This document shows, piece by piece, positions 1 to 64,000 of a DNA stretch of 64,000 nucleotides (its first letter is position 1; the number at the start of each line of letters is the position of its first letter). The DNA is taken from NCBI RefSeq assembly GCF_001083785.1, contig NZ_LAVL01000005.1:1-64000 (forward strand). Direction: 5' to 3'. This DNA is from Nonomuraea sp. SBT364. Lineage in GTDB: Bacteria; Actinomycetota; Actinomycetes; Streptosporangiales; Streptosporangiaceae. The notes below the pieces were generated by a model. It saw only the letters and a list, made by a program, of their open reading frames with translations. It was not told the DNA's origin and did no database searches. The translations under genes were made by a program, and so were the position numbers.

Positions 1-1142
1 GGGGTGACACCCGGGGGGAGGTCGATGGCGGCGTAGACCGGGGCGGTGCCCTTCTTGCCGGTGTTGCGCAGGCGCATGGCGACGATGCCGGGACGGGCGC
101 GTACGAGGGCGCCCATGGCGCTGATCGTGGCCGTGAGACGCGGCGCGGCGGGGGTCTTGCCGGGCGGGCCGGCCGGTTCGCGGGCGGGGACGCGGGAGGG
201 CGGGACGGGGCGCGGACGCGGCGGGGCGGTGTGCGACGGCTCCATGGGCAGAGGCTGGGAGACCGGGGCGGCCTCGGGCTTCTCGGCGGAGACGAGGGCG
301 AAGGCGGCGGCGACGGCCATGACCGTGAGGGCGCCGGTGGCCACCACGACGTGCTGGCGGCCGGGCAGGCCGCGGACCCAGGCGAGGGTGCGGCGGAGGC
401 GGAGCCTGATGGGTGAGGACATGGCGGCGACGTAGCCGGCGGCGGCCGGCCCGAGCAGGAGGGGCGCGACGACGGTGCGCAGGGCCCGGCGCACGTCGGT
501 CAGCTCGGCCAGGACGGCACGGCAGGCGTCGCAGTCGTGCACGTGGTCGTCGATCGGCTTGCACTCGCGCCTGGTCAGCCCGCCTTTGACGTACGCGCTG
601 AGTCTGCCGAGCGTCGGCCGGCACTCCAGGGGCGGCGAGGCGGTCAGGCGGGTCTGCAGGTATGCCTGGCGCAGGCCCTCACGGGCGCGGTAGGCGAGCG
701 CGGCCGCGCCGTTGGCCGACAGGCCGAGCAGCGGCGCCACCTCGGCGGGCCGGGCGCCTTCCACCTCGATGTGCCACAGCGCGGCCCGCCAGCGCTCGGG
801 CAGCGACAGGTAGGCCAGGGCGATGAGGGCCCGCTCGGGCTCGCCGGCCGGCGGCTCCGGCTCGGCGGACAGGCGCATGCGATGGTCGACGGTGCGCCGG
901 ACGACGGTCAGGAGGTGGGTGCGGAAGGCCGCTTCGGGGCCGTCGCCGCGGCCCACCACGTCGAGGACCCGGGTGAACGCCTCGGCGACCACGTCCTCGG
1001 CTTCCTCCTCCGGCACCAGCCGGCGGGCCAGGACGCGGGCGGCGGCGACGTGCCGCTCGTAGAGCCGTCCGTAGGCAGTGGCGTCGCCCGATCGGACGGC
1101 TTGGAGTAGATCTGCGTCGCTCTGGGATATTTCCGCACTCAT
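1..1142 (-). CDS. ECF-type sigma factor with fused zinc-finger anti-sigma and membrane tail (3' end outside window)
   Basis: The reading frame is open from the ATG at 1142 to the window edge (380 codons seen, no stop). Residues about 12-88 look like sigma region 2 and about 103-163 like region 4 with a helix-turn-helix (LPERWRAALWHIEVEG, then AEVAPLLGLS). Residues 200-207 form H-x3-C-x2-C, the zinc-binding signature of ZAS anti-sigma factors. A hydrophobic segment at about 264-284 should cross the membrane, followed by a Pro-rich linker and the start of a beta-rich domain. Sigma factor and anti-sigma element therefore seem to be one polypeptide, as in some actinobacterial ECF groups with C-terminal extensions. 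GTGAGG lies just before the ATG. The signal sensed cannot be read. Confidence 0.85.
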   Translation of the reverse strand, partial: MSAEISQSDADLLQAVRSGDATAYGRLYERHVAAARVLARRLVPEEEAEDVVAEAFTRVLDVVGRGDGPEAAFRTHLLTVVRRTVDHRMRLSAEPEPPAGEPERALIALAYLSLPERWRAALWHIEVEGARPAEVAPLLGLSANGAAALAYRAREGLRQAYLQTRLTASPPLECRPTLGRLSAYVKGGLTRRECKPIDDHVHDCDACRAVLAELTDVRRALRTVVAPLLLGPAAAGYVAAMSSPIRLRLRRTLAWVRGLPGRQHVVVATGALTVMAVAAAFALVSAEKPEAAPVSQPLPMEPSHTAPPRPRPVPPSRVPAREPAGPPGKTPAAPRLTATISAMGALVRARPGIVAMRLRNTGKKGTAPVYAAIDLPPGVT

Positions 1143-1151
1143 AGTGACCTC

Positions 1152-1166
1152 ACGGTTACGAACCGT
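1152..1166. promoter_or_regulatory. Inverted repeat upstream of the ECF sigma gene
   Basis: A perfect dyad ACGGTT-ACG-AACCGT lies 9 bases upstream of the sigma gene start codon, in the divergent gap to pyrE. Its position fits a regulator site or a short leader hairpin. No regulator is identified. Confidence 0.35.
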
Positions 1167-1263
1167 TGCCCCGGGAGTCATTCCGCACCCACCCCCATGG
1201 CTAAACCGAACACCGGCCTTTGCCTGCGTCCGGCCTCTGGAGTGCTGGTCCTAAGCTGGGGGC

Positions 1264-1797
1264 ATGAGTGACCGCGACAGCCTGCTGGCCGAGATCAAGA
1301 AGAAGGCCGTCGTGCACGGCCGGGTGGTGCTCTCATCCGGGCAGGAGGCCGACTTCTACCTCGACCTTCGCCGGATCACGCTCGACGGGGTCGCCGCGCC
1401 GCTGGTCGGCAGGGTGATGCTGGAGCTGACCGCCGATCTGGAGTTCGACGCCGTGGGCGGGCTGACGCTGGGCGCCGACCCGGTGGCGGCCGCCATGCTG
1501 CACGCCGCGGCGGCCCAGGGGCGTTCGCTCGACGCGTTCGTGGTGCGCAAGGCGCAGAAGGCGCACGGCATGCAGCGCAGGATCGAGGGCCCCGAGGTCA
1601 AGGGCCGCCGGGTGCTGGCCGTGGAAGACACCTCGACGACGGGCGCGTCGCCGCTGACGGCAGTGGAGGCGCTGCGGGAGGCGGGCGCCGAGGTGGTGGC
1701 GGTGGCCACGATCGTCGACCGGGGCGCCGGGGCGCGGATGGCCGAGGAGGGCCTCGACTACCGCACCGCCTTCACCCTGGCCGACCTGGGGTTGTGA
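1264..1797 (+). CDS. pyrE: Orotate phosphoribosyltransferase
   Basis: A 177-residue protein that joins orotate to PRPP to give orotidine 5'-phosphate in pyrimidine synthesis. The PRPP-binding loop is clear at about residues 118-130 (VLAVEDTSTTGAS). The N-terminal part has the family pattern HGRVVLSSGQEADFYLDLR, with the substrate-binding YLDLR segment. Length is normal for actinobacterial PyrE. No Shine-Dalgarno is evident. A -10-like TAAGCT at 1252-1257 ends six bases before the ATG, so the transcript is probably leaderless. It stands alone, divergent from the sigma gene. Confidence 0.93.
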   Translation: MSDRDSLLAEIKKKAVVHGRVVLSSGQEADFYLDLRRITLDGVAAPLVGRVMLELTADLEFDAVGGLTLGADPVAAAMLHAAAAQGRSLDAFVVRKAQKAHGMQRRIEGPEVKGRRVLAVEDTSTTGASPLTAVEALREAGAEVVAVATIVDRGAGARMAEEGLDYRTAFTLADLGL

Positions 1798-1798
1798 G

Positions 1799-2221
1799 TC
1801 ACTCGCGGGGGCCGATGACGGTGAACGCCTCGCTCTCGCCCGCGTCGCCCTGAGGGCGGGAGCTGCCGTTCTCGGTGACGCGGACGGTGCCGGCGTCGGT
1901 CAGCACCACGTCGAGCTCCGGCTCGTAGAAGCTGACCTCCTCGCCGCGGCTCATGTCGCGGTGCTGCAGCACGTCTCCGCCGGGCACCCGGACGGTGATC
2001 ATCGGGCAGGTGTCGGCGACGCACTCGATCCGCACGGTCGGCACCTGGCCGCTGCTCGACGGCGCGCCGGAGGTGTGCGCGCGCCCGGGCGGCGCCTCGG
2101 TGTCGAGCGAGCTGAACAGCGCCCGCGCGCCGATGACCAGCAGTGTCACCACGGCGATGACCGCCAGCACGGCGAGTGCCATGCGGGCGAGGCCCATCGG
2201 ATCCGACCTGTGGCGTCCCAC
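1799..2221 (-). CDS. Small membrane-anchored protein of unknown function
   Basis: A 140-residue protein with one transmembrane segment at about 10-33, an acidic/Pro/Ser linker, then an extracytoplasmic part of about 90 residues with one Cys pair (ECVADTCPM). I do not recognise the family; the C-terminal part resembles small beta-sandwich domains seen after a signal anchor, but that is a guess. The GTG at 2221 is preceded by TACTCT at 2229-2234 (minus strand) with seven bases between, consistent with a leaderless start; the ATG at 2197 is an alternative. Its stop codon lies one base from the pyrE stop. Confidence 0.7.
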   Translation of the reverse strand: MGRHRSDPMGLARMALAVLAVIAVVTLLVIGARALFSSLDTEAPPGRAHTSGAPSSSGQVPTVRIECVADTCPMITVRVPGGDVLQHRDMSRGEEVSFYEPELDVVLTDAGTVRVTENGSSRPQGDAGESEAFTVIGPRE

Positions 2222-2356
2222 AGTGGGGAGAGTACCTGGTGGTAACGCCGCGTTCCGGATGTCGCCGAAGATCGCGCGGGCGTTGTCTCTACCACGGCGG
2301 GTAACAGACCGGGATACTGGGCTGCGCGAAGCCGTTACTTCTCAGGGAGATGACTC

Positions 2357-3379
2357 ATGCCTATCGCGACTCCAGAGGTCTACGCCGAGATGCTCGACCG
2401 TGCCAAGGCCGGCGGGTTCGCCTACCCGGCGATCAACGTGACCTCGTCCCAGACCCTGAACGCGGCGCTGCGCGGCTTCGCGGAGGCGGAGAGCGACGGC
2501 ATCGTCCAGGTGTCCACCGGTGGCGCCGAGTTCCTGTCCGGCGCGACGGTCAAGGACATGGTGACGGGCGCGACCGCGCTGGCCGAGTACGCCAGGGTGG
2601 TGGCGGCCAAGTATCCGGTCACGGTGGCGCTGCACACCGACCACTGCCCCAAGGACAAGCTCGACGGCTTCATGCGGCCGTTGATCGACATCTCGCTGGA
2701 GCGGGTGGCCAAGGGCCTCGACCCGCTGTTCCAGTCGCACATGTGGGACGGCTCGGCCGTGCCCCTGGAGGAGAACCTGGAGATCGCCAAGGAGCTCATC
2801 GACAAGTGCGCCCGCGCCCGGATCATCATGGAGATGGAGATCGGCGTCGTCGGCGGCGAGGAGGACGGCGTCGTCGGTGAGATCAACGAGAAGCTCTACA
2901 CCACCCCCGGTGACGCGCTGGCCACGGCCGAGGCCGTCGGGCTCGGCGAGCAGGGCCGCTACATGCTGGCGGCCACGTTCGGCAACGTGCACGGCGTCTA
3001 CAAGCCGGGCCACGTCAAGCTGCGCCCGAGCGTGCTGAAGGAGATCCAGGACGCGGTCGGCGCCAAGTACGGCCAGGACAAGCCGTTCGACCTGGTCTTC
3101 CACGGCGGCTCCGGCTCGCTGCTCGAGGAGATCCACGAGGCGATCTCGTACGGCGTCGTCAAGATGAACGTCGACACCGACACGCAGTACGCCTTCACCC
3201 GGCCGGTGGCCGACCACATGTTCCGCAACTACGACGGCGTGCTCAAGGTCGACGGCGACGTGGGCAACAAGAAGGCGTACGACCCGCGCTCCTACGGCAA
3301 GGCGGCCGAGGCCGGGATGGCGGCCCGGATCGTGGAGGCGTGCGAGCACCTCAAGTCGAGTGGGACGAAGATCTCCTAG
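2357..3379 (+). CDS. fba: Class II fructose-bisphosphate aldolase
   Basis: A 340-residue zinc-dependent aldolase that splits fructose 1,6-bisphosphate in glycolysis and runs in reverse in gluconeogenesis. Visible signatures are HTDHCPK (metal His and catalytic Asp region, about residue 94), the acidic EMEIGVVGGEEDG segment, FGNVHGVYKPG with another metal His, and the phosphate-binding FHGGSGS and NVDTDTQYAF. Length is typical of the long class IIA form of actinobacteria. An AGGGAGA ribosome site lies seven bases before the ATG. The DUF3151 gene follows after 34 bases. Confidence 0.96.
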   Translation: MPIATPEVYAEMLDRAKAGGFAYPAINVTSSQTLNAALRGFAEAESDGIVQVSTGGAEFLSGATVKDMVTGATALAEYARVVAAKYPVTVALHTDHCPKDKLDGFMRPLIDISLERVAKGLDPLFQSHMWDGSAVPLEENLEIAKELIDKCARARIIMEMEIGVVGGEEDGVVGEINEKLYTTPGDALATAEAVGLGEQGRYMLAATFGNVHGVYKPGHVKLRPSVLKEIQDAVGAKYGQDKPFDLVFHGGSGSLLEEIHEAISYGVVKMNVDTDTQYAFTRPVADHMFRNYDGVLKVDGDVGNKKAYDPRSYGKAAEAGMAARIVEACEHLKSSGTKIS

Positions 3380-3413
3380 CCACGTACGCGGCCCGGCGGG
3401 TATGACTTGTCCT

Positions 3414-3824
3414 ATGGATAACCTTCTCGCCGGGCCGCCCCCGACTCACCTGCCGGACCTGCCCGAGGCCCGGGAGGCCCTCGAATCCGGCGCCAAGGCC
3501 GCGGACGTGGCCGCCCGTTTCCCCGCCTATCCGGCGGCCTGGGCCGCGCTCGCGGAGGAATACTTCGCGCAAGGTCACGCCGTCACCTCCTACGCGTTCG
3601 CCCGCACCGGCTACCACCGGGGCCTCGACCAGCTGCGCCGCAGCGGGTGGAAGGGGCACGGGCCGATCCCGTGGGAGCACGAGCCGAACCGGGGATTCCT
3701 GCGCTGCCTCTATTCGCTGGCGCGGGCCGCGCAGTCGATCGGTGAGAAGGACGAGGCCGAGCGCTGCTCGCAGTTCCTCAAGGACAGCACCGAATCCGGT
3801 TACGACGCGCTGACCAAGGGCTAG
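3414..3824 (+). CDS. DUF3151 family protein
   Basis: A 136-residue cytoplasmic protein matching DUF3151, which in many actinobacteria sits between aldolase and purA as it does here. The N-terminus NLLAGPPPTHLPDLPEA and the helical AAWAALAEE/AYAFARTGYHRGLDQLRR segments are characteristic. It looks like a small TPR-like helical fold. No biochemical function is known to me. The ATG at 3414 gives the family-typical N-terminus; an in-frame ATG lies 12 bases earlier. Confidence 0.85.
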   Translation: MDNLLAGPPPTHLPDLPEAREALESGAKAADVAARFPAYPAAWAALAEEYFAQGHAVTSYAFARTGYHRGLDQLRRSGWKGHGPIPWEHEPNRGFLRCLYSLARAAQSIGEKDEAERCSQFLKDSTESGYDALTKG

Positions 3825-3827
3825 CCC

Positions 3828-3857
3828 TTGGGACGAATGGGCACGTTCGGGTAGTCT
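3828..3857 (+). promoter_or_regulatory. Probable purA promoter
   Basis: TTGGGA (3828-3833) and TAGTCT (3852-3857) are separated by 18 bases. This fits a vegetative-sigma promoter with a start near 3864 and a purA leader of about 60 bases. Confidence 0.45.
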
Positions 3858-3868
3858 CTCTACGCAAG

Positions 3869-3903
3869 AGCCCCTGTCGCGCTTGCGCCAGGGGTTTCGT
3901 TTT
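3869..3903 (+). terminator. Hairpin plus T-rich tract in the purA leader
   Basis: AGCCCCTG (3869-3876) pairs with CAGGGGTT (3889-3896), with a further GCG/CGC stem inside, and TTTCGTTTT follows directly. This is a good intrinsic terminator for the fba-DUF3151 transcript. It lies downstream of the likely purA promoter, so it could also act as an attenuator. Confidence 0.55.
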
Positions 3904-3922
3904 GTGCTCGGGAGACTGAACA

Positions 3923-5206
3923 ATGCCGGCTGCCGTTCTCGTGGGTGCCCAGTGGGGCGATGAGGGCAAGGGCAAGGCCACCGATCTGCTCGGTGGCGAC
4001 GTCGACTACGTCGTCCGTTACCAGGGTGGCAACAACGCGGGTCACACCGTGGTCATCGGTGACCAGAAATACGCGCTTCATCTGCTGCCTACGGGCATCC
4101 TGTCGCCGGAGGTGGTCCCGGTGATCGGCAACGGCGTCGTGATCGACCCCGGCGTGCTGCTGGGCGAGATCGACGGCCTTGCCGAGCGGGGGATCTCCGC
4201 CGAGCGGCTGCTCATCTCCGCCAACGCGCACCTGATCATGCCGCACCACAAGGCGCTGGACAAGGTCACGGAGCGCTACCTCGGCAAGGCCAAGATCGGC
4301 ACCACCGGCCGGGGCATCGGCCCGGCCTACGGTGACAAGATCTACCGCGTGGGCATCCGGGTCCAGGACCTGCTCGACCCGGGCATCCTGGCCAAGAAGA
4401 TCGAGGTCGCGCTGGGCGAGAAGAACCAGGTGCTGACCAAGCTCTACAACCGGCGCGGCCTGGAGGCGGAAGCCGTCCTGGAGGAGTACCTCGGCTACGC
4501 CGAGCGGCTCAAGCCGCACATCGCCGACACCTCGCTGGTGCTGAACAAGGCGCTGGACGAGGGCAAGTTCGTGCTGCTGGAGGGCGGGCAGGGCACGCTG
4601 CTCGACATCGACCACGGCACCTACCCGTTCGTCACGTCGTCCTCGCCCACCTCGGGCGGCGCCTGCGCCGGCTCCGGCATCCCGCCGACCCGCCTGACGC
4701 GGGTGATCGGCATCCTCAAGGCGTACACGACCCGCGTCGGCTCCGGCCCGTTCCCCACGGAGCTGGAGGACGAGATGGGTGAGTGGCTGCGCCAGACCGG
4801 CGGCGAGTACGGCGTCACGACCGGCCGCAACCGCCGCTGCGGCTGGTTCGACGCGGTCATCGCCCGGTACGCGACCCGCATCAACGGCGTCACGGACTTC
4901 TTCCTCACCAAGCTCGACGTGCTGTCGGGCCTGGAGCGCATCCCGGTGTGCGTGGCGTACGAGGTCGACGGCACGCGGCACGACGAGATCCCGATGACGC
5001 AGACGGACTTCCACCACGCCAAGCCGATCTACGAGGAGTTCCCCGGCTGGCAGGAGGACATCACGGGCGCCAAGACGTTCGAGGACCTGCCGCCCAACGC
5101 CCAGGCGTACGTGCGCACGCTGGAGGAGATGAGCGGCGCCCCGATCTCGGCGATCGGCGTCGGCCCGGGCCGCGACCAGACGCTGGTCATCCGCTCGCTG
5201 ATCTGA
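3923..5206 (+). CDS. purA: Adenylosuccinate synthetase
   Basis: A 427-residue GTP-dependent enzyme that converts IMP and aspartate to adenylosuccinate, the first step to AMP. The N-terminal P-loop-like [14 protein letters not shown] with the catalytic Asp, the NNAGHTV segment with the catalytic His, the [13 protein letters not shown]-binding region, [11 protein letters not shown] and the C-terminal guanine-binding TKLDVL are all present. Length is normal. A GGGAG site lies before the ATG. The 3' end overlaps the opposing acetyltransferase gene by 20 bases. Confidence 0.97.
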
Positions 5207-5849
5207 GCACGGCCGCCGTCATCGGCGAGTGCAGCCGCCAGCCGAGGCTCTCGTAGAGCGCCCGGCCCTCGGGGGTCGCCACCAGCACGCCGCCGGTGGC
5301 GCCCACCTCGTGGGCGGCGGCGGTCAGCGTGCGCATGACGACGCTGCCGAGGCCGCGCCGCCGGTGGCCGGAGGCGGTCTCGACCCGGTCGACCACGGCC
5401 ATGGTGCCGGTGACGGCGAGCTGGCCCCTGGCGGCCATCTCGCCCGCCGCCGTGAGGAGGCGGGCGACGGTGACGCCGGCGCGGGTCGTGACGGCCGCCG
5501 TGTAGCCGGGCGGCACGACGGCCACAGCGGGCTCGGCGGGCAGGCGGGCGGTCATCATGTACTCGGGCGGGTCGATGGCCCAGCCCGAGGGCAGCCAGGG
5601 CGCGATCAGCTCGGCCGGGGCGCAGAGCTTCAGCCAGGTGCCGGGGGCGGTGATCGTGCCGGTCAGATGCCTGATGAGGGCCGGCGTCGGGGCGGGCACG
5701 ATGTGGCGCGCCAGGTGGCCGGGCAGGCCCACGTCCACGCGGTATCCCCAGGGTTCGGTCACCGGAGGCGGCGTGTCGCGGGAGATGACCCAGCCGTCCA
5801 CCCACGCCCTGACCGTGTCTATTTGGGTAGTTTTGATAGCCCCCGTCAT
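5187..5849 (-). CDS. GNAT-family N-acetyltransferase
   Basis: A 220-residue protein whose C-terminal half is a GNAT acetyl-CoA-binding fold: the pyrophosphate loop appears as [11 protein letters not shown] at about residues 163-173, followed by a long helix and ALYESLGW near the end. The N-terminal 100 residues resemble a degenerate first GNAT copy or an acceptor-binding region. The substrate is unknown. A minus-strand TAAGCT (5858-5863) lies eight bases before the ATG, suggesting a leaderless start. It converges on purA. Confidence 0.8.
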
Positions 5850-5935
5850 GGTTGTACAGCTTATTGCAGGACTGTTGCATTTATCGCGTTAAATTCGGGT
5901 GCGATCTCCGGGGTGAGCTGCCTACTCTCGCCCTT

Positions 5936-6355
5936 ATGGACATCCGTCGCGTCACCCGCTTCGAGGCCGTCGAAGCGGCCGGCCGCCTCTTCGACGCGAC
6001 TCCCGAGCGGGAGGCCACCGAGAGGTTCCTGGCGGACGAGAGGCACCACCTGCTCGTCGCCTACGTGGACGACGTCCCGGCGGGGATGGTCACCGGCGTC
6101 GAGATGACCCACCCCGACAAGGGCACCGAGATGTTCCTGTACGAGCTGGGCGTGGACGAGGAGTTCCGCGGCCGGGGCATCGGCAGGGCGCTGGTGCTGG
6201 CGCTCGGCCGGCTGGCGCGCGAGCGGGGCTGCTACGGGCTGTGGACGGCCACCGCCGAGGACAACAAGCCCGCGCAGGCCACGTACGAAGGGGCGGGCGG
6301 TTCGCCGGAATGGGACCAGGTCGTCTACTCCTGGACCTACGGACAAAGCCCGTAA
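5936..6355 (+). CDS. AAC(3)-I-like GNAT acetyltransferase
   Basis: A 139-residue single-domain GNAT. The segment LLVAYVDDVPAGMVTGVEMTH, the EMFLYELGVDEEFRGRGIGRAL acetyl-CoA site and the ATAEDNKPAQATYEGAGG tail follow closely the pattern of aminoglycoside 3-N-acetyltransferases of the AAC(3)-I type and their uncharacterised chromosomal relatives. Actual aminoglycoside acetylation is not shown by sequence alone. The ATG at 5936 is chosen because TACTCT at 5923-5928 puts the likely transcript start at or near this codon; longer in-frame extensions have no promoter support. Confidence 0.8.
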   Translation: MDIRRVTRFEAVEAAGRLFDATPEREATERFLADERHHLLVAYVDDVPAGMVTGVEMTHPDKGTEMFLYELGVDEEFRGRGIGRALVLALGRLARERGCYGLWTATAEDNKPAQATYEGAGGSPEWDQVVYSWTYGQSP

Positions 6356-6419
6356 CCGTACAAAATGGGCACGGCGTGGCGGCGCGTGATGGCCCGCCGG
6401 GCCAGGTAGGGTCCCCGGT

Positions 6420-7325
6420 GTGCGCGTTGAGATACATGGTCATCGGGGTGCGAGAGGTCTCTGGCCCGAAAACACCCTGCCCGGCATGAGCCGCACGATG
6501 GAGCTCGGCGTGCACGCGCTGGAGCTCGACGTCGCGCTCACCGCCGACCGGCGCCTCGTGCTGACGCACGACCTCACGGTCTCGGCCGTGACCAGCGCCG
6601 ACACGCGGCCCGTCACGCCCGGCGACCCCGCCTTCCCGTACGTCGGCAAGCCCATCAACTCGCTGACGCTCGCGCAGCTGCGCACGCTCGACGTGGGGGT
6701 GCGGCTGCCGCGCCACCCCGACGACCCGTTCGCGCTGACCCAGGTCGCGATGCCGGAGACCCGGATGCCCACCCTCGGCGCGGTGCTCGGGCTGGTCAAC
6801 GCCTACGCGGCGGAGAGCGTACGGGTGCACGTCGAGCTCAAGTCGGACCCGACCAGGCCCGCGCTGACGCCCGACCCCGAGCTCTACACCGAGATGGTGG
6901 TCGACGAGCTCGACCGGCACAACAGGCTGCGCAACGCGGCGATCCTCAGCTTCGACTGGCGCATCATCGGCTACGCGGCCAAGCTCGCGCCCGACACGCG
7001 CCGCTTCGCGCTCGTCGAGCTCGACACCCTCGGCTGGAACGGCCCGCTCGGCGACGACATCCCCGCCGCCGCCCGCGACGCCGGGGCGACCACGCTCTCG
7101 CCCGAACACGCGATGGTCGACGAGAAGCTGATGGCGCAGGCCTCCCGGGCCGGGCTGGAGGTGGCCGTCTGGACCGTCAACGAGCCCGCGCTCGCCGCCC
7201 GCATGCTCGACCTCGGCGCGGCCGGGATCGTCACCGACTATCCCGACCGGATGCGCGCGCTGTGGGAGGAGCGGGGCCACGAGCTGCCCGACCCCGTCGA
7301 GCCGCTCAAGCCCGTCGGCGTCTGA
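6420..7325 (+). CDS. Glycerophosphodiester phosphodiesterase
   Basis: A 301-residue GDPD-family enzyme that hydrolyses glycerophosphodiesters to glycerol 3-phosphate and an alcohol. The N-terminal GHRGARGLWPENTL contains the catalytic His-Arg and the PEN motif, ELDVALTADRRLVLTHD holds the metal-binding Glu/Asp and second His, and VWTVNEP near residue 245 is the usual late barrel strand. No signal peptide is seen, so it acts in the cytoplasm. The GTG start has TAGGGT at 6407-6412 and no Shine-Dalgarno, so it is probably leaderless. Its stop abuts the corA stop in the palindrome TGATCA. Confidence 0.9.
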   Translation: MRVEIHGHRGARGLWPENTLPGMSRTMELGVHALELDVALTADRRLVLTHDLTVSAVTSADTRPVTPGDPAFPYVGKPINSLTLAQLRTLDVGVRLPRHPDDPFALTQVAMPETRMPTLGAVLGLVNAYAAESVRVHVELKSDPTRPALTPDPELYTEMVVDELDRHNRLRNAAILSFDWRIIGYAAKLAPDTRRFALVELDTLGWNGPLGDDIPAAARDAGATTLSPEHAMVDEKLMAQASRAGLEVAVWTVNEPALAARMLDLGAAGIVTDYPDRMRALWEERGHELPDPVEPLKPVGV

Positions 7326-8438
7326 TCAGAGCCAGCCGTTGCGGCGGAAGCCCCGGTGCAGCAGCACACACGCGCTGATCATGACCGCCAGCACCGCCGG
7401 ATAGCCCCAGACCTGCTTGGTCTCGGGCATGAAGTCGAAGTTCATGCCGTAGATGCCCGCGATCATCGTGGGCACGGCCAGGATGGCGACCCAGGACGAG
7501 ATCTTGCGCATGTCCTCGTTGGCGAGCGCGTTCGACCGGGCCAGCGCCGCCTGGAGGATCGAGCTGCACAGCTCGTTGGACGAGTCGACCTGCTCGCACA
7601 CGCGTGACAGGTGGTCGCCGACGTCACGGAAATACTCCCGCATCTCCGACGGGATCACCCGGCGCTGCGGCAGCGCGGCCAGCGGCGCCTGGAGCGGCGT
7701 GACCGCCCGCTTGAGCTCCAGCATCTCGCGCTTGAGCTGGTAGATCCGGTTGATGTCGCGGGAGCTCACGTCCGCGAACACCGTCGCCTCGACCTCCTCC
7801 AGCTCCAGCTGCATCAGGTCGGCGACCTGGAGGTAGCGGTCGACCACGTGGTCGGAGATCGCGTGCAGCACCCCGGCCGGGCCGCGTTCGAGCAGCTCGG
7901 GCACAGTCTCGATGCGCTCGCGCACCTCGGCCAGCGGGCAGTGCTCGCCGTGGCGCACCGTCACCACGAAGTCCACGCCGAGGAACACCATGATCTCGCC
8001 CGTGGCGATGATCTCGCTGGTGGCGGTCAGCTCGTCGTGGTCCAGGTAGGCGATGGTCTTGAGGACCATGAACAGGGAGTCGCCGTAACGCTCGACCTTG
8101 GGGCGCTGGTGCGCCTTGACCGCGTCCTCCACGGCCAGCGGGTGCAGGCCGAACACCTCGGCCAGCCACTCGACCTCGGGCGCGGCGGGCTCGTGCAGCC
8201 CCACCCAGACGAACGCGCGCGGCCCGCCGTCGGCGGTGTCGTTGTGGCCGCGGACCAGCTCGACGGACTCGGCTATGCCCGTGGCCAGGGCCTTCTTGCC
8301 GTCGATGTAGGCGGCGTACTCGACGACGGAGTCGACGGGAGGCACGCAGGCGTCACGCACCGGCTGCGAACGCTGGCGCGGGGCGTGCGGCTGCACGGGG
8401 TGACGGTTGATGCGACGGAAAAGCGTGGACGAGCGCAT
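7326..8438 (-). CDS. corA: CorA-type magnesium/cobalt channel
   Basis: A 370-residue CorA-family protein. It has a large cytoplasmic N-terminal domain, a long coiled stalk helix around residues 230-310, then two membrane segments near the C-terminus with the signature YGMNF at the end of the first, which forms the ion selectivity filter. The basic C-terminus (HRGFRRNGWL) is typical. Ion specificity between Mg2+ and Co2+ or Ni2+ cannot be told. A structured intergenic element lies about 94 bases upstream. Confidence 0.93.
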   Translation of the reverse strand: MRSSTLFRRINRHPVQPHAPRQRSQPVRDACVPPVDSVVEYAAYIDGKKALATGIAESVELVRGHNDTADGGPRAFVWVGLHEPAAPEVEWLAEVFGLHPLAVEDAVKAHQRPKVERYGDSLFMVLKTIAYLDHDELTATSEIIATGEIMVFLGVDFVVTVRHGEHCPLAEVRERIETVPELLERGPAGVLHAISDHVVDRYLQVADLMQLELEEVEATVFADVSSRDINRIYQLKREMLELKRAVTPLQAPLAALPQRRVIPSEMREYFRDVGDHLSRVCEQVDSSNELCSSILQAALARSNALANEDMRKISSWVAILAVPTMIAGIYGMNFDFMPETKQVWGYPAVLAVMISACVLLHRGFRRNGWL

Positions 8439-8531
8439 GGCAGTCCCTTTCCGCCCGACCTGGCACGCTCCACGCGCGACGAAAAGTCACCTCAATCAAC
8501 ACGCATACGTGGAGGCACGATCAGGCTGCCG

Positions 8532-8619
8532 GATTGGAGTGGTCGGGGGCATTCAGGAAGTACGTGGGTGAGCACGTACTGCTGGGATCACCAGGATTCA
8601 TCCCGGACCACCTCCAATC
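8532..8619. ncRNA. Candidate structured RNA in the corA-purD gap
   Basis: Within the 346-base gap 8439-8784, GATTGGAGTGGTC (8532-8544) pairs with 8606-8619 with one bulged base. Inside it lie a perfect 8-bp hairpin AGTACGTG/CACGTACT (8559-8566 and 8573-8580) extended by CAG/CTG, and GGGAT/ATCCC (8584-8588 and 8600-8604). This gives a branched fold. It could be a corA leader on the minus strand or a purD-side element. It does not match the M-box or other riboswitch consensus sequences I know. The rest of the gap shows nothing I can assign. Confidence 0.4.
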
Positions 8620-8784
8620 GCGCTGGGACGCCAGAAAGCCGCCCTAACTTACCACAGGAACGCCAGTCAACCGGCTTTTACGCGCCGAGCGGGCGGAGTT
8701 TTCCCGCGCGGGGCACGGCGGGGCGTTCGTGGTCAGGGGCGGGGAGGTGGCCTGGCGAGGGTGGTGGGCTGCGAGAATGGGCGG

Positions 8785-10002
8785 GTGCGCGTTCTAGTCA
8801 TTGGATCCGGTGGGCGTGAACACGCCCTGTGCCGTTCGCTCAGCCTCGACCCCCAGGTCAGCGAGCTTCATTGTGCCCCCGGCAACCCGGGGATCGGGAA
8901 GGTCGCGACGCTGCATCCCGTCGACGCGGTCGATCCCGTGGAAGTGGCGGGGCTGGCCGGGCGGCTGGGCGTCGACCTGGTCGTCGTGGGGCCGGAGGCC
9001 CCCCTCGTGGCCGGGGTGGCCGACGCGGTCCGCGAGGCGGGGATCGCCTGCTTCGGGCCGTCCCGGGAGGCGGCGATGATCGAGGGGTCCAAGGCGTTCG
9101 CCAAGGAGGTCATGCGCGCCGCCGACGTGCCGACGGCGCGGGCGCGGGTGTGCGTCACCCCGGAGGAGGCGGCCGCGGCGCTGGACGAGTTCGGCACCCC
9201 GTACGTGGTGAAGGACGACGGGCTGGCGGCCGGCAAGGGCGTCGTGGTCACCGGCGACCGGGCCGAGGCGCTGGAGCACGCGCGGGCGTGCGGCCGGGTG
9301 GTGATCGAGGAGTTCCTCGACGGGCCGGAGGTGTCGCTGTTCGCGCTGTGCGACGGCAGCACGGCCGTGCCGCTCCAGCCGGCGCAGGACTTCAAGCGGG
9401 CCTACGACGGCGACGAGGGGCCCAACACGGGCGGGATGGGCGCCTACACGCCGCTGCCCTGGGCGCCCGAGGGGCTCACCGAGCAGGTGATGCGCGAGGT
9501 GGTGCACCCGACGATCGGCGAGCTGGGCCGGCGCGGGCTGCCGTTCCAGGGCGTGCTGTTCGTGGGGCTGGCCCTGACGTCGAAGGGGCCGAAGGTGATC
9601 GAGTTCAACGCGCGGTTCGGCGACCCGGAGACGCAGGTGCTGCTCGACCGGCTGGAGACGCCGCTGGGCGGGCTGCTGATGGCGTGCGCGACGGGCGAGC
9701 TCGGGCTCGATCCGGTGTTCCGCGACGGCTCGGCGGTGACCGTGGTGGTCGCGGCCGAGAACTATCCGGAGTCGCCGGTCAAGGGTGACGTGATCAAGGG
9801 TCTGGAGCCGACGCCCGGCGCGTACGTGATCCACGCGGGCACGGCGCGCGGCGACGACGGCGAGATCGTGTCGGCCGGCGGCCGGGTGCTGAGCGTGGTG
9901 GGCACCGGCCCCGACCAGGAGAGCGCCCGGCGCAACGCCTACGAACTGGTCTCGCGCATCGAGCTGCGCGGCTCTCACTACCGGACGGACATCGCCCGAT
10001 GA
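8785..10002 (+). CDS. purD: Phosphoribosylamine-glycine ligase
   Basis: A 405-residue ATP-grasp enzyme of purine synthesis that joins phosphoribosylamine and glycine with ATP. The start [16 protein letters not shown], the [11 protein letters not shown] segment, the ATP-grasp core ([13 protein letters not shown]), the [20 protein letters not shown] loop and [11 protein letters not shown] metal site are all intact. The GTG at 8785 gives the exact family N-terminus; an earlier in-frame GTG at 8761 would add eight residues. The end overlaps purC by four bases (ATGA), so the two are translationally coupled. Confidence 0.96.
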
Positions 10003-10835
10003 AGCATCTGCACTCCGGCAAGGTTCGCGATCTCTACCAGACCGAGGAGGGGCTGCTGCTGATGGTCGCCTCCGACCGGATCTCGGCGTTCGATCACGTG
10101 CTGGAGCCCGACATCCCCGACAAGGGGGCGATCCTCACGCAACTGTCGCTGTGGTGGTTCGAGCAGTTGCGTGACGTGGTGCCCAACCACGTGGTGGCGC
10201 CGGGCGCGGAGTCGCGCGGCGTGCTGGTGCGGCCGCTGGAGATGGTCCAGGTGGAGTGCGTGGCGCGGGGTTATCTGACCGGCGGCGGGCTGGCCGAGTA
10301 CCGGCAGACCGGCACGGTGTCGGGGGTGGCGCTGCCGGCCGGGCTGCAGGACGGGTCGCGGCTGCCCGAGCCGATCTTCACGCCGTCGACCAAGGCGCCG
10401 ATGGGGCAGCACGACGAGCCGATCTCCTTCGACCAGGTGGTGGCCGAGGTCGGCGCCGAGACGGCCGAGGAGCTGCGCCGGATCACACTGGCCGTCTACG
10501 GGCGCGGCGCGGAGATCGCCCGCGAGCGCGGCATCATCGTCGCTGACACCAAGATCGAGCTCGGCCGGGATTCCGACGGGGTGCTGACGCTGGGGGACGA
10601 GGTGCTCACCCCCGACTCCTCGCGCTTCTGGCCGGCCGACGAGTGGCAGCCGGGCCGTTCCCAGCCGTCATTCGACAAGCAATATGTCCGGGATTGGCTT
10701 ATCTCACCCGAATCCGGATGGGACAAAGACTCCGGAACCCCGCCACCGCGTCTCCCCGACCATGTGGTCGAGCGCACCCGGGCACGCTATCTCGACGCGT
10801 ACGAACGCCTTACGGGGGCTCCCTTTAGCGGATGA
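9999..10835 (+). CDS. purC: SAICAR synthase
   Basis: A 278-residue phosphoribosylaminoimidazole-succinocarboxamide synthase, the purine pathway step that adds aspartate to CAIR. Signatures are [10 protein letters not shown] at the start, [22 protein letters not shown], the [16 protein letters not shown] segment, and DTKIELG with [12 protein letters not shown] in the C-terminal half. Length matches the actinobacterial and yeast-like long form. It is co-transcribed with purD through an ATGA overlap. Confidence 0.96.
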
Positions 10836-10912
10836 TTCGGCCGGGTCATCGGGCGATAGCGGCTACTGTTGGCCGATCGAGCCTCACCGATAATTTCCAA
10901 GGAGCCGCACGA

Positions 10913-12178
10913 ATGGTCCGTTACCGCGTGCGCGGTGGCAACGCACTGCGTGGAACCGCCTTCATCCAGGGCGCGAAGAACGCCGTGCTGCCGATGATCG
11001 GTGCGGCTCTGCTGGCCGCCAAGGGCCGCACCGTCCTGCGCAACGTGCCGATCATCGAGGACGTACGCCGCGCCGTCGAGCTCGCTGAGTGCGTCGGCGC
11101 CTACGTCGAGCTGCACGAGTCCGAGCGCACGCTGGTCATCGACGCCTCCCGGCTGAGCAGGCCGGTGCTGCCCGCCGAGATCGCCCGGCGCTTCCGCGGC
11201 TCCGTGCTGTTCACGCCCGCCCTGCTGCACCGGCTGGGCGAGGCCATCGTGGAGGGCGTGGGCGGCTGCAACCTCGGCAGCCGCAACCTCGACTTCCACT
11301 ACCTGGGCTACAAGCGGCTCGGCGCCGTCGTGGACGAGGGCGAGACCGTCATCCACGTCAAGGCCTCCGGCCTGACCGGCGCCACGCTCTACCTCGACAC
11401 CCCGTCGCACACCGGCACCGAGAACCTGATCATGGCTGCCGCCCTGGCCAAGGGCACCACCGTGATCGAGAACGCGGCGCTGGAGCCCGAGGTGCTCGAC
11501 GTCATCGACATGCTCACCAAGATGGGCGCGCGGATCAGCGGCGGCGGCACCGGCTTCATCACCGTCGAGGGCGTGGAGGAGCTGCACGCCGTCGAGCACA
11601 CGGTGATGCCCGACCGGCTCGACGCCGGCGTGTTCGCGATGGCGGCGGCCATCACGCAGGGCGAGCTGAGCCTCGTCGGCACCGGCCTCGACCTGGGCGT
11701 GGTCCGCTACAAGCTGGAGCAGATGGGCGTCGACTTCGCCCGCCAGGGCGCGGTGCTGCACGTGCGCTGCGACCGGCCGCTGCGGCCGATCAACATCATC
11801 ACCGACACCTACCCGGGCTTCGCCACCGACCTGCAATCGCCGATGATGACGGTGGCCGCGCTGGCCGACGGCACCAGCTACATCCACGAGCGGATCTTCG
11901 ACGGCCGCTTCGCACTGGCCGGTGAGCTGAACAAGATGGGCGCCAACGTGGAGGTCGACGGCAGCCGGGCGATCGTGCGCGGCGCCACGCCTCTCGTCGG
12001 CACCCGAGTAACCGCTCACGATCTGCGCTCCGGTATTGCCCTGGTTCTCGCCGGACTGGCGGCCAAAGGTGAGACCGTCATCGAGTCGGGTTACCTGATC
12101 GATCGCGGCCACGCACATCTCGCGGCGCGAATGCGGGCACTCGGCGCGGACATTACACGAGAGATTTCCGAAGACTGA
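10913..12178 (+). CDS. murA: UDP-N-acetylglucosamine 1-carboxyvinyltransferase family enzyme
   Basis: A 421-residue MurA-family protein (two-domain EPT fold) that would transfer enolpyruvate from PEP to UDP-GlcNAc, the first committed step to muramic acid. Lys22-Asn23 (QGAKNAVLP), the active loop Cys119 in GGCNLGSR, and the catalytic Asp in [10 protein letters not shown] are kept. The active loop has Cys, not the Asp found in mycobacterial MurA. AAGGAG is well placed before the ATG at 10913, so I reject an upstream in-frame ATG that overlaps purC. Placement after purDC is unusual for a main murA, and the loop differs from the common PGGCAIG pattern, so it may be a second paralogue. Confidence 0.88.
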
Positions 12179-12216
12179 AAAGCGTCAGGAAAACCTCGTT
12201 GAGCTGCTAAAACATC

Positions 12217-12231
12217 TTGACGGGCGGTCAA
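12217..12231. promoter_or_regulatory. Inverted repeat TTGAC-N5-GTCAA
   Basis: A perfect 5-bp dyad lies in the 201-base gap before the GGDEF-like regulator gene. It may be an operator or simply contain a -35 box (TTGACG at 12217). No matching -10 box is obvious. Otherwise this gap shows nothing assignable. Confidence 0.3.
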
Positions 12232-12379
12232 CCAGAACGGCTTTCCGGAAAAGTCGGGCGTGACATTACGGCCCCCGCGAGCGATCGTTCCAAAAGAGAG
12301 CACTGCATCGGATCGCAGGATGGGACGAACATTGGTCGAGAGGGCCGAAGAAACACCCCGAGTGTCACGCCCGGGCGCC

Positions 12380-13669
12380 ATGACACCGGACCTCACTATT
12401 GGCGTGGTCGGGCCCCATGATCTGGTCGAGCGGGTCATGCTCATGGGGCACGCGGCGGCACCACTGCCGTGCCGTCTCGTGGCGGCCGCCTACCGTGACG
12501 AGCAGGAGGCGCCCGACAAGGTGACCCGGCTCGGTCCCGGCGTCGACGCGTGCCTGTTCGCCAGCCCGGTTCCGTACGACCTGGCGAGGCGTTCAGGCGT
12601 GCTGACGATGCCCGCCACGTACGTCCAGCTGGGCGGAGCCGCGCTGGTGGCGGCACTGGCCAAGGCCGCGCTGGATCCGCGGGTCGACCCGCAACGGGTG
12701 AGCGTGGACGTGGTCAGCCGGGCCGACGTCGAGGAGGCGTACACCGACCTCGGCATCCCGGCGACGGACGTGCACAGCCGCGACGAGCCCGGCGCGACCG
12801 GGACGATCGCCGCCTACCACGAACGGCTGTCCCGCCAGGGGGCCACCACCGGGGCGCTGACGTGCCTGCCGGCGGTGGCCGAGCGGCTGCAGGCGGCGGG
12901 CGTGCCGGTCATCAAGGTGCGCCCGACGTCGGCGGCGGTGCGCACCGCGCTGCACACGGCCGCGCTGCTGGGCGCGCATCACCGGCTGGAGGAGTCGCAG
13001 CTGACCGTGGTGCTGGTCGAGGTGCCGACGCTGCGCGAGCCGGTGCGGCGCGCGGCTCCCCGCTACTGGCGCGACGAGTTGCGCCTGTCGCTGCACCGGC
13101 TGCTCGTCCAGGAGGCGAACCGGATCAACGCCACCGTGTGGCCCATCGACGACCACAGCTATCTGGTCACCGCGACCAGAGGCTCGATCGCCGCGGCCAC
13201 CGACGGGTTCCGGGTGCTGCCGTTCGCCGCCAGGATCCGCGACGAGCTGGGGCTGGCGGTCGAGGTGGGCGTGGGCATGGGCCGGACGACGCACGACGCC
13301 GAGTCGCACGCACGGGCCGCGCTGGCACGCACGCAGGCGGGCAAGCAGGCCCAGGGGTTCGCGGTGGACCGGGAGGGGAGGGCGCTCATCCCCGCGCCCC
13401 GGATGCCGCCCACCGGAGCCACGGCGCTCAAGCCGAAGGGCGTCGAGGTGCTGGCCCGGCTGGCGGCCAAGCTGGAGGGCGGCGACACGGTGGTGGACGC
13501 CGAGGGAGCCGGGAAGATGCTGGGGGTGACGCCGCGCACGGCTCGGCGGCTGCTGCGCACGCTGGTTGACGAGGGACTCGCGTGGCCGCTGCCGCCGAAC
13601 CGGACGCCGCAGCCGGGGCGTCCGCGCCAGCTCTACCGGCTCATCGTGGAGAAGCTCGGCCCGCGCTGA
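12380..13669 (+). CDS. Putative transcriptional regulator with GGDEF-like core and C-terminal winged helix (paralogue of the gene at 18743)
   Basis: A 429-residue protein. Residues 1-210 are alpha/beta in character and start with IGVVGPHDLVERV. About 225-335 look like a degenerate GGDEF-type fold (YWRDELRLSLHRLLVQEAN, then VGVGMGRTTHDAESHARAAL) as in PucR/CdaR-type regulators, without a catalytic GGDEF motif. The C-terminus (about 375-425) carries a helix-turn-helix (AGKMLGVTPRTARRLLRTLVDEGLAW) and a GRPRQLYRL wing. It is alignable along its whole length with the regulator at 18743-20053. Start choice follows the paralogue; no Shine-Dalgarno is seen and the ATG at 12320 is possible. DNA-binding function is inferred. 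Confidence 0.7.
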   Translation: MTPDLTIGVVGPHDLVERVMLMGHAAAPLPCRLVAAAYRDEQEAPDKVTRLGPGVDACLFASPVPYDLARRSGVLTMPATYVQLGGAALVAALAKAALDPRVDPQRVSVDVVSRADVEEAYTDLGIPATDVHSRDEPGATGTIAAYHERLSRQGATTGALTCLPAVAERLQAAGVPVIKVRPTSAAVRTALHTAALLGAHHRLEESQLTVVLVEVPTLREPVRRAAPRYWRDELRLSLHRLLVQEANRINATVWPIDDHSYLVTATRGSIAAATDGFRVLPFAARIRDELGLAVEVGVGMGRTTHDAESHARAALARTQAGKQAQGFAVDREGRALIPAPRMPPTGATALKPKGVEVLARLAAKLEGGDTVVDAEGAGKMLGVTPRTARRLLRTLVDEGLAWPLPPNRTPQPGRPRQLYRLIVEKLGPR

Positions 13670-13687
13670 TGCTTGTCCTCCGTATAC

Positions 13688-13728
13688 GGGCCCGCCGTCC
13701 TTCCTTCCCCCTCTGACGGCGGCGGGCC
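13688..13728. terminator. GC-rich hairpin between convergent genes
   Basis: GGGCCCGCCGTC (13688-13699) pairs with GACGGCGGCGGGCC (13715-13728) with a small bulge, 18 bases after the regulator stop. It is well placed as a terminator, though no long T tract follows. Confidence 0.5.
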
Positions 13729-13788
13729 TCTTCACTCTGGGTGAGATTCAGGGATTGGGCGCGCCGGAACACGGGTATGAATGGCGAC

Positions 13789-13818
13789 GCCCCCGATCGA
13801 CGGGATTCGGACGGGGGC
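13789..13818. terminator. Second hairpin at the 3' side of the rhodanese gene
   Basis: GCCCCCG (13789-13795) pairs with CGGGGGC (13812-13818), starting 15 bases past the rhodanese stop. It probably terminates the minus-strand transcript; the T-rich run lies before the hairpin on that strand rather than after, so it would not be a classical rho-independent signal. Confidence 0.35.
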
Positions 13819-13832
13819 ACCAAAAACCTCCG

Positions 13833-14270
13833 TCAGCAGGCGCATGTGAGCGGGTCCACCGGGCGGGCGGCGGGCCCGTCGATCGAGTCGACGGCCAGCC
13901 CCTCCCGGGCCCAGTATTCGAAGCCGCCGATCATCTCCTTGACGGCGTGGCCCAGCTTGGCGAATTCCAGCGCGGCCTTGGTGGCGCCGTTGCAGCCGGG
14001 GCCCCAGCAGTAGGTCACGACCGTGGCGCCCGCCGGGATCAGCTCGGCGGCGCGGGCCGCGATCTCGGCGGTCGGCAGGTGCACGGCGCCGGGAATGTGG
14101 CCCTGGTTCCAGCTCTTCTCGTCGCGCGAGTCGACGACGACCAGTCCGGGGACGCCGGCGGCCAGGTCGGCGGCCACGTCCGAGACGTCGGTCTCGAAGC
14201 TCAGGCGGGCGGCGAAGTGGGCGAGCGCGGCCGGGGTTCCGGCGGCGGGCACGGCGGTCACGGCGGACAT
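13833..14270 (-). CDS. Rhodanese-domain sulfurtransferase
   Basis: A 145-residue single rhodanese domain. It has the family strands LVVVDSRDEKSWNQGHIPGAVHLP and the active loop YCWGPGCNGATKAA, whose Cys should carry the persulfide. The C-terminus ends in TCAC, an extra CxC pair not part of the core fold. Acceptor and donor are unknown. It is divergent from the EamA transporter gene with 161 bases between them. Confidence 0.85.
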   Translation of the reverse strand: MSAVTAVPAAGTPAALAHFAARLSFETDVSDVAADLAAGVPGLVVVDSRDEKSWNQGHIPGAVHLPTAEIAARAAELIPAGATVVTYCWGPGCNGATKAALEFAKLGHAVKEMIGGFEYWAREGLAVDSIDGPAARPVDPLTCAC

Positions 14271-14431
14271 GTTTCCTCGTTCCTGCGCAGGTCAGCGACG
14301 GGATCGATGGTGTCAGCCCGGCACCCGGCGGAGAAGTGGCGTGAATGCCGACAACCGCTAAGATTTCGCCACGTCTCAACGTCTGATACCCGCGAGAAAG
14401 CTGTCGGGGACGAGAGCTATTGTCATGAGTC

Positions 14432-15448
14432 ATGACACGTGACACCACTGACCGGCGGTCCTCGCTCCTCGTCTGGGGCGCACTCGCGATCGTCTACGTG
14501 GTCTGGGGCTCCACCTATCTCGGCATCGGCATCATGGTCGAGTCGATCCCGCCCATGCTCGGTGGCGCCATGCGTTTCCTCACGGCGGCCGCGATCCTCG
14601 CCGGGATCGTGCTGGCGACGTCCGGCACGAAGGCCTTCCGGATGACCCGGCGGGAGTTCGCCGGCGCCTGCGTGGTGGGCGTGCTGCTGCTCACCCTGGG
14701 CAACGGCCTGCTGTCCGTGGCGGAGCAGTACATCTCCACCGGGCTCGCCGCGCTGCTCGTGGCGTCGGTGCCGCTGTGGCTCGTCATCTTCAGGTTCGTG
14801 GTGCGCGACCGTCCCCGGCCGTTCACGCTGGTGGGCGTGCTGGTCGGGCTCGGCGGGGTGGCGGCGCTCTCGCTGACCGGCGAGGAGGGGGCCGGCACCG
14901 TGGGGATCGTGGTGGTGCTGATCGGCTCCCTGCTGTGGGCCGTGGGCTCGTTCCTCTCCGGCCGCATCGCGATGCCCGCCAACACGTTCGCGACCAGCAG
15001 CGTCGAGATGCTGGCCGGCGGCGTCGGCCTGGCGGTGCTCGGCACCGGGCTGGGCGAGCGGCTGGACCCGTCGACGATCACCGGCAACTCCTGGCTCGCG
15101 CTCGTGTACCTCATCGTGATGGGCTCGCTGGTCGGGTTCACCGCGTTCTCGTGGCTGCTGGGCAACGCGCCCATCTCGCTCGTGTCGACCTACGCGTACG
15201 TCAACCCGACGGTCGCCGTCATCCTGGGCGCGCTGGTGCTGTCCGAGCCCATCACCCCGCGCATCGTCGCCGGCGGCGTGATCATCCTGATCGGCGTCGC
15301 GCTGGTCATCTCGACCGAGCGCAACCGGTCACAGGTCCCCGAGAGCCTGGGCGAAGGCGTCGACGGTGGCGTCGATATCCGCCTCGGTGTGCTCCGTGGA
15401 CAGGAACCAAAGGCCGCGCGGCACCATGTTGACTCCTCGCTCGAGTAG
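14432..15448 (+). CDS. EamA/DMT-family transporter
   Basis: A 338-residue membrane protein with about ten hydrophobic segments in two EamA repeats (VVWGSTYLGIGIMVESIPPM in the first, AYVNPTVAVILGALVLSEP in the second). The family exports amino acids or metabolites; the substrate is unknown. The last 40 residues are hydrophilic and encoded opposite the 3' end of the aminotransferase gene (120-base overlap), so this tail may not be functional. A TATTGT at 14418-14423 lies eight bases before the ATG and there is no Shine-Dalgarno, consistent with a leaderless mRNA. Confidence 0.88.
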   Translation: MTRDTTDRRSSLLVWGALAIVYVVWGSTYLGIGIMVESIPPMLGGAMRFLTAAAILAGIVLATSGTKAFRMTRREFAGACVVGVLLLTLGNGLLSVAEQYISTGLAALLVASVPLWLVIFRFVVRDRPRPFTLVGVLVGLGGVAALSLTGEEGAGTVGIVVVLIGSLLWAVGSFLSGRIAMPANTFATSSVEMLAGGVGLAVLGTGLGERLDPSTITGNSWLALVYLIVMGSLVGFTAFSWLLGNAPISLVSTYAYVNPTVAVILGALVLSEPITPRIVAGGVIILIGVALVISTERNRSQVPESLGEGVDGGVDIRLGVLRGQEPKAARHHVDSSLE

Positions 15449-16639
15449 CGCCGCCTGCAGCCGCGCCATCCTGGCCCGGTCGGTAGCGGCGAAGTCCCGG
15501 TAGTCGCGCACGGCGGGCGCGTCGGTGAAGTACGTCTGGAACACCGGCCCGGGGCCGTCCACGAGCATCGGCACGCCCGCCTTGGCCGCCGCCGACCGCA
15601 GACCCTCCATCAGGGCCGCGCCGCGCTCGTACAGGCCGCTGTAGACCTCCGTGCGCCGCTCGTCGAGGATGCGCAGCGTCGCCTCGGCCGCCGCGATGCC
15701 GACCGGCTGGGAGTTGAACGTCCCCGCGTGCGCGACCTTGCCCGTCGAGATGTGGTCCATGACGGCCGCCCGGCCGGTCAGCGCGGACACCTGCATGCCC
15801 CCGGCCATGGCCTTGCCGAACACCGACAGGTCGGGCGTGATCCCCAGATACTCCTGGGCGCCACCCGGCGCGAGGCGGAAACCGGTGATGATCTCGTCGA
15901 AGATCAGCAGGCTGCCGTGCTCGTCGCAGAGCCCGCGCACCGCCTCCAGGTAGCCGGGGTCCGGGGTGATCGCCCCGGTGTTGCACAGGACCGGCTCGGT
16001 GATGACTGCGGCGATCTGTCCCGCGTGCCGCTCCATCAGGGCGGTCAGGGTCTCCACGTCGTTCCACGGGCAGATGATCAGGTCTTCCGGGTGGCCGGGC
16101 TGCTGGCCCGCCGTGCCCGGTACGGCCACGGGCGCGTCGGCGGGACCGGCCGCGTCCATGGCCGGATGCACGCTGTAGAGGACCGGGTCGAGCCAGCCGT
16201 GGTAGTGGCCCTCGAACTTGAGGATCTTGGACCGACCGGTGTAGCCCCGGGCCAGCCTGAGTGCGCCGTGCACCGCCTCCGACCCCACGGTGTTGAACCT
16301 GACCCGCTCGGCGGAGGGCACCATCGCGCAGATCCGCTCGGCCACCCGTACCTCGGCGGCGTGCTGCGCCGAGTAGACCATGCCGCGGGCCGCCTGGGCG
16401 GCGACCGCCTCCACGATCTCCGGCGGGCAGTGCCCGAGCAGCGCGGGCCCCTGGCCGAGTACGTAGTCGATGTAGACGTTGCCGTCCACGTCCCACAGCC
16501 GCGCGCCCCGGGCGCGGTCCACGTAGAGAGGGACACCGGCCACCCGGCGGGCGTCGCTGGAGACGCCCCCGGCCAGGTAGCGCTGTCCGCTGGTGTAGAG
16601 GTCGCGGCTGACGTGCAGGGTCCGGGTCATGGAGACCAT
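15329..16639 (-). CDS. Class III aminotransferase, glutamate-1-semialdehyde aminomutase-like
   Basis: A 436-residue PLP enzyme of the HemL/GSA-aminomutase branch. Visible are GARLWDVDGNVYIDYVLGQGP, the substrate-side FNTVGSEAVHGALRLARGYTGRSKILKFEGHYHG, the PLP Asp region LLIFDEIITGFR and the Schiff-base Lys in SVFGKAMAGG. No other tetrapyrrole gene is nearby, and the divergent gene is an FAH hydrolase, so a role outside heme synthesis is quite possible. ATG codons at 16639 and 16630 are both plausible starts with no Shine-Dalgarno; an upstream ATG at 16699 would add an unlikely Pro/Arg-rich leader. Confidence 0.82.
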   Translation of the reverse strand: MVSMTRTLHVSRDLYTSGQRYLAGGVSSDARRVAGVPLYVDRARGARLWDVDGNVYIDYVLGQGPALLGHCPPEIVEAVAAQAARGMVYSAQHAAEVRVAERICAMVPSAERVRFNTVGSEAVHGALRLARGYTGRSKILKFEGHYHGWLDPVLYSVHPAMDAAGPADAPVAVPGTAGQQPGHPEDLIICPWNDVETLTALMERHAGQIAAVITEPVLCNTGAITPDPGYLEAVRGLCDEHGSLLIFDEIITGFRLAPGGAQEYLGITPDLSVFGKAMAGGMQVSALTGRAAVMDHISTGKVAHAGTFNSQPVGIAAAEATLRILDERRTEVYSGLYERGAALMEGLRSAAAKAGVPMLVDGPGPVFQTYFTDAPAVRDYRDFAATDRARMARLQAALLERGVNMVPRGLWFLSTEHTEADIDATVDAFAQALGDL

Positions 16640-16767
16640 CAAAGGCCGGGCCGGGGGCCGCGGACAAGAAGGAGCGCAAGTACGGGGGCGCCATCGCAAG
16701 GACGGGGCCTTGTGACGCCCGTCGCGGATTTGGTGAGCTGAGGTCCGACCTCCTGGAAGGAGTGGCC

Positions 16768-17628
16768 GTGTTTCTCGGGCGTATCCGGCGATCCCCCGCC
16801 GAGCGAGTGGAAGTGGTGGCCCGTCGCGAGGGTGGCGAGTTGCTCAGCCTGGCCGGGCTGCGAGGTGACGGCGATCCGGTGGCGATGCTGGCCCACTACG
16901 GGCTCGACGGGCTCACCGAGGAGGTGGACAAGCTGGCGGGCGGGCCGACTCTGCGGGAGTCGTCGGTGGTGTTCGAGGCGCCGGTGGCCACCTGTACCAA
17001 GATCTGCTGTCTGGCGCTCAACTACGTCGCGCACGCCGAGGAGAGCGGGCTGGAGGTGCCGCCCGAGCCGGTGCTGTTCTTCAAGCCGCCGTCCGCGCTG
17101 ACGGGCCACAACCGGCCGGTGACGGCCCCGGCCCGCACCAAGCACCTGGAGCACGAGGTCGAGCTGGCCGTCGTGATCGGCTCGGTGACCCGTGACCTGC
17201 CCGCGGAACGCTGGCGTGAGGCCGTGGCCGGCTACACGGTGATCAACGACATGACGGCGCGCGACCTCCAGCTGGTCAACATCGGCCGCAACGTGCCGTG
17301 GGACCAGTCCAAGGGCTTCGACACGTTCGCCCCCGCCGGGCCGTACCTGGCGACCGTGGACGAGGTGCCCGACCCGCACGCCCTGGAGCTCACGCTGGAG
17401 GTCGGGGGCGAGATCCGGCAGCGGGCGAACACCAAGCAGATGGTGTTCGGCATCCCGGAGCTGATCGCCGATCTGTCCGACGGGATGACGCTGCTGCCCG
17501 GGGACCTCATCGCCACCGGCACCGTCGCCGGGATCGCCCCGCTCCGGGACGGCGACGTCATGCGGGCCACGGTCCAGGGCGTGGGCACCCTGGTCAACCG
17601 CGTCGATTTCGGTCCGCCTAAACCATAG
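16768..17628 (+). CDS. Fumarylacetoacetate hydrolase-family protein
   Basis: A 286-residue protein of the FAH fold, which cleaves C-C bonds of acylpyruvates, isomerises hydroxy-dienoates or decarboxylates oxaloacetate. Metal-binding and core motifs are HEVELAVVIG, GYTVINDMTARDLQ, SKGFDTFAPAGPYL and LLPGDLIATGT. The exact substrate is unknown. GGAAGGAG at 16755-16762 points to the GTG at 16768; the upstream GTG at 16762 would sit inside that ribosome site. The AraC-type gene 33 bases downstream is a likely regulator. Confidence 0.85.
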   Translation: MFLGRIRRSPAERVEVVARREGGELLSLAGLRGDGDPVAMLAHYGLDGLTEEVDKLAGGPTLRESSVVFEAPVATCTKICCLALNYVAHAEESGLEVPPEPVLFFKPPSALTGHNRPVTAPARTKHLEHEVELAVVIGSVTRDLPAERWREAVAGYTVINDMTARDLQLVNIGRNVPWDQSKGFDTFAPAGPYLATVDEVPDPHALELTLEVGGEIRQRANTKQMVFGIPELIADLSDGMTLLPGDLIATGTVAGIAPLRDGDVMRATVQGVGTLVNRVDFGPPKP

Positions 17629-17635
17629 ATTTAGG
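17617..17635. promoter_or_regulatory. Inverted repeat CCTAAA-N7-TTTAGG across the FAH stop codon
   Basis: A perfect 6-bp dyad covers the FAH stop codon and lies just upstream of TACTCT (17649-17654), a likely -10 box for the AraC gene. It could be an autoregulatory operator or a weak terminator hairpin. Confidence 0.4.
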
Positions 17636-17661
17636 CAGTTCTTGCTCGTACTCTGGGAGGC

Positions 17662-18741
17662 ATGGACTTCACGGTCGGCGCCCTCGTCGATCTCGACGAC
17701 TACGTCGCCTCGAAGCGGGCCCACGGCCAGTCCTGGGCCGGCAGGCAGATCGACCAGGCCGACCGCGCGATCCGGGCGGTGACCGTGGGCAGGCTCGCCT
17801 CCTGCGAGCCGCTGCCCCCGGACGAGTGGCTGGTCACGCTCACCGGCGACGACCCCGACCTGCTCATGGACGAGGCCACCGCGCTGGCCGAGGAACTCCG
17901 CACCCGCATCGTCAGGGCCACCGAGCTCACCGCCACCGTCAGCCTGGGCACGCCCCGGCGCGGAACCGGCGGCGGAGCCGTGGCCGAGCGGGACGCCCGC
18001 CGCGCCAACGCCTACAAACTGCTGCTGGGCGGCGACCGGGTCATCACCGCGCCGCCGCGGGAGCGGGCGGACGCGCAGCCGCCGGTGCGCATCGAGGCCG
18101 ACCTGGCCCGCCGGATCCAGGCGGGCGACCGGGGCGGCGCGGCGGGACTGCTGGCGAGCTGGGTGGACCGGTGCGTGCAGGAGCGCGATCTCGCGCCCAG
18201 GACGCTGCACAACTGGCTGATGGGCGAGCTGCTGTTCGTGGTGGACGTGGTCAACCGGTGCCGGCTGGCGGGCGGCTCCACCGACTGGGTGGACGCGTGC
18301 GCGCGCCTGCCGATCGAGGAGCTGACCATGGTCACCGAGATCCACGAGCGCTCCTACCTGCACATCTGGATCGAGGAGACGCTCCGGAGGCTGATGCCGC
18401 CGGCCGCCCGGGACATCCTGTCGCTGGCCGAGAGCTACATGGCGGCGCACTACACCGATCCGCGCCTGCGGTTGTCGACGGTCGCGGAGGCGGTCTCGGC
18501 CAGCCCGTTCTACATCTCCCACCTGTTCGCCGCCGAGCGGGGGACGACGTTCCTGCGCCATCTGACGGGGCTGCGGCTACGCCATGCGCGGATGCTGCTC
18601 AGTGCCTCGGCCGTGCCCATCGACACGGTGGCCGCCCGGTGCGGGTATCTGAGCGCCAAGGCGTTCCGTGGCGTGTTCAAGCGCCACGTGGGCTGCTCGC
18701 CCAGCGAATACCGCCGCACCCACCGCCCCGCCCCCGCGTGA
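17662..18741 (+). CDS. AraC-family regulator with GGDEF-like sensor domain
   Basis: A 359-residue regulator. Residues 1-140 match the degenerate GGDEF_2-type fold (FTVGALVDLDDYVASKR at the start, TATVSLGTPRRG, then ARRANAYKLLLGGDRV), which lacks catalytic residues. About 260-355 are two AraC helix-turn-helix motifs (LSTVAEAVSASPFYISHLF and IDTVAARCGYLSAKAFRGVFKRHVG, ending GCSPSEYRR). GGGAGG sits close to the ATG. The ligand is unknown; the neighbouring FAH and aminomutase-like genes are candidate targets. Confidence 0.85.
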   Translation: MDFTVGALVDLDDYVASKRAHGQSWAGRQIDQADRAIRAVTVGRLASCEPLPPDEWLVTLTGDDPDLLMDEATALAEELRTRIVRATELTATVSLGTPRRGTGGGAVAERDARRANAYKLLLGGDRVITAPPRERADAQPPVRIEADLARRIQAGDRGGAAGLLASWVDRCVQERDLAPRTLHNWLMGELLFVVDVVNRCRLAGGSTDWVDACARLPIEELTMVTEIHERSYLHIWIEETLRRLMPPAARDILSLAESYMAAHYTDPRLRLSTVAEAVSASPFYISHLFAAERGTTFLRHLTGLRLRHARMLLSASAVPIDTVAARCGYLSAKAFRGVFKRHVGCSPSEYRRTHRPAPA

Positions 18742-18742
18742 G

Positions 18743-20053
18743 CTAGCGCGACACCAGTCTGTACGGCTGGCGGGGGCGGCCGGCCTGGGCCGACTTGACC
18801 GGCGGCAGGGCCCAGGCGAGGCCCTCCGCGACCAGGTTCTGCAGGGCGCGGCGGGCGCTGCGCGGGGCGATGCCCAGCACGTCGGCCACGATCTCGGCGT
18901 CGACGACCATGGCCTCGGGGTTGTCGCCCAGCTCCTGGACGAGGCGGTCGAGCACCTTGGCCGCCTTGGTGTCGGCCGAGGGTCCGTCGGTCTGCTCGGG
19001 CCTGGGACGCCGGCGGAGGGGCAGCGAGGTGGCGGTGCCGTCGCCGGCGACCAGGAAGGCGGCCGCGGCGTCGGCCCCACGGGCCCGTTCGACGGCGATC
19101 AGGGCATGGGCGTCGGCGTCGCGGGCGGTGTTGCCGAGCCCGATGCCCACCTCGACGACCACGCCGAGGTCCGCACGCACCCGGTCGGCGAACGGGGCGA
19201 CGCGGAACCCGTCGGTGGCCTGGGAGAGCGCCCCGACGGTCGCGGTGATCACGTAGCTGTTCTCCTCGCGCGCCACCACGGTCGCGCCCATCGTCCTGGC
19301 CTCGGCGAGCAGCGACCGGTGCAGCGACAGCTTCAGCTCCTGCTGCCAGTAGTTGCCCGGCCCGGAGTGGGTGGGCCGGGCCGCCGCCGCGAGCTCGACG
19401 AGCACGATGGCGATCTGCGACTCCTCCAGGCGGCTGCCGGTGCCCAGCAGCGTCGCGGTGTTGATGGCCAGGCGCAGCGTGTGCGGGGTGGGCATCATCC
19501 GCAGCACCGGCACCTTGGCCGCCTCCAGCTTGCGGGCCACGGTCCTGACGGTGGTCAGCGCCGCCGTGGTGACGCCCTCGCGGTGCAGCCGCTCGTGGAA
19601 GCCGATGAAGTCACGCACCGAGTCGGGCTGGTGGTATTCGGAGACGTGCACCCCGTCCATGGGCACGCCGATCTCCTCGTACGCCTCGGCCACGTCGGCC
19701 CTGGCGATCGAGTCGATGCTCACCCTGGCCGGGTCGATGCCCTGGTTCAGCACGCCGCGCAGCAGGCTGGAGTAGAGCCCGGCACCGCTCACGGGCACGA
19801 AGGTGGCGGGCACGGGCAGCTCGCCCGACTGGGTGGCCAGGTCGTGCTGGAGCGGGCCGGTGAACAGGACCGCGTCGATGGTGCCCGCTATCTTGGCCAG
19901 TTTCTCGCGGGTCTCGTGCTCACCGGCGTGCGGCGCGCCGACCAGCCTGAACGACGCGGCCGATGGCATGCTCGCGCCGATGTGCACGATCTGTTCGACG
20001 AGATCGTGCGGTCCCACCACACCAATCGCGATCTTGGATCGCAGCCGGTCCAC
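18743..20053 (-). CDS. Putative regulator with GGDEF-like core, last gene of the glycan operon
   Basis: A 436-residue paralogue of the protein at 12380-13669 with the same three parts: an IGVVGPHDLVEQI alpha/beta N-terminus, a central GGDEF-like region (YWQQELKLSLHRSLLAEA, then VGIGLGNTARDADAHALIA) and a C-terminal helix-turn-helix (VADVLGIAPRSARRALQNLV plus GRPRQPYRL). No metal-dependent cyclase motif is present. The GTG at 20053 starts two bases after the amidohydrolase stop, so it belongs to the operon and probably regulates it. Family and ligand are not known to me. Confidence 0.75.
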   Translation of the reverse strand: MDRLRSKIAIGVVGPHDLVEQIVHIGASMPSAASFRLVGAPHAGEHETREKLAKIAGTIDAVLFTGPLQHDLATQSGELPVPATFVPVSGAGLYSSLLRGVLNQGIDPARVSIDSIARADVAEAYEEIGVPMDGVHVSEYHQPDSVRDFIGFHERLHREGVTTAALTTVRTVARKLEAAKVPVLRMMPTPHTLRLAINTATLLGTGSRLEESQIAIVLVELAAAARPTHSGPGNYWQQELKLSLHRSLLAEARTMGATVVAREENSYVITATVGALSQATDGFRVAPFADRVRADLGVVVEVGIGLGNTARDADAHALIAVERARGADAAAAFLVAGDGTATSLPLRRRPRPEQTDGPSADTKAAKVLDRLVQELGDNPEAMVVDAEIVADVLGIAPRSARRALQNLVAEGLAWALPPVKSAQAGRPRQPYRLVSR

Positions 20054-20055
20054 GT

Positions 20056-20856
20056 CTATGCCCCTGTTCTCCCGAGCAGTGCGGTGATCGTGCCCCCGAG
20101 CACCGCCGCTCTGTCATTGTCGGTGAGGTCAGAGAACAGTATCCGCCCCAGCGACATACGCAGATCGATGAACGGGAAGTCCGACCCGTACACCACCCGG
20201 TGCGAGCCGAGCCGGCGGACCATCCTGGCGATGTCCGCGCCGGTGTTGTACGAGCCGCACACCTCCAGGATCACCCGTTCGTGCCGCTCGGCCACCTCGA
20301 TCGACTCGTCGATGCCCAGCGGCGTCACCCCCGAGTGCCCCGCCAGGATCGTCGCCCTCGGGTATCGGCCCGCGACCTCCTCGACGGCCGGCAGGTCGTT
20401 GTACGGCGAGCCGCTGTAGGTGTGGGTGAGCACGGGCCGCCCGGTGAGTTCCGCGTACTCCCAGACGGGTGCGTAGCGGGCGCCGGTCAGCGGGTAGTCG
20501 TGCAGGTCGGGATGGAGCTTGACGCCGCCGAAGCGCGGGTCGCCGCCCCACCGGTCGAGCTCGGCGATCGGGTCCTGCCACGGGTTGACGGTCAGGTAGC
20601 CGGTGAACCGGTCCGGCGCCCGGTCGACGATCCCGGCGGTGGCGGCGTTGCCCTTGGCGGCGTCGAGCTGGATCGCCAGATGGCTGGAGAGCATCGCGTG
20701 CGCGACACCGCACCGGTCCATCACCGCGATCATCCCCGCCGGGTCCGGGTCCGGGATGAAGAACACGCTGTACGGCCCGGCGTGGGCGTGCGCGTCGACG
20801 ATCCTGGTCGCCTGCTGCGGCCGGCGCTCCCACAGGGCGGTCGTCAGCTCGTTCAT
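20056..20856 (-). CDS. Amidohydrolase (TIM-barrel, amidohydrolase-2 type)
   Basis: A 266-residue metal-dependent hydrolase. The metal ligands are visible: HAH in IVDAHAHAGPY, His in GVKLHPDLHDYP, His in LTHTYSG, His in ILAGHSGVTP and Asp in VVYGSDFPFID. This type hydrolyses or decarboxylates small carboxylic substrates such as lactones. In this operon a sugar-acid lactone is a reasonable but unproven substrate. Its ATG overlaps the stop of the upstream amidohydrolase-like gene (ATGA). Confidence 0.85.
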   Translation of the reverse strand: MNELTTALWERRPQQATRIVDAHAHAGPYSVFFIPDPDPAGMIAVMDRCGVAHAMLSSHLAIQLDAAKGNAATAGIVDRAPDRFTGYLTVNPWQDPIAELDRWGGDPRFGGVKLHPDLHDYPLTGARYAPVWEYAELTGRPVLTHTYSGSPYNDLPAVEEVAGRYPRATILAGHSGVTPLGIDESIEVAERHERVILEVCGSYNTGADIARMVRRLGSHRVVYGSDFPFIDLRMSLGRILFSDLTDNDRAAVLGGTITALLGRTGA

Positions 20857-21614
20857 GCCGCTTCGGCCTCTCTCGTGAGCAGCCGGCGAAGATTGCCCGC
20901 GCCGACAGCCGCGACCTCGCGCTCCCCCAGCTCCGACCACAGCAGCCGGGTGACCGCCTCGGCCGGGTCGCGGTAGGGCGCTCCGGTGCCGAAGACGAGC
21001 CTGCCCGCGCCGAACCGGGCGGCCAGCCACTCCAGTCCGCGGTGCGAGGACAGGTCGGCCAGCCCGACGCTCACCAGGCCGGTCCTTTCCAGCACGCCGG
21101 AGATCTGCCGCAGCATCCGGTAACCCACCCCGCTCACGACGATCCGCAGGCCGGGGTGGGCGCGGGTGAGCGCCTCCACCGCGGGCCAGGTGGTCTGGCC
21201 GGCGTCGACGAGGAGTGGCAGCCGTACGGACTCGACGGCGTCGAGCACCGCGGCCGCGTCGAGGCCGTCCAGGTCGTAGCCGTGATCGCGCGGGAAGGCG
21301 CGCACGGCGACCACGCCGGCCTCGACCGCCGAGGCGGCGAAGGCGGCCGCGCCGCCGTTCTCCCCGCACGTGTCGGGCAGCATCACCCAGCAGGGGCTGA
21401 GCCGGGGCTGGCCGGCGAGCAGGCCGAGCAGCTCGCGGTTGCCCCGTTCCGGGTCGTGCAGCCAGGACGTCATGCTGCCGACCACGGCCTCGGCGACGCC
21501 CACGCGGTCCATGGCGGCGAGCAGTTCGGTCACGGTGCCGCCGCCCACGTCGCGGCGCGGGTGGCGGCCGAGCATGACGTCGGCGTCGATCAGGACCGGG
21601 CGGCCCTCACTCAT
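20853..21614 (-). CDS. Amidohydrolase-fold protein lacking metal ligands
   Basis: A 253-residue protein that aligns with the next gene product but has lost its metal site. HxH is DAD (LIDADVMLG), the KLHP segment is VRAFP, LTHT is LVDAG, AGHSG is VSGVG and the catalytic YGSDFP is FGTGAP. It may be a non-catalytic partner of the intact paralogue or use a different chemistry. ATGAGTGA at its start overlaps the lyase stop by eight bases, which fixes the start at 21614 rather than an upstream ATG. Confidence 0.75.
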   Translation of the reverse strand: MSEGRPVLIDADVMLGRHPRRDVGGGTVTELLAAMDRVGVAEAVVGSMTSWLHDPERGNRELLGLLAGQPRLSPCWVMLPDTCGENGGAAAFAASAVEAGVVAVRAFPRDHGYDLDGLDAAAVLDAVESVRLPLLVDAGQTTWPAVEALTRAHPGLRIVVSGVGYRMLRQISGVLERTGLVSVGLADLSSHRGLEWLAARFGAGRLVFGTGAPYRDPAEAVTRLLWSELGEREVAAVGAGNLRRLLTREAEAA

Positions 21615-23316
21615 CGCCGCCCCAGCGCTCGGCGAGCCCGTCACGCGCCCAGCCGTGGGCGGTGAACGTGTCGGTCACCCCGCCCACCCGGATCTCCGAG
21701 CGGCTCACCCGTACCTCGGGCGGCCGGTCCTCGAACGGGAAGAGGGCGACGGTGAACCGGCCGTCGCGGCGGCGCAGGCCCAGCGAGTGGATCCGGCCGT
21801 ACTCGGCGGTGGCCGTGACCGGGTCGGGGATCCTGGCGGGCCCGGCGCCGAACACGACCTCGTCCGGCGCCTCGGCGGGCACCACGAGGAGTCCGGGGCC
21901 GCGGCTGCTCGCGTAGCCGTCGCCGTGCCGGATCCACGGTGACGTGCCGTGCAGCTGCCAGATCGCCTCGGCGTCGATCTCGTCGGTGACCAGCCAGTAG
22001 GACGGCTCGCCGCGGACGAAGACGATACGGCGGTCGTGCCTGGCCGGGTAGCCGTGGTGGTGCCCGGCGAAGACGTCCACGTGCTCGCCGGCGTGGAACA
22101 GGTCGAGGGCGGCCCGCCGGTCCTCGACGTAGTCCTGGCCGGGCACCAGCAGGGTGTTGTGCCCCCTGGTGGCCTGGTACCAGTCGTAGTAGCCGGGATC
22201 GTCGTAGGACGGCGGGCCGCCCGCCTCCCAGGCCAGCGGCACGTTCCAGCCGGAGAGCACGAAGTCGAGCGCCGCGTGGTGGCTGTGCGGCTCCAGCTCG
22301 TGGCCGATGTACGGACCGTAGTTGATCACCGTGTGCAGGTCCCGGGCCCGGAAGATCGCGTACGCGCTGGATTCCAGGAGGTGTGAGCCCTCGACGGGCC
22401 GTACCGCCTCGCGCAGCAGCCGCTCACCGGTCCGGAGCATCTCGGCGGGCCATACGATGCCGCTGTCCTGGAGGTGCGGGACCCAGCCGCCCGAGGTCGT
22501 CAGCGAGGCGAGCCAGTCGTGCATGGCCGGGAAGCGCGGGTGCCCGGCCAGGTCGGGGTCGACGGACGCGGCCCGCTGGAGGCCGCCCAGGCACATGCCG
22601 TGATAGCCGGGCGAGCGCTCGTGGTGTCCGCCGTCCTCGCGCACGTCCCGCTCCAGGTGCTCCAGGATGCGCGCCCTGGCCACCTCGGCCCACTGCCCGG
22701 ACTCCGGGAAGTCGGCGAACACGCGCGCCAGGTGCAGCAGCTCGCAGGCGGTGGCGAACTGCCAGTTGCCGTGCCGGAACGAGTCGTGCTCCTCGGCCGC
22801 CCAGCGGGCCCCGCCGAGGATGGTCTTCATCATCCGCAGCCAGCACTCGTCACCGAGCGCGGGCTCGGCGGCGAAGACGGCCAGCGCCCGGCTGACGTGC
22901 ATCGAGCGCGAGGCCACCCCGAGGGAGTACCAGACCACGTCGAGGCCGGGCCAGTCGCCTTCGACCTGGTCGCGGCCGTCGTACCACTGGGTGAAGAGCC
23001 GGTCCCACTCGCCTGCGTAGCGCGGATCGCCGGTCTGCGCGTAGGCGGAGACCAGCGGCATCATCCACCGCAGGTAGTGGAAGCCGTACAGCCGGGAGCG
23101 TCCGTGGCCCTTGTCGAGGAAGTCCACCTCGACTCCGAGCATCCGGTCGGCCTCGGCGACGTCCTGCGGCTGCGGGTCCGGCCACACCGGCGCCCGCCGG
23201 CGCCACGGCCTGGCCTCCTCGACGCTGCCGGCGCCGAGCTCGTCGAGCAGCGCCCTGTCGGTGATGTGCCGCATCCGCTCCCGGTCGACGTGCGGCGGTT
23301 TCTCGACGTACGTCAT
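21607..23316 (-). CDS. Heparinase II/III-like polysaccharide lyase family protein
   Basis: A 569-residue protein with an (alpha/alpha) toroid N-terminal part (about 1-330) and a beta-sandwich heparinase II/III-like C-terminal part (about 340-560). Family landmarks are FRHGNWQFATACELLHLA (catalytic Asn region), DGGHHERSPGYHGM (Tyr/His region) and HHAALDFVLSGWNVPLAWEAG at the start of the beta domain. Such enzymes cleave uronic-acid-containing glycans or oligosaccharides by beta-elimination. No signal peptide is seen, so it should act on imported oligosaccharides. Start and upstream stop overlap as TGATG. Confidence 0.8.
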   Translation of the reverse strand: MTYVEKPPHVDRERMRHITDRALLDELGAGSVEEARPWRRRAPVWPDPQPQDVAEADRMLGVEVDFLDKGHGRSRLYGFHYLRWMMPLVSAYAQTGDPRYAGEWDRLFTQWYDGRDQVEGDWPGLDVVWYSLGVASRSMHVSRALAVFAAEPALGDECWLRMMKTILGGARWAAEEHDSFRHGNWQFATACELLHLARVFADFPESGQWAEVARARILEHLERDVREDGGHHERSPGYHGMCLGGLQRAASVDPDLAGHPRFPAMHDWLASLTTSGGWVPHLQDSGIVWPAEMLRTGERLLREAVRPVEGSHLLESSAYAIFRARDLHTVINYGPYIGHELEPHSHHAALDFVLSGWNVPLAWEAGGPPSYDDPGYYDWYQATRGHNTLLVPGQDYVEDRRAALDLFHAGEHVDVFAGHHHGYPARHDRRIVFVRGEPSYWLVTDEIDAEAIWQLHGTSPWIRHGDGYASSRGPGLLVVPAEAPDEVVFGAGPARIPDPVTATAEYGRIHSLGLRRRDGRFTVALFPFEDRPPEVRVSRSEIRVGGVTDTFTAHGWARDGLAERWGGDE

Positions 23317-24314
23317 CAGAGCTTCACCGGCTGTCCCGTGCGGGCCGACTCGTGCGCGGCCGCCAGGACCGCGGTCACGTGCCGGGAGCTCTCCACGGTG
23401 ATCAGCGGCTGGGCGCCGGTGAGCGCGCAGTCCACGAAGTGGTGGATGGCGTCGCGGTAGGCCCCGGCCGGCACCCCGTGCACGACGCGCTGCAGCATGT
23501 TCCGGGGGTAGGAGTAGCCGTCCTCGGTGGCGAGCTGGATGTTCTCCTTCTGCCGGTCGAGCTGGATGACGCCCGTCTCGCCCACCACGGTGACGTAGCT
23601 GTCGACCATGGTCGGGAAGGTGCTGGGGTAGATCCAGGCCGACTCGAAGGTGGCGACCGCGCCCCGGCTGAACCTGGCCTGGATCTGCATGGCGTCGGGG
23701 GTGTCGATGCCCCGGCCGCGCAGCTTGCCGTGACGGGCGGTGGCGAACACCTCGACGACCCGGTCGTCGTACAGCCAGGTCATCAGGTCGATGTCGTGGC
23801 TGGACAGGAACCAGGCGCAGGTCGTCCGGTCGGCCCAGTCGATCATCTCGGTCGGCACGTAGATCGTGTCGTCCTTGCGCGCGTAGCCCACGACCGGCTC
23901 GCCGACCAGGTGCATCTGGTCCTTGGCCTGCACGTAGGCGGGCACCCAGCGGTGGTTGAACAGGCACATGGCCACCACGCCCGCCTCGCGGATCGCGGCG
24001 ACGGACCGGTCGGCGTCGGCCACGGTGGTGGTGAACGGCTTCTCGACCAGGATGTGCACGCCCGCCCGCGCCGCCGCCACCATGACGTCGGCGTGCAGGT
24101 GGTCGGGCGTGGTGATGGAGATCGCGTCGACCGTCCCGGAGTCGAGCAGCTCCTGGTAGCCGGGGTAGACCGTCGCGTCCGGCGCCTGGTCGAGGGGCTT
24201 GCGGGCGATCGCGGTGATCTCGGTCTGGGGATGGGCGGCGAAGACCTCGGCGTGGCCGCGGCCCATCAGGCCGGCGCCGACGATCCCGATGCGGAGTCTA
24301 GGCAAGTGCTTCAT
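23316..24314 (-). CDS. Gfo/Idh/MocA-family oxidoreductase
   Basis: A 332-residue NAD(P)-dependent sugar dehydrogenase type. The N-terminal Rossmann motif is IGIVGAGLMGRGHA, followed by TTPDHLHADV and the catalytic-dyad Lys in VEKPFTT; the second domain has the SSHDIDLMTWLYDD segment. Substrates in this family are sugars, inositols or uronates. Operon position suggests a step on the lyase or hydrolase product. It overlaps the end of the solute-binding protein gene by 17 bases. Confidence 0.88.
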   Translation of the reverse strand: MKHLPRLRIGIVGAGLMGRGHAEVFAAHPQTEITAIARKPLDQAPDATVYPGYQELLDSGTVDAISITTPDHLHADVMVAAARAGVHILVEKPFTTTVADADRSVAAIREAGVVAMCLFNHRWVPAYVQAKDQMHLVGEPVVGYARKDDTIYVPTEMIDWADRTTCAWFLSSHDIDLMTWLYDDRVVEVFATARHGKLRGRGIDTPDAMQIQARFSRGAVATFESAWIYPSTFPTMVDSYVTVVGETGVIQLDRQKENIQLATEDGYSYPRNMLQRVVHGVPAGAYRDAIHHFVDCALTGAQPLITVESSRHVTAVLAAAHESARTGQPVKL

Positions 24315-25581
24315 TCCATCGCTTCTCGGCGGTGTCGAGCGCCTCCTTGGCGCTCTTGGAGCCCTGGAGGAAGGCCCGGACCTCTTCGTTCAGATATTCG
24401 CCGAGCTCGGCGTCCTTGTTGGTGCCGATCGGGCTGTACTCCAGCTTGGGCAGCCCCTTCACGATCACCTGGCGGGCGACGGCCATCGGGTCGTCGCCGG
24501 ACGTGCCGGCGAAGAAGGGATCCTTGGTCGAGGAGACCGTGGAGGGGTAGATCGGCACGATCTTGCAGAAGGCGAGCTGGTTGACGCCGTTGGTGAAGAA
24601 CTTGATGAACTCGGCGGCGGCCTTCTTGTGCTGGGACGCCTTGGGGATGGCGAACGCCTGCTGGGCGAGGAGCAGATAGCCGCCGGTGCTCGTCCTGACC
24701 GACTCGGTGACGACGATGTCCTTGTAGACGTCCGGGGCGTTCTTCTGGATGTTGAGCAGTTCGGCGGCGTTGCCCATCGGCTTGAAGGCCACCTGGCCGT
24801 TCTCCAGGTTCTGCGGCAGGTTGCGGGTGTCCTTGGAGATGGCTCCGGGCGCGATGCCGTGCCGGTCGTAGCTCTTCTTGAACCTCTCCAGCACGGCGAC
24901 GGCCTCGGGGGTGTTGAACGTCGCCGTCTTCTTGTCCTCCGACAGCAGGGAGATGCCGTGGTAGCGCAGCGCGGTGTGGTCGGGGATGGCGTTGGTGCCG
25001 TTGACCTCGGTCTCGTCGTAGACCTTGTCGGCCAGGTCGAGCGCCTCGGCGAAGGAGGTGGGCGGGGCCTTCTCGTCGAAGCCCGCCTTGCTGACGACGG
25101 ACTTGCGGTACATGCCCACCATGACGCCGCCGTTGTACCAGGGGACGGCGTAGAGCTTGCCGTCCTGGCGCATCGGCTCGACCAGGTTGGGCTGGAAGTC
25201 AGCCAGTTCGGCCTGGCCGAAGTAGGCGTCCAGCGGCTCCAGCGATGGGATGAACCGGCCGAGCTCGACCGAGTTGACGTTGACCGCGTCGGGCACGTCA
25301 CCGCTGGCCACGGCCGCGAGCAGCTTGGTGGCGCTCTCCTGGCCGGGGACGTCCACCCACTTGACGCTGACCTTGGGGTGTTGCTTCTGGTACTGGTCGA
25401 TCAGGCCGGTGATGTAGTCGCTGTAGTTCTTCTTCAGGTTGATCGTCCAGAACTCGACCTCGCCCTCGAAGGGCTGGTCGTCCGCGGGTGCGGCGGCCGT
25501 CTGGGGCGAGGTGCCGGCGACGCAGCCGGTGATGAGGAGGGACAGGGCGAGCGCGCCTGCCGCTAAGCCACTTCGGGTCAT
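24298..25581 (-). CDS. Sugar ABC transporter solute-binding lipoprotein
   Basis: A 427-residue family-1 binding protein. The signal peptide ends in the lipobox LITGC at about residue 20, so it is lipid-anchored outside the membrane. The mature part begins EGEVEFWTINLKKNYSDY and has the usual hinge segments (YAVPWYNGGVMVGMYRKS). It should deliver an oligosaccharide to the two permeases encoded divergently at 25761-27460. AGGAGG lies well placed before the ATG at 25581; a longer frame to 25668 would bury the signal peptide. Confidence 0.9.
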   Translation of the reverse strand: MTRSGLAAGALALSLLITGCVAGTSPQTAAAPADDQPFEGEVEFWTINLKKNYSDYITGLIDQYQKQHPKVSVKWVDVPGQESATKLLAAVASGDVPDAVNVNSVELGRFIPSLEPLDAYFGQAELADFQPNLVEPMRQDGKLYAVPWYNGGVMVGMYRKSVVSKAGFDEKAPPTSFAEALDLADKVYDETEVNGTNAIPDHTALRYHGISLLSEDKKTATFNTPEAVAVLERFKKSYDRHGIAPGAISKDTRNLPQNLENGQVAFKPMGNAAELLNIQKNAPDVYKDIVVTESVRTSTGGYLLLAQQAFAIPKASQHKKAAAEFIKFFTNGVNQLAFCKIVPIYPSTVSSTKDPFFAGTSGDDPMAVARQVIVKGLPKLEYSPIGTNKDAELGEYLNEEVRAFLQGSKSAKEALDTAEKRWNEALA

Positions 25582-25760
25582 CTTCGCGAGCCTCCTGCAA
25601 GATATGGCCGTCCTATATCCCCGCTTTCGGCACAATGACATTCCCGGCGGCGCAGCGTCAAGAGGCAAGGTATTGACCGTTTCGATCAGCCAACTATACG
25701 CTTCCTCAAATTCTGGCCAGCCCTTATCGATGCTTGGGACGGCACTAAGGATGTGATGCG
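25582..25760. promoter_or_regulatory. Divergent promoter region of the glycan operons
   Basis: On the minus strand TTGACG (25656-25661) and CATTGT (25632-25637) are 18 bases apart. On the plus strand TTGACC (25673-25678) and TATACG (25695-25700) are 16 bases apart. An imperfect dyad GATAT-N9-ATATC (25601-25619) lies between the minus-strand -10 box and the lipoprotein start and is a candidate operator. The stretch is AT-rich compared with its surroundings. Confidence 0.55.
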
Positions 25761-26648
25761 ATGGCCGCCGGCCGGATCCCCGGACAGCGGTGGTACACGC
25801 CCTATCTGTTCGCGATACCAGCTCTCGCCCTGTTCGGCGTGTTCTTCGCCTGGCCGGCGTTCACCGCGATCCAGCTCTCGTTCCTCGAGTACGACGTGGT
25901 GTCGCCACCGGTCTACGTCGGCCTGGAGAACTTCACCAAGATCCTCGGCGACGGCCGGTTCTGGACCGCCCTGGGCAACTCGCTGCTGTTCCTGGTGGGC
26001 ATGTTCCCGCTGCTGGTCGTCGTGCCGCTGCTGCTGGCCGTCCTGGTCAACCAGAAGCTGCCCGGCATCAGGACGTTCAGGATGCTCTACTACCTGCCGG
26101 TCGTGACCTCGATGGTCGCCGTCGGCGTCGCCTGGGAGTACGTCTTCCACCAGCAGGGCGTGCTCAACTGGATGCTCACGGGGGCCGGGCTGCTCGACAA
26201 GCCCATCCAGTATCTTCTCGACCCGTTCTGGGCGCTGCCCGCCCTCGTCCTGGTCGAGGGCTGGAAGAGCATGGGCTTCTACATGATGCTCTACCTCGCC
26301 GGGCTCCAGACCATCCCCACCAACCTGTACGAGGCCGCCAAGGTCGACGGCGCCGGCGCCTGGCACCGGCTGCGCCGCATCACGGTGCCGCTGATGGTCC
26401 CGTACATCGCGGTCGCCGTGACGGTGGAGATGCTCGACGCCATGCAGGCCTTCACGTCCATCTACGTGATGACCAAGGGCGGCCCGCAGGACGCCACCCT
26501 CACGCTCGGCTACTACATCTGGTCGGCGGCGTTCGAGCACTACGAGATGGGCTACGCCAGCGCCATGGGGCTGGTGCTCTGGGTGCTGATGATCGCCCTG
26601 GCCATCCTCAACTACCGGCTCACCCGGGGACGGGCGGTCATGCCATGA
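25761..26648 (+). CDS. Sugar ABC transporter permease, MalF type
   Basis: A 295-residue inner-membrane permease with six hydrophobic segments. The cytoplasmic EAA loop that docks the ATPase is EAAKVDGAGAWHRLRRITVPLM at about residues 194-215. It pairs with the next permease and the lipoprotein encoded divergently. No ATPase gene lies in the cluster, so a shared MsiK-type ATPase is inferred. The end overlaps the next start by four bases (ATGA). Confidence 0.92.
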   Translation: MAAGRIPGQRWYTPYLFAIPALALFGVFFAWPAFTAIQLSFLEYDVVSPPVYVGLENFTKILGDGRFWTALGNSLLFLVGMFPLLVVVPLLLAVLVNQKLPGIRTFRMLYYLPVVTSMVAVGVAWEYVFHQQGVLNWMLTGAGLLDKPIQYLLDPFWALPALVLVEGWKSMGFYMMLYLAGLQTIPTNLYEAAKVDGAGAWHRLRRITVPLMVPYIAVAVTVEMLDAMQAFTSIYVMTKGGPQDATLTLGYYIWSAAFEHYEMGYASAMGLVLWVLMIALAILNYRLTRGRAVMP

Positions 26649-27460
26649 GGCTGCGGCGCGCCGGGATGTACATCCTGCTGTCGGCGATCGGCCTGGTCTT
26701 CGTCGGCCCCTTCCTGATCCTGCTCTCCGCGGGACTGAAGCCCGCCGGCCAGGCGGTCTTCTCCTTCCCGCCCGACATCATCCCCAGACCGCCGGTCCTG
26801 ACCTGGGTGATCGAGGCCTGGACCGCCATCCCGTTCCCCGCCTACCTGCTCAACTCGGTGATCTACGTCGGCGTCACGGTCCCGCTGTACATGCTCGTGT
26901 CCGCGCTGTGCGCCTACCCGCTCGCCCGGATGAACTTCCGCGGCAAGAACCTCATCTTCTTCGCCATCCTGTCCACGATGTTCCTGCCGGGCGAGGTCAT
27001 GCTCATCCCCAGGTTCCTCGTGGTCTCCCAGCTCGGGATGGCCGACACCTACGCGGGGGTGATCCTGCCGGGGGTGCTCTCGGCCTTCGGGATCTTCCTG
27101 CTCCGGCAGACGTTCGCGGGGGTGCCGCGCGAGGTCGTGGACGCCGCCCGCACCGACGGCTGCCACGAGCTGCGGATCTTCTGGCACGTCATGCTCCCCG
27201 CCGCCCGTCCCACCCTGGCGATCCTCGGCATCTTCGGCTTCATCTCGGTCTGGAACAGCTTCATCTGGCCGCTGGTCGTGCTGAAGGACTCCGCGAAGTA
27301 TCCGGTCGCGCTGGGGATCGCCTACCTCGCCGGGATCACCGGCACAGACGTCCGAAGCCTGGCAGCCGGGACGATCATCTCGATCATCCCGGTCGTCGTC
27401 ATTTTCATGATCATGCAACGACACGTACTCGAAGGCATGCGCGGCGCGGTCAAGGGCTGA
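26645..27460 (+). CDS. Sugar ABC transporter permease, MalG type
   Basis: A 271-residue permease with six hydrophobic segments and the EAA-like loop VDAARTDGCHELRIFWHVMLP. The C-terminus (QRHVLEGMRGAVKG) is typical of carbohydrate-uptake family 1 permeases. It is coupled to the preceding permease by an ATGA overlap. Confidence 0.92.
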   Translation: MRLRRAGMYILLSAIGLVFVGPFLILLSAGLKPAGQAVFSFPPDIIPRPPVLTWVIEAWTAIPFPAYLLNSVIYVGVTVPLYMLVSALCAYPLARMNFRGKNLIFFAILSTMFLPGEVMLIPRFLVVSQLGMADTYAGVILPGVLSAFGIFLLRQTFAGVPREVVDAARTDGCHELRIFWHVMLPAARPTLAILGIFGFISVWNSFIWPLVVLKDSAKYPVALGIAYLAGITGTDVRSLAAGTIISIIPVVVIFMIMQRHVLEGMRGAVKG

Positions 27461-27482
27461 CGCCGCCGGAGGTGATGGATCG

Positions 27483-29021
27483 ATGTTGACACGCAGGCAG
27501 TTCGGTCTCGGCGCGCTCGCAGCGGGCGTCCTGGGCAGCACCGTACAGACCGGGACGGCGCACGCCGCCGCCGGCTACGACTACACGGCACGGGAGACCT
27601 TCGACCACTTCGACCGGACCTTCCACGCGAGCGGTTCCGCCGGGCAGTCGACCGACAACAACGAGCACGGCGGCCTGGCCTGGGGCCAGTCCTACGTGCT
27701 CGCCGGATTCATCCGCATGTACGAGGCCTACCGGGACACCCACTACCTGGACCGGCTCGTCGCCAACATCGACCTCGTGCTGGGCAACCGCGACTCCGAA
27801 CGCGGCGTGGCCGACTACCGGGGCGAATCGCTGCCCGCCTGGCGGGCCATGCACCCCTACACGGTGGGCCTCGTCGCGCTGAAGGACGCCGCCGGCAAGC
27901 CGGTCCTGGAGGTGCGCAGCTCCCTCTCCTACGCCGACCTGACGGCCGCCACCGTGCTGGCCGGCAGCACCGCGGACCGCTTCACCCTGGAGGTGAAGAG
28001 CAGCAGGACCGGCGCGGTAGCCACCTTCGCCGACCTGACCATGGACCCCGGCTCCCCCGACTACGCGGTGAGCAAGGTCCTGGCCGCCTACCCGTCACCC
28101 AACCAGGTCACCGCCCGCGACCTCGACCCGTCGGGCACCACCCCGCCCGCCCAGGGCGCGAACCCCCTCGTCTCCCAGCCCGTGCTCTTCGCCGTGCACA
28201 CCGGCATGATCACGTACCCGATCGCGTCGTTCGCCCGGATCGTGCTGAGCACCCCCGAGCTCCGCGCCAACCGCCGCTACCTGGCCAAGGCCAAGGAGTA
28301 TCTCGCCGCGGCCAAGGCCGCCGTGGCCGTGCACGACAGGGAGTGGCGGCAGGACGACGACGGGGGCGGCCACCTCATCTGGGTCAAGGGCACCCCGCTC
28401 GGCTACGACGGCACCGAGATGCCCACCAACCAGTTCCTCGCGCTCGGGCTGACCTACGCCGAACTGGCCGCCGCCACGCGCGACCCGTTCTACGCCGACC
28501 GGGCCCGCCGGATGGCCCGCACCTTCGCCCGCGAGCTCACGGTCGACGCCGACGACGCCTACACCTGGTCGTACTGGCCCAGGTTCGGCAAGACCTATCA
28601 GGGCTTCACGGCGGCCGACGGCGTCTCGGAGTTCACCCCGTCGGGCCGGGGCGCCAAGCAGATCGAGGACCTCAGCCACGGCGCGATCGACGTGGAGTTC
28701 GCCGCCCTCGTCCGCCGTCACCGGCTGGGCTTCCGGGGGGCCGCCGACATGGGCAGGTTCGCCAGGACCTTCAGCAAGAACCTGGCCACCACCGACCCCG
28801 CCGGGGTGCCGACCACGTTCGTGCGGGTGGACGGCACCGGCGCCCTGGCCGCGGCGGGCCAGTATCTCCAGTCGCCACGCTGGATGGCCGTGTCGAAGTC
28901 GGACCCGGTGGTCTTCACCCACTCCCGGGCCATCTACGACGCCCGCGCGGTGGAGCCCCAGCAGGGGTCGTACCTCGCCTGCGTCGCCTACCTCAACTGG
29001 CACGCCCGGGTGAACGGGTGA
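27483..29021 (+). CDS. Tat-exported protein, possible glucuronyl epimerase-like or glycan-active enzyme
   Basis: A 512-residue protein with a twin-arginine signal (TRRQFGLGALAAGVLG) and a likely cleavage after AHA near residue 30. The mature protein alternates helical segments rich in aromatic and acidic residues (GLAWGQSYVLAGFIRMYEAYRDTHYLDR, then a matching C-terminal segment with FLALGLTYAELAAATRDPFYADRARRMA). This suggests an (alpha/alpha) barrel like those of D-glucuronyl C5-epimerases and some glycoside hydrolases. The assignment is tentative. GGAGG precedes the ATG and the gene lies 22 bases after the permease. Confidence 0.6.
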   Translation: MLTRRQFGLGALAAGVLGSTVQTGTAHAAAGYDYTARETFDHFDRTFHASGSAGQSTDNNEHGGLAWGQSYVLAGFIRMYEAYRDTHYLDRLVANIDLVLGNRDSERGVADYRGESLPAWRAMHPYTVGLVALKDAAGKPVLEVRSSLSYADLTAATVLAGSTADRFTLEVKSSRTGAVATFADLTMDPGSPDYAVSKVLAAYPSPNQVTARDLDPSGTTPPAQGANPLVSQPVLFAVHTGMITYPIASFARIVLSTPELRANRRYLAKAKEYLAAAKAAVAVHDREWRQDDDGGGHLIWVKGTPLGYDGTEMPTNQFLALGLTYAELAAATRDPFYADRARRMARTFARELTVDADDAYTWSYWPRFGKTYQGFTAADGVSEFTPSGRGAKQIEDLSHGAIDVEFAALVRRHRLGFRGAADMGRFARTFSKNLATTDPAGVPTTFVRVDGTGALAAAGQYLQSPRWMAVSKSDPVVFTHSRAIYDARAVEPQQGSYLACVAYLNWHARVNG

Positions 29022-29035
29022 ACGGGTGAACTGAT

Positions 29036-30094
29036 CTACTCGGCGAAGGAGGCCGCGGCGGCCAGGAAGGCGTCGTTGGCCTCCGGGTCGCCGATCGAGA
29101 TCCGGGCGCCCTCCCCCGCGAACGGCCGCACCGCCACGCCCTCCACCGCGCAGGCGGCGGCGAACTCCATGGTGCGCTCGCCGGTGCGCAGCCAGACGAA
29201 GTTCGCCTCCGTGGGCGGGACCGTCCAGCCCTGGGCGATGAGCGTCTCGCGCACCCGGGTGCGCTCCTTGACCACCGTGTCGACCCGTTCGAGCAGCTCG
29301 TCCTCGGCCTTCAGCGAGGCGATCGCGGCGATCTGCGCCAGGTGGTTGACGGCGAACGGGATGATCGTCTTGCGCACCGCCTCGGCCACCGGCTCGTGCC
29401 CGACCAGATAGCCCACCCGCAGCCCCGCCAGCCCGTACGCCTTGGAGAACGTGCGCAGCACGCACACGTTCGGCCGGTCGCGGTAGAGGGTGAGGCCGTC
29501 GGGCACCGACTCGTCGCGCACGTACTCCCGGTACGCCTCGTCCAGCACCACCAGCACGTCCTGCGGCACCCGGTCCAGGAACGCGACCAGCTCCCGCTCA
29601 CGGATCGCGGTGCCGGTCGGGTTGTTCGGGTTGCACACGAACACCATGCGGGTGGCAGGCGTGATCGCCTCGGCCATGGCGTCCAGGTCGTGGTTCTCCT
29701 CCACCAGCGGCACCCGTACGGACGTCACGCCGGACAGGTCGGCCAGCAGCGGGTACGCCTCGAACGAGCGCCACGCGTAGACGACCTCCGCGCCCGGCTC
29801 CCCCACGGTCTCGAACAGCTGCTGCGCCACGGTCACCGACCCGGCGCCCAGCGCGATGTGGCCGAACGGCACCCCGAACCGCTCCGCGATCGCCTCGGTC
29901 AGCTTGATCGCGCCCGGGTCGGGATAGCGGTTGATCTGCCGGGCCCCTTCCGCGATGGCCTCGACCACGGAAGGCAGCGGGTCGTACGGCGACTCGTTGG
30001 AGGACAGCTTGTACGACCGGCCGTCGGGGGTCGTGACGGCCTTGCCCGGCTTGTAGGCGGGCATCGTGTCCAGGATCGTGCGGAAACGAGGCAT
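29036..30094 (-). CDS. Histidinol-phosphate/aromatic aminotransferase
   Basis: A 352-residue fold-type I PLP enzyme. AYKPGK and [11 protein letters not shown] at the N-terminus, [11 protein letters not shown] for PLP binding, LDEAYREY, and the Schiff-base Lys in [15 protein letters not shown] are intact. The family includes HisC and the aromatic Pat enzymes; no other his gene is nearby, so Pat (phenylalanine/tyrosine transamination) is as likely as HisC. On the minus strand TAAGGT lies six bases before the ATG, fitting a leaderless start, although AAGG could also serve as ribosome site. Confidence 0.88.
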
Positions 30095-30151
30095 GGCCTT
30101 ACCTTAAGGCAGCGGCCGGGGCGCCCTTCTGGGGGATGCCCGCCGGCGCCT

Positions 30152-30817
30152 TCAGTCCTTGAGCGAGCGGAGCATCGGGGGGTGCAGGAGCTCGGCGGGG
30201 CCCCGGCGGTAGAGCTTGGCCGGGCGGCCGCCGTCGCGGGTGGTGGAGGCGCCGGTCTCGACCAGGAAGCCCTCGGCCTTGGTGACCTTGCGGTGGAAGT
30301 TGCGCGGGTCCAGCGGCCGGCCCCAGACGATCTCGTACACCCGGCGCAGGTCTGCGACCGTGAACTCCGGGGGGCAGAAGGCGGCGCCGAGGGCGGTGTA
30401 TTCGAGCTTGCTCCGGGCACGCTCGACGCCGTCGAGCATGATGCGGCGGTGGTCGAAGGCCATGGCGGTCAGCGCGTCGATCGGCTGCCAGCTCATGTGG
30501 GCCTTCTCGGAGGCGGGCAGGTCGGGGGCGAGGCCGAGGTAGGCGACGCTGAGGACGCGCTGGCGCGGGTCGCGGTCGGGGTAGCCGTAGGTCTGGAGCT
30601 GTTCCAGGTGGACGGGGGCGCCCGGGAGACCGGCGCGCTCGGCGAGGATGCGGTGGGCGGCCGCCGGAAGGTCCTCGTCGAGCTGGATGAACCCGCCCGA
30701 GAGCGACCAGCGGCGCAGGAAGGGCGGGTTGTCGCGGCGCCACACGAGCGCGCTCAACGCGTGGTGGCGCACGGTGAGCACGACCAGGTCGACGCTGACC
30801 GGGATGCTCGGAACCAT
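30152..30817 (-). CDS. NrtR-like regulator: Nudix-fold sensor with winged helix
   Basis: A 221-residue protein. Residues about 8-140 are a Nudix fold whose Nudix box is degenerate (GGFIQLDEDLPAAAHRILAERAG in two parts: no REUxEE glutamates), so hydrolysis is unlikely. About 155-215 form a winged helix (FTVADLRRVYEIVWGRPLDPRNFHRKV, GRPAKLYR). This is the layout of NrtR, which binds ADP-ribose and controls NAD genes. No NAD gene is adjacent, so targets are unknown. TAACGT lies seven bases before the ATG. Confidence 0.8.
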   Translation of the reverse strand: MVPSIPVSVDLVVLTVRHHALSALVWRRDNPPFLRRWSLSGGFIQLDEDLPAAAHRILAERAGLPGAPVHLEQLQTYGYPDRDPRQRVLSVAYLGLAPDLPASEKAHMSWQPIDALTAMAFDHRRIMLDGVERARSKLEYTALGAAFCPPEFTVADLRRVYEIVWGRPLDPRNFHRKVTKAEGFLVETGASTTRDGGRPAKLYRRGPAELLHPPMLRSLKD

Positions 30818-30846
30818 GCCAGGCACGTTACACGGCCCCGGCCCGG

Positions 30847-32634
30847 TCAGGCCGCGATGCGCACGTGCAGCGGCTCGGTGGTCTCCTGGCCGACGGGGGT
30901 CTTGACGTGGATCCTGACCCATTCCCCGGCCGGCACCAGGGTCCAGTCGAACGGGACCCAGGCCGTCTCCATGTGCTCGGGCAGCTCCTCCAGCGGGTCC
31001 TGGTCCAGCCAGCCGGCCTCGGCGACGACGACCTCCTTGGCGCCGCCCGTCCACTCGATGGTGACGGTGCTGTCCTTGAGATTGTAACCGCGCACCTCCA
31101 CGCCGTCCTGGGGGGCGCGGGCGCGCCTGATGGCGTCGACCGCGACGGGCCGCCGCCAGTCCTTCTTGATCTCGTCCTCCAGCGACGGCGAGCCGCAGGT
31201 CATGTAGTCGCTCCACATGTACGAGACGATCTTCTGCACGTAGCGGCCGGCCATGGTGACGGCCTGGTCGAGGCGCTTCTTGTCGGTCTTGCCGCGGGTG
31301 CCCTGGGGGGCGCACGGCTTGTCGCCGGACGGCTCGAACGCCTCCACGTTCGCCCAGAGCTGCACACTGAAGCCGTCCTCCAGCATCTCCTCGCGGGCGG
31401 CCGCCATCTCGCGGTAGTAGTCGCGGGTCGAGCCGTGGTAGGCGATGTCGTACGTCGTCTCGCCGACGATGGGCCGCAGCCGTTCGTCCACGTCGTCGTC
31501 GCGCTCGTCCGGCCAGAACAGGCCCACCTTGCCGGTGCCTCGGCTGTCCTGCGGGGCGATGATGCCGACGCCGGTCCTGGTCAGCGCCTTGAACGCGTCG
31601 GCCACCTGGGCCGGCGTCTGGCCGAACGCGACCCGCTTGCGGGCGTCCAGGTAGGGGCTGATCAGGATGGGCTTCTCCGGCAGTTCCTGCTCGACGATCT
31701 TGTGCTGGTCCGCGTACACCTGGAGGGTCGGGTTCGTCGCCAGCGTCTCGCTCATCTGCACCTCGAACGGCTGGTAGACGCCGCCGAGCGAGCGCCGCTC
31801 GGCGAAGCGGACGCCGTAGTCCTGCACGATGCGCCGCGTCAGCGTGGTGAGCGTGCCGAGATGCTCCGGGTTGGCCCTGATCTGCGATTTCGGGTCGCGC
31901 GGCGCCAGCGGCAACGCCGGGAACACCCGGACGCCGAACCGGTCGCCCAGGTCGAGCAGTTCGGCCAGGCTGTCCTTCGGCGCGCCCGCGATCAGGATCA
32001 GGTCGTACGTCCTGGCCCTGGTGAAGTCGCACGTGGGGTCGTCGGAGCCGTCCATGGGCGCCAGGACGCGGAAGTAGAGGTGCTTGCCGCCGCGGATCGT
32101 GCGCTCCATCGGCGCGCACCGGAACAGGTCGGGGCCGAACGACTCGTCGGTGCGATAGACGTACGTGCGCCCGATGCGGTTGTCCGGGTTGGCCGCCTTC
32201 AGGTCGCGCTCGGCGGCGGCGTGGCAGGACAGCCCGTCCTCGACGCAGTCCTCGTAACGGGCGTCGAGGGTGCCGTCCTTCGTCTTGACGAAGCCGGCGT
32301 CGTCGATGGGGCGGTACTGCAGGCCGTAGCCGATCCTGATGACCGTGTCGCCGCCGACCTGGTGGATCTCCTGGAACTGGCGGCGCCAGGTGCACGGGTT
32401 GGATCTGGGGGTGACCCAGTATCCGGTGACGGCGTACGGGGCCTTCTCGCCGGTGTCGAACGTTCCACACGGGTCGGTGAACTCGTCGACCGTCGGCGTC
32501 TGCTCGGTCTCGGCCGGGGTCGGTTCGGTGGTCCGGGTGGCGGTCTTGACGGGTTCGTCGTCGGGCAGAACCAGGACCACGGCCCCCACCGCGGCCAGGA
32601 TCACGGCCCCCAGGAGTACGAAGAGCCAGCGCAC
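30847..32634 (-). CDS. Membrane-anchored exported DUF4434-like protein
   Basis: A 595-residue protein with an N-terminal signal anchor (about 4-24), a Thr/Pro/Glu linker, a large domain (about 65-490) and a C-terminal beta domain. The middle resembles DUF4434, a TIM-barrel relative of glycoside hydrolases: GVYQPFEVQMSE, ILISPYLDARKR and VGIIAPQDSRGTG are the strand ends I would expect. Several Cys suggest disulfides outside the cell. It ends the minus-strand polysaccharide gene set, 43 bases after the glycosyltransferase, so a role in trimming or handling the polymer is likely but unproven. Confidence 0.65.
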   Translation of the reverse strand: MRWLFVLLGAVILAAVGAVVLVLPDDEPVKTATRTTEPTPAETEQTPTVDEFTDPCGTFDTGEKAPYAVTGYWVTPRSNPCTWRRQFQEIHQVGGDTVIRIGYGLQYRPIDDAGFVKTKDGTLDARYEDCVEDGLSCHAAAERDLKAANPDNRIGRTYVYRTDESFGPDLFRCAPMERTIRGGKHLYFRVLAPMDGSDDPTCDFTRARTYDLILIAGAPKDSLAELLDLGDRFGVRVFPALPLAPRDPKSQIRANPEHLGTLTTLTRRIVQDYGVRFAERRSLGGVYQPFEVQMSETLATNPTLQVYADQHKIVEQELPEKPILISPYLDARKRVAFGQTPAQVADAFKALTRTGVGIIAPQDSRGTGKVGLFWPDERDDDVDERLRPIVGETTYDIAYHGSTRDYYREMAAAREEMLEDGFSVQLWANVEAFEPSGDKPCAPQGTRGKTDKKRLDQAVTMAGRYVQKIVSYMWSDYMTCGSPSLEDEIKKDWRRPVAVDAIRRARAPQDGVEVRGYNLKDSTVTIEWTGGAKEVVVAEAGWLDQDPLEELPEHMETAWVPFDWTLVPAGEWVRIHVKTPVGQETTEPLHVRIAA

Positions 32635-32677
32635 GTTCAGGAACCTACCGCCCTCATGATCTGCCCGAGATAAACGG

Positions 32678-33766
32678 TTATTGCTTGACTCCGGCCCAGG
32701 ATTCGAGCTGGGAGACGAACCGCTTGGCCGAGTTGGGCCAGTGGTGGTTCGCGCGTGCCGCCGCGTAGCCGCGGGCGCCCTGCGCCCGGCGCTCGCGTAC
32801 GTCGTCCCTCAAGGTCAGCACCGCCTGGGCCACGGCCTTCGGATCCTCCCAGGGCACCACGACGCCGCTTTCGTATCGCTCCACGAGTTCGACCGCGCGC
32901 GGGGACGGGGTGGTGATGACCGGGATGCCGTGCGCCATGTACTCCACGATCTTCGTGGGCATCGAGTGGCGGTAGTTCGGCTCGTCGTGCAGCAGCGACA
33001 GGCCCGCCAGCGCGCCGTCGAGCCGCTTGAGCGCCTCGTCGTTCGGCATGAAGTCGCGCCACTCCAGCAGGCCGTCCGCGACGGCCTGGTTGAGCAGCGG
33101 CCGGCTCTGCGGGTCCGCGTAGCCGATCAGCTCCACCGCCACCCGGTACGGCTGCAGCAGCTTGGCCACCTCGATCGACTCGAGCACCCCCCGGGCCCTG
33201 GACAGCCAGCCGAGGTAGACCACCCGGTCGTCGCCCGGCGGCGTCACCGAGTCGGGCACCCACGTCTCGTTCGGCACGATGAGGTGGGCGTTCCTGAACC
33301 GGCCCGCGTAGGCCGTCTCGGCCAGCAGCAGGTGCAGGTTGCTCTCGGCGGCGGCCTCCAGCATGCGCGCCATGAAGCGCACCAGCGGGCGCAGCGGCGC
33401 GGGCAGCCACGGCTTGAGCGAGAGCGTGGCCGGGGTGTCCTCGTGCACGTCCCACACCACCGGCGGCCTGTTGCGCACGCCCCAGACGGCGAACAGCAGC
33501 TCAGGGTCGTGGATCAGCACCAGGTCGACCTTGCCGCGCATCCGCTTGAACAGCCTGCGCGCCGCCCAGGTGGCCGACAACCGCTTACGCTGGACGGCCC
33601 TCGGGAGGTCGACACCGGTCACCCACGACCTCGGCACCACGCCGTGAGCGGTGTAGGAGGCGGCGTACGTGACCTCATGACCGGCATCCACGAGGGCGCG
33701 GATCTGCCTATGCAGAATTCTCGCGTCCTCGGGGTTATGCACCACCGTCATGACGAGCACGTGCAC
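32678..33766 (-). CDS. Glycosyltransferase, GT4 (GT-B fold)
   Basis: A 362-residue GT-B enzyme. The N-terminus HVLVMTVVHNPEDARILHRQIRAL is typical of GT4 members of capsule loci, and the C-terminal nucleotide-sugar site reads KIVEYMAHGIPVITTPSPRAVELV. Sugar donor and acceptor are unknown. GGAGGG lies nine bases before the GTG at 33766, which removes a 19-residue extension that would overlap the dehydrogenase gene. Confidence 0.85.
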   Translation of the reverse strand: MHVLVMTVVHNPEDARILHRQIRALVDAGHEVTYAASYTAHGVVPRSWVTGVDLPRAVQRKRLSATWAARRLFKRMRGKVDLVLIHDPELLFAVWGVRNRPPVVWDVHEDTPATLSLKPWLPAPLRPLVRFMARMLEAAAESNLHLLLAETAYAGRFRNAHLIVPNETWVPDSVTPPGDDRVVYLGWLSRARGVLESIEVAKLLQPYRVAVELIGYADPQSRPLLNQAVADGLLEWRDFMPNDEALKRLDGALAGLSLLHDEPNYRHSMPTKIVEYMAHGIPVITTPSPRAVELVERYESGVVVPWEDPKAVAQAVLTLRDDVRERRAQGARGYAAARANHHWPNSAKRFVSQLESWAGVKQ

Positions 33767-33785
33767 TGCGCGCAGCCCTCCGTCG

Positions 33786-35048
33786 CTACAGCCGCTCGAC
33801 GCGTTCACCCTCGGTGAGAACACCGCGGGTGTCGAGCACGAGCCGGGCCTTTGCCTCGACCATGCCGAGGTCGAACGCGGCGTGCTGCTGCATCAGCAGC
33901 GTCACGTCGGCATCGGCCACGGCCTTGGCCAGATCTTCCTCACGCCGGACCGGCGTGCCGTCTACCGACCACTCCTTGACGTACGGGTCGGCGAACGTGA
34001 GCTCGGCCCCGAGTTCCAGCAGCGCACGCGCCACCGGGAGGGCCGGGGTCTCTCGCTCGTCGGCGATGTCCGGCTTGTAGGTGACGCCGAGCATGACCAC
34101 CCGGGCGCCGTTCACTGCCTTCTTGTGCCTGTTGAGCAGACGCTGCACGCGGGCGACCACGTACGACGGCATCCGCTCGTTGATCTCCTGGGCCAGCTCG
34201 ACGAACCGGAACGGGTAGCCGAGCTTGCGCACCGTGTAGGACAGGTACGAGGGGTCGACGGGGATGCAGTGCCCGCCGACGCCCGGTCCGGGCAGGAACT
34301 TGTGGAACCCGAACGGCTTGGTCGCCGCCGCCTCGATCGACTCCCACAGGTCGATGCCGAGCTCGTCGCAGAAGATCGCCATCTCGTTGACGAGGGCGAT
34401 GTTGACGTGCCGGTAGGTGTTCTCCAGCAGCTTGGCCATCTCGGCCTCGCGGGTGCCGCTGACCGGGACGACCTGCTCGATGAACTGGCCGTAGAAGGCC
34501 GTGGCCCGGTCGCGGCAGGTCATCGTGTAGCCGCCGACGACCTTGGGGGTGTTGCGCAGGCCGTACTTGGCGTTGCCCGGGTCGATGCGCTCGGGCGAGA
34601 AGGCCAGGTGGAAGTCCTCGCCGGCGACGAGGCCGGAAGCCTCCAGGAGCGGGCGGGCCACCTCGTCGGTGGTGCCCGGCCAGGTGGTGGACTCCAGGAC
34701 GACGAGCGTGCCCTTGGTCAGGTTGCGCGCGACGGTCATGGTGGCGCCCTCGACCGCGGACAGGTCGGGGCGGTGGTCCTCATCCAGCGGCGTCGGCACG
34801 CAGATGACGATCGTGTTGCTCCTGGCCAGCACGGACTCGTCGAGCGTGGCGCTGAACCCGTTGGCCAGCATGTGCTCGAGGTCGGCGTCGGTCAGGTCAT
34901 CGATGTAGGACTGCCCGGCGTTGAGCGCGTCGATCTTGCGGGGGTCGACGTCCACGCCGACGACCCGCAGCCCGGCGGCCACAGCCTCTTTGGCGAGAGG
35001 CATGCCGACGTAGCCCAGACCGATGACAGCCAAGTCGATTTCTGTCAC
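33786..35048 (-). CDS. UDP-N-acetylmannosamine/UDP-sugar 6-dehydrogenase, WecC-like
   Basis: A 420-residue NAD-dependent nucleotide-sugar dehydrogenase that oxidises C6 to a uronic acid. Present are the Rossmann start AVIGLGYVGMPLA, the catalytic Cys in GPGVGGHCIPVDPSYL, the Lys/Asn region (AEMAKLLENTYRHVNIALVNE) and the C-terminal VTYKPDIADERETPA. With the 2-epimerase at 36906, UDP-ManNAcA is the likely product; UDP-GlcNAcA is an alternative. The GTG at 35048 gives the family N-terminus with AAGG upstream; a GTG at 35078 would add ten residues. Confidence 0.87.
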   Translation of the reverse strand: MTEIDLAVIGLGYVGMPLAKEAVAAGLRVVGVDVDPRKIDALNAGQSYIDDLTDADLEHMLANGFSATLDESVLARSNTIVICVPTPLDEDHRPDLSAVEGATMTVARNLTKGTLVVLESTTWPGTTDEVARPLLEASGLVAGEDFHLAFSPERIDPGNAKYGLRNTPKVVGGYTMTCRDRATAFYGQFIEQVVPVSGTREAEMAKLLENTYRHVNIALVNEMAIFCDELGIDLWESIEAAATKPFGFHKFLPGPGVGGHCIPVDPSYLSYTVRKLGYPFRFVELAQEINERMPSYVVARVQRLLNRHKKAVNGARVVMLGVTYKPDIADERETPALPVARALLELGAELTFADPYVKEWSVDGTPVRREEDLAKAVADADVTLLMQQHAAFDLGMVEAKARLVLDTRGVLTEGERVERL

Positions 35049-35166
35049 AGCAGTGCCTTGGAGAGCCGGAAACAACACTTCATGGTCGCAAAGGTTATCT
35101 CAAGTCCACCTAGCTCACGCCTAATGCGACCGAACCCGTCGTAACAGACAGCCAATCCGTAGGTCA

Positions 35167-36849
35167 TCATTCGGCAAGCGATCGGTAGAGAGCCTGATAA
35201 GTCTCGGCGACGCGGCTCCACGTGCGCTTCGCCGCGACTTCCGCACGTCCCGCCTCGCCCATCTCCGCGCGCCTGGCCGGGTCCTGGCTGAGCCCCGCCA
35301 GGGCCTTGGCCAGCTCGGCCGGGTCGCCGGGCGGCACCAGCAGGCCCGCGCCGTCGGAGCCGACGAGCTCGGACAGCGCCGGCAGGTCGCTGAGCACCAC
35401 GGGCTTGCCCAGCGCCATCGCCTCGACCGGCTTGAGCGGCGTGACGAGGCGGGTGACCCGCAGGTCCTCGCGGGGGCAGACGAAGATGTCGATCGCGTCC
35501 TGGGCCTGCAGCGCCTCGTCGGGGCCGACCCGGCCGGGCAGGATCGCCGTCGACAGGCCGAGCTCCTCGACGAGCTCCAGCAGGTTGTCACGCTCGGTGC
35601 CGTCGCCCACGAGCAGCACCCGCACCGGCGCGCCCTCGTCACGCAGCAGCGCCGCCGCGCGCAGCAGCGTCGCGAATCCCTCGTAGGCCACGATGCTGGA
35701 CACGGAGCCGACGACGATCTCCTTGTCGCCGATGCCCATCTCGCGGCGGAACGCCGCCCCGTCGTAGTGGGCGGTCAGCAGCGCGTCGTCGACCGCGTTG
35801 GGCGCCAGGTGGATGCGCTCCCTGGGCACGCCCCGCTCGACGATCTCCGTCGCCATCGTCTCGGCCAGCGTGACCACCGCGTCGGCCTCGTTCATCAGGA
35901 ACGCCTCGCGCTCACGCTGGAGCACGTGCCGCTGGCTGCCCACCCGGACCGGGTCGCGCGAGGCCCAGGTCTCCTCCAGGAACCCGCGCACCTCGTACAC
36001 GAACGGGGTGCCCGTGCGGTCGCGCACGGCGTGCGCCACCGAGCCGTTGCGGTGGTCGGTGGCCGCGTGCAGCACCTGGGGCCGGAGCTCGGTGACGAGC
36101 TTGGTGACGGCGTCGGCGCCCCGAACCATGCGGCCGTGCATCTCGAACGGCACCTCGCCGTGCCCGTCCGGCATGTGCCGGTAGTAGGGGATGCCGTCGA
36201 TCTCCTCGTACGGGGACGCGTCGGCGTGCCCCTGAAGCATGGGCCAGCCCCAGCTCGTGACCACGTGCGGGTCGAGGCCGGCGGCCTTCTGCGCGGTGAC
36301 GATGCGGTGGGTGCGGACCGTGTAGCCGGCCTGCGTGTAGGGCAGCGCGTTGGTGACCAGGTGCACCACCCGGCCGGCCACCCGCTCCAGGATCGCCACC
36401 TTGGGGCCCGGCGGGATCGGGTCGGGGCTGATCGCGGCCAGCTCGCCCCGGTAGTACTGGTAGCGGCGCTTGACGAACGGGTACTTGATGAACGGCTCCA
36501 GCACGTCACCGGCCTCGCTGACGCGGCCGGTGTTCCAGTGCTGCTTGGCGTCGTCCCACGGCGCCCGGACCATGCGCATGCCGAGCTTGCGCATGACGTG
36601 CCTGGCCTTGCGGGCGGCCGGCCAGGCGACGCTGCCCACGACGGGTCGCAGGCGCGGCGGCATGGCGTCGGCGGCCGCCTGGGCGGCCCTGACCGGATCG
36701 GCTCGAACCTTCGTCACGACGACGCGGGTCACGATGATCGGATGCTGGATGAAGCCCTTCAGAAGTCCACCGACGCCGGCACGGGCAGACTTCGCGGAAA
36801 CCCCAGCGGAAACTTTTGAGGAGTCTTGACGACTGGCGTCGGATGCCAC
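35167..36849 (-). CDS. Large glycosyltransferase, GT4 type with N-terminal extension
   Basis: A 560-residue protein. The first 170 residues are basic, helical and not recognised. About 175-555 form a GT-B glycosyltransferase: LVTNALPYTQAGYTVRTHRI at the N-lobe, HLAPNAVDD, then PLKPVEAMALGKPVVLSDLPAL with the donor-site Glu in the C-lobe. It lacks a transmembrane segment. The GTG at 36849 follows TACGGT (36856-36861, minus strand) by six bases, a leaderless arrangement. It leads the minus-strand polysaccharide operon and diverges from the epimerase gene. Confidence 0.82.
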   Translation of the reverse strand: MASDASRQDSSKVSAGVSAKSARAGVGGLLKGFIQHPIIVTRVVVTKVRADPVRAAQAAADAMPPRLRPVVGSVAWPAARKARHVMRKLGMRMVRAPWDDAKQHWNTGRVSEAGDVLEPFIKYPFVKRRYQYYRGELAAISPDPIPPGPKVAILERVAGRVVHLVTNALPYTQAGYTVRTHRIVTAQKAAGLDPHVVTSWGWPMLQGHADASPYEEIDGIPYYRHMPDGHGEVPFEMHGRMVRGADAVTKLVTELRPQVLHAATDHRNGSVAHAVRDRTGTPFVYEVRGFLEETWASRDPVRVGSQRHVLQREREAFLMNEADAVVTLAETMATEIVERGVPRERIHLAPNAVDDALLTAHYDGAAFRREMGIGDKEIVVGSVSSIVAYEGFATLLRAAALLRDEGAPVRVLLVGDGTERDNLLELVEELGLSTAILPGRVGPDEALQAQDAIDIFVCPREDLRVTRLVTPLKPVEAMALGKPVVLSDLPALSELVGSDGAGLLVPPGDPAELAKALAGLSQDPARRAEMGEAGRAEVAAKRTWSRVAETYQALYRSLAE

Positions 36850-36905
36850 GCGGTGACCGTACCATAGGCAGCGTTTTTTCCCTTCCGCTATGAAAGGCGA
36901 GGTCA

Positions 36906-38036
36906 ATGAGGGAGAACCCCCTGGTCCTGCACGTTCTGGGCGCTCGGCCCAATTTCGTGAAAGCGGCCCCGGTGGTGCGAGCACTCGGCGAGCTCGGCGT
37001 GCGGCAGGGCATCATCCACACCGGTCAGCACTACGACGCGCTGATGTCGGACGTGTTCTTCGCCGACCTGGGCCTGCCCGACCCGGTGGCCAACCTGGGC
37101 GTCGGCTCGGGCAGCCACGCCAGGCAGACCGCCGCGCTGCTCGTCGGCCTGGAGGAGACGTTCCTGGAGCAGCAGCCCGACCTCGTGGTCGTCTACGGCG
37201 ACGTGAACTCGACGCTGGCCGCCATCCTCGTCTGCGCCAAGCTCGGCATCCGCACCGCGCACGTCGAGGCGGGGCTGCGCTCGTTCGACCGGGGCATGCC
37301 GGAGGAGGTCAACAGGATCGTCACCGACTCCCTGTCCGACCTGCTGTTCGCCACCTCTCCCGACGCGCTGTCGCACCTGGCGGCCGAGGGCGTGCCGGCC
37401 TCCAAGGTGCACCTCGTCGGCAACCCGATGATCGACAGCCTGTTCTCCGCGCTCCCGTCGCTGGACCCGGCTCCGGTGGTGGCGCGGCTCGGCCTGCCCG
37501 ACCGCTACGCCGTGGCGACGCTGCACCGCCCGGCCAACGTCGACACCCCCGAGGCCGCCCGTGAGCTGGTCTCGGCCGTGCTGGAGGTGTCCCGGCAGAT
37601 CCCGCTCGTGGTCCCGATCCACCCGCGCGGCCGCACCCGGCTGGCCGAGGCGGGGCTCGTGGACGGCCCGTCGGTCAGGGTGGTCGACCCGCTGGGCTAT
37701 GTGGACTTTCTCTCACTCGTACGGGGTGCCGCGCTGGTCGTCACCGACTCCGGCGGCGTCCAGGAGGAGACGACCATGCTGGGCGTGCCCTGCCTGACCG
37801 TGCGGCCCAACACCGAGCGCCCGGTCACGATCACGCACGGCACCAACCGCCTGGTCACGCCGGCCCTGCTGCCGGCCGCCGCCGAGAAGGCGCTGGCCGA
37901 CGGGGCCGTCACGCCCTCCGGCGAACTGCCCCCGCTCTGGGACGGCGCCGCCGGTCCGCGCATCGCCCGGGTGATCTCCGCCTGGCTCAAGGGGGACAAC
38001 CTCTCACCCGCCGCCCAGGGGACCCGTTCCGAGTAA
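36906..38036 (+). CDS. wecB: UDP-N-acetylglucosamine 2-epimerase (non-hydrolysing)
   Basis: A 376-residue GT-B-fold epimerase that interconverts UDP-GlcNAc and UDP-ManNAc. Signatures are LGARPNFVKAAPVVRAL, HTGQHYDALMSDVFF, the VYGDVNSTLA and HVEAGLRSFDRGMPEEVNR segments with catalytic acids, and VTDSGGVQEETTMLGVPCLTVRPNTERPVT at the UDP site. It should supply ManNAc for the WecC-like dehydrogenase or directly for a cell-wall polymer. A purine-rich GGCGAGG lies before the ATG. Confidence 0.93.
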   Translation: MRENPLVLHVLGARPNFVKAAPVVRALGELGVRQGIIHTGQHYDALMSDVFFADLGLPDPVANLGVGSGSHARQTAALLVGLEETFLEQQPDLVVVYGDVNSTLAAILVCAKLGIRTAHVEAGLRSFDRGMPEEVNRIVTDSLSDLLFATSPDALSHLAAEGVPASKVHLVGNPMIDSLFSALPSLDPAPVVARLGLPDRYAVATLHRPANVDTPEAARELVSAVLEVSRQIPLVVPIHPRGRTRLAEAGLVDGPSVRVVDPLGYVDFLSLVRGAALVVTDSGGVQEETTMLGVPCLTVRPNTERPVTITHGTNRLVTPALLPAAAEKALADGAVTPSGELPPLWDGAAGPRIARVISAWLKGDNLSPAAQGTRSE

Positions 38037-38102
38037 AGCCCCCATTTCGTACGGTCTCCGCCGTACTATGACAATCCTCCGCAGAGCGATAGGCGATACC
38101 TC

Positions 38103-40139
38103 ATGGCCGAAACCCCAGAAGAGCCCGCGTTCCAGCGGCTCGGTCCCGTCAACTGGCTGCCTGAGGAGCGCAAGGTCGTCGAGCGCTACGAGGCGGAGGT
38201 CGTGGAGCTGCGCAGGCGGCTGGAGATCGCCGAGGCCAAGGCCGCCTACGCCGCCTGGAAGCTGGAGGCCACCCAGGCCAAGCGGACGTTCAAGCTGGGC
38301 GAGGCGATCGGCTCCAAGAGCCCCGGCAAGGTGCTGGACGCGGTCCGGTCCCGGGAGCGGGCCCCCAAGCCGCCCATCCCGGTCACCGAGGCCGTCGAGG
38401 CCGCCAACCACCGGCCGCCCAGGGTCGAGATCCCGCCGGTCAAGTGGCCGCTCGGGCCCGTCAACCGGCCCGAGCTGAAGGTGGCCGTGATCCTGGACGA
38501 CTTCTCCAGGATGGCGTTCCGCTACGAGTGGGACCAGATCGAGTTCGGGCTCAAGGACTGGCCGGAGATCTTCGCCGAGCGGCGGCCCGACCTGCTGTTC
38601 TGCGAGTCGGCCTGGCACGGGAACCAGGGCCGCTGGCGCTATCAGATGACCGGGACCAACGCGCCCAAGGAGCCGTTGCGCGAGCTGGTCGCGTGGTGCC
38701 GGGCCGAGGGCATCCCGACGGTCTTCTGGAACAAGGAAGATCCGCCGAACTTCGACTTCTTCATCGACACGGCCCAGCTGTTCGACTACGTGTTCACGTG
38801 CGACGGCGACATGGTGCCGAAATATCGCGAAATATTGGGACATGATCGGGTTGACGTGCTGCAGTTCGCGGCGCAGCCGCGCGTGCACAACCCGATCCAG
38901 CAGAAGCAGGGCCGGCTGCACGACGTCGTCTTCGGCGGCATGTACTTCCGCGACAAGCACCCCGAGCGGCGCGAGCAGATGGAGACCGTCCTCGACCCCG
39001 TACGCGAGCTCGGCCTGCACATCTTCGCCCGCAACGGCGAGGTGGACGAGAAGTACGGCTGGCCGGAGAAGTACCGCCCGCACATCGTCGGCGAGCTGCC
39101 CTACGACCAGATGCTCGCGGCCTACCGCATGTACAAGGTCTTCCTCAACGTCAACTCGGTGCTCGACTCGCCCACCATGTGCGCGCGCCGCGTCTTCGAG
39201 CTGTCGGCCTGCGCCACCCCCGTCGTGTCCGGGTGGTCTCGGGCCATCGAGGAGACGTTCGGCGAGCTCGTCCCCATCGCCCGCGAGCCGATCGAGTCGT
39301 ACAACCAGGTCCTGCATTTGATCAACAGCCCCGAGCTGCGCGCCCGGATGGGCCACCTGGCGATGCGCGAGGTGTTCGACAAGCACCTGTTCTCGCACCG
39401 GGTGGACCAGATCCTCCAGCTTCTCGGCCGCCCCGTCACGCCCCGGACCCGGTCGATCTCCGTCGTGCTGCCGACCAACCGGGCCTCGCAGATCGAGCAC
39501 GCGATCTCCTCGGTGGCCAAGCAGATCCACCGGCCGCTGCAGCTCATCATGGTGCTGCACGGGCTCGACATCGACCCCGTCGTGGTGGCCGACAAGGCCC
39601 GCATGGCCGGCATCACCGACGTCGTCGTCCTGCCCGCCGCCCCCGAGTTGTCGCTCGGCGCCTGCATGAACCTCGGCATCGACGCCGCCGAGGGCGAGCT
39701 GATCGCCAAGATGGACGACGACAACCTGTACGGCGAGCACTACCTGTCGGACCTGGCGCGGTCCTTCGACTACACCGACGCCGAGCTGACGGGCAAGGGC
39801 GCCCACTACTCCTACTTCGAGGGCAGCAACACCACGATGCTGCGCCTGCCGGGGCTGGAGCACCGCTACTCGTTCCTGGTGCAGGGCGGCAGCTTCCTCG
39901 GCAAGGCGGACATGTTCCGCTCCTACCAGTTCCCCGACCTGACCCGCGGCGAGGACACCCACCTGGTGCGGCGCCTCAAGGAGGACGGGGTCAAGATCTA
40001 CTCGGCGGACCGGTTCAACTTCGTCTACTGGCGCAGCGCGGACTCGTCCATGCACACCTGGCAGGCGGACCACATCAAGCTGACCCGCAACGCCCAGTTC
40101 TCCTTCGTCGGCCGCCCCGACGACCACGTGCTCATCTGA
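38103..40139 (+). CDS. Two-domain glycosyltransferase: CgeB-like GT-B plus GT2
   Basis: A 678-residue protein. Residues about 20-75 are a charged helix (possible coiled coil). About 125-430 resemble CgeB/spore-maturation type transferases (ILDDFSRMAFRYEWDQ, TVFWNKEDPPNFDFF, MCARRVFELSACATPVVSGW). About 450-650 are a GT2 GT-A domain with SISVVLPTNRASQIEHAISS and the metal-binding KMDDDN. The two catalytic folds suggest it adds two sugars or builds a repeat. It follows wecB after 66 bases and should take part in the same polymer. Confidence 0.85.
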   Translation: MAETPEEPAFQRLGPVNWLPEERKVVERYEAEVVELRRRLEIAEAKAAYAAWKLEATQAKRTFKLGEAIGSKSPGKVLDAVRSRERAPKPPIPVTEAVEAANHRPPRVEIPPVKWPLGPVNRPELKVAVILDDFSRMAFRYEWDQIEFGLKDWPEIFAERRPDLLFCESAWHGNQGRWRYQMTGTNAPKEPLRELVAWCRAEGIPTVFWNKEDPPNFDFFIDTAQLFDYVFTCDGDMVPKYREILGHDRVDVLQFAAQPRVHNPIQQKQGRLHDVVFGGMYFRDKHPERREQMETVLDPVRELGLHIFARNGEVDEKYGWPEKYRPHIVGELPYDQMLAAYRMYKVFLNVNSVLDSPTMCARRVFELSACATPVVSGWSRAIEETFGELVPIAREPIESYNQVLHLINSPELRARMGHLAMREVFDKHLFSHRVDQILQLLGRPVTPRTRSISVVLPTNRASQIEHAISSVAKQIHRPLQLIMVLHGLDIDPVVVADKARMAGITDVVVLPAAPELSLGACMNLGIDAAEGELIAKMDDDNLYGEHYLSDLARSFDYTDAELTGKGAHYSYFEGSNTTMLRLPGLEHRYSFLVQGGSFLGKADMFRSYQFPDLTRGEDTHLVRRLKEDGVKIYSADRFNFVYWRSADSSMHTWQADHIKLTRNAQFSFVGRPDDHVLI

Positions 40140-40145
40140 TCGGGG

Positions 40146-40552
40146 TCAGTCGAGGACGGCGGTGGCCTCGACCTCGACAAGCAGGTCGGGCTCGCCCAGC
40201 GCGGCCACGCCCAGCAGGGTGATCGGCTTGACCGGGTCGATCCCAGCCTGGCGGCGGCCCGGCCGACGCCCTCGCCCAGCAGCGGCATCTTGTCGGGGGT
40301 CCAGTCGACGACGTAGACGGTCAGCTTGGCCACGTCGTCGAACGACCCGCCGATCGCGGCCAGGGCGGTGGCGATGTTGAGGTATGCCTGCTCGACCTGG
40401 GCGGCCAGGTCACCCTCGCCGACCGGCCTTCCCTCGGCGTCGCGGGCCACCTGGCCCGCCAGGAACACCAGCCTCGAACCGGTCGCGATCGACAGCTGAC
40501 GATAGACCTCCGGCTTCGGCAACCCGTCGGGGTTGACCAGCGTCACGCTCAT
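40146..40552 (-). pseudogene. RidA/YjgF-family deaminase gene with a one-base frameshift
   Basis: The first 100 or so residues (MSVTLVNPDGLPKPEVYRQL, then VFLAGQVARD and FDDVAKLTVYVVDWTP) are RidA-like, which hydrolyse reactive enamines/imines. At a C-run at 40242-40244 the frame shifts: in the +1 frame the expected ending continues (IDPVKPITLLGVAALGEPDL, then LVEVEATAVLD and a stop at 40146). Without correction the protein runs on as a foreign Ser/Arg-rich tail into the glycosyltransferase antisense. One G is missing relative to an intact gene, by true mutation or sequence error. It diverges from the TetR gene. Confidence 0.8.
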
Positions 40553-40580
40553 GTCCGCTCCTCACTGCTCGACTGTCCCT

Positions 40581-40600
40581 CATAACATAGCAGTGTTATG
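40581..40600. promoter_or_regulatory. TetR operator between ridA-like and tetR genes
   Basis: A perfect dyad CATAACA-N6-TGTTATG lies between the divergent genes and abuts TATTGT (40601-40606), the -10 box of the TetR gene. The layout is what an autoregulating TetR repressor needs. Confidence 0.65.
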
Positions 40601-40612
40601 TATTGTGGGGAC

Positions 40613-41218
40613 ATGGTGAGGATGAAAGACCCCGCGGTCCGGTCCCTGCTCATCGACCGGGCCGCCCAGATGCTCGCCGCCCGGCAGCCGGTCACGCTCC
40701 GCTCGCTGGTGGCGGGCACCGGCGTGTCGACCATGGCCGTCTACACCTACTTCGACGGCATGGACGGCCTGTGGACGGCGATGCGGCAGGAAGGCTTCAC
40801 CCGCCTGGCCGCCCGCCTCGCCACGATCACGCCGTCAGAGGATCCGGTACGGGACCTGGCCGCTCTCGGGGCCGCCTATCTGTCCAACGCCCTGGCAGTC
40901 CCCGATCTGTACAGGGTCATGTTCGACGCCGGGTTCGAGCTGGAGAACCCGGCGGCGGCCGACGACACGCTGCACTACTTGGTCCGGGGCGTCGAACGGG
41001 CGTCGGCGGCCGGCCGCTTCCGCGCCGGCGTCGACCCGCTGGAGCTGGCCACGCAGGCCTGGATGATCGGGCACGGGCTGGCCTCGCTGGTCGCCACCGG
41101 CCCCCTGCCTCCCGAGGCTCTGGCCCACGGCGTGCCCCTGCTGACCGCCCTGTTCGTCAGCGCGGGCGACGCCCCCGACCGCTGCCGCCGCTCGGTCGAG
41201 CTGGGCTGGCGACCTTGA
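40613..41218 (+). CDS. TetR-family transcriptional regulator
   Basis: A 201-residue regulator with an N-terminal helix-turn-helix (VTLRSLVAGTGVSTMAVYTYFDGMDGLW) and a helical ligand domain ending in a TetR_C-like tail (LATQAWMIGHGLASLV). The ATG at 40613 is six bases after TATTGT, so a leaderless mRNA is likely; the ATG nine bases later is possible. It probably represses itself and the divergent RidA-like gene. Confidence 0.87.
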   Translation: MVRMKDPAVRSLLIDRAAQMLAARQPVTLRSLVAGTGVSTMAVYTYFDGMDGLWTAMRQEGFTRLAARLATITPSEDPVRDLAALGAAYLSNALAVPDLYRVMFDAGFELENPAAADDTLHYLVRGVERASAAGRFRAGVDPLELATQAWMIGHGLASLVATGPLPPEALAHGVPLLTALFVSAGDAPDRCRRSVELGWRP

Positions 41219-41237
41219 CCCCGCGCGACGCCACGCC

Positions 41238-41284
41238 CCGCCGGAGGTGACTCTCCGCCGATTCGGCAGAGATCCCTCCGGCGG
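41238..41284. terminator. Long two-part hairpin between convergent genes
   Basis: CCGCCGGAGG (41238-41247) pairs perfectly with CCTCCGGCGG (41275-41284). Inside, CTCTC-C-GCCG pairs with CGGC-A-GAGA with one mismatch. This should end transcription from the TetR gene and, read the other way, from the secreted-protein gene. Confidence 0.65.
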
Positions 41285-41314
41285 ACCATCAACGCGGAAT
41301 CGGGGATGGTGTGG

Positions 41315-41734
41315 TCAGCAGCTGATTTTCACGCTTCCCGCAGTGGCGCCGCCCGCCTCGTCGGAGTACATGTGCACACGCCAGGTGTAGCTGGTCCCGT
41401 TGCAGCCCGATTCGACGGACGCGCTCCTGCTGTTCTTGGGAAGCCAGGTGTCGTTGCCCATGGTCTGCCAGCCGTACCACCGCTTGCGCTGGAGCTTGAG
41501 CGTGACCTGCATCTTGCAGTCGCTCGACACGGTGCCCGCGCCGATCACGCTGGTCCCACGGCTGGTTCTCTTCGGCGTGCCGGGCCACAGGATGCACTTC
41601 GCGGCGCTGCTGGATGCGACGCCGGCAGACCTCGCCGACGACGCTGCCGCCGCCGGCTGGAGGGCCGCGACCACTCCGGCGGTCAGAAGAGGTACGACCG
41701 CCGCGGCGACCACATGTGCACGAATACCCCGCAT
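41315..41734 (-). CDS. Small secreted protein, unknown function
   Basis: A 139-residue protein with a Sec signal peptide (MRGIRAHVVAAAVVPLLTAG, cleavage near AAAA at about 30-34). The mature part has four Cys, aromatic-rich beta strands (KRWYGWQTMGNDTWLP, TYTWRVHMYSDEAGG type) and a C-terminal Cys, suggesting a small disulfide-bonded beta fold. I do not recognise it. The ATG at 41734 has AAGG upstream and gives a proper signal peptide. Confidence 0.7.
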   Translation of the reverse strand: MRGIRAHVVAAAVVPLLTAGVVAALQPAAAASSARSAGVASSSAAKCILWPGTPKRTSRGTSVIGAGTVSSDCKMQVTLKLQRKRWYGWQTMGNDTWLPKNSRSASVESGCNGTSYTWRVHMYSDEAGGATAGSVKISC

Positions 41735-41836
41735 GACAGAGCCTTCCCTTGGACGAGCCCCATAAGAAGCCCACTTTCTCAACGGAAGGGGACTCTAATG
41801 ACGGCCGGTATGTTCCAGGTATGTATGCCGCGATGG

Positions 41837-42517
41837 TCAGGCCGCGAGGCGGGAGAGGTTGTGGTCGGCGAGGCGGCCGAGCTCCATGAGGCCGGCGCGC
41901 TTGACCTTCTGGCCGACGACCATGAGGCTCATGACGACGTTGCCCCGGCGGATGACGATCGAGCCGATCTGGGCGTTGCGGTCGCCGCCGCTGGCGGTGG
42001 TGAGGTAGGCGCGGGACTCGTCGCCCTGGCGGGGCATGGAGAGGTTCTGGGTGCGGTAGGTGACCTTGGTGCCCTGGACGTCGGCGTGGTAGGCGGCGCA
42101 CTGCTTGGGCAGGGCGACCGGGAAGGCGCCGCGCGGGAGCTCGACGACGGCCTGGGTGATCGAGCCGCGGGGCGAGGAGAAGGCGATGACGGCGGCCGGG
42201 GCGCCGGCGATCTCCGGCTTGGCCGGGTCCAGCTGGGTGGCGCCGGCGCATTCCGGGCGGTCGAGTTTGGTCTGGCGGACGGCGGCCAGGCCCTCCTTGA
42301 CGGACGTCAGGGTGCCGAAGCGGCCGATCTCGGGCCCGTACGCGACGCGCATGCCCTTGGGGGCCGGGAGCAGGGCGGTGCGGAGTTTGCCCGCCTGGGG
42401 GGCCGTGGACGCGGACGGCTGGGCGGCCTTGGCGGGACTCTGGGCGGGGGGCTCACCGGATGAGCAGCCCGCTATGGCCGTCATGCTGAGACATATTACG
42501 GAAAGGGTCCTGAGCAT
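41837..42517 (-). CDS. Lipoprotein of unknown function
   Basis: A 226-residue lipoprotein: signal peptide with the lipobox AIAGC (Cys at residue 17), an Ala/Pro/Ser linker, then a globular domain of about 170 residues with two Cys. It resembles in outline the sensor-like extracellular domains of actinobacterial lipoproteins, but no family can be named with certainty. GGAG five bases before the ATG at 42517 decides the start over two ATGs just upstream. Confidence 0.72.
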   Translation of the reverse strand: MLRTLSVICLSMTAIAGCSSGEPPAQSPAKAAQPSASTAPQAGKLRTALLPAPKGMRVAYGPEIGRFGTLTSVKEGLAAVRQTKLDRPECAGATQLDPAKPEIAGAPAAVIAFSSPRGSITQAVVELPRGAFPVALPKQCAAYHADVQGTKVTYRTQNLSMPRQGDESRAYLTTASGGDRNAQIGSIVIRRGNVVMSLMVVGQKVKRAGLMELGRLADHNLSRLAA

Positions 42518-42738
42518 GAATGCTCCATTCATCGGCACGGCAGTGGATAAACGCTAGAGGAAGCCCGGGGCTCGGTTCCGGGCAACGCGAGATTCAGCGA
42601 CTTTGTTACGTAAGCCCTGGTCAGTGAGCCCTTTGCCGGATGGCAAAGGGGAATTTCCGGTACCAGGTCGTGCAAAATGTTGCCGGTCTTCTGCGCGGCA
42701 TGACGCCACATTCGCCCGGGACTTTCGATGATCGCGGG

Positions 42739-44409
42739 ATGAGTGACTTCACCGGACTGCCCATCTCGCGCCGCGACTTCTTCGACGGCGTCGCCATGAC
42801 GGCGGGCGTCGCGGCCATGGCGTCGCCGGACGCGGCCCTGGCCGCCGACGGGGCGCTCGCGGCCGACGGGTCGCCGGCGGCCGGCTGGTCCGGGGCCGGG
42901 GTGCGCGGGGACACCGCGCAGGCGCTCGGCGTGCCGCACGCGCTGCGCGACGGCCGGTTCTGGGCGCACGCCGAGCCCGGCACCCCCACCGGCGAGGAGT
43001 ACGACCTGGTGGTGGTCGGCGGCGGCGTCAGCGGGGTGAGCGCGGCCTACGAGTGGCTGCGCCGCGTCCCCGGCGCGCGGGTCCTCGTCCTGGACAACCA
43101 CGACGAGCTCGGCGGCCACACGCGGGGCGAGGAACTGCGGCCGGGCGGCTGGACGGGCGCCGCGATCCGGACGCCCGAGGCCCGCGCGCTCGTCGACGAG
43201 CTGGGCGTGCCCACGCGAACGGCAGCCCGTACGGAGTCGTACGACGGCGTGATGTGCGACCGGGAGAGCTTCGGGATCGACGCGCTGGTCCCGCAGGGCG
43301 GCGACGTGGCGGCGTGGGCCGCCCGGCTGCCGATCGCCGAGCAGGCCAGGCGCGACCTGGTGCGGCTGCACACCGACCCGCCCGACTGGTTCCCCGGGCT
43401 GTCGCACGCGGAGAAGGAGGAGCGGCTGGCCGGGCTGACGTACTCGGCGTTCCTGCTGGAGGTGTGCCGGGCGCATCCGGACGTGGAGCGGTTCTGCCGG
43501 ACCATGCCCAGCGCGGCGTGGGGGTACGGGACGCAGGCGTTCGGGGCGATCGACGCGTGGGGGAGCTCGTACCCGGGGTTCGGAGGGCTCGGGCTGGACC
43601 CGGGCAAGCCGTCGCGGTTCAACTCCCCGACGGTGAAGCAGGAGTGGGAGCGGCCCGCGTACCGGCTGGCGGGGGGTGTGCGGTCGCTGGTGGCGCGGAT
43701 GGCGGAGCGCATGCCGGGGGCGCGGTGGCGGCTGTCCAGTCCGGTGGTGTCGGTGCGCAACGACGGGCCGGGGGTGGTCGTGGGCTACTTCGACGGGCAC
43801 GCCGTCAGGACCGTGCGAGCCGGGGCGGCGATCCTGGCCTGCTGGCACATGGTCATCCCGTACCTGGTGCCCGACCTGCCGGAGGACCAGCGGGCGGCGT
43901 TGCGGCAGGCGGTCAAGATGCCGCTGGTGGAGGCCGTGGTACGGCTGCGCGGCCCGCAGGAGTGGCGGGGCCGAGCCCGCTGGACCGGGGCGTACTGGAC
44001 CGCGACGGAGGTGGACGGCTCGCGGGCCCACCTGCTGGCGGCGCCCTGCCTGTCGGAGCTCGGGCCGGCGGCGGGGGCGGCGGCCGGGCGGCGGGCGCTC
44101 ATCAGGACGCCCTACGCGGCCCTGGAGCACAGCGTGCGCGACCAGCTCGGCCGTCTGCTCGGGGCGGGCGGGTTCGATCCGGCCGGGGACATCGAGGCGA
44201 TCACCGTCTACCGGTGGGGGCACGGGTACGCGCCGGAGTACTGCCGGCCGTGGCATCCGTTCCACCCGGACGGGCCGACGCCGGCCGAGACCGCGCGGCG
44301 CCGGTTCGGCCGGATCGCGATCGCCGGCTCCGATTCCGTGCCCGCCGCGCGGGCCGATGCGGCCATCTCCTCGGCCCATCGCGCCGTCGCGGAACTCACT
44401 GCCGGGTAA
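42739..44409 (+). CDS. Tat-signal FAD-dependent oxidoreductase, spermidine-dehydrogenase-like
   Basis: A 556-residue flavoprotein. Twin Arg in LPISRRDFFDGVAMTAG marks Tat export. The FAD motif VVVGGGVSGVSAAYEWLR is at about 97-114 with LDNHDELGGHTRG after it; the C-terminal FAD loop is IAIAGSDSVPAARADAAI. The layout follows spermidine dehydrogenase-type amine oxidases, but no polyamine gene is nearby and the substrate is open. ATGs at 42700 and 42640 are alternatives; I chose the one nearest the Tat motif. Confidence 0.78.
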   Translation: MSDFTGLPISRRDFFDGVAMTAGVAAMASPDAALAADGALAADGSPAAGWSGAGVRGDTAQALGVPHALRDGRFWAHAEPGTPTGEEYDLVVVGGGVSGVSAAYEWLRRVPGARVLVLDNHDELGGHTRGEELRPGGWTGAAIRTPEARALVDELGVPTRTAARTESYDGVMCDRESFGIDALVPQGGDVAAWAARLPIAEQARRDLVRLHTDPPDWFPGLSHAEKEERLAGLTYSAFLLEVCRAHPDVERFCRTMPSAAWGYGTQAFGAIDAWGSSYPGFGGLGLDPGKPSRFNSPTVKQEWERPAYRLAGGVRSLVARMAERMPGARWRLSSPVVSVRNDGPGVVVGYFDGHAVRTVRAGAAILACWHMVIPYLVPDLPEDQRAALRQAVKMPLVEAVVRLRGPQEWRGRARWTGAYWTATEVDGSRAHLLAAPCLSELGPAAGAAAGRRALIRTPYAALEHSVRDQLGRLLGAGGFDPAGDIEAITVYRWGHGYAPEYCRPWHPFHPDGPTPAETARRRFGRIAIAGSDSVPAARADAAISSAHRAVAELTAG

Positions 44410-44532
44410 TCGCGTTAATCATCCCCTTCCTCCCCCTGCGCCGGACGCATAATCGGTGCTAGTCTCCTGTGCGATCTTCCGGAGGTGTATTTACACGAAG
44501 GTGTGAAATGCCCTCGACTCCGAGGTTGGGAC

Positions 44533-46668
44533 ATGGGCTCGCAAAACCGGTCAATTCGGTTCAAGATCTTTTTATTGTTACTGCTACCCCTCCTGTCCTT
44601 GAGCGCGCTCTGGGGTTTCGTGCTCAACCTCACCGTGAGCGACGGCCAGTCCCTCCTCCGCGGCGACACCCTCTACCAGACGGTCGGCATCGCCTCCACC
44701 GACCTGGGGCTTAAGCTTCAGGCCGAGCGGGAGCGGTCGATGGTGGCGGTTACCACACGTAAGCTCACCGAAGATCTCGGCGCCCAGCGCGCCCTCACCG
44801 ACCAGGCGCTCAGCGAGTTCCGGCAGGCCGTCACCGAGGCCGGCGGCGCGGTCGGCGTCGAGCTGCGCGGGCAGATCGACACGCTGGAGGCCGAGCTGCA
44901 CCGGCTCGGCCCGATCCGCGACGGCATCGACGACGGCTACAGCTCGCGGCTGACCGGGCTGACCGAGTACAACCGGGTGCTCGACGCGATGTTCCGGTTC
45001 TACGACCACCTGACCCCGGTCCCCGACCTGACGATCTACCAGCAGGCTTCCTCCCTGCAGACCATGGGCAACGCGCGCGAGTTCGTCTCCAGGGAACGCG
45101 CGCTGATCAAGGCGTCGCTCCTCGACCGCCGGCTCACCGAGCCGGAGGCGTCCGCCTTCACCGAGTACGTCTCCTCGCGCAAGTTCCTGCACGCACGCGG
45201 CCAGGCCGGGCTCGACGTCCAGTTGCGCGCGCCGTACGAGAAGCTCTTCAAGAGCGAGCTGTTCCAGGCGTTCGCCACCATGGAGGCGCGGATCATCCGC
45301 ACCGGCACGCCGCCCCCCGACGGCCCTTCCTGGGCGGCGGCGGCCGACCGGCTGATGGCCGAGCTGGACCGGCTCGGCGCGGAGTCGGCCGTGACGCTGG
45401 CCGCGCGGGCGGCCGACGGGGCGACCGCCACCAAGGTCGAGATCGGGGTGGCCGGCGGCGTCGGCCTGATCGCGGTGCTCGCCTCGATCATCATCTCGGT
45501 GCGCTTCGGCCGGCGGCTGGGCGCCGAGCTGGCGGGTCTGCGGTCGGCGGCCGTCGAGCTGTCGGAGCGGCGCCTGCCCGACCTGGTCGAGCGGCTGCGC
45601 ACCGGCGAGGAGGTCAACGTCAAGAAGGAGGCCAAGCCGATCAAGGTCAGCGGCTCGGCCGAGATCACCGACGTGGCCAGGGCGTTCGGCTCGGTGCAGC
45701 GCACGGCCGTGCACGCCGCCGTCGGCCAGGCGGCGCTGCGGCGCGGCGTCGGCCAGGTCTTCCTCAACCTGGCCAGGCGCAAGCAGGGGCTGCTGCACCG
45801 CCAGCTCTCGCTGCTCGACAGCATGCAGCGGCGTACCCACGACCCCGACCGGCTGGAGGAGCTCTTCCGCCTGGACCACCTGACCACCCGCATGCGCCGG
45901 CACGCCGAGAGCCTGATCATACTGTCCGGGGCCGCCCCCGGCCGGGCCTGGCGCAAGCCGGTGCCGGTGGTCGACATCGTGCGCGCCGCGGTCGCCGAGG
46001 TGGAGGACTACACCAGGGTCACGGTCGCGAACATGCCCGGCGGCGCGATCGACGGCGCCGCCGCCGCGGACCTCACCCACCTGGTGGCCGAACTGGTGGA
46101 GAACGCCACCATCTACTCCCCGCCCGACACCGCCGTCGAGGTGCGCGGCGACCGGGTGAGCAACGGCTACTCGATCGAGGTGGAGGACCGCGGGCTGGGG
46201 CTGCCGGCGGAGGAGTACGCGACGTACAACGCGCTGCTGGTCGATCCGCCCGAGTTCGACCTGGCCGACAGCGACAGGCTCGGCCTGTTCGTGGTGGCCC
46301 GGCTGGCGGAGCGGCACGGCATCAAGGTGCTGCTGCGCCGCTCCCCCTTCGGCGGCACCACGGCCATCGTGCTGGTGCCGCGCCCGCTCGTCACCGACCA
46401 GGAGGAACTGACCGCCTCCGGTGACGAACTGCCGGCGCTGCCCAGCCGTACCCGGAAGAAGGCGCTCGCGGTGGTGAGCGGCGGCACGCACGCGGGGTTG
46501 CCAAGGCGGGTCAGGCAGGCCAACCTGTCATCCCGGCTCCAGCAGTCCGAGCCGGAGCCTGAGCGGAAGAACGAACGCTCTCCCGACGAGGTACGCGACC
46601 TGTTCTCCGCGTTCCAGCGGGGAACCCAACGTGCCCGAGAAGAAGTGAATGAGGAGGGGGAGGCATGA
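44533..46668 (+). CDS. cvnA: Conservon sensor kinase-like protein (CvnA)
   Basis: A 711-residue membrane sensor. TM1 (about 10-33) and TM2 (about 310-335) flank a helical nitrate-sensor-like extracellular domain; a HAMP-like segment follows, then a helical region with FRLDHLTTRMRRHAESL and a HATPase domain (LVENATIYSPPDTAV, VEDRGLGLP, RSPFGGTTAIVL). The tail carries LPRRVRQANL and ERSPDEVRDLFSAFQRG. This is the first gene of the conservon unit described in Streptomyces, which links a sensor to a small GTPase. The ATG at 44533 matches the paralogue. A TAGTCT at 44460-44465 is a likely -10 box. Confidence 0.9.
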   Translation: MGSQNRSIRFKIFLLLLLPLLSLSALWGFVLNLTVSDGQSLLRGDTLYQTVGIASTDLGLKLQAERERSMVAVTTRKLTEDLGAQRALTDQALSEFRQAVTEAGGAVGVELRGQIDTLEAELHRLGPIRDGIDDGYSSRLTGLTEYNRVLDAMFRFYDHLTPVPDLTIYQQASSLQTMGNAREFVSRERALIKASLLDRRLTEPEASAFTEYVSSRKFLHARGQAGLDVQLRAPYEKLFKSELFQAFATMEARIIRTGTPPPDGPSWAAAADRLMAELDRLGAESAVTLAARAADGATATKVEIGVAGGVGLIAVLASIIISVRFGRRLGAELAGLRSAAVELSERRLPDLVERLRTGEEVNVKKEAKPIKVSGSAEITDVARAFGSVQRTAVHAAVGQAALRRGVGQVFLNLARRKQGLLHRQLSLLDSMQRRTHDPDRLEELFRLDHLTTRMRRHAESLIILSGAAPGRAWRKPVPVVDIVRAAVAEVEDYTRVTVANMPGGAIDGAAAADLTHLVAELVENATIYSPPDTAVEVRGDRVSNGYSIEVEDRGLGLPAEEYATYNALLVDPPEFDLADSDRLGLFVVARLAERHGIKVLLRRSPFGGTTAIVLVPRPLVTDQEELTASGDELPALPSRTRKKALAVVSGGTHAGLPRRVRQANLSSRLQQSEPEPERKNERSPDEVRDLFSAFQRGTQRAREEVNEEGEA

Positions 46669-47069
46669 GTGTGCCGACGACCAACACCGGTGAGCTGAAC
46701 TGGCTGCTTGACGACCTGACGACCAGGGTGGGTGCGGTCAGGCAGGCGGTCATCCTGTCGACCGACGGGCTCGCCGTCGGCCATTCCAAGGGCTTGAGCC
46801 GGGAGGACGCCGAACACCTGTCGGCCGTGGCGGCCGGTTTCCAGAGCCTGGCGCGCGGCACCGGGCGGCATTTCGGCGGCGGGGACGTGCGCCAGACCAT
46901 CGTGGAGATGGAGTCGGCGTTCCTGTTCGTGACGGCGGCGGGTCAGGGCACCTGCCTGGCCGTGCTGGCCGACGCCAACGTGGACGTGGGGCACATCGCC
47001 TATGAGATGGCGATGCTGGTGAAGCGGGTGGGCCAGCACATCACCACCAATCCGCGAGCAACGCCGTGA
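46665..47069 (+). CDS. cvnB: Roadblock/LC7-domain protein (CvnB)
   Basis: A 134-residue roadblock/LC7 protein: ELNWLLDDLTTRVGAVRQAVILSTDGLAVG at the start and a five-stranded domain ending IAYEMAMLVKRVGQHI. In conservons this small protein associates with the GTPase and kinase at the membrane. Its start overlaps the cvnA stop by four bases. Confidence 0.93.
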   Translation: MSVPTTNTGELNWLLDDLTTRVGAVRQAVILSTDGLAVGHSKGLSREDAEHLSAVAAGFQSLARGTGRHFGGGDVRQTIVEMESAFLFVTAAGQGTCLAVLADANVDVGHIAYEMAMLVKRVGQHITTNPRATP

Positions 47070-47428
47070 GCGAGACCCCGCGGTGGCTGGACGAGGACGC
47101 GGGGCCGGTCGTCCGGCCCTACGCCCTCATCCGCGGCCGCACGAGGTCCTCGGGGGACAATCTCGATCTCATCGCCACCGTGAGCGCCGTCGGGGAACCT
47201 CCCGCAGACCTCGGCCCCGAACAGGCGCTCATCCTGCGTGCCGCGCGTAATCCGATCTCGGTGGCCGACGTGGCCGTCGAGCTCGACCTGCCTGTCGGCG
47301 TCGTCCGGGTGATGCTCGGCGACCTGCGTGACCACGGCCTCATCTCTGTGTCGGCCCCCGCAGCGGCTGGGTCGCGCCCGAATGAGGGCATTCTCAAGGA
47401 AGTGATCAATGGACTCCGTGCTCTCTGA
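47066..47428 (+). CDS. cvnC: DUF742 protein (CvnC)
   Basis: A 120-residue DUF742 protein with the family opening WLDEDAGPVVRPYALIRGRT and a winged-helix-like middle (VADVAVELDLPVGVVRVMLGDLRDHGLI), ending in LKEVINGLRAL. A GTG start overlaps the cvnB stop (GTGA). Its role in conservons is not well defined. Confidence 0.93.
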   Translation: MSETPRWLDEDAGPVVRPYALIRGRTRSSGDNLDLIATVSAVGEPPADLGPEQALILRAARNPISVADVAVELDLPVGVVRVMLGDLRDHGLISVSAPAAAGSRPNEGILKEVINGLRAL

Positions 47429-47981
47429 GGACCCCGTCGCGTTGAAGATCCTCATCGCCGGGGGGTTCGGCGTGGGCAAGACCACGCTGGTCGGCTCGAT
47501 CAGCGAGATCAAACCGCTGCGCACGGAGGAGGTGCTCTCCGACCGCGGTGTGGGGGTGGACGACCTCGACGGCGTCGAGGCCAAGACCACCACGACCGTG
47601 GCGATGGACTTCGGCCGCATCACGATCCGCGAGGGGCTGGTCGTCTACCTGTTCGGCACGCCGGGGCAGGAGCGGTTCTGGTTCATGTGGGACGAGCTGT
47701 CCTACGGTGCGCTGGGCGCCGTCGTCATCGCCGACACCCGGCGGCTGACCGACTGCTTCCCGTCGGTCGACTACTTCGAGCAGCGCGGCACCCCGTTCGT
47801 GGTGGCCGTCAACTGCTTCGACGGCGCCGACCAGCACAGCGTGGACGACGTGCGGATCGCGCTGGACCTCGACGACGACGTGCCCGTGATGCTGTGCGAC
47901 GTGCGGCGGCGCACCTCGGCCAAGGAAGTCATGATCACCCTGGTCGAGCACTCGCTGCGGACGCTGACCGCGGCGGGCTAG
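47409..47981 (+). CDS. cvnD: Conservon small GTPase (CvnD)
   Basis: A 190-residue Ras-like GTP-binding protein. The P-loop is GGFGVGKTTLVGS (about 17-29), the switch II region FGTPGQERFWFMW and the guanine-specificity motif is NCFD rather than NKxD, as in other CvnD proteins. It overlaps cvnC by 20 bases. Its stop codon shares bases with the stop of the opposing DUF742 gene. Confidence 0.93.
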   Translation: MDSVLSEDPVALKILIAGGFGVGKTTLVGSISEIKPLRTEEVLSDRGVGVDDLDGVEAKTTTTVAMDFGRITIREGLVVYLFGTPGQERFWFMWDELSYGALGAVVIADTRRLTDCFPSVDYFEQRGTPFVVAVNCFDGADQHSVDDVRIALDLDDDVPVMLCDVRRRTSAKEVMITLVEHSLRTLTAAG

Positions 47982-48355
47982 AGCGCCCGCAGGCCGTTGA
48001 TCACCTCTCTGAGAAGGCTCTCCGTCGGGGAGGACTCCTTGGAGATCGGCGCCCGTACCGTCACCAGGCCGTAGCCGAGCAGGTCGCCGAGGAGCACCCG
48101 GACGACCTGCACCGGCAGGCTCAGCTCCGACGCCACCTCGGCGACCGGCCTCGACTGCGCCGCGACGCAGCCGAGCAGCCGCCGGTGCTGCGCGCCGAGG
48201 TCGGCCTGCGCGGGCGCCGGCTGCCCCGTCGGGGCCACGGTCGCCAGCAGGTCGAGCGCGGCGGTGGCCTTGGTGCGCCCCCGCGCCACCGCGTACGGCC
48301 GGACCACGGGCCCGGCCTCGTCGTCAACCCACTCGTGCTCGCGGCTCACGATCAC
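47978..48355 (-). CDS. DUF742 protein of a second, partial conservon
   Basis: A 125-residue DUF742 protein (WVDDEAGPVVRPYAVARGRT, VAEVASELSLPVQVVRVLLGDLLGYGLV, LLREVINGLRAL), clearly paralogous to the neighbouring cvnC. Its GTG at 48355 overlaps the kinase stop in GTGA, so the two are co-translated. No roadblock or GTPase gene follows; the next gene on this side is the opposing cvnD. Confidence 0.9.
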   Translation of the reverse strand: MIVSREHEWVDDEAGPVVRPYAVARGRTKATAALDLLATVAPTGQPAPAQADLGAQHRRLLGCVAAQSRPVAEVASELSLPVQVVRVLLGDLLGYGLVTVRAPISKESSPTESLLREVINGLRAL

Positions 48356-50565
48356 GCTCCCCCATCCTGGTCGGTGTCCTGACGCCCGCGCTGCCAGCCT
48401 GACTGGAGCGAGGAGAGCAGGGCCCTGGCCTCCTCGGGTGAGCGCTCCTCGACGGGCTCGGCGGGTTCCTGCGGTTGCCTGAGCTGGTGCGGCAGATTGG
48501 CCTGCCGCACCCTGCGGGGCAGCCCCGGTTCCTGGCGCTGCTCGATGCGCTGCTCGATGCGCTGCTCGATGCCGCGTCTGGCGGCGGTACGGACGCGGCG
48601 GGGCAGTTCGCCGGGCCCGGTGTCGTTGCCGACGACCGAGACCCTGACGGGCTCCAGCGGCTCCATCGGCTGCGGCGACGGCATCGGCTGCACCAGGGCG
48701 CCCGGCACCAGCACGATCGCCGTGGTGCCCCCGTACGGCGAGGGCTTGAGGGTCACGCTGATGCCGTGCCTGGCCGCCAGCATGCCGACGACGGCGAAGC
48801 CGAGTCGTTCGGTCTGCGCCGGGTCGAAGTCGGGCGGGCTGGACAGGCGGCGGTTGACGGCCTCGCGCTCCGCGTCGGGCATGCCGAGCCCGCGGTCCTC
48901 GATCTCGACGGCGAACCCCTTGCCGACCAGCTCGCCGCGGACGGACACCTCGTTGCCCGGGGAGGAGAACGTGGCGGCGTTCTCGATCAGCTCGGCGAAC
49001 AGGTGCATCAGGTCGGCCACGGCCGCGCCGGTGACGCCGCTCTCGGGCATCGGGTAGACGCGTACCCGGGTGTACTCCTCGACCTGGCTCGCGGCGCCGC
49101 TCAGCACGTCCTCGACCGGGATGACGCCGCGCCACCGGCGTCCGGCGGTGCCGCCCGAGAGCAGCACCAGCCCTTCGGCGTGGCGGCGCATGCGGGTGGT
49201 CAGGTGGTCGAGCTTGAACAGGCGCTCCAGCGCCTCGGGCTCCTCGGTCTGGCGCTGCATCTCGTCCAGCAGCTTGAGCTGCCGCTGGACCAGCGACTGG
49301 CTGCGCCGGGCCAGGTTGCGCAGGGCCTGGGCGATGCCCTCGCGGAGCCTGGCCTGCTCGACGGCGGCGTCCACGGCGGTGTGCTGGACGCTGTCGAAGG
49401 CGGTGGCCAGGTCGGCGACCTCGCTGGTCGCGCCCTCGGCCACGGTGAGCGGCGGCGCCTCGGCGGCGATGTCGACCCGCTCGCCGGTGCGCAGTTTGGC
49501 GACGACCTCGGGCAGCCGGACCTCGGCCAGGTCGAGCGCGGTGTGGCGGAGCTCGGCCAGCTCGCGCGAGACCCGGCGGCCCACCCGGATCGAGATGAAC
49601 ACGGAGAAGACGACCGCGATGAGCCCCAGCGCGCCCGCCACGGCGGCCCGCACGATGATGACCATGCCGGCGGGCTCCATCCGGGCCAGCAGGATGTCGC
49701 CCAGGGTGTAGATGGCCTGGGTGTAGTCCTTGAGCACCGGGTCGACCGTGCCGCGCCAGAGCTGCATGTCGATCGGCTTCCCGGCGACGTAGGTCTGCAG
49801 CGCCCGCTCCATCGTGGCGTAGCGGGGCGAGGCGGCGACCCGCTCCAGCGGGGCCCGCATCTCGGCGTCGAGGTTGGCCAGGGCCTTGGGGAACAGGTAC
49901 GTCCTGGCGCCGTCGATGCCGGCCAGCATGTGCACCTCGGCCATGGTCCACTTGGCCGGGTCGCCGCCCCCGTTGCCCGCGACGACGAGCGCGTGCTCGC
50001 GGCTCAGCAGCTCGCGCACCTGCTGGGCGGCGATGAGGCCCTGCGCCTGCCGGGACAGCTCGACGTCGGTGCTGACGGTGAACGCCGCGTAGAGGCGGTC
50101 GATGGCGTCGGGGACCGACGCGTACCTGGTGACCAGGTCGTGCGGGGTGAGTTCACGGCCGTCCACCTGCCGGCGGATCTCCGACAGCCCCTCGATGGCC
50201 TTGAGCGCCGCCTGGAGCTGGATCTTCATGTCCTCGTTGAGCGACTCCTGGGTGTCCTCGGTCAGCGCGTTGTCCGTGAGCCGCTTCCTGACCTCGTCGG
50301 ACTTGGCGCGGGCGGCGGCCAGTTCCCGGGTGTCGGTGGTGGCGCCGGACAGCAGCTCGGCGGAGGCCAGGCGCTCGTTCTGCAGCTGGACGACCAGGAA
50401 GTCGGCATGGTTGATGATCCCGGTCCAGAAGGTCTCGACCTTGAGGAGGTTCAGCGCCTCCCTCGACGTCGTGCTCGCGGCGAAGCCCCACAGCGCGATC
50501 AGGGAGACCAACGGGATGACGAGCAGCGTCGAGATCTTGAACCTGATGGATCTGCCCGATGCCAT
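48352..50565 (-). CDS. Second conservon-type sensor kinase-like protein
   Basis: A 737-residue paralogue of the cvnA product with the same parts: short basic N-terminus SGRSIRFKIS, TM1, nitrate-sensor-like helical domain, TM2 near 310-330, HAMP, FKLDHLTTRMRRHAEGL, HATPase (LIENAATFSSPGNEV, IEDRGLGMP, PSPYGGTTAIVL) and the tail motifs LPRRVRQANLPHQL and ERSPEEARALLSSLQSG. The linker before that tail holds a repeated IEQR unit. GGGAG lies nine bases before the ATG and TATTCT (50598-50603, minus strand) is a likely -10 box. Confidence 0.9.
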   Translation of the reverse strand: MASGRSIRFKISTLLVIPLVSLIALWGFAASTTSREALNLLKVETFWTGIINHADFLVVQLQNERLASAELLSGATTDTRELAAARAKSDEVRKRLTDNALTEDTQESLNEDMKIQLQAALKAIEGLSEIRRQVDGRELTPHDLVTRYASVPDAIDRLYAAFTVSTDVELSRQAQGLIAAQQVRELLSREHALVVAGNGGGDPAKWTMAEVHMLAGIDGARTYLFPKALANLDAEMRAPLERVAASPRYATMERALQTYVAGKPIDMQLWRGTVDPVLKDYTQAIYTLGDILLARMEPAGMVIIVRAAVAGALGLIAVVFSVFISIRVGRRVSRELAELRHTALDLAEVRLPEVVAKLRTGERVDIAAEAPPLTVAEGATSEVADLATAFDSVQHTAVDAAVEQARLREGIAQALRNLARRSQSLVQRQLKLLDEMQRQTEEPEALERLFKLDHLTTRMRRHAEGLVLLSGGTAGRRWRGVIPVEDVLSGAASQVEEYTRVRVYPMPESGVTGAAVADLMHLFAELIENAATFSSPGNEVSVRGELVGKGFAVEIEDRGLGMPDAEREAVNRRLSSPPDFDPAQTERLGFAVVGMLAARHGISVTLKPSPYGGTTAIVLVPGALVQPMPSPQPMEPLEPVRVSVVGNDTGPGELPRRVRTAARRGIEQRIEQRIEQRQEPGLPRRVRQANLPHQLRQPQEPAEPVEERSPEEARALLSSLQSGWQRGRQDTDQDGGA
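48535..48570. repeat. Three tandem copies of a 12-base unit inside the second kinase gene
   Basis: gcgctgctcgat is repeated three times without interruption. Read on the minus strand it encodes repeats of the type IEQR in the linker before the LPRRVRQANL tail. Copy number changes would stay in frame. Confidence 0.85.
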
Positions 50566-50621
50566 GACACCCGCTCCCGGATAGAAGATCGCGGGAGAGA
50601 ATAGCACCGAAAGACACGGTT

Positions 50622-51287
50622 TTAAGATCGACTAGCGATAAATCTGTGATATGTCGGGAAATTAACACGGGTACCCAGCCATACCACGCGCAACAGCCAG
50701 CCCGCCAGCACCGCGAGCAGCGCCACCTCGGCCCCCAGCAGCACCCGCTCCACGAGCCCGATCATCACCCGCTCGCCGGGCAGCGCCACGTACGTGATCG
50801 CCAGCAGCCCCAGGCCGCCCGCCAGCGTCAGCCACTCGACCGTCCTGGCCACCGGCTTCCACACCGGGTCCGCGGCCAGCCTCGGCACCAGCAGCGCCCC
50901 CGCCGCCGGCAGTGCCACGAACGCCGCGACCGACACGTACCGGTGGACCTGCGCGGCCACCGTCAGGTCCGTGCCGAGCGGTGTGGTCGGGATGACCGCC
51001 GCGACGAACAGCGCCCCCGACCACACCAGCATCAGCCGCTCCGGCATCCCCCTGACCGGTGCCCCCACCGCCCGCAGCCCCGCCAGCAACGCCAGCGACC
51101 CCAGGGCCATGACCGCCATCGCGACTTCCGTGACGCCCCCGCGATCGGCCACGGCGTACTCGCTGACGGTCACGTTCAGCGGGTCCAGGTGCGGGTCGGG
51201 GCCGAGTTGCCCCGCCACCACCCCGGCCACCGCGAACACGATCGCCGCGCATGCGACGAGCGGATAAGCCTTCTTGACTGCGGACAT
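50622..51287 (-). CDS. DUF998 family membrane protein
   Basis: A 221-residue membrane protein with six to seven hydrophobic segments. DPLNVTVSEYAV in the first loop is characteristic of DUF998. Function is unknown; the protein should lie in the cytoplasmic membrane. AAGGA lies upstream of the ATG at 51287. The stop is 56 bases upstream of the kinase start, whose promoter seems separate. Confidence 0.85.
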   Translation of the reverse strand: MSAVKKAYPLVACAAIVFAVAGVVAGQLGPDPHLDPLNVTVSEYAVADRGGVTEVAMAVMALGSLALLAGLRAVGAPVRGMPERLMLVWSGALFVAAVIPTTPLGTDLTVAAQVHRYVSVAAFVALPAAGALLVPRLAADPVWKPVARTVEWLTLAGGLGLLAITYVALPGERVMIGLVERVLLGAEVALLAVLAGWLLRVVWLGTRVNFPTYHRFIASRS

Positions 51288-51358
51288 GGCCCCATCCTTC
51301 GCCCGGAGGGGGTGTTCCGGCATCGGGGCTGCCCCCCTAGCCGTCCCTGAGGCGTCCC

Positions 51359-52060
51359 CTAGAGCGATGCCAGGTGGGCCGTGGCGCTCGACAGGAGCAT
51401 GTCCAGGGCGGCCGGGTATGCGCTGTCGTTCATGTTGGCGACCAGCAGGTGGGCCGTGGCGGCGATGTGGGGGTGCGTGGTGGAGGGCAGGCGGGCGTAG
51501 GTGGCCTGCCAGACCTGTTCGTCCGCCGCGCGCGTGGCCGGCGGCAGCGCGAGGGTGGCCGCGTCCAGCACGGCGAAGGCGAGGGCCTGGTCGATGAAGG
51601 CGTGATAGATCCGGACCGCGTCGGGGTCGGGGAAGCCCGCCGTGCGGAGGATCGCCAGGATCGTCTCGTCCACCGCCACCTCGTGCGGCCGGCCCGCCAC
51701 CCGGCTGGCCGTGAGGACCGCCGCCTGCGGATGGGCCAGGTAGGCGTCGTAGATGCTCAGCCCGAGACTGCGCAGGTCGTCGCGCCAGTCGCCGGAGGCT
51801 CGCCAGCCGGTCAGGGCATGGGCGAACAACTCGTCGGCGATGGCCAGCGTGAGGTCGTCCATGCCGCGGAAGTAACGGTAGATCGTGCTCGCGTCCGCGC
51901 CCAGGGCCAGGCCGAGCCTGCGGGCGGTGAGCCCGGCCGCGCCGTGCTCGCGCAGCATGCGCAGGGCCGTGTCGACGATGAGGTCGTGGGTGAGGACCTG
52001 ACCTTCCTTGGTGGGGCGGCGCCGCTGCCGGGCCGCGTCGGGGACCACTCGCTTGACCAT
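51359..52060 (-). CDS. TetR/AcrR-family regulator
   Basis: A 233-residue regulator. The helix-turn-helix at about 28-72 reads VDTALRMLREHGAAGLTARRLGLALGADASTIYRYFRGMDDL; the C-terminal part is a typical TetR helical domain. AAGGA lies five bases before the ATG. It is divergent from the saccharopine-dehydrogenase-like gene, the probable target. Confidence 0.88.
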   Translation of the reverse strand: MVKRVVPDAARQRRRPTKEGQVLTHDLIVDTALRMLREHGAAGLTARRLGLALGADASTIYRYFRGMDDLTLAIADELFAHALTGWRASGDWRDDLRSLGLSIYDAYLAHPQAAVLTASRVAGRPHEVAVDETILAILRTAGFPDPDAVRIYHAFIDQALAFAVLDAATLALPPATRAADEQVWQATYARLPSTTHPHIAATAHLLVANMNDSAYPAALDMLLSSATAHLASL

Positions 52061-52074
52061 GTCGATCCTTATGC

Positions 52075-52091
52075 CAACGCCATTGACGTTG
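52075..52091. promoter_or_regulatory. Inverted repeat CAACG-N7-CGTTG
   Basis: This dyad lies in the 80-base divergent gap, 15 bases from the TetR start codon. It is a candidate TetR operator; its arms are short. Confidence 0.45.
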
Positions 52092-52140
52092 ATGAGCCTA
52101 CTGCCCTTTCCTGGGAGGACACCGAATGGGGAGAGTTGTC

Positions 52141-53370
52141 ATGCGTGTTCTGCTCATGGGCGCCGGCGGTGTCGGGACCGCCGTCACCCGGATCGCCACC
52201 CGTCGCTCGTTCTTCGACCATATGGTGGTCGCTGACTACGACCTGTCCCGCGCCTCGGCGGCCGTCGCGCCGCTGGATCCGCGCCGCTTCACCGCGGTGC
52301 GAGCCGACGCCTCCGACCAGGCCGCGGTCATCGACCTGATCCGTGAGCACCGTTGCGACGTGCTGCTCAACGCCACCGACCCGCGCTTCGTGATGCCGCT
52401 GTTCGAGGCGGCGCTGGCCGCGGGCGTCGACTATCTGGACATGGCGATGTCCATGTCGAGGCCGCACCCGGAGCGGCCGTACGAGAAGGCGGGGGTCAAG
52501 CTCGGCGACGAGCAGTTCGCCCGCGCCGGCGCGTGGACGGACGCCGGGCGGCTCGCGCTCGTCGGGATGGGCGTCGAGCCGGGGCTCGCCGACGTCTTCG
52601 CCCGCTACGCCGCCGACGAGCTCTTCGACGAGATCGAGGAGATCGGCATCCGCGACGGCGCCAACCTCACCGTGGACGGCTACGAGTTCGCGCCGTCGTT
52701 CTCCATCTGGACGACGATCGAGGAGTGCCTCAACCCGCCGCTCATCTACGAGCAGGACCGAGGCTGGTACACCACCGAGCCGTTCAGCGAGCCCGAGGTG
52801 TTCGACTTCCCCGAGGGCATCGGCCCGGTGGAGTGCGTGAACGTCGAGCACGAGGAGGTGCTGCTGGTGCCCCGCTGGGTCGACGCCGGGCGCGTCACCT
52901 TCAAGTACGGGCTCGGCGAGGACTTCATCGCCAAGCTCAAGACCCTGCACGCGCTCGGCCTGGACCGCACCGAACCGGTGACCGTGCCGACCGCCCACGG
53001 CCCGGCCCGCGTCTCGCCCCGCGACCTGGTGGCCGCCGTGCTGCCCGACCCGGCCGGGCTGGGCGAGCGGATGCACGGCAAGACCTGCGCCGGGACCTGG
53101 GTGAAGGGCGTCAGCGACGGGTCACCGCGCGAGGTCTACCTCTATCACGTGGTCGACAACCAGTGGTCGATGCGCGAGTACGGCTCGCAGGCCGTCGTCT
53201 GGCAGACCGCCGTCAACCCGGTCGTCGCGCTGGAACTGCTGGCCGGCGGCGCGTGGAAGGGCACCGGCGTGCTCGGGCCCGAGGCGTTTCCGGCCCGCCC
53301 GTTCCTTGACCTGCTGGAGGAGTACGGCTCGCCGTGGGGGATGCGGGAACAGGTGCCGTCACAGCCCTGA
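52141..53370 (+). CDS. Saccharopine dehydrogenase-family protein
   Basis: A 409-residue NAD(P)-binding protein of the saccharopine dehydrogenase/LYS9 family. The Rossmann motif is VLLMGAGGVGTAVTRIA, then DVLLNATDPRFVMPLFEAALAAGVDYLDMA; the second half has GVEPGLADVFARYAADELF. The family covers saccharopine and carboxynorspermidine dehydrogenases and uncharacterised enzymes; the substrate here is unknown. GGGGAGAG before 52141 decides this start over an ATG 15 bases upstream. The end overlaps the opposing small gene by 12 bases. Confidence 0.85.
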   Translation: MRVLLMGAGGVGTAVTRIATRRSFFDHMVVADYDLSRASAAVAPLDPRRFTAVRADASDQAAVIDLIREHRCDVLLNATDPRFVMPLFEAALAAGVDYLDMAMSMSRPHPERPYEKAGVKLGDEQFARAGAWTDAGRLALVGMGVEPGLADVFARYAADELFDEIEEIGIRDGANLTVDGYEFAPSFSIWTTIEECLNPPLIYEQDRGWYTTEPFSEPEVFDFPEGIGPVECVNVEHEEVLLVPRWVDAGRVTFKYGLGEDFIAKLKTLHALGLDRTEPVTVPTAHGPARVSPRDLVAAVLPDPAGLGERMHGKTCAGTWVKGVSDGSPREVYLYHVVDNQWSMREYGSQAVVWQTAVNPVVALELLAGGAWKGTGVLGPEAFPARPFLDLLEEYGSPWGMREQVPSQP

Positions 53371-53547
53371 CGGGTCGCGGCCGACGCTGATCTCCTCGGC
53401 GATGCGCCGGATCTCCGCCAGGTTGATGCCGGGGGCGGGAGGGAGCTGCCGCGCCAGCGCGTCCATCACCACGGGCACGGGCTGGCCGGCCAGCCGCCCC
53501 GCGATCGCGTGGACCACCCTGAACAGCGCCTCTTCCGTCTCACGCAT
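53359..53547 (-). CDS. Small conserved-looking protein
   Basis: A 62-residue protein, mostly helical (ETEEALFRVVHAIAGRLAGQP, then INLAEIRRIAEEISVG). No family recognised. GAGGAG upstream of the ATG and normal codon use support it as a real gene, but at this length it remains uncertain. Confidence 0.55.
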   Translation of the reverse strand: MRETEEALFRVVHAIAGRLAGQPVPVVMDALARQLPPAPGINLAEIRRIAEEISVGRDPSGL

Positions 53548-53672
53548 CCCCGTCTCCTCACTCGGCTACCGCCGTAGACCCTACGGGGTGCCTCCGACAG
53601 TTTTCGCGCTCCGGCGACCGCGTCGGCTTAGTTGACGCCTCATATAATTTTTGATGAAGAAGGGGGGACGTC

Positions 53673-54182
53673 ATGCCGGTTCAGCGGCTCAACCACGCCG
53701 TCCTGTACGTCAGGGACGTCGAGCGCAGCGTCGCCTTCTACCGCGAGGCGCTCGGCTTCGAGGTCGTCATGGGCATGCCGGGCGCGGCGTTCCTGCAGGC
53801 GGCGGGGTCGACCAACGACCACGACCTGGGCCTGTTCCAGATCGGCCCGGCCGCCGGTCCGTCCCCCGCCGGGCGATCCGCCGTCGGCCTCTACCACCTG
53901 GCGTGGGAGGTCGACACGCTCGACGAGCTGGAGCGGATCTCCGGGAAGCTGAGCGAGCTCGGCGCCCTCGTCGGCGCCTCCGACCACGCCACCACCAAGG
54001 CCCTGTACGCCCGCGACCCGGACGGGCTGGAGTTCGAGGTCTCCTGGCTGGTGCCCGCCGCGTTCGTCGACGACGCCCTGCTCGCGGCCCGTGCCGGCAT
54101 CCGGCCGCTGGACCTGGCCGCCGAGCGTGAGAGGTACGGCGGGCAGACCCGGGGCGGGGTCGGGGTGTCGATCCCCGCCTAG
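53673..54182 (+). CDS. VOC-superfamily (glyoxalase/extradiol-like) protein
   Basis: A 169-residue protein with one VOC module pair. LNHAVLYVRDVERSVAFYREALGFEVV holds the first metal His; LYHLAWEVDTLDELERI holds the second; ALYARDPDGLEFEVSW holds the Glu. All ligands look intact. Function could be dioxygenase, isomerase or resistance protein. An AGGGGGGA site precedes the ATG. TATAAT at 53643-53648 in an unusually AT-rich patch is a likely -10 box. Confidence 0.85.
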   Translation: MPVQRLNHAVLYVRDVERSVAFYREALGFEVVMGMPGAAFLQAAGSTNDHDLGLFQIGPAAGPSPAGRSAVGLYHLAWEVDTLDELERISGKLSELGALVGASDHATTKALYARDPDGLEFEVSWLVPAAFVDDALLAARAGIRPLDLAAERERYGGQTRGGVGVSIPA

Positions 54183-54226
54183 CGGGTTACCGTGGTAGGA
54201 CCAGTTTCCCTCTCTTGGAGAACGTC

Positions 54227-54466
54227 ATGCCGAGAGATCCCGACCACGTGCTCGACGCCATCGACGGCGTCGTCGACGAGTGGGAGACGCTGAGCGCCGA
54301 CGCGATGCGCTGGGCGCCTCCCGAGAACAAGGGCGACGACCTCCTGCGCGAGGTCACCGACATCTTCGCGCCGCTGGCCGACGCCCTCACCCAGGCCTTC
54401 CGCCCGCTGGGCGACGCCGTCACCCGAGCTCTCGACAGCCTGGTCGACGAGGACGACGAGCGTTAA
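54227..54466 (+). CDS. Small acidic protein of unknown function
   Basis: A 79-residue acidic helical protein (DHVLDAIDGVVDEWETLSADAM, then REVTDIFAPLADALTQAFRPLGDAV). No family recognised. GGAGA before the ATG supports it. Its TAA stop shares the TTAA palindrome with the stop of the opposing peptidase gene. Confidence 0.6.
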   Translation: MPRDPDHVLDAIDGVVDEWETLSADAMRWAPPENKGDDLLREVTDIFAPLADALTQAFRPLGDAVTRALDSLVDEDDER

Positions 54467-55404
54467 CGGGCGAAGCGGTCGGTGGCGGCCACCAGGGGTT
54501 CGCCGAGGCCGCCGTTGGAGTGGCCGGTTCCTTCGACCACGACCAGCTCGCAGCCCGGCCACGCCCGTGACAGGTCCCACGCCGACTGGAGGGGCGTGCT
54601 GAGGTCGACCCGGCCGTGCACCAGGACGCCGGGGACGTGTCCCAGCCGCTCGACGCCGGTGATGAGCTCGTCGTCCGGCAGCCAGGCGGCGTGCCGCCAG
54701 TAGTGGGTCACCAGCCGGGCGAACCGCATCCGGAACCTGTCGTCCTCGTAGCGCGGGTCGGGCTCGTGGTCGGCGCTGACCCGTACGTGTGTGTCCTCCC
54801 AGCGGCACCAGTCGCGGGCCGCCCGGTCGCGCACGGCCGGGTCGGGGTCGGCGAGCAGGCGCGCGTAGGCGTCGGCGAGGTCGCCGTCGCGGTCCTTCTC
54901 CGGCACACCGTCGCGGAAGCGCTCCCACTCCTCGGGGAAGTAGCGCCGGACGCCCCGGGTGATCCAGTCCACCTCGTGCCGCCGCGTGGTGGCGATGCCC
55001 GACATGATCACCTCGGTGACGCGGTCCGGGTGCCGCACGGCGTACGCCAGGCCCAGGGTCGTGCCCCAGGAGCCGCCGAAGAGCTGCCACCGGTCGACGC
55101 CCAGGTGCTCGCGCAGCAGCTCCATGTCGGCCAGCAGGTGATCCGTCGTGTTGACGGACAGGTCGGTGTCCGGGTCGGCGGCGTCGGGCGTGCTTCGCCC
55201 GCATCCCCGCTGGTCGAACAGGATCAACCGGTACGCCTCCGGGTCGAAGAACCTGCGCCAGCCCGGCCCGGCCCCGGACCCCGGGCCGCCGTGCACCACG
55301 ACGGCGGGCTTGCCGGCCGGGTTGCCGCTCACCTCCCAGTGGACCAGGTTGCCGTCGCCGACGGCGAGCATGCCCTGGTCGTACGGCTTGCTTCGCGGGT
55401 ACAT
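54463..55404 (-). CDS. pip: Proline iminopeptidase
   Basis: A 313-residue alpha/beta-hydrolase, S33 family, that removes N-terminal proline from peptides. HGGPGSGAGPG gives the oxyanion hole, FDQRGCGRS is the family signature, GGSWGTTLGLAYA holds the nucleophile Ser, VHGRVDLSTP holds the Asp and GTGHS the His. No signal peptide, so cytoplasmic. GGGAGGAG precedes the ATG. A palindrome between it and the divergent MarR gene suggests control by that regulator. Confidence 0.92.
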   Translation of the reverse strand: MYPRSKPYDQGMLAVGDGNLVHWEVSGNPAGKPAVVVHGGPGSGAGPGWRRFFDPEAYRLILFDQRGCGRSTPDAADPDTDLSVNTTDHLLADMELLREHLGVDRWQLFGGSWGTTLGLAYAVRHPDRVTEVIMSGIATTRRHEVDWITRGVRRYFPEEWERFRDGVPEKDRDGDLADAYARLLADPDPAVRDRAARDWCRWEDTHVRVSADHEPDPRYEDDRFRMRFARLVTHYWRHAAWLPDDELITGVERLGHVPGVLVHGRVDLSTPLQSAWDLSRAWPGCELVVVEGTGHSNGGLGEPLVAATDRFAR

Positions 55405-55426
55405 GGTCGCGCTCCTCCCGAAGATC

Positions 55427-55440
55427 TAACAGCGCTGTTA
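55427..55440. promoter_or_regulatory. MarR operator palindrome
   Basis: TAACAGCGCTGTTA is a perfect 14-bp palindrome that overlaps TATATT (55439-55444), the likely -10 box of the MarR gene, and lies 23 bases from the peptidase start. It suits autorepression and control of both divergent genes. Confidence 0.65.
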
Positions 55441-55450
55441 TATTAGCCCC

Positions 55451-55915
55451 ATGACCGCCACCCTCGGCACGCTGTTGCGCCACCTTCACGACCTGATGGA
55501 CTCCGCGATCGCCGACACCTACGCCGACCAGGGCCTGGAGGGATACCGGCCGCGCTTCTCCCCCATCGTGCGCGCCCTGACGGCCGGCGGTCCGATGGCC
55601 ATCCGCGACCTCGCCGACGCCACCGGCGTCACCCATTCGGCCGCCAGCCAGACCGTCGAGCAGATGCGCCGCGCCGGCTGGGTCACCCTGACCAAGGGCG
55701 CCGACGCCCGCCGCCGCATCGTCCACCTGACCGACCGGACCCGGCAGGCGCTGCCGCTCATCGAGGCCGAATGGGCCGCCACCGAGCGCGCGGTGCGCGT
55801 CCTGGACGCCGAGCTGCCGATGCCGCTCGCGGACGTCCTGCAGGCCGCCGTCGACGCGCTCCGGCGTCGCCCCTTCCACGAGCGGCTGTCGTCAGAGGCG
55901 GGTAAAACCGGCTGA
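55451..55915 (+). CDS. MarR-family transcriptional regulator
   Basis: A 154-residue winged-helix regulator. The recognition region is MAIRDLADATGVTHSAASQTVEQMRRAGWV, with the wing KGADARRRIVHLT. The ATG is six bases after TATATT, so a leaderless mRNA is likely. It is divergent from the proline iminopeptidase gene. Confidence 0.9.
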   Translation: MTATLGTLLRHLHDLMDSAIADTYADQGLEGYRPRFSPIVRALTAGGPMAIRDLADATGVTHSAASQTVEQMRRAGWVTLTKGADARRRIVHLTDRTRQALPLIEAEWAATERAVRVLDAELPMPLADVLQAAVDALRRRPFHERLSSEAGKTG

Positions 55916-55946
55916 TCTTGTCGGTGCCGCCTGCGATAGTGAGCGG

Positions 55947-56141
55947 GTGGTTCACACCTTCTCCCTCCTGCCCTGCCATGTCCGGGAGCTGCCGGCCGGG
56001 GCGATCGAGCTGATGCCGATCGTGCTCCCCATGACCCTCACCAGCGTCCAGCGTCGCGAGCTGGCCGCGATCCTGCTCCATGGCCTCGACGATGGCCTCG
56101 ACGATCCCGCCCCCGCCGAGCCGGAGCTCTGCGCCGTCTGA
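55947..56141 (+). CDS. Possible small protein
   Basis: A 64-residue frame from a GTG (HTFSLLPCHVRELPAGAIELMP, acidic Asp/Pro-rich end). No family recognised and no clear ribosome site. A duplicated 12-base stretch (ggcctcgacgat) encodes LDDG repeats. It may be a real small gene or non-coding. Confidence 0.35.
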   Translation: MVHTFSLLPCHVRELPAGAIELMPIVLPMTLTSVQRRELAAILLHGLDDGLDDPAPAEPELCAV

Positions 56142-56145
56142 CCGG

Positions 56146-56637
56146 TCAGGCGCCGATCCGCGCCAGCGCGTCGTCCATGGCGCACAGCTCCCGATAGCGG
56201 CCCCCGTGGAAGACCAGCGGATCGCCCTCCCGCCACTCGAAGTGCTCGACCTCCCCCACCATCACCAGGTGATCGCCCGCCTCCTGCGCGCTCACCGTGC
56301 GGCATGCGAAGAACGCCAGGGCGCCGGCCAGCGCCGGCAGGCCCGTGGGCGTCAGCCGGGTCGCCACACCGTCGAACTTGTCCGGCGCCGGCCTGCTGAA
56401 CCGCCGCGACAGGTCCTCCTGCCCGGCGGCCAGCACGTTCACCCCGAACGTCCCGGCCCGCAGGAACGCCGGCGCGCTCGGCGCCCGGCTCGACAGGCAC
56501 CACAGCACCAGGGCCGGGTCGAGGGAGACCGAGGCGAAGGAGTTCACCGTGATCCCGGCCCGCTCCCCGGGCAGGGCGGTCGTCACCACGGCCACCCCGG
56601 TGGCGTAGCGGCCGAGCGCGTCGCGCAGCGCCCTCAT
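56146..56637 (-). CDS. Flavin reductase, StyB-like partner
   Basis: A 163-residue flavin reductase domain protein: LGRYATGVAVVTTALPGERAGITVNSFASVSLDPALVLWCL and a C-terminal VGEVEHFEWREGDPLVFHGGRY. It should reduce FAD with NAD(P)H and pass it to the monooxygenase encoded just upstream. Its ATG overlaps the monooxygenase stop (ATGA), so expression is coupled. Confidence 0.87.
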   Translation of the reverse strand: MRALRDALGRYATGVAVVTTALPGERAGITVNSFASVSLDPALVLWCLSSRAPSAPAFLRAGTFGVNVLAAGQEDLSRRFSRPAPDKFDGVATRLTPTGLPALAGALAFFACRTVSAQEAGDHLVMVGEVEHFEWREGDPLVFHGGRYRELCAMDDALARIGA

Positions 56638-57854
56638 GACGACACCTCGGCCAGATACCGCCGCGCGCCGTCCGGGTCCATGAACCAGCCGGCGAGGTCC
56701 GACGGGTCGTCGAAGCCGTTGACGAAACGCGAGGCCACCTCGGGCAGCGAACCGGCGGCGCCCAGGATCTCCAGCACGTGGGGCGGAGGCGGGCCCAGGA
56801 GCGCGTTGGTCCAGTCGGTGACGTGCCGCGCCTGCTCCCAGAAGCGGTCGAAGGTGCGCTCCATCCAGACCTGGTCGAACGGCCGGTCGCCGTGCTCCAG
56901 GATCGCGTCGAGGTAGGCGGCGGCGCACCGGGCGGCGTTGCCGGCGCCCTGGCCGGTGATGGGGTCGTTGAGCACCACCACGTCGGCGACGCCGAGCACC
57001 GGGGCGCCGGTGGGCAGCACGGCGACCGGCCGCCGCACGGTCGGCGCGAACCGGCCGGTCAGGGTGCCGCGCGCGTCGGTCAGCTCGACGCCGCCGCACC
57101 GGGCCGCCTCCCAGGGCAGGAACTTCTCCAGGATCGAACGGCTCCTGGCCAGGTGCTCGGCGGGGGTGCGCACGTCGTCCCAGCAGTCCATGGGGCCACC
57201 GGGGACGCCCTCGAACACCATGATCTCGCACGGGCCGGAGGCGGCGAGCGCGGGGAAGACGAAGTACTCGCCTACGCCCGGGATCAGGTTGAAGCAGACC
57301 GCGGAGTGCTCCGGCCGAGGTTCGAGGCCGTTGACGTAGGTGACCGCGAGGGCTCGCTGCGGCGCGTCGTACGGTGACCTGGACGCGTCCCGCTCGAACA
57401 GCGAGGCGATCTTCCCCTTGCCCGCGGCCACCAGGACCAGGTCGTACGAGGCGGCGTAGGTCTCCAGGTCGGCGGGGGTCACGTCGTGGATCTCGACCCT
57501 GCCGCCGAGCTCCTCGACCTCGGCCAGCCAGGCGGGCATCTTGACCCGCTGGTCGACGGAGCGGGCGGGCTCGTGCAGCCGGGCGGCCCAGCCGATCGCC
57601 TTGCCGCCGTCCGGGCCCGGCACGGCGAACTGGATGCCGTCGATGGGCGGGCAGTGCGGCCAGTGGTCCAGGCCGAGCGCGCGCTCGTGTCCCAGCGTGG
57701 TGCCGAACATGGCCTGGCCCGACATGACCCGGCCATCGCGGATGTCGTCCGGGGTCCGGTTGGACACCACGGTGACGTCGTAACCGTTCTTGAGCAGCCC
57801 GAGCGCCAGGTGCAGTCCCGACTGCCCGGCGCCGACGATCAGAATCTTTCGCAT
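56634..57854 (-). CDS. Styrene monooxygenase-like FAD-dependent oxygenase
   Basis: A 406-residue single-component oxygenase of the StyA/indole-monooxygenase type. The N-terminal FAD fold is ILIVGAGQSGLHLALGLL; RDGRVMSGQAMFGTTLGHER and the NDPITGQGAGNAARCAAAY C-terminal FAD segment follow the family. Such enzymes epoxidise styrene or indole using FADH2 from a separate reductase. The natural substrate is unknown. TACCGT (57861-57866, minus strand) lies six bases before the ATG with no Shine-Dalgarno, so it is probably leaderless. Length is near the 415 of known StyA. Confidence 0.87.
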   Translation of the reverse strand: MRKILIVGAGQSGLHLALGLLKNGYDVTVVSNRTPDDIRDGRVMSGQAMFGTTLGHERALGLDHWPHCPPIDGIQFAVPGPDGGKAIGWAARLHEPARSVDQRVKMPAWLAEVEELGGRVEIHDVTPADLETYAASYDLVLVAAGKGKIASLFERDASRSPYDAPQRALAVTYVNGLEPRPEHSAVCFNLIPGVGEYFVFPALAASGPCEIMVFEGVPGGPMDCWDDVRTPAEHLARSRSILEKFLPWEAARCGGVELTDARGTLTGRFAPTVRRPVAVLPTGAPVLGVADVVVLNDPITGQGAGNAARCAAAYLDAILEHGDRPFDQVWMERTFDRFWEQARHVTDWTNALLGPPPPHVLEILGAAGSLPEVASRFVNGFDDPSDLAGWFMDPDGARRYLAEVSS

Positions 57855-57890
57855 GCCAGAACGGTAATTTTCCGGCCCCCGCCCGAGCCA

Positions 57891-57925
57891 TCCGCTGAGC
57901 GCGGATCCCGTCCGCTGGACGCGGA
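57891..57925. promoter_or_regulatory. Two tandem operator-like repeats before the monooxygenase gene
   Basis: TCCGCTGAGCGCGGA (57891-57905) and TCCGCTGGACGCGGA (57911-57925) are near-identical 15-mers, each a dyad TCCGC-N5-GCGGA, with centres 20 bases apart. If transcription starts at 57854 they centre at about -44 and -64, which suits binding by the AraC-type activator encoded next door. Confidence 0.7.
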
Positions 57926-57927
57926 GT

Positions 57928-58896
57928 TCAGCTCAGCCGCAGCGTCACCGAGGGGGCGCGGCCGTACCTGTCGCGGTAGGCGGCGGCGAAACGGCCCTGG
58001 TGGAGGAAGCCCCAGCGGGCGGCCACCGTGGTCACCGTGCACCGGGCCGGGTCGCCCGCCAGCAGCTCGGCGTGCACCCGGGCCAGCCGCACGTCCCGCA
58101 GGTGCGCCATCGGGGTGAGCCCCAGGTGGGCGCGGAAGCCTTCCTGGAGGGAGCGGACGCTCACGGCCACGGCCCGCGCCACGTCGCCGGTGGTGATCGG
58201 CAGATGGGCGTGCTCGTCCATGAACGCCATCGCCCGCCGCACCACCTTGGGCACCGCGGCCGGCCGGGGCGTGGTCAGCCTGGCCAGGTAGTTGGACGGT
58301 TGCGTGGTGATGAGGCTGAACAGCAGGGCGTTCTCCAGATGGGCGGCCGCCAGCGGCTGCGCGCCGCCGGACTCGGCGGCGCTCACCAGCAGCCCGGCCA
58401 TCGCCCGCCAGCCCTGCCCCCAGCCGCCGGTCAGATCCACGCCGAGGTCGAACACCACCGGCTGGTCGAGCGGCTCGCCGAGCAACTGCCCCACCGCGTC
58501 CTCCACGGCGGTCCTGTCGAACTTGACGATCAGCTGCGGGCAGTGCGCGCCCCAGCGCATGTCGAGCCGCTCGGTCGGCGACGGCAGCGACGCCAGCCCC
58601 GGCGTGGAGACGATCTCCTGGCCGCCGCACCGGATCAGGCTCCGCCCTGCGAGCGGGATCTGCACCAGGTAGAACGACTCCAGCTCGCCCGGCTCGATGC
58701 GCACCTCGGCGCCGTAGTCCAGATAGCTGACCCGTACGGAGCCGAGCTGCGCCGAGTTGAACCGCGCCGCCAGCAGCCCGGCGTCACCGGTCACGTCCAG
58801 CCGGTGCGGGCAGAACACCCGTCCGACCTGCTCCCGCACCTCGTCGAGATCCGTGCTGGCGAACAGCGGGCTGTTGCCGAGCGGAACACTGTCCAT
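57928..58896 (-). CDS. AraC-family activator of the monooxygenase operon
   Basis: A 322-residue regulator with an AraC_binding_2-like N-terminal domain (about 30-190, YLVQIPLAGRSLIRCGGQEIV) and a C-terminal pair of helix-turn-helix motifs (ITTGDVARAVAVSVRSLQEGFR and VTTVAARWGFLHQGRFAAAYRDRYG). Such regulators control aromatic-compound oxygenases. It lies on the same strand just upstream of the monooxygenase, separated by 73 bases holding the tandem repeats. Confidence 0.88.
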   Translation of the reverse strand: MDSVPLGNSPLFASTDLDEVREQVGRVFCPHRLDVTGDAGLLAARFNSAQLGSVRVSYLDYGAEVRIEPGELESFYLVQIPLAGRSLIRCGGQEIVSTPGLASLPSPTERLDMRWGAHCPQLIVKFDRTAVEDAVGQLLGEPLDQPVVFDLGVDLTGGWGQGWRAMAGLLVSAAESGGAQPLAAAHLENALLFSLITTQPSNYLARLTTPRPAAVPKVVRRAMAFMDEHAHLPITTGDVARAVAVSVRSLQEGFRAHLGLTPMAHLRDVRLARVHAELLAGDPARCTVTTVAARWGFLHQGRFAAAYRDRYGRAPSVTLRLS

Positions 58897-58900
58897 ACCC

Positions 58901-58916
58901 GATCATCGGCATGATC
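58901..58916. promoter_or_regulatory. Inverted repeat before the AraC gene
   Basis: GATCAT-CGGC-ATGATC is a perfect dyad four bases upstream of the AraC start codon. It may hide or expose the start region as a hairpin, or bind a regulator. Confidence 0.4.
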
Positions 58917-59012
58917 AGGAGCATCGTTCCACGGAAAAGTGCACAGATCAGAAAAGGCCCACAGCAATTGTCATGCCATAAAACCGCAGCTTAATAACCT
59001 CAATAGCCGGGC

Positions 59013-60029
59013 ATGGCGTATTTCTCATTGCGCGAGCACGACACTTCGCGATATCCATCAGCCGTGATCCCGGTCAAAGTGTTCCGCGCCGCCGCCTTCG
59101 TCCTGGAGAAGACGTCCCGCATGCGGGTGGGCAGGGCGTGGCACGACCCCGCGCTGGAGGCGGCGCTGCGCCGCGTCCGGGTCGGGCGTCTGGAGCACGG
59201 CCTGGACCTCGTCAGGCAGGCCCGCCACGACCACGAACTGCGCGCCCTGCGCGTCACCGAGCTGGCGACGGCGGCCGAGGCGCATCTCGACGCGCTGGAG
59301 CGGCTGGCCGGCGACGACCCCGACGCGCTGCTGTGGCTGGGCGCGACCCGGGTGCAGCACGCCTGGGAGCTGCGCGACGACGCCACCGGCCGCTTCCACG
59401 AGCTGCTGGACACCGCCGCCGAACCGCTGCGCCGGGCCGCCGGGGCGCTCCCCGACGACCCGGTGCCCTGGGACGCCCTCCAGTGGCACGCCATGGGCCT
59501 GGGCCTGGACCGGGACGAACTGGACCGCCTCTGGGCCGAGGTGACCGCCCGCGCGCCCCGCCTGTTCGCCGGTCACTACACCCGGACCCAGGCCCTGTGC
59601 GGCAAGTGGCACGGCTCGGACGAGGAGGTGCTGGCCTTCGCCCGCACCGCCGCGGCCACCGCGAGCCCCGGCGACCTCGTCACGGCGATGCTGCCGCTGG
59701 CCCACTTCGAGGTCGCCTGGAGCGAGATCGCCGCCTCCGGCCGGGACGCCCAGGAGGTGCTCGAGGCGCACTTCCGCGACCCGTACGTGGCCGAGGAGCT
59801 GATCGACGCGGTGAACACCTGGCACGCCAGGCCGCGTCCGCACCCCCGGTCCGTGGAGGCGATGCACCTGTTCGGCGCCGCCTTCTACTACGGCGGGCAC
59901 CACACGCGCGCCCAGAGCCTGCTCATGAACGCGGGCCGCCGCGTCCCCGAGATCCTGCCCTGGTCCGCCGGCTCCCTCACACCCGCCCGCCGCTACGCCC
60001 GCGCGCGCCGGGAACTCGGCCTCGATTGA
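59013..60029 (+). CDS. Helical-repeat (TPR-like) protein of unknown function
   Basis: A 338-residue protein made almost wholly of amphipathic helices in an Arg/Asp/Glu-rich pattern (LEHGLDLVRQARHDHELRALRV, FYYGGHHTRAQSLLMNAGRRVPEILPW). No signal peptide. It resembles TPR/SEL1-like actinobacterial proteins, but I cannot name the family. The ATG at 59013 has no clear ribosome site; a GTG at 59064 is an alternative. The 116 bases before it are AT-rich. Confidence 0.65.
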   Translation: MAYFSLREHDTSRYPSAVIPVKVFRAAAFVLEKTSRMRVGRAWHDPALEAALRRVRVGRLEHGLDLVRQARHDHELRALRVTELATAAEAHLDALERLAGDDPDALLWLGATRVQHAWELRDDATGRFHELLDTAAEPLRRAAGALPDDPVPWDALQWHAMGLGLDRDELDRLWAEVTARAPRLFAGHYTRTQALCGKWHGSDEEVLAFARTAAATASPGDLVTAMLPLAHFEVAWSEIAASGRDAQEVLEAHFRDPYVAEELIDAVNTWHARPRPHPRSVEAMHLFGAAFYYGGHHTRAQSLLMNAGRRVPEILPWSAGSLTPARRYARARRELGLD

Positions 60030-60060
60030 CGGATAACGGCCACCACTAATTCGGCCGATC

Positions 60061-60090
60061 TTGCGCCGCCTTTCTTTGCCGGGTTACGTT
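60061..60090 (+). promoter_or_regulatory. Probable thiC promoter
   Basis: TTGCGC (60061-60066) and TACGTT (60085-60090) are 18 bases apart. The expected start near 60097 is just before the riboswitch. Confidence 0.4.
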
Positions 60091-60099
60091 GACCGGGTC

Positions 60100-62707
<2,608 letters not shown>

Positions 62708-62847
62708 CGCACTCCTCGCTTCCCTAGCCCTCCCCCGGTACATCCCACATAACGGGCATCCGAAATCCCGGAGGTAGTGCTGGCCCCACCCCCGGTTCGG
62801 CGGCGTACGGCATGGGGCGCGTCCCGGCGGATCCGTACGTTCGTCGT

Positions 62848-63588
62848 ATGACCCTCACCACCACCACTGCCGCCGCGGTCTCGTTGCGCGGAGTCAGCCG
62901 CACCTACGGCGCCGGGCCCGCCGCCGTGCGCGCCGTCGACGGCGTCGACCTGGCCTTCGCGCCCGGCACCTGGACGGCCGTGATGGGCCCCTCGGGCTCG
63001 GGCAAGTCCACCCTGCTGAACTGCGCCGCCGGCCTGGAACAGGTGGACTCCGGGCAGGTGCTCCTCGGCGACGTCGACCTGGCCCGCGCGAGCGAGGCCG
63101 AGCTGACGGCGCTGCGCAGGACCCGCATCGGCATGGTCTTCCAGAGCTTCAACCTGATCGGCTCGCTCACCGCCGAGCAGAACGTCGCGCTGCCGCTGAA
63201 ACTCGCGGGCCGCCGCCCGCCCCGCGCTGACGTGCTCGGCGTGCTGGCCGCCGTCGGCCTGGGCGACCGCGCCCGGCACCGGCCGCGCGAGCTGTCCGGC
63301 GGCCAGCAGCAGCGCGTCGCCATCGCCCGCGCCATGGTCACCAGGCCCGACGTGCTCTTCGCCGACGAGCCCACCGGCGCGCTCGACTCCACCGCCGCCC
63401 GCACCGTCCTGGACCTGATGCGTTCCATGGCCGACCAGGGCCAGACCATCGTCATGGTCACGCACGACCCGGCCGCCGCGGCCCGCGCGGACGCCGTGGT
63501 GTTCCTGCGCGACGGCCGCGTCGCCGACCGCCTCACCGGGCCCGACGCCCGCACGGTCGCCGACCGTCTCGTGGAACTGGAGCACTGA
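62848..63588 (+). CDS. ABC transporter ATPase, MacB/LolD type
   Basis: A 246-residue ABC ATPase: Walker A GPSGSGKSTLL, signature LSGGQQQR, Walker B VLFADEPTG and the switch His (VTHD). This type pairs with FtsX-like permeases for export of peptides or drugs, or for cell-envelope sensing. TACGTT (62836-62841) six bases before the ATG suggests a leaderless transcript and selects this start over one at 62812. Confidence 0.92.
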   Translation: MTLTTTTAAAVSLRGVSRTYGAGPAAVRAVDGVDLAFAPGTWTAVMGPSGSGKSTLLNCAAGLEQVDSGQVLLGDVDLARASEAELTALRRTRIGMVFQSFNLIGSLTAEQNVALPLKLAGRRPPRADVLGVLAAVGLGDRARHRPRELSGGQQQRVAIARAMVTRPDVLFADEPTGALDSTAARTVLDLMRSMADQGQTIVMVTHDPAAAARADAVVFLRDGRVADRLTGPDARTVADRLVELEH

Positions 63589-63589
63589 C

Positions 63590-64000
63590 ATGCTGCGGAT
63601 GAGCTGGGCCGGGTTCCTGGAGCGCTGGACGCTGTTCGTCGGGGCCGCGCTGGCGGTCTGCCTCGGCGTCGCGCTGGTCCAGTCCTCGCTGCTGCTCCTG
63701 ATCTCGGCCGCGACCCTCGACCCGCCGGCCGGACTGGGCGCCGGTGACCGGATGCGGTTCGCGATGCACGCCGAGGCGTCGATCGCGGTCATCGCCCTGG
63801 TGCTGGCGTTCTCGGTGCTGCTGGCGGTGTTCGTCATCAGCTCGACGTTCGCGTTCACCGTCGCCCAGCGCCGCCGCGACCTGGCCCTGCTGCGCCTGGT
63901 GGGCGGCAGCCCCGGGCACGTCCGCCGGCTGCTGCTCGGCGAGGCGGTCCTGCTCGGCGCGATCGGCGTGATCACCGGGGTCCCGGCCGGGCTGGCGGTG
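63590..64000 (+). CDS. FtsX-like ABC permease (3' end outside window)
   Basis: The first 137 residues of a permease that begins one base after the ATPase stop. A first transmembrane segment (about 11-40), a short loop, then a second (about 58-85) followed by the FtsX cytoplasmic segment AQRRRDLALLRLVGGSPGHVRRLLLGEA and the start of a third. It is cut by the window edge. Confidence 0.87.
   Translation, partial: MLRMSWAGFLERWTLFVGAALAVCLGVALVQSSLLLLISAATLDPPAGLGAGDRMRFAMHAEASIAVIALVLAFSVLLAVFVISSTFAFTVAQRRRDLALLRLVGGSPGHVRRLLLGEAVLLGAIGVITGVPAGLAV

Follow-up and report, generated by a model that had tools for sequence, protein, structure and literature searches.

The diketo-acid routes of L-rhamnose and L-fucose breakdown proceed through a dehydrogenase, a lactonase and an FAH-type hydrolase. 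The same three kinds of enzyme are described for non-phosphorylative Route III, with His/Glu in the hydrolase, in PMC6336799, and a title cited there indicates that the COG3618 amidohydrolases include an L-fuconolactonase. In ACMSD (2hbv, 4ifk), an enzyme of family PF04909, the active site uses Arg239 of the adjacent subunit (PMC11650718, excerpt), and the pseudo-dihydroorotase of Pseudomonas aeruginosa ATCase, though of amidohydrolase type, lacks activity and yet is required by its partner (PMC7053772, abstract). No description of a cluster or amidohydrolase pair like that reported here was found in the literature, judged by titles and the beginnings of abstracts, with few subscription papers covered.

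We analysed 64,000 nucleotides of Nonomuraea sp. SBT364 (hereafter the window), where genes recomputed from the sequence confirmed the layout given in an earlier note: six minus-strand genes, overlapping or nearly touching, lie opposite two permease genes and the gene of a twin-arginine-exported protein. It seems moderately probable that the whole is a conserved catabolic unit for an acidic glycan, in which the amidohydrolase AH1 is paired with a selected partner, AH2. The minus-strand genes are SBP (24298..25581), the solute-binding lipoprotein of a CUT1-type sugar ABC importer (Pfam SBP_bac_1, 9.6e-34); GFO (23316..24314), an IolG-like Gfo/Idh/MocA dehydrogenase (GFO_IDH_MocA, 1.8e-24); HEP (21607..23316), a heparinase II/III-type lyase (Hepar_II_III_N, 1e-19; Hepar_II_III_C, 6.9e-16); AH2 (20853..21614), an Amidohydro_2 pseudoenzyme that has lost its metal ligands (Pfam, 9.7e-11); AH1 (20056..20856), an intact, lactonase-like Amidohydro_2 metal-dependent hydrolase (Pfam, 1.2e-27); and the regulator REG (18743..20053; weak GCH_III match). 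With the recomputed starts, SBP and GFO overlap by 17 bases, GFO and HEP by 1, HEP and AH2 by 8, and AH2 and AH1 by 4, with a gap of 2 between AH1 and REG. On the plus strand follow PERM1 (25761..26648; BPD_transp_1, 5.3e-17; UgpA-like, 3.2e-32), PERM2 (26645..27460; BPD_transp_1, 4.3e-15 for a longer ORF containing it; UgpE-like, 6.8e-41) and TAT (27483..29021), for which an AlphaFold2 model predicts an (alpha/alpha)6 barrel into which a beta region is inserted. The six genes, the permeases and TAT are the island as first proposed. The recurring neighbourhood reaches further, to about 15329, though less strictly than the core. It takes in an AraC-type regulator gene between FAH and REG (17662..18741, plus strand; HTH_18, 5e-21), FAH (16762..17628, plus strand; acylpyruvase / 2,4-diketo-3-deoxy-acid hydrolase type; Pfam, 2.5e-65) and AT3 (15329..16699, minus strand; class III aminotransferase, HemL / beta-amino-acid aminotransferase-like; Pfam, 1.3e-66).

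SBP, GFO, HEP, PERM1 and PERM2 occur together in 37 of 38 related loci, all found through AH2 (36 from one AH2 search, plus L113 and L114, of the same type, from a class-wide AH2 search); the grouping therefore goes beyond chance. Lack of conservation in related genomes, one of the outcomes by which the earlier note would have been refuted, is thus not what the loci show, and the note's interpretation is supported in part. A REG-family gene is present in 36 of the 38 loci, TAT in 31 (missing from the stretch in 7), AT3 in 26 (missing from the stretch in 12), FAH in 25 (missing from the stretch in 13) and the AraC-type regulator gene in 15.

The binding protein and two permeases identify a CUT1 sugar ABC importer; no ATPase was found among the island genes scanned. 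SBP carries the lipobox LLITGC, and GGAGG lies upstream of its ATG at 25581. Its best structure match is 6wpm/6wpn, a binding protein that prefers phosphate-modified sugars with zinc according to an excerpt of PMC8938411, and this nearest structure told little about the substrate of SBP. In TAT, a twin-arginine motif (TRRQF) was recognised by eye, and neither Pfam nor NCBIfam gave a match. Its AlphaFold2 model (pLDDT 75.5) superposed on GH76, GH88/GH105, AGE epimerase and other (alpha/alpha)6 barrels with Z of 20.5-23.2 over 283-345 residues (rmsd 3.3-6.3), and Foldseek matches were weak (best E 6.9e-4).

HEP passes the Hepar_II_III_N and Hepar_II_III_C cut-offs (71.5 and 58.9 bits vs 22 and 24), and its best PDB match is the PL12 heparinase III 4mmi/4mmh (1.1e-19). 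The triad N184, Y238 and H344 is present in all 37 rows, in keeping with the lyase assignment of the earlier note. HMMER aligned N184 and Y238 with the PL12 catalytic residues Asn240 and Tyr294 (Table 4 of PMC12088678), assuming a numbering offset of 24, and H344 fits the catalytic His only if a gap of two columns in the HMMER alignment is removed manually. HEP falls below the cut-off of the heparin-sulfate lyase HepC (NCBIfam NF045573; 58.1 vs 700 bits), and inspection by eye revealed no signal peptide. PMC12088678 describes a histidine beside the catalytic Asn of PL17/PL39-type alginate lyases, a weak marker in that His also follows the Asn in the aligned sequence of PL12 heparinase III. N184 of HEP is flanked by G183 and W185 in 37 of 37 rows and lacks this marker; judged by these residues, alginate would be a somewhat less likely substrate. 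For GFO, the best NCBIfam model was iolG (122.7 bits, under its cut-off of 355) and 3ezy was a PDB match (4.7e-27); all 38 rows have K92, H173 and D176, the weak match in L059 included.

The HxxE motif of FAH (H91, E94), mapped by motif to the published catalytic His/Glu, is present in 25 of 25 rows. FAH scores 184.2 of the 500 bits set for the NCBIfam 2,4-didehydro-3-deoxy-L-rhamnonate hydrolase and matches 1gtt (4.3e-53) and 8gsr (6e-44). AT3 matches structures of HemL (1e-90) and beta-phenylalanine aminotransferase (6.4e-62), and its position K296 is Lys in 22 of 26 rows and an alignment gap in 4. By raw tallies, some aminotransferase occurs in 28 of the 38 island loci and in 19 of 20 other loci with an amidohydrolase pair. 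The FAH hydrolase and class III aminotransferase probably belong to the set, and their frequency suggests that the sugar carries an amino substituent and that the route ends with a diketo acid. Both this company and the role of AH2 as a selected partner were missed in the earlier reading. The proposed route requires a dehydratase, and a scan of the island genes and of neighbouring genes in the window revealed none. A mandelate-racemase type gene occurs in L079, with a 27% match to it in L129.

The description of one intact and one inactive-looking amidohydrolase proved accurate across relatives. All seven active-site positions (HxH, KxH, His, His, Asp) are present in 84 of 85 AH1-type rows, the exception having Tyr for the His of KxH, and none of the 77 AH2-type rows retains more than one of the seven, with the Pfam Amidohydro_2 match persisting. 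These 162 rows contain repeated loci and were typed by best-matching query; matches below 450 bases were excluded from row, pair and partner counts. L026-L040, from the 250 sampled family genomes, mostly or all recur among L041-L076, and L112 repeats L064; these were left out of the repeat-free pair count and of the AH1 tree (70 AH1-type rows). With repeats removed, AH1 directly follows AH2 for 60 of 61 AH2 genes, the remaining one lying at a contig end. In a count of 61 pairs that includes one repeat, the two overlap by 4 bases in 49, a figure that in relatives depends on the nearest-start rule, and are fused in 7. Fusions come from Microlunatus, Jiangella and a haloarchaeon, and on the AH1 tree the fusion label requires four changes, at least two of which fall on well supported branches. 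One of the eight fused rows of the tree is half of a second haloarchaeal gene, which is only possibly such a fusion and which, with its AH1-like half in front, may be an exception to the AH2-AH1 order. By the linkage rule used, 10 of the 70 AH1-type stretches have no AH2 partner, 9 of them in DegT-type loci. Several AH2 matches from the class-wide sample lie outside the counts, including one on contig C393 of genome G003, which has an internal stop and a neighbour on the other strand.

Over 10 pairs of relatives, dN/dS was 0.11-0.56 for AH2, the highest value stemming from a pair whose dS was just 0.05, and 0.04-0.23 for AH1. Judged from these sequences, AH2 is under purifying selection as a selected partner and not a dead gene; decay was ruled out by its conservation, dN/dS and fusions. 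A HEP match was found in none of the 20 other AH-pair loci outside the 38, so the lyase is no fixed companion of the pair. AH2 would instead be a leftover duplicate if the island served a plain uronic-acid glycan (e.g. heparosan, hyaluronan-like or glucuronan oligomers), HEP cleaving it and GFO and AH1 processing the unsaturated uronate. The family and triad of HEP would suit such a pathway, as would the known sugar-acid routes with FAH-type hydrolases and lactonases (PMC6336799, excerpt), but we consider it unlikely, given that aminotransferases recur beside the pair and that AH2 is conserved, constrained and fused, unlike a leftover.

The best PDB match of AH1 is 3cjp (1.4e-12). A model of the Microlunatus AH2-AH1 fusion reached pLDDT 87.3 and pTM 0.87, from an alignment in which the tails of single AH2 rows were misplaced; in a structure search with the fusion, the matches listed fall for the most part on the AH1 half (residues 277-533) and barely on the AH2 half. 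The AH1 half fits the fold of the COG3618 amidohydrolases 4dlf and 4do7 (Z 24.4-24.6), other PF04909 enzymes fitting about equally, and AH1 might equally act as a hydratase or a decarboxylase, as PF04909 structures of such enzymes also match. We infer that AH2-AH1 is lactonase-like and belongs to an oxidative pathway for an acidic glycan with amino substituents. The two chains likely form a heteromeric complex: the pairing strongly suggests that metal-less AH2 joins AH1 in a fixed heteromer, where it would probably complete or gate the AH1 active site. Gene coupling and purifying selection alone would also fit AH2 as a separate folding or metal-delivery helper rather than a lasting subunit, a distinctly unlikely role when the seven fused pairs, which fall on two or more well supported branches, and the confident two-barrel model favour lasting contact.

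For the heteromer, we tentatively advance a wider reading that could well prove correct: AH2-AH1 may be an undescribed heteromeric amidohydrolase whose metal-less sister chain is an obligatory half lending residues to the intact chain, and may form the common core of a family of pathways, likewise undescribed, by which actinobacteria and a haloarchaeon process acidic sugars with amino substituents. By analogy, the Gly-Tyr-Arg motif of AH2, in the chain stretch where ACMSD takes Arg239 from its neighbour, could be an example of such lent residues, and HEP, a 719-residue protein and DegT/DHDPS sets would be exchangeable front ends. If so, the pair would clearly exemplify, in nature, an enzyme that has been kept together with a pseudoenzyme copy of itself as a single functional unit, and its separate and fused forms could be compared.

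The regulator had been described as GGDEF-like and as the island's own. Its sole Pfam match is GCH_III, and weak (21.7 bits vs a cut-off of 21.3), between an N-terminal domain and a C-terminal helix-turn-helix, both recognised by eye; the GCH_III/GGDEF-like middle stands, but a GGDEF diguanylate cyclase was rejected, no GGDEF Pfam domain matching. Nor is REG peculiar to the island: relatives also adjoin other AH-pair loci, and the genome holds one close and one more distant paralogue. Comparison of loci revealed conserved sites between the divergent promoters. On the SBP side, an operator-like footprint (25606..25632) has two blocks, GGCCGTCC and CTTTCGGCA. Of 29 loci compared, 20 contain both blocks, all of them among the 22 Streptosporangiaceae loci and none among the 7 more distant ones. 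On the PERM1 side, the operator-like imperfect inverted repeat GGCCAGCCCTTATCGATGCTTGGGACGGC (25715..25743) occurs in 17 of the 20 footprint loci and in none of the other 9. The pattern GGCCRKCCYTTAT is found at two places in the 10-Mb genome, the island and contig C304; with two mismatches, the operator pattern occurred 5 times in the window vs 5.16 expected. A scan of 15200-30200 gave no promoter by its rule; TTGACC-16-TATACG was noted by eye near 25673. REG may act at these putative sites over both divergent promoters.

In the proposed pathway, TAT would trim the glycan outside the cell, and SBP with PERM1/PERM2, to judge from their families, would import oligosaccharides using an ATPase encoded elsewhere. 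HEP, with its conserved triad, is predicted to cleave these in the cytoplasm by beta-elimination beside uronic acid. By analogy with non-phosphorylative sugar pathways, GFO would oxidise a released sugar, the lactone so formed would be opened by AH1, an amino group would be taken off by AT3 or, in some relatives, by the aminotransferase DegT, and FAH would split a diketo-deoxy acid into pyruvate and a small acid. Glycosyltransferase and UDP-glucose dehydrogenase genes adjoin the island in the window, and likewise in L027, as might be expected of a locus degrading or remodelling the cell's own surface polymer rather than an environmental glycan; this is highly unlikely, since the Kribbella and Microlunatus loci examined have no matches to those genes and the importer and catabolic enzymes indicate feeding. 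If catabolism of an environmental glycan is correct, the pathway would point to a candidate nutrient of several soil actinomycetes, an acidic, perhaps amino-substituted glycan, and HEP would be a defined lyase for finding it.

The gene set is present in Streptosporangiaceae, Jiangella, Labedaea, Kribbella and Microlunatus, among others. In phylum-wide samples, HEP was detected in 1 of 246 genomes (its own) and REG in 2 of 296, with five candidates per genome scored, so that distant copies may escape; AH2 was detected in 19 of 394 genomes of a class-wide sample (six candidates scored per genome). Plasmid records matched AH2 (2), HEP (7) and REG (3), all below 60% identity. Vertical inheritance alone, within close relatives, is a most improbable account of the conservation: many of the loci are from Nonomuraea and Streptosporangium, but the set is found again in Kribbella, Microlunatus, Jiangella and Labedaea, where AH2 identity is 37-53%, the lyase is in just 16 of 250 sampled family genomes, and the AH1 of N. 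ceibae clusters with that of Thermoactinospora in the AH1 tree. The island is probably a conserved, horizontally spread catabolic unit.

Compared with known systems, the island shares with Route III and with the L-rhamnose and L-fucose routes a dehydrogenase, a putative lactonase and an FAH-type hydrolase with His/Glu, but adds a lyase and an aminotransferase, and no dehydratase was among the window genes scanned. HEP resembles PL12 heparinase III (4mmh/4mmi, 5jmd) over about 380 aligned residues, including the catalytic Asn and Tyr, but differs in its score (58.1 bits against the curated 700 of the heparin-sulfate lyase family), in having no visible signal peptide and in its gene partners. 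The AH1 half shares the fold and metal site of the COG3618 amidohydrolases 4dlf and 4do7, as it does about equally the fold of other PF04909 enzymes, and differs in being paired with a metal-less paralogue. Both chains of the ACMSD dimer are the same protein, whereas in AH2-AH1 the neighbour would be a pseudoenzyme; and whereas the partner of the pseudo-dihydroorotase is a transcarbamoylase, that of AH2 is a sister amidohydrolase.

Gene and domain re-analysis of the window recovered, at 18743-29021, the whole gene set that the earlier note had described there as a uronic-acid glycan catabolic island. The minus-strand genes are transcribed in the order solute-binding lipoprotein (SBP), Gfo/Idh/MocA dehydrogenase (GFO), heparinase II/III-type lyase (HEP), a sister pseudoenzyme that has lost its metal ligands (AH2), intact Amidohydro_2 hydrolase (AH1) and regulator (REG), with successive overlaps of 17, 1, 8 and 4 bases from SBP to AH1 and a gap of 2 bases between AH1 and REG. 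The plus strand carries two ABC permeases overlapping by 4 bases (PERM1 and PERM2) and a twin-arginine exported protein (TAT), and a 179-base region is common to the start of both divergent groups. Beyond REG lie an AraC-type gene, a diketo-acid-type hydrolase (FAH) and, divergent from FAH, a class III aminotransferase (AT3). Genes for a DUF4434 protein, a glycosyltransferase and a UDP-glucose dehydrogenase adjoin the island (30847-35078, minus strand; also in L027) and possibly form a surface-polymer cluster.

The earlier note had proposed a neighbourhood search across actinobacteria, and in that search the set recurs. It was found in all 15 fetched loci, some of them interrupted by a contig end or the edge of the stretch. 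A pattern-based scan with the AH2 alignment, covering one genome per species in 84,980 species, returned 36 loci with names, in Nonomuraea, Rhizohabitans, Streptosporangium, Thermoactinospora, Jiangella, Labedaea, Kribbella and Microlunatus; with two further loci of the same type, these form a 38-locus set. SBP, GFO, HEP, PERM1 and PERM2 are each kept in 37 of the 38, the exception being the N. pusilla locus L059, where the AH2-AH1 pair is present and these five are missing. AH1 is likewise found in 37, and the remaining locus is a contig end. Accessory genes are less constant (REG family 36, TAT 31, AT3 26, FAH 25, AraC 15). Among 250 family genomes sampled, 16 have HEP at E up to 1e-40, including 9 of the 24 labelled own or same genus, so its distribution is patchy. 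AT3 directly follows REG in Kribbella, with FAH past TAT; Thermoactinospora and N. ceibae have FAH between AH1 and REG, together with extra DegT aminotransferases. Because FAH and AT3 are thus found relocated near the set, they probably belong to the island, even though they fall outside the stretch in a third of loci. The N. ceibae locus also contains a GH20-like gene (Pfam), and the Thermoactinospora locus a second Gfo-like gene and an enolase-superfamily-like gene (by eye). The N. ceibae island clusters with Thermoactinospora in the AH1 tree (L062, L065; also L040, L039), and its HEP shares only ~44% identity with that of the window, whereas the nearest Nonomuraea copies reach 85-90%, which is suggestive of horizontal transfer.

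The amidohydrolase pair was analysed in an alignment of 162 rows, repeats included, made up of AH-like stretches of at least 450 bases taken from the window and the retrieved loci. The seven active-site positions (H, H, K, H, H, H, D) are complete in 84 of 85 AH1-type rows, the other having Tyr in place of the His of KxH, and none of the 77 AH2-type rows keeps more than one (repeats included in both counts). Among 61 pairs, one a repeat, the order was always AH2 then AH1, with a 4-base overlap in 49 and an in-frame fusion in 7: two in Microlunatus, four in Jiangella or its sampled genus (L077, L126, L127 and L131) and one haloarchaeal plasmid gene. With repeats removed, AH1 directly follows AH2 in 60 of 61 cases, the last AH2 being at a contig end. 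Under our pairing rule and with repeats removed, an AH2 partner was assigned to 60 of 70 AH1-type stretches; the other 10 comprise nine second copies in DegT-type loci and a second haloarchaeal gene, which may carry the halves in reverse order. On the Halomontanus rarus plasmid (L079, 5233-19453), the fused gene adjoins class III and DegT aminotransferases, a mandelate-racemase type enzyme and a CN-hydrolase, and the gene after it is possibly an opposite-order fusion. On the AH1 tree, where the 8 fused rows include this second haloarchaeal gene, the fused label requires 4 changes, at least 2 of them on well supported branches; long branches make deep placements unsure. In 10 pairs of relatives, dN/dS was 0.11-0.56 for AH2 and 0.04-0.23 for AH1, indicating that both are constrained, AH2 less so.

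The AlphaFold2 model of the Microlunatus fusion (pLDDT 87.3, pTM 0.87) is taken to mean that the relative placement of the two barrels is also confidently predicted. Its AH1 half best matches 3cjp (Z 27.0) and also matches COG3618 amidohydrolases, decarboxylases and others at Z 22-26, ACMSD being among the matches; since these span several enzyme kinds, the fold does not fix the chemistry.

Across the class AH2 is uncommon, being present in 19 of 394 genomes sampled, and AH pairs also occur in loci free of HEP. One type (L077, L126, L127 and L131) combines AT3, GFO, CN-hydrolase, DegT, a 719-residue protein and mostly FAH, which is not listed for L131; this protein (L077, 7051-9210) takes the lyase's place in Jiangella-type loci and has no Pfam match at E 0.001. 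In the other (L078, L115-L124), the pair is accompanied by DegT, DHDPS and an epimerase-like gene. AH pairs also stand elsewhere in the genome that contains the window: they occur with DegT (L130) and, ~10 kb off on the same contig, with the DHDPS set and a REG relative (L138). That contig (C208; L138 6850-14467, L130 3946-12005) carries a second module of different make-up, with an epimerase-like gene, a DHDPS-type aldolase, the REG relative, DegT and permeases, then two more AH2/AH1 pairs. By raw counts, an aminotransferase accompanies 28 of 38 island loci and 19 of 20 other AH-pair loci (L129 excepted). In a distant genome (G814, L139), REG (44%), TAT-like (48%), AT3-like, DHDPS and epimerase-like genes lie together, and HEP and the AH pair had no match within 20 kb.

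HEP matches both heparinase II/III domains (Pfam), and its best PDB match is PL12 heparinase III. In a residue-level alignment, N184 and Y238 align with PL12 Asn240 and Tyr294 on the assumption that construct and paper numbering differ by 24, and matching H344 to His424 requires manual closure of a two-column gap. Each of the three is conserved in 37 of 37 loci. HEP scores below the cut-off of the curated heparin-sulfate lyase family (58.1 vs 700 bits). A PL35 lyase paper tabulates catalytic triads and ties a His adjoining the Asn to alginate activity (PMC12088678). The residues flanking the catalytic Asn of HEP are Gly and Trp in 37 of 37 loci; this marker is weak because PL12 heparinase III also has a His after its Asn. 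No signal peptide was seen in HEP in the window sequence, so it should act on imported oligomers.

TAT matched no Pfam or NCBIfam family. Its model (pLDDT 75.5, pTM 0.79), an (alpha/alpha)6 barrel with an inserted beta region, is about equally similar to barrels of the GH76, GH105, epimerase and other kinds (Z 20.5-23.2); TAT is therefore likely an extracellular glycoside hydrolase or epimerase, without a closer name. TAT-like genes stand in tandem in some relatives (L041 1068-4120; L056 1236-4295).

The SBP/PERM1 intergenic region was extracted from 29 loci. Both GGCCGTCC and CTTTCGGCA lie on the SBP side in 20 of them, all Streptosporangiaceae (20 of 22), and an inverted-repeat-like GGCC..CC.TTAT...GG.C lies on the PERM1 side in 17 of those 20. 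These exact blocks are absent from L062, L065 (Streptosporangiaceae) and seven loci of other families; Kribbella has a different dyad, TCTGAAA...TTTCAGA (by eye). The 13-base operator pattern occurs at two places in the 10-Mb genome, one here and one elsewhere. With two mismatches allowed, window counts equal chance, so the argument for an operator depends on the blocks being shared between loci. The natural but unproven candidate for binding these putative sites is REG. The REG family is not confined to the island: a member is found in 36 of 38 loci, and REG relatives also adjoin many AH-pair loci without HEP. A REG paralogue adjoining murA (12260-13669, plus strand) is better conserved than REG, at 95-100% identity in the six Nonomuraea loci matched, some partial.

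The conserved set, the lyase triad and the intact/inactive pair support the glycan-catabolic reading, but the earlier note had left out FAH and AT3, probable parts of the island; its observation is confirmed and its interpretation partly supported. In the pathway that we consider most likely, glycan fragments would be imported and cleaved by beta-elimination, the product oxidized, the lactone opened by an AH1-AH2 heteromer, the amino group removed and the diketo acid finally cleaved by FAH. No dehydratase was seen among the window genes scanned, which counts against this scheme, and the inconstant linkage of AT3 and FAH to the island is a weak point. Its final part leans on non-phosphorylative sugar routes, described as combining dehydrogenase, lactonase and FAH-type hydrolase (PMC6336799), which the proposed GFO, AH1-AH2 and FAH steps would parallel.

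For the pair itself, ACMSD draws Arg239 from the neighbouring subunit, according to one report (PMC11650718), and a GYR motif and R169 that do not vary in AH2 (12 of 12 rows of its alignment) lie in roughly the same stretch of chain, from which we infer that AH2 may lend a comparable residue to AH1. The pseudo-dihydroorotase reported for Pseudomonas ATCase offers an earlier example of an inactive protein of amidohydrolase type that serves as a partner, as AH2 would (PMC7053772). Overall, the island, combining transport, a lyase and oxidative catabolism, is of a familiar kind, and the strict pairing of active and inactive amidohydrolases is what sets it apart.
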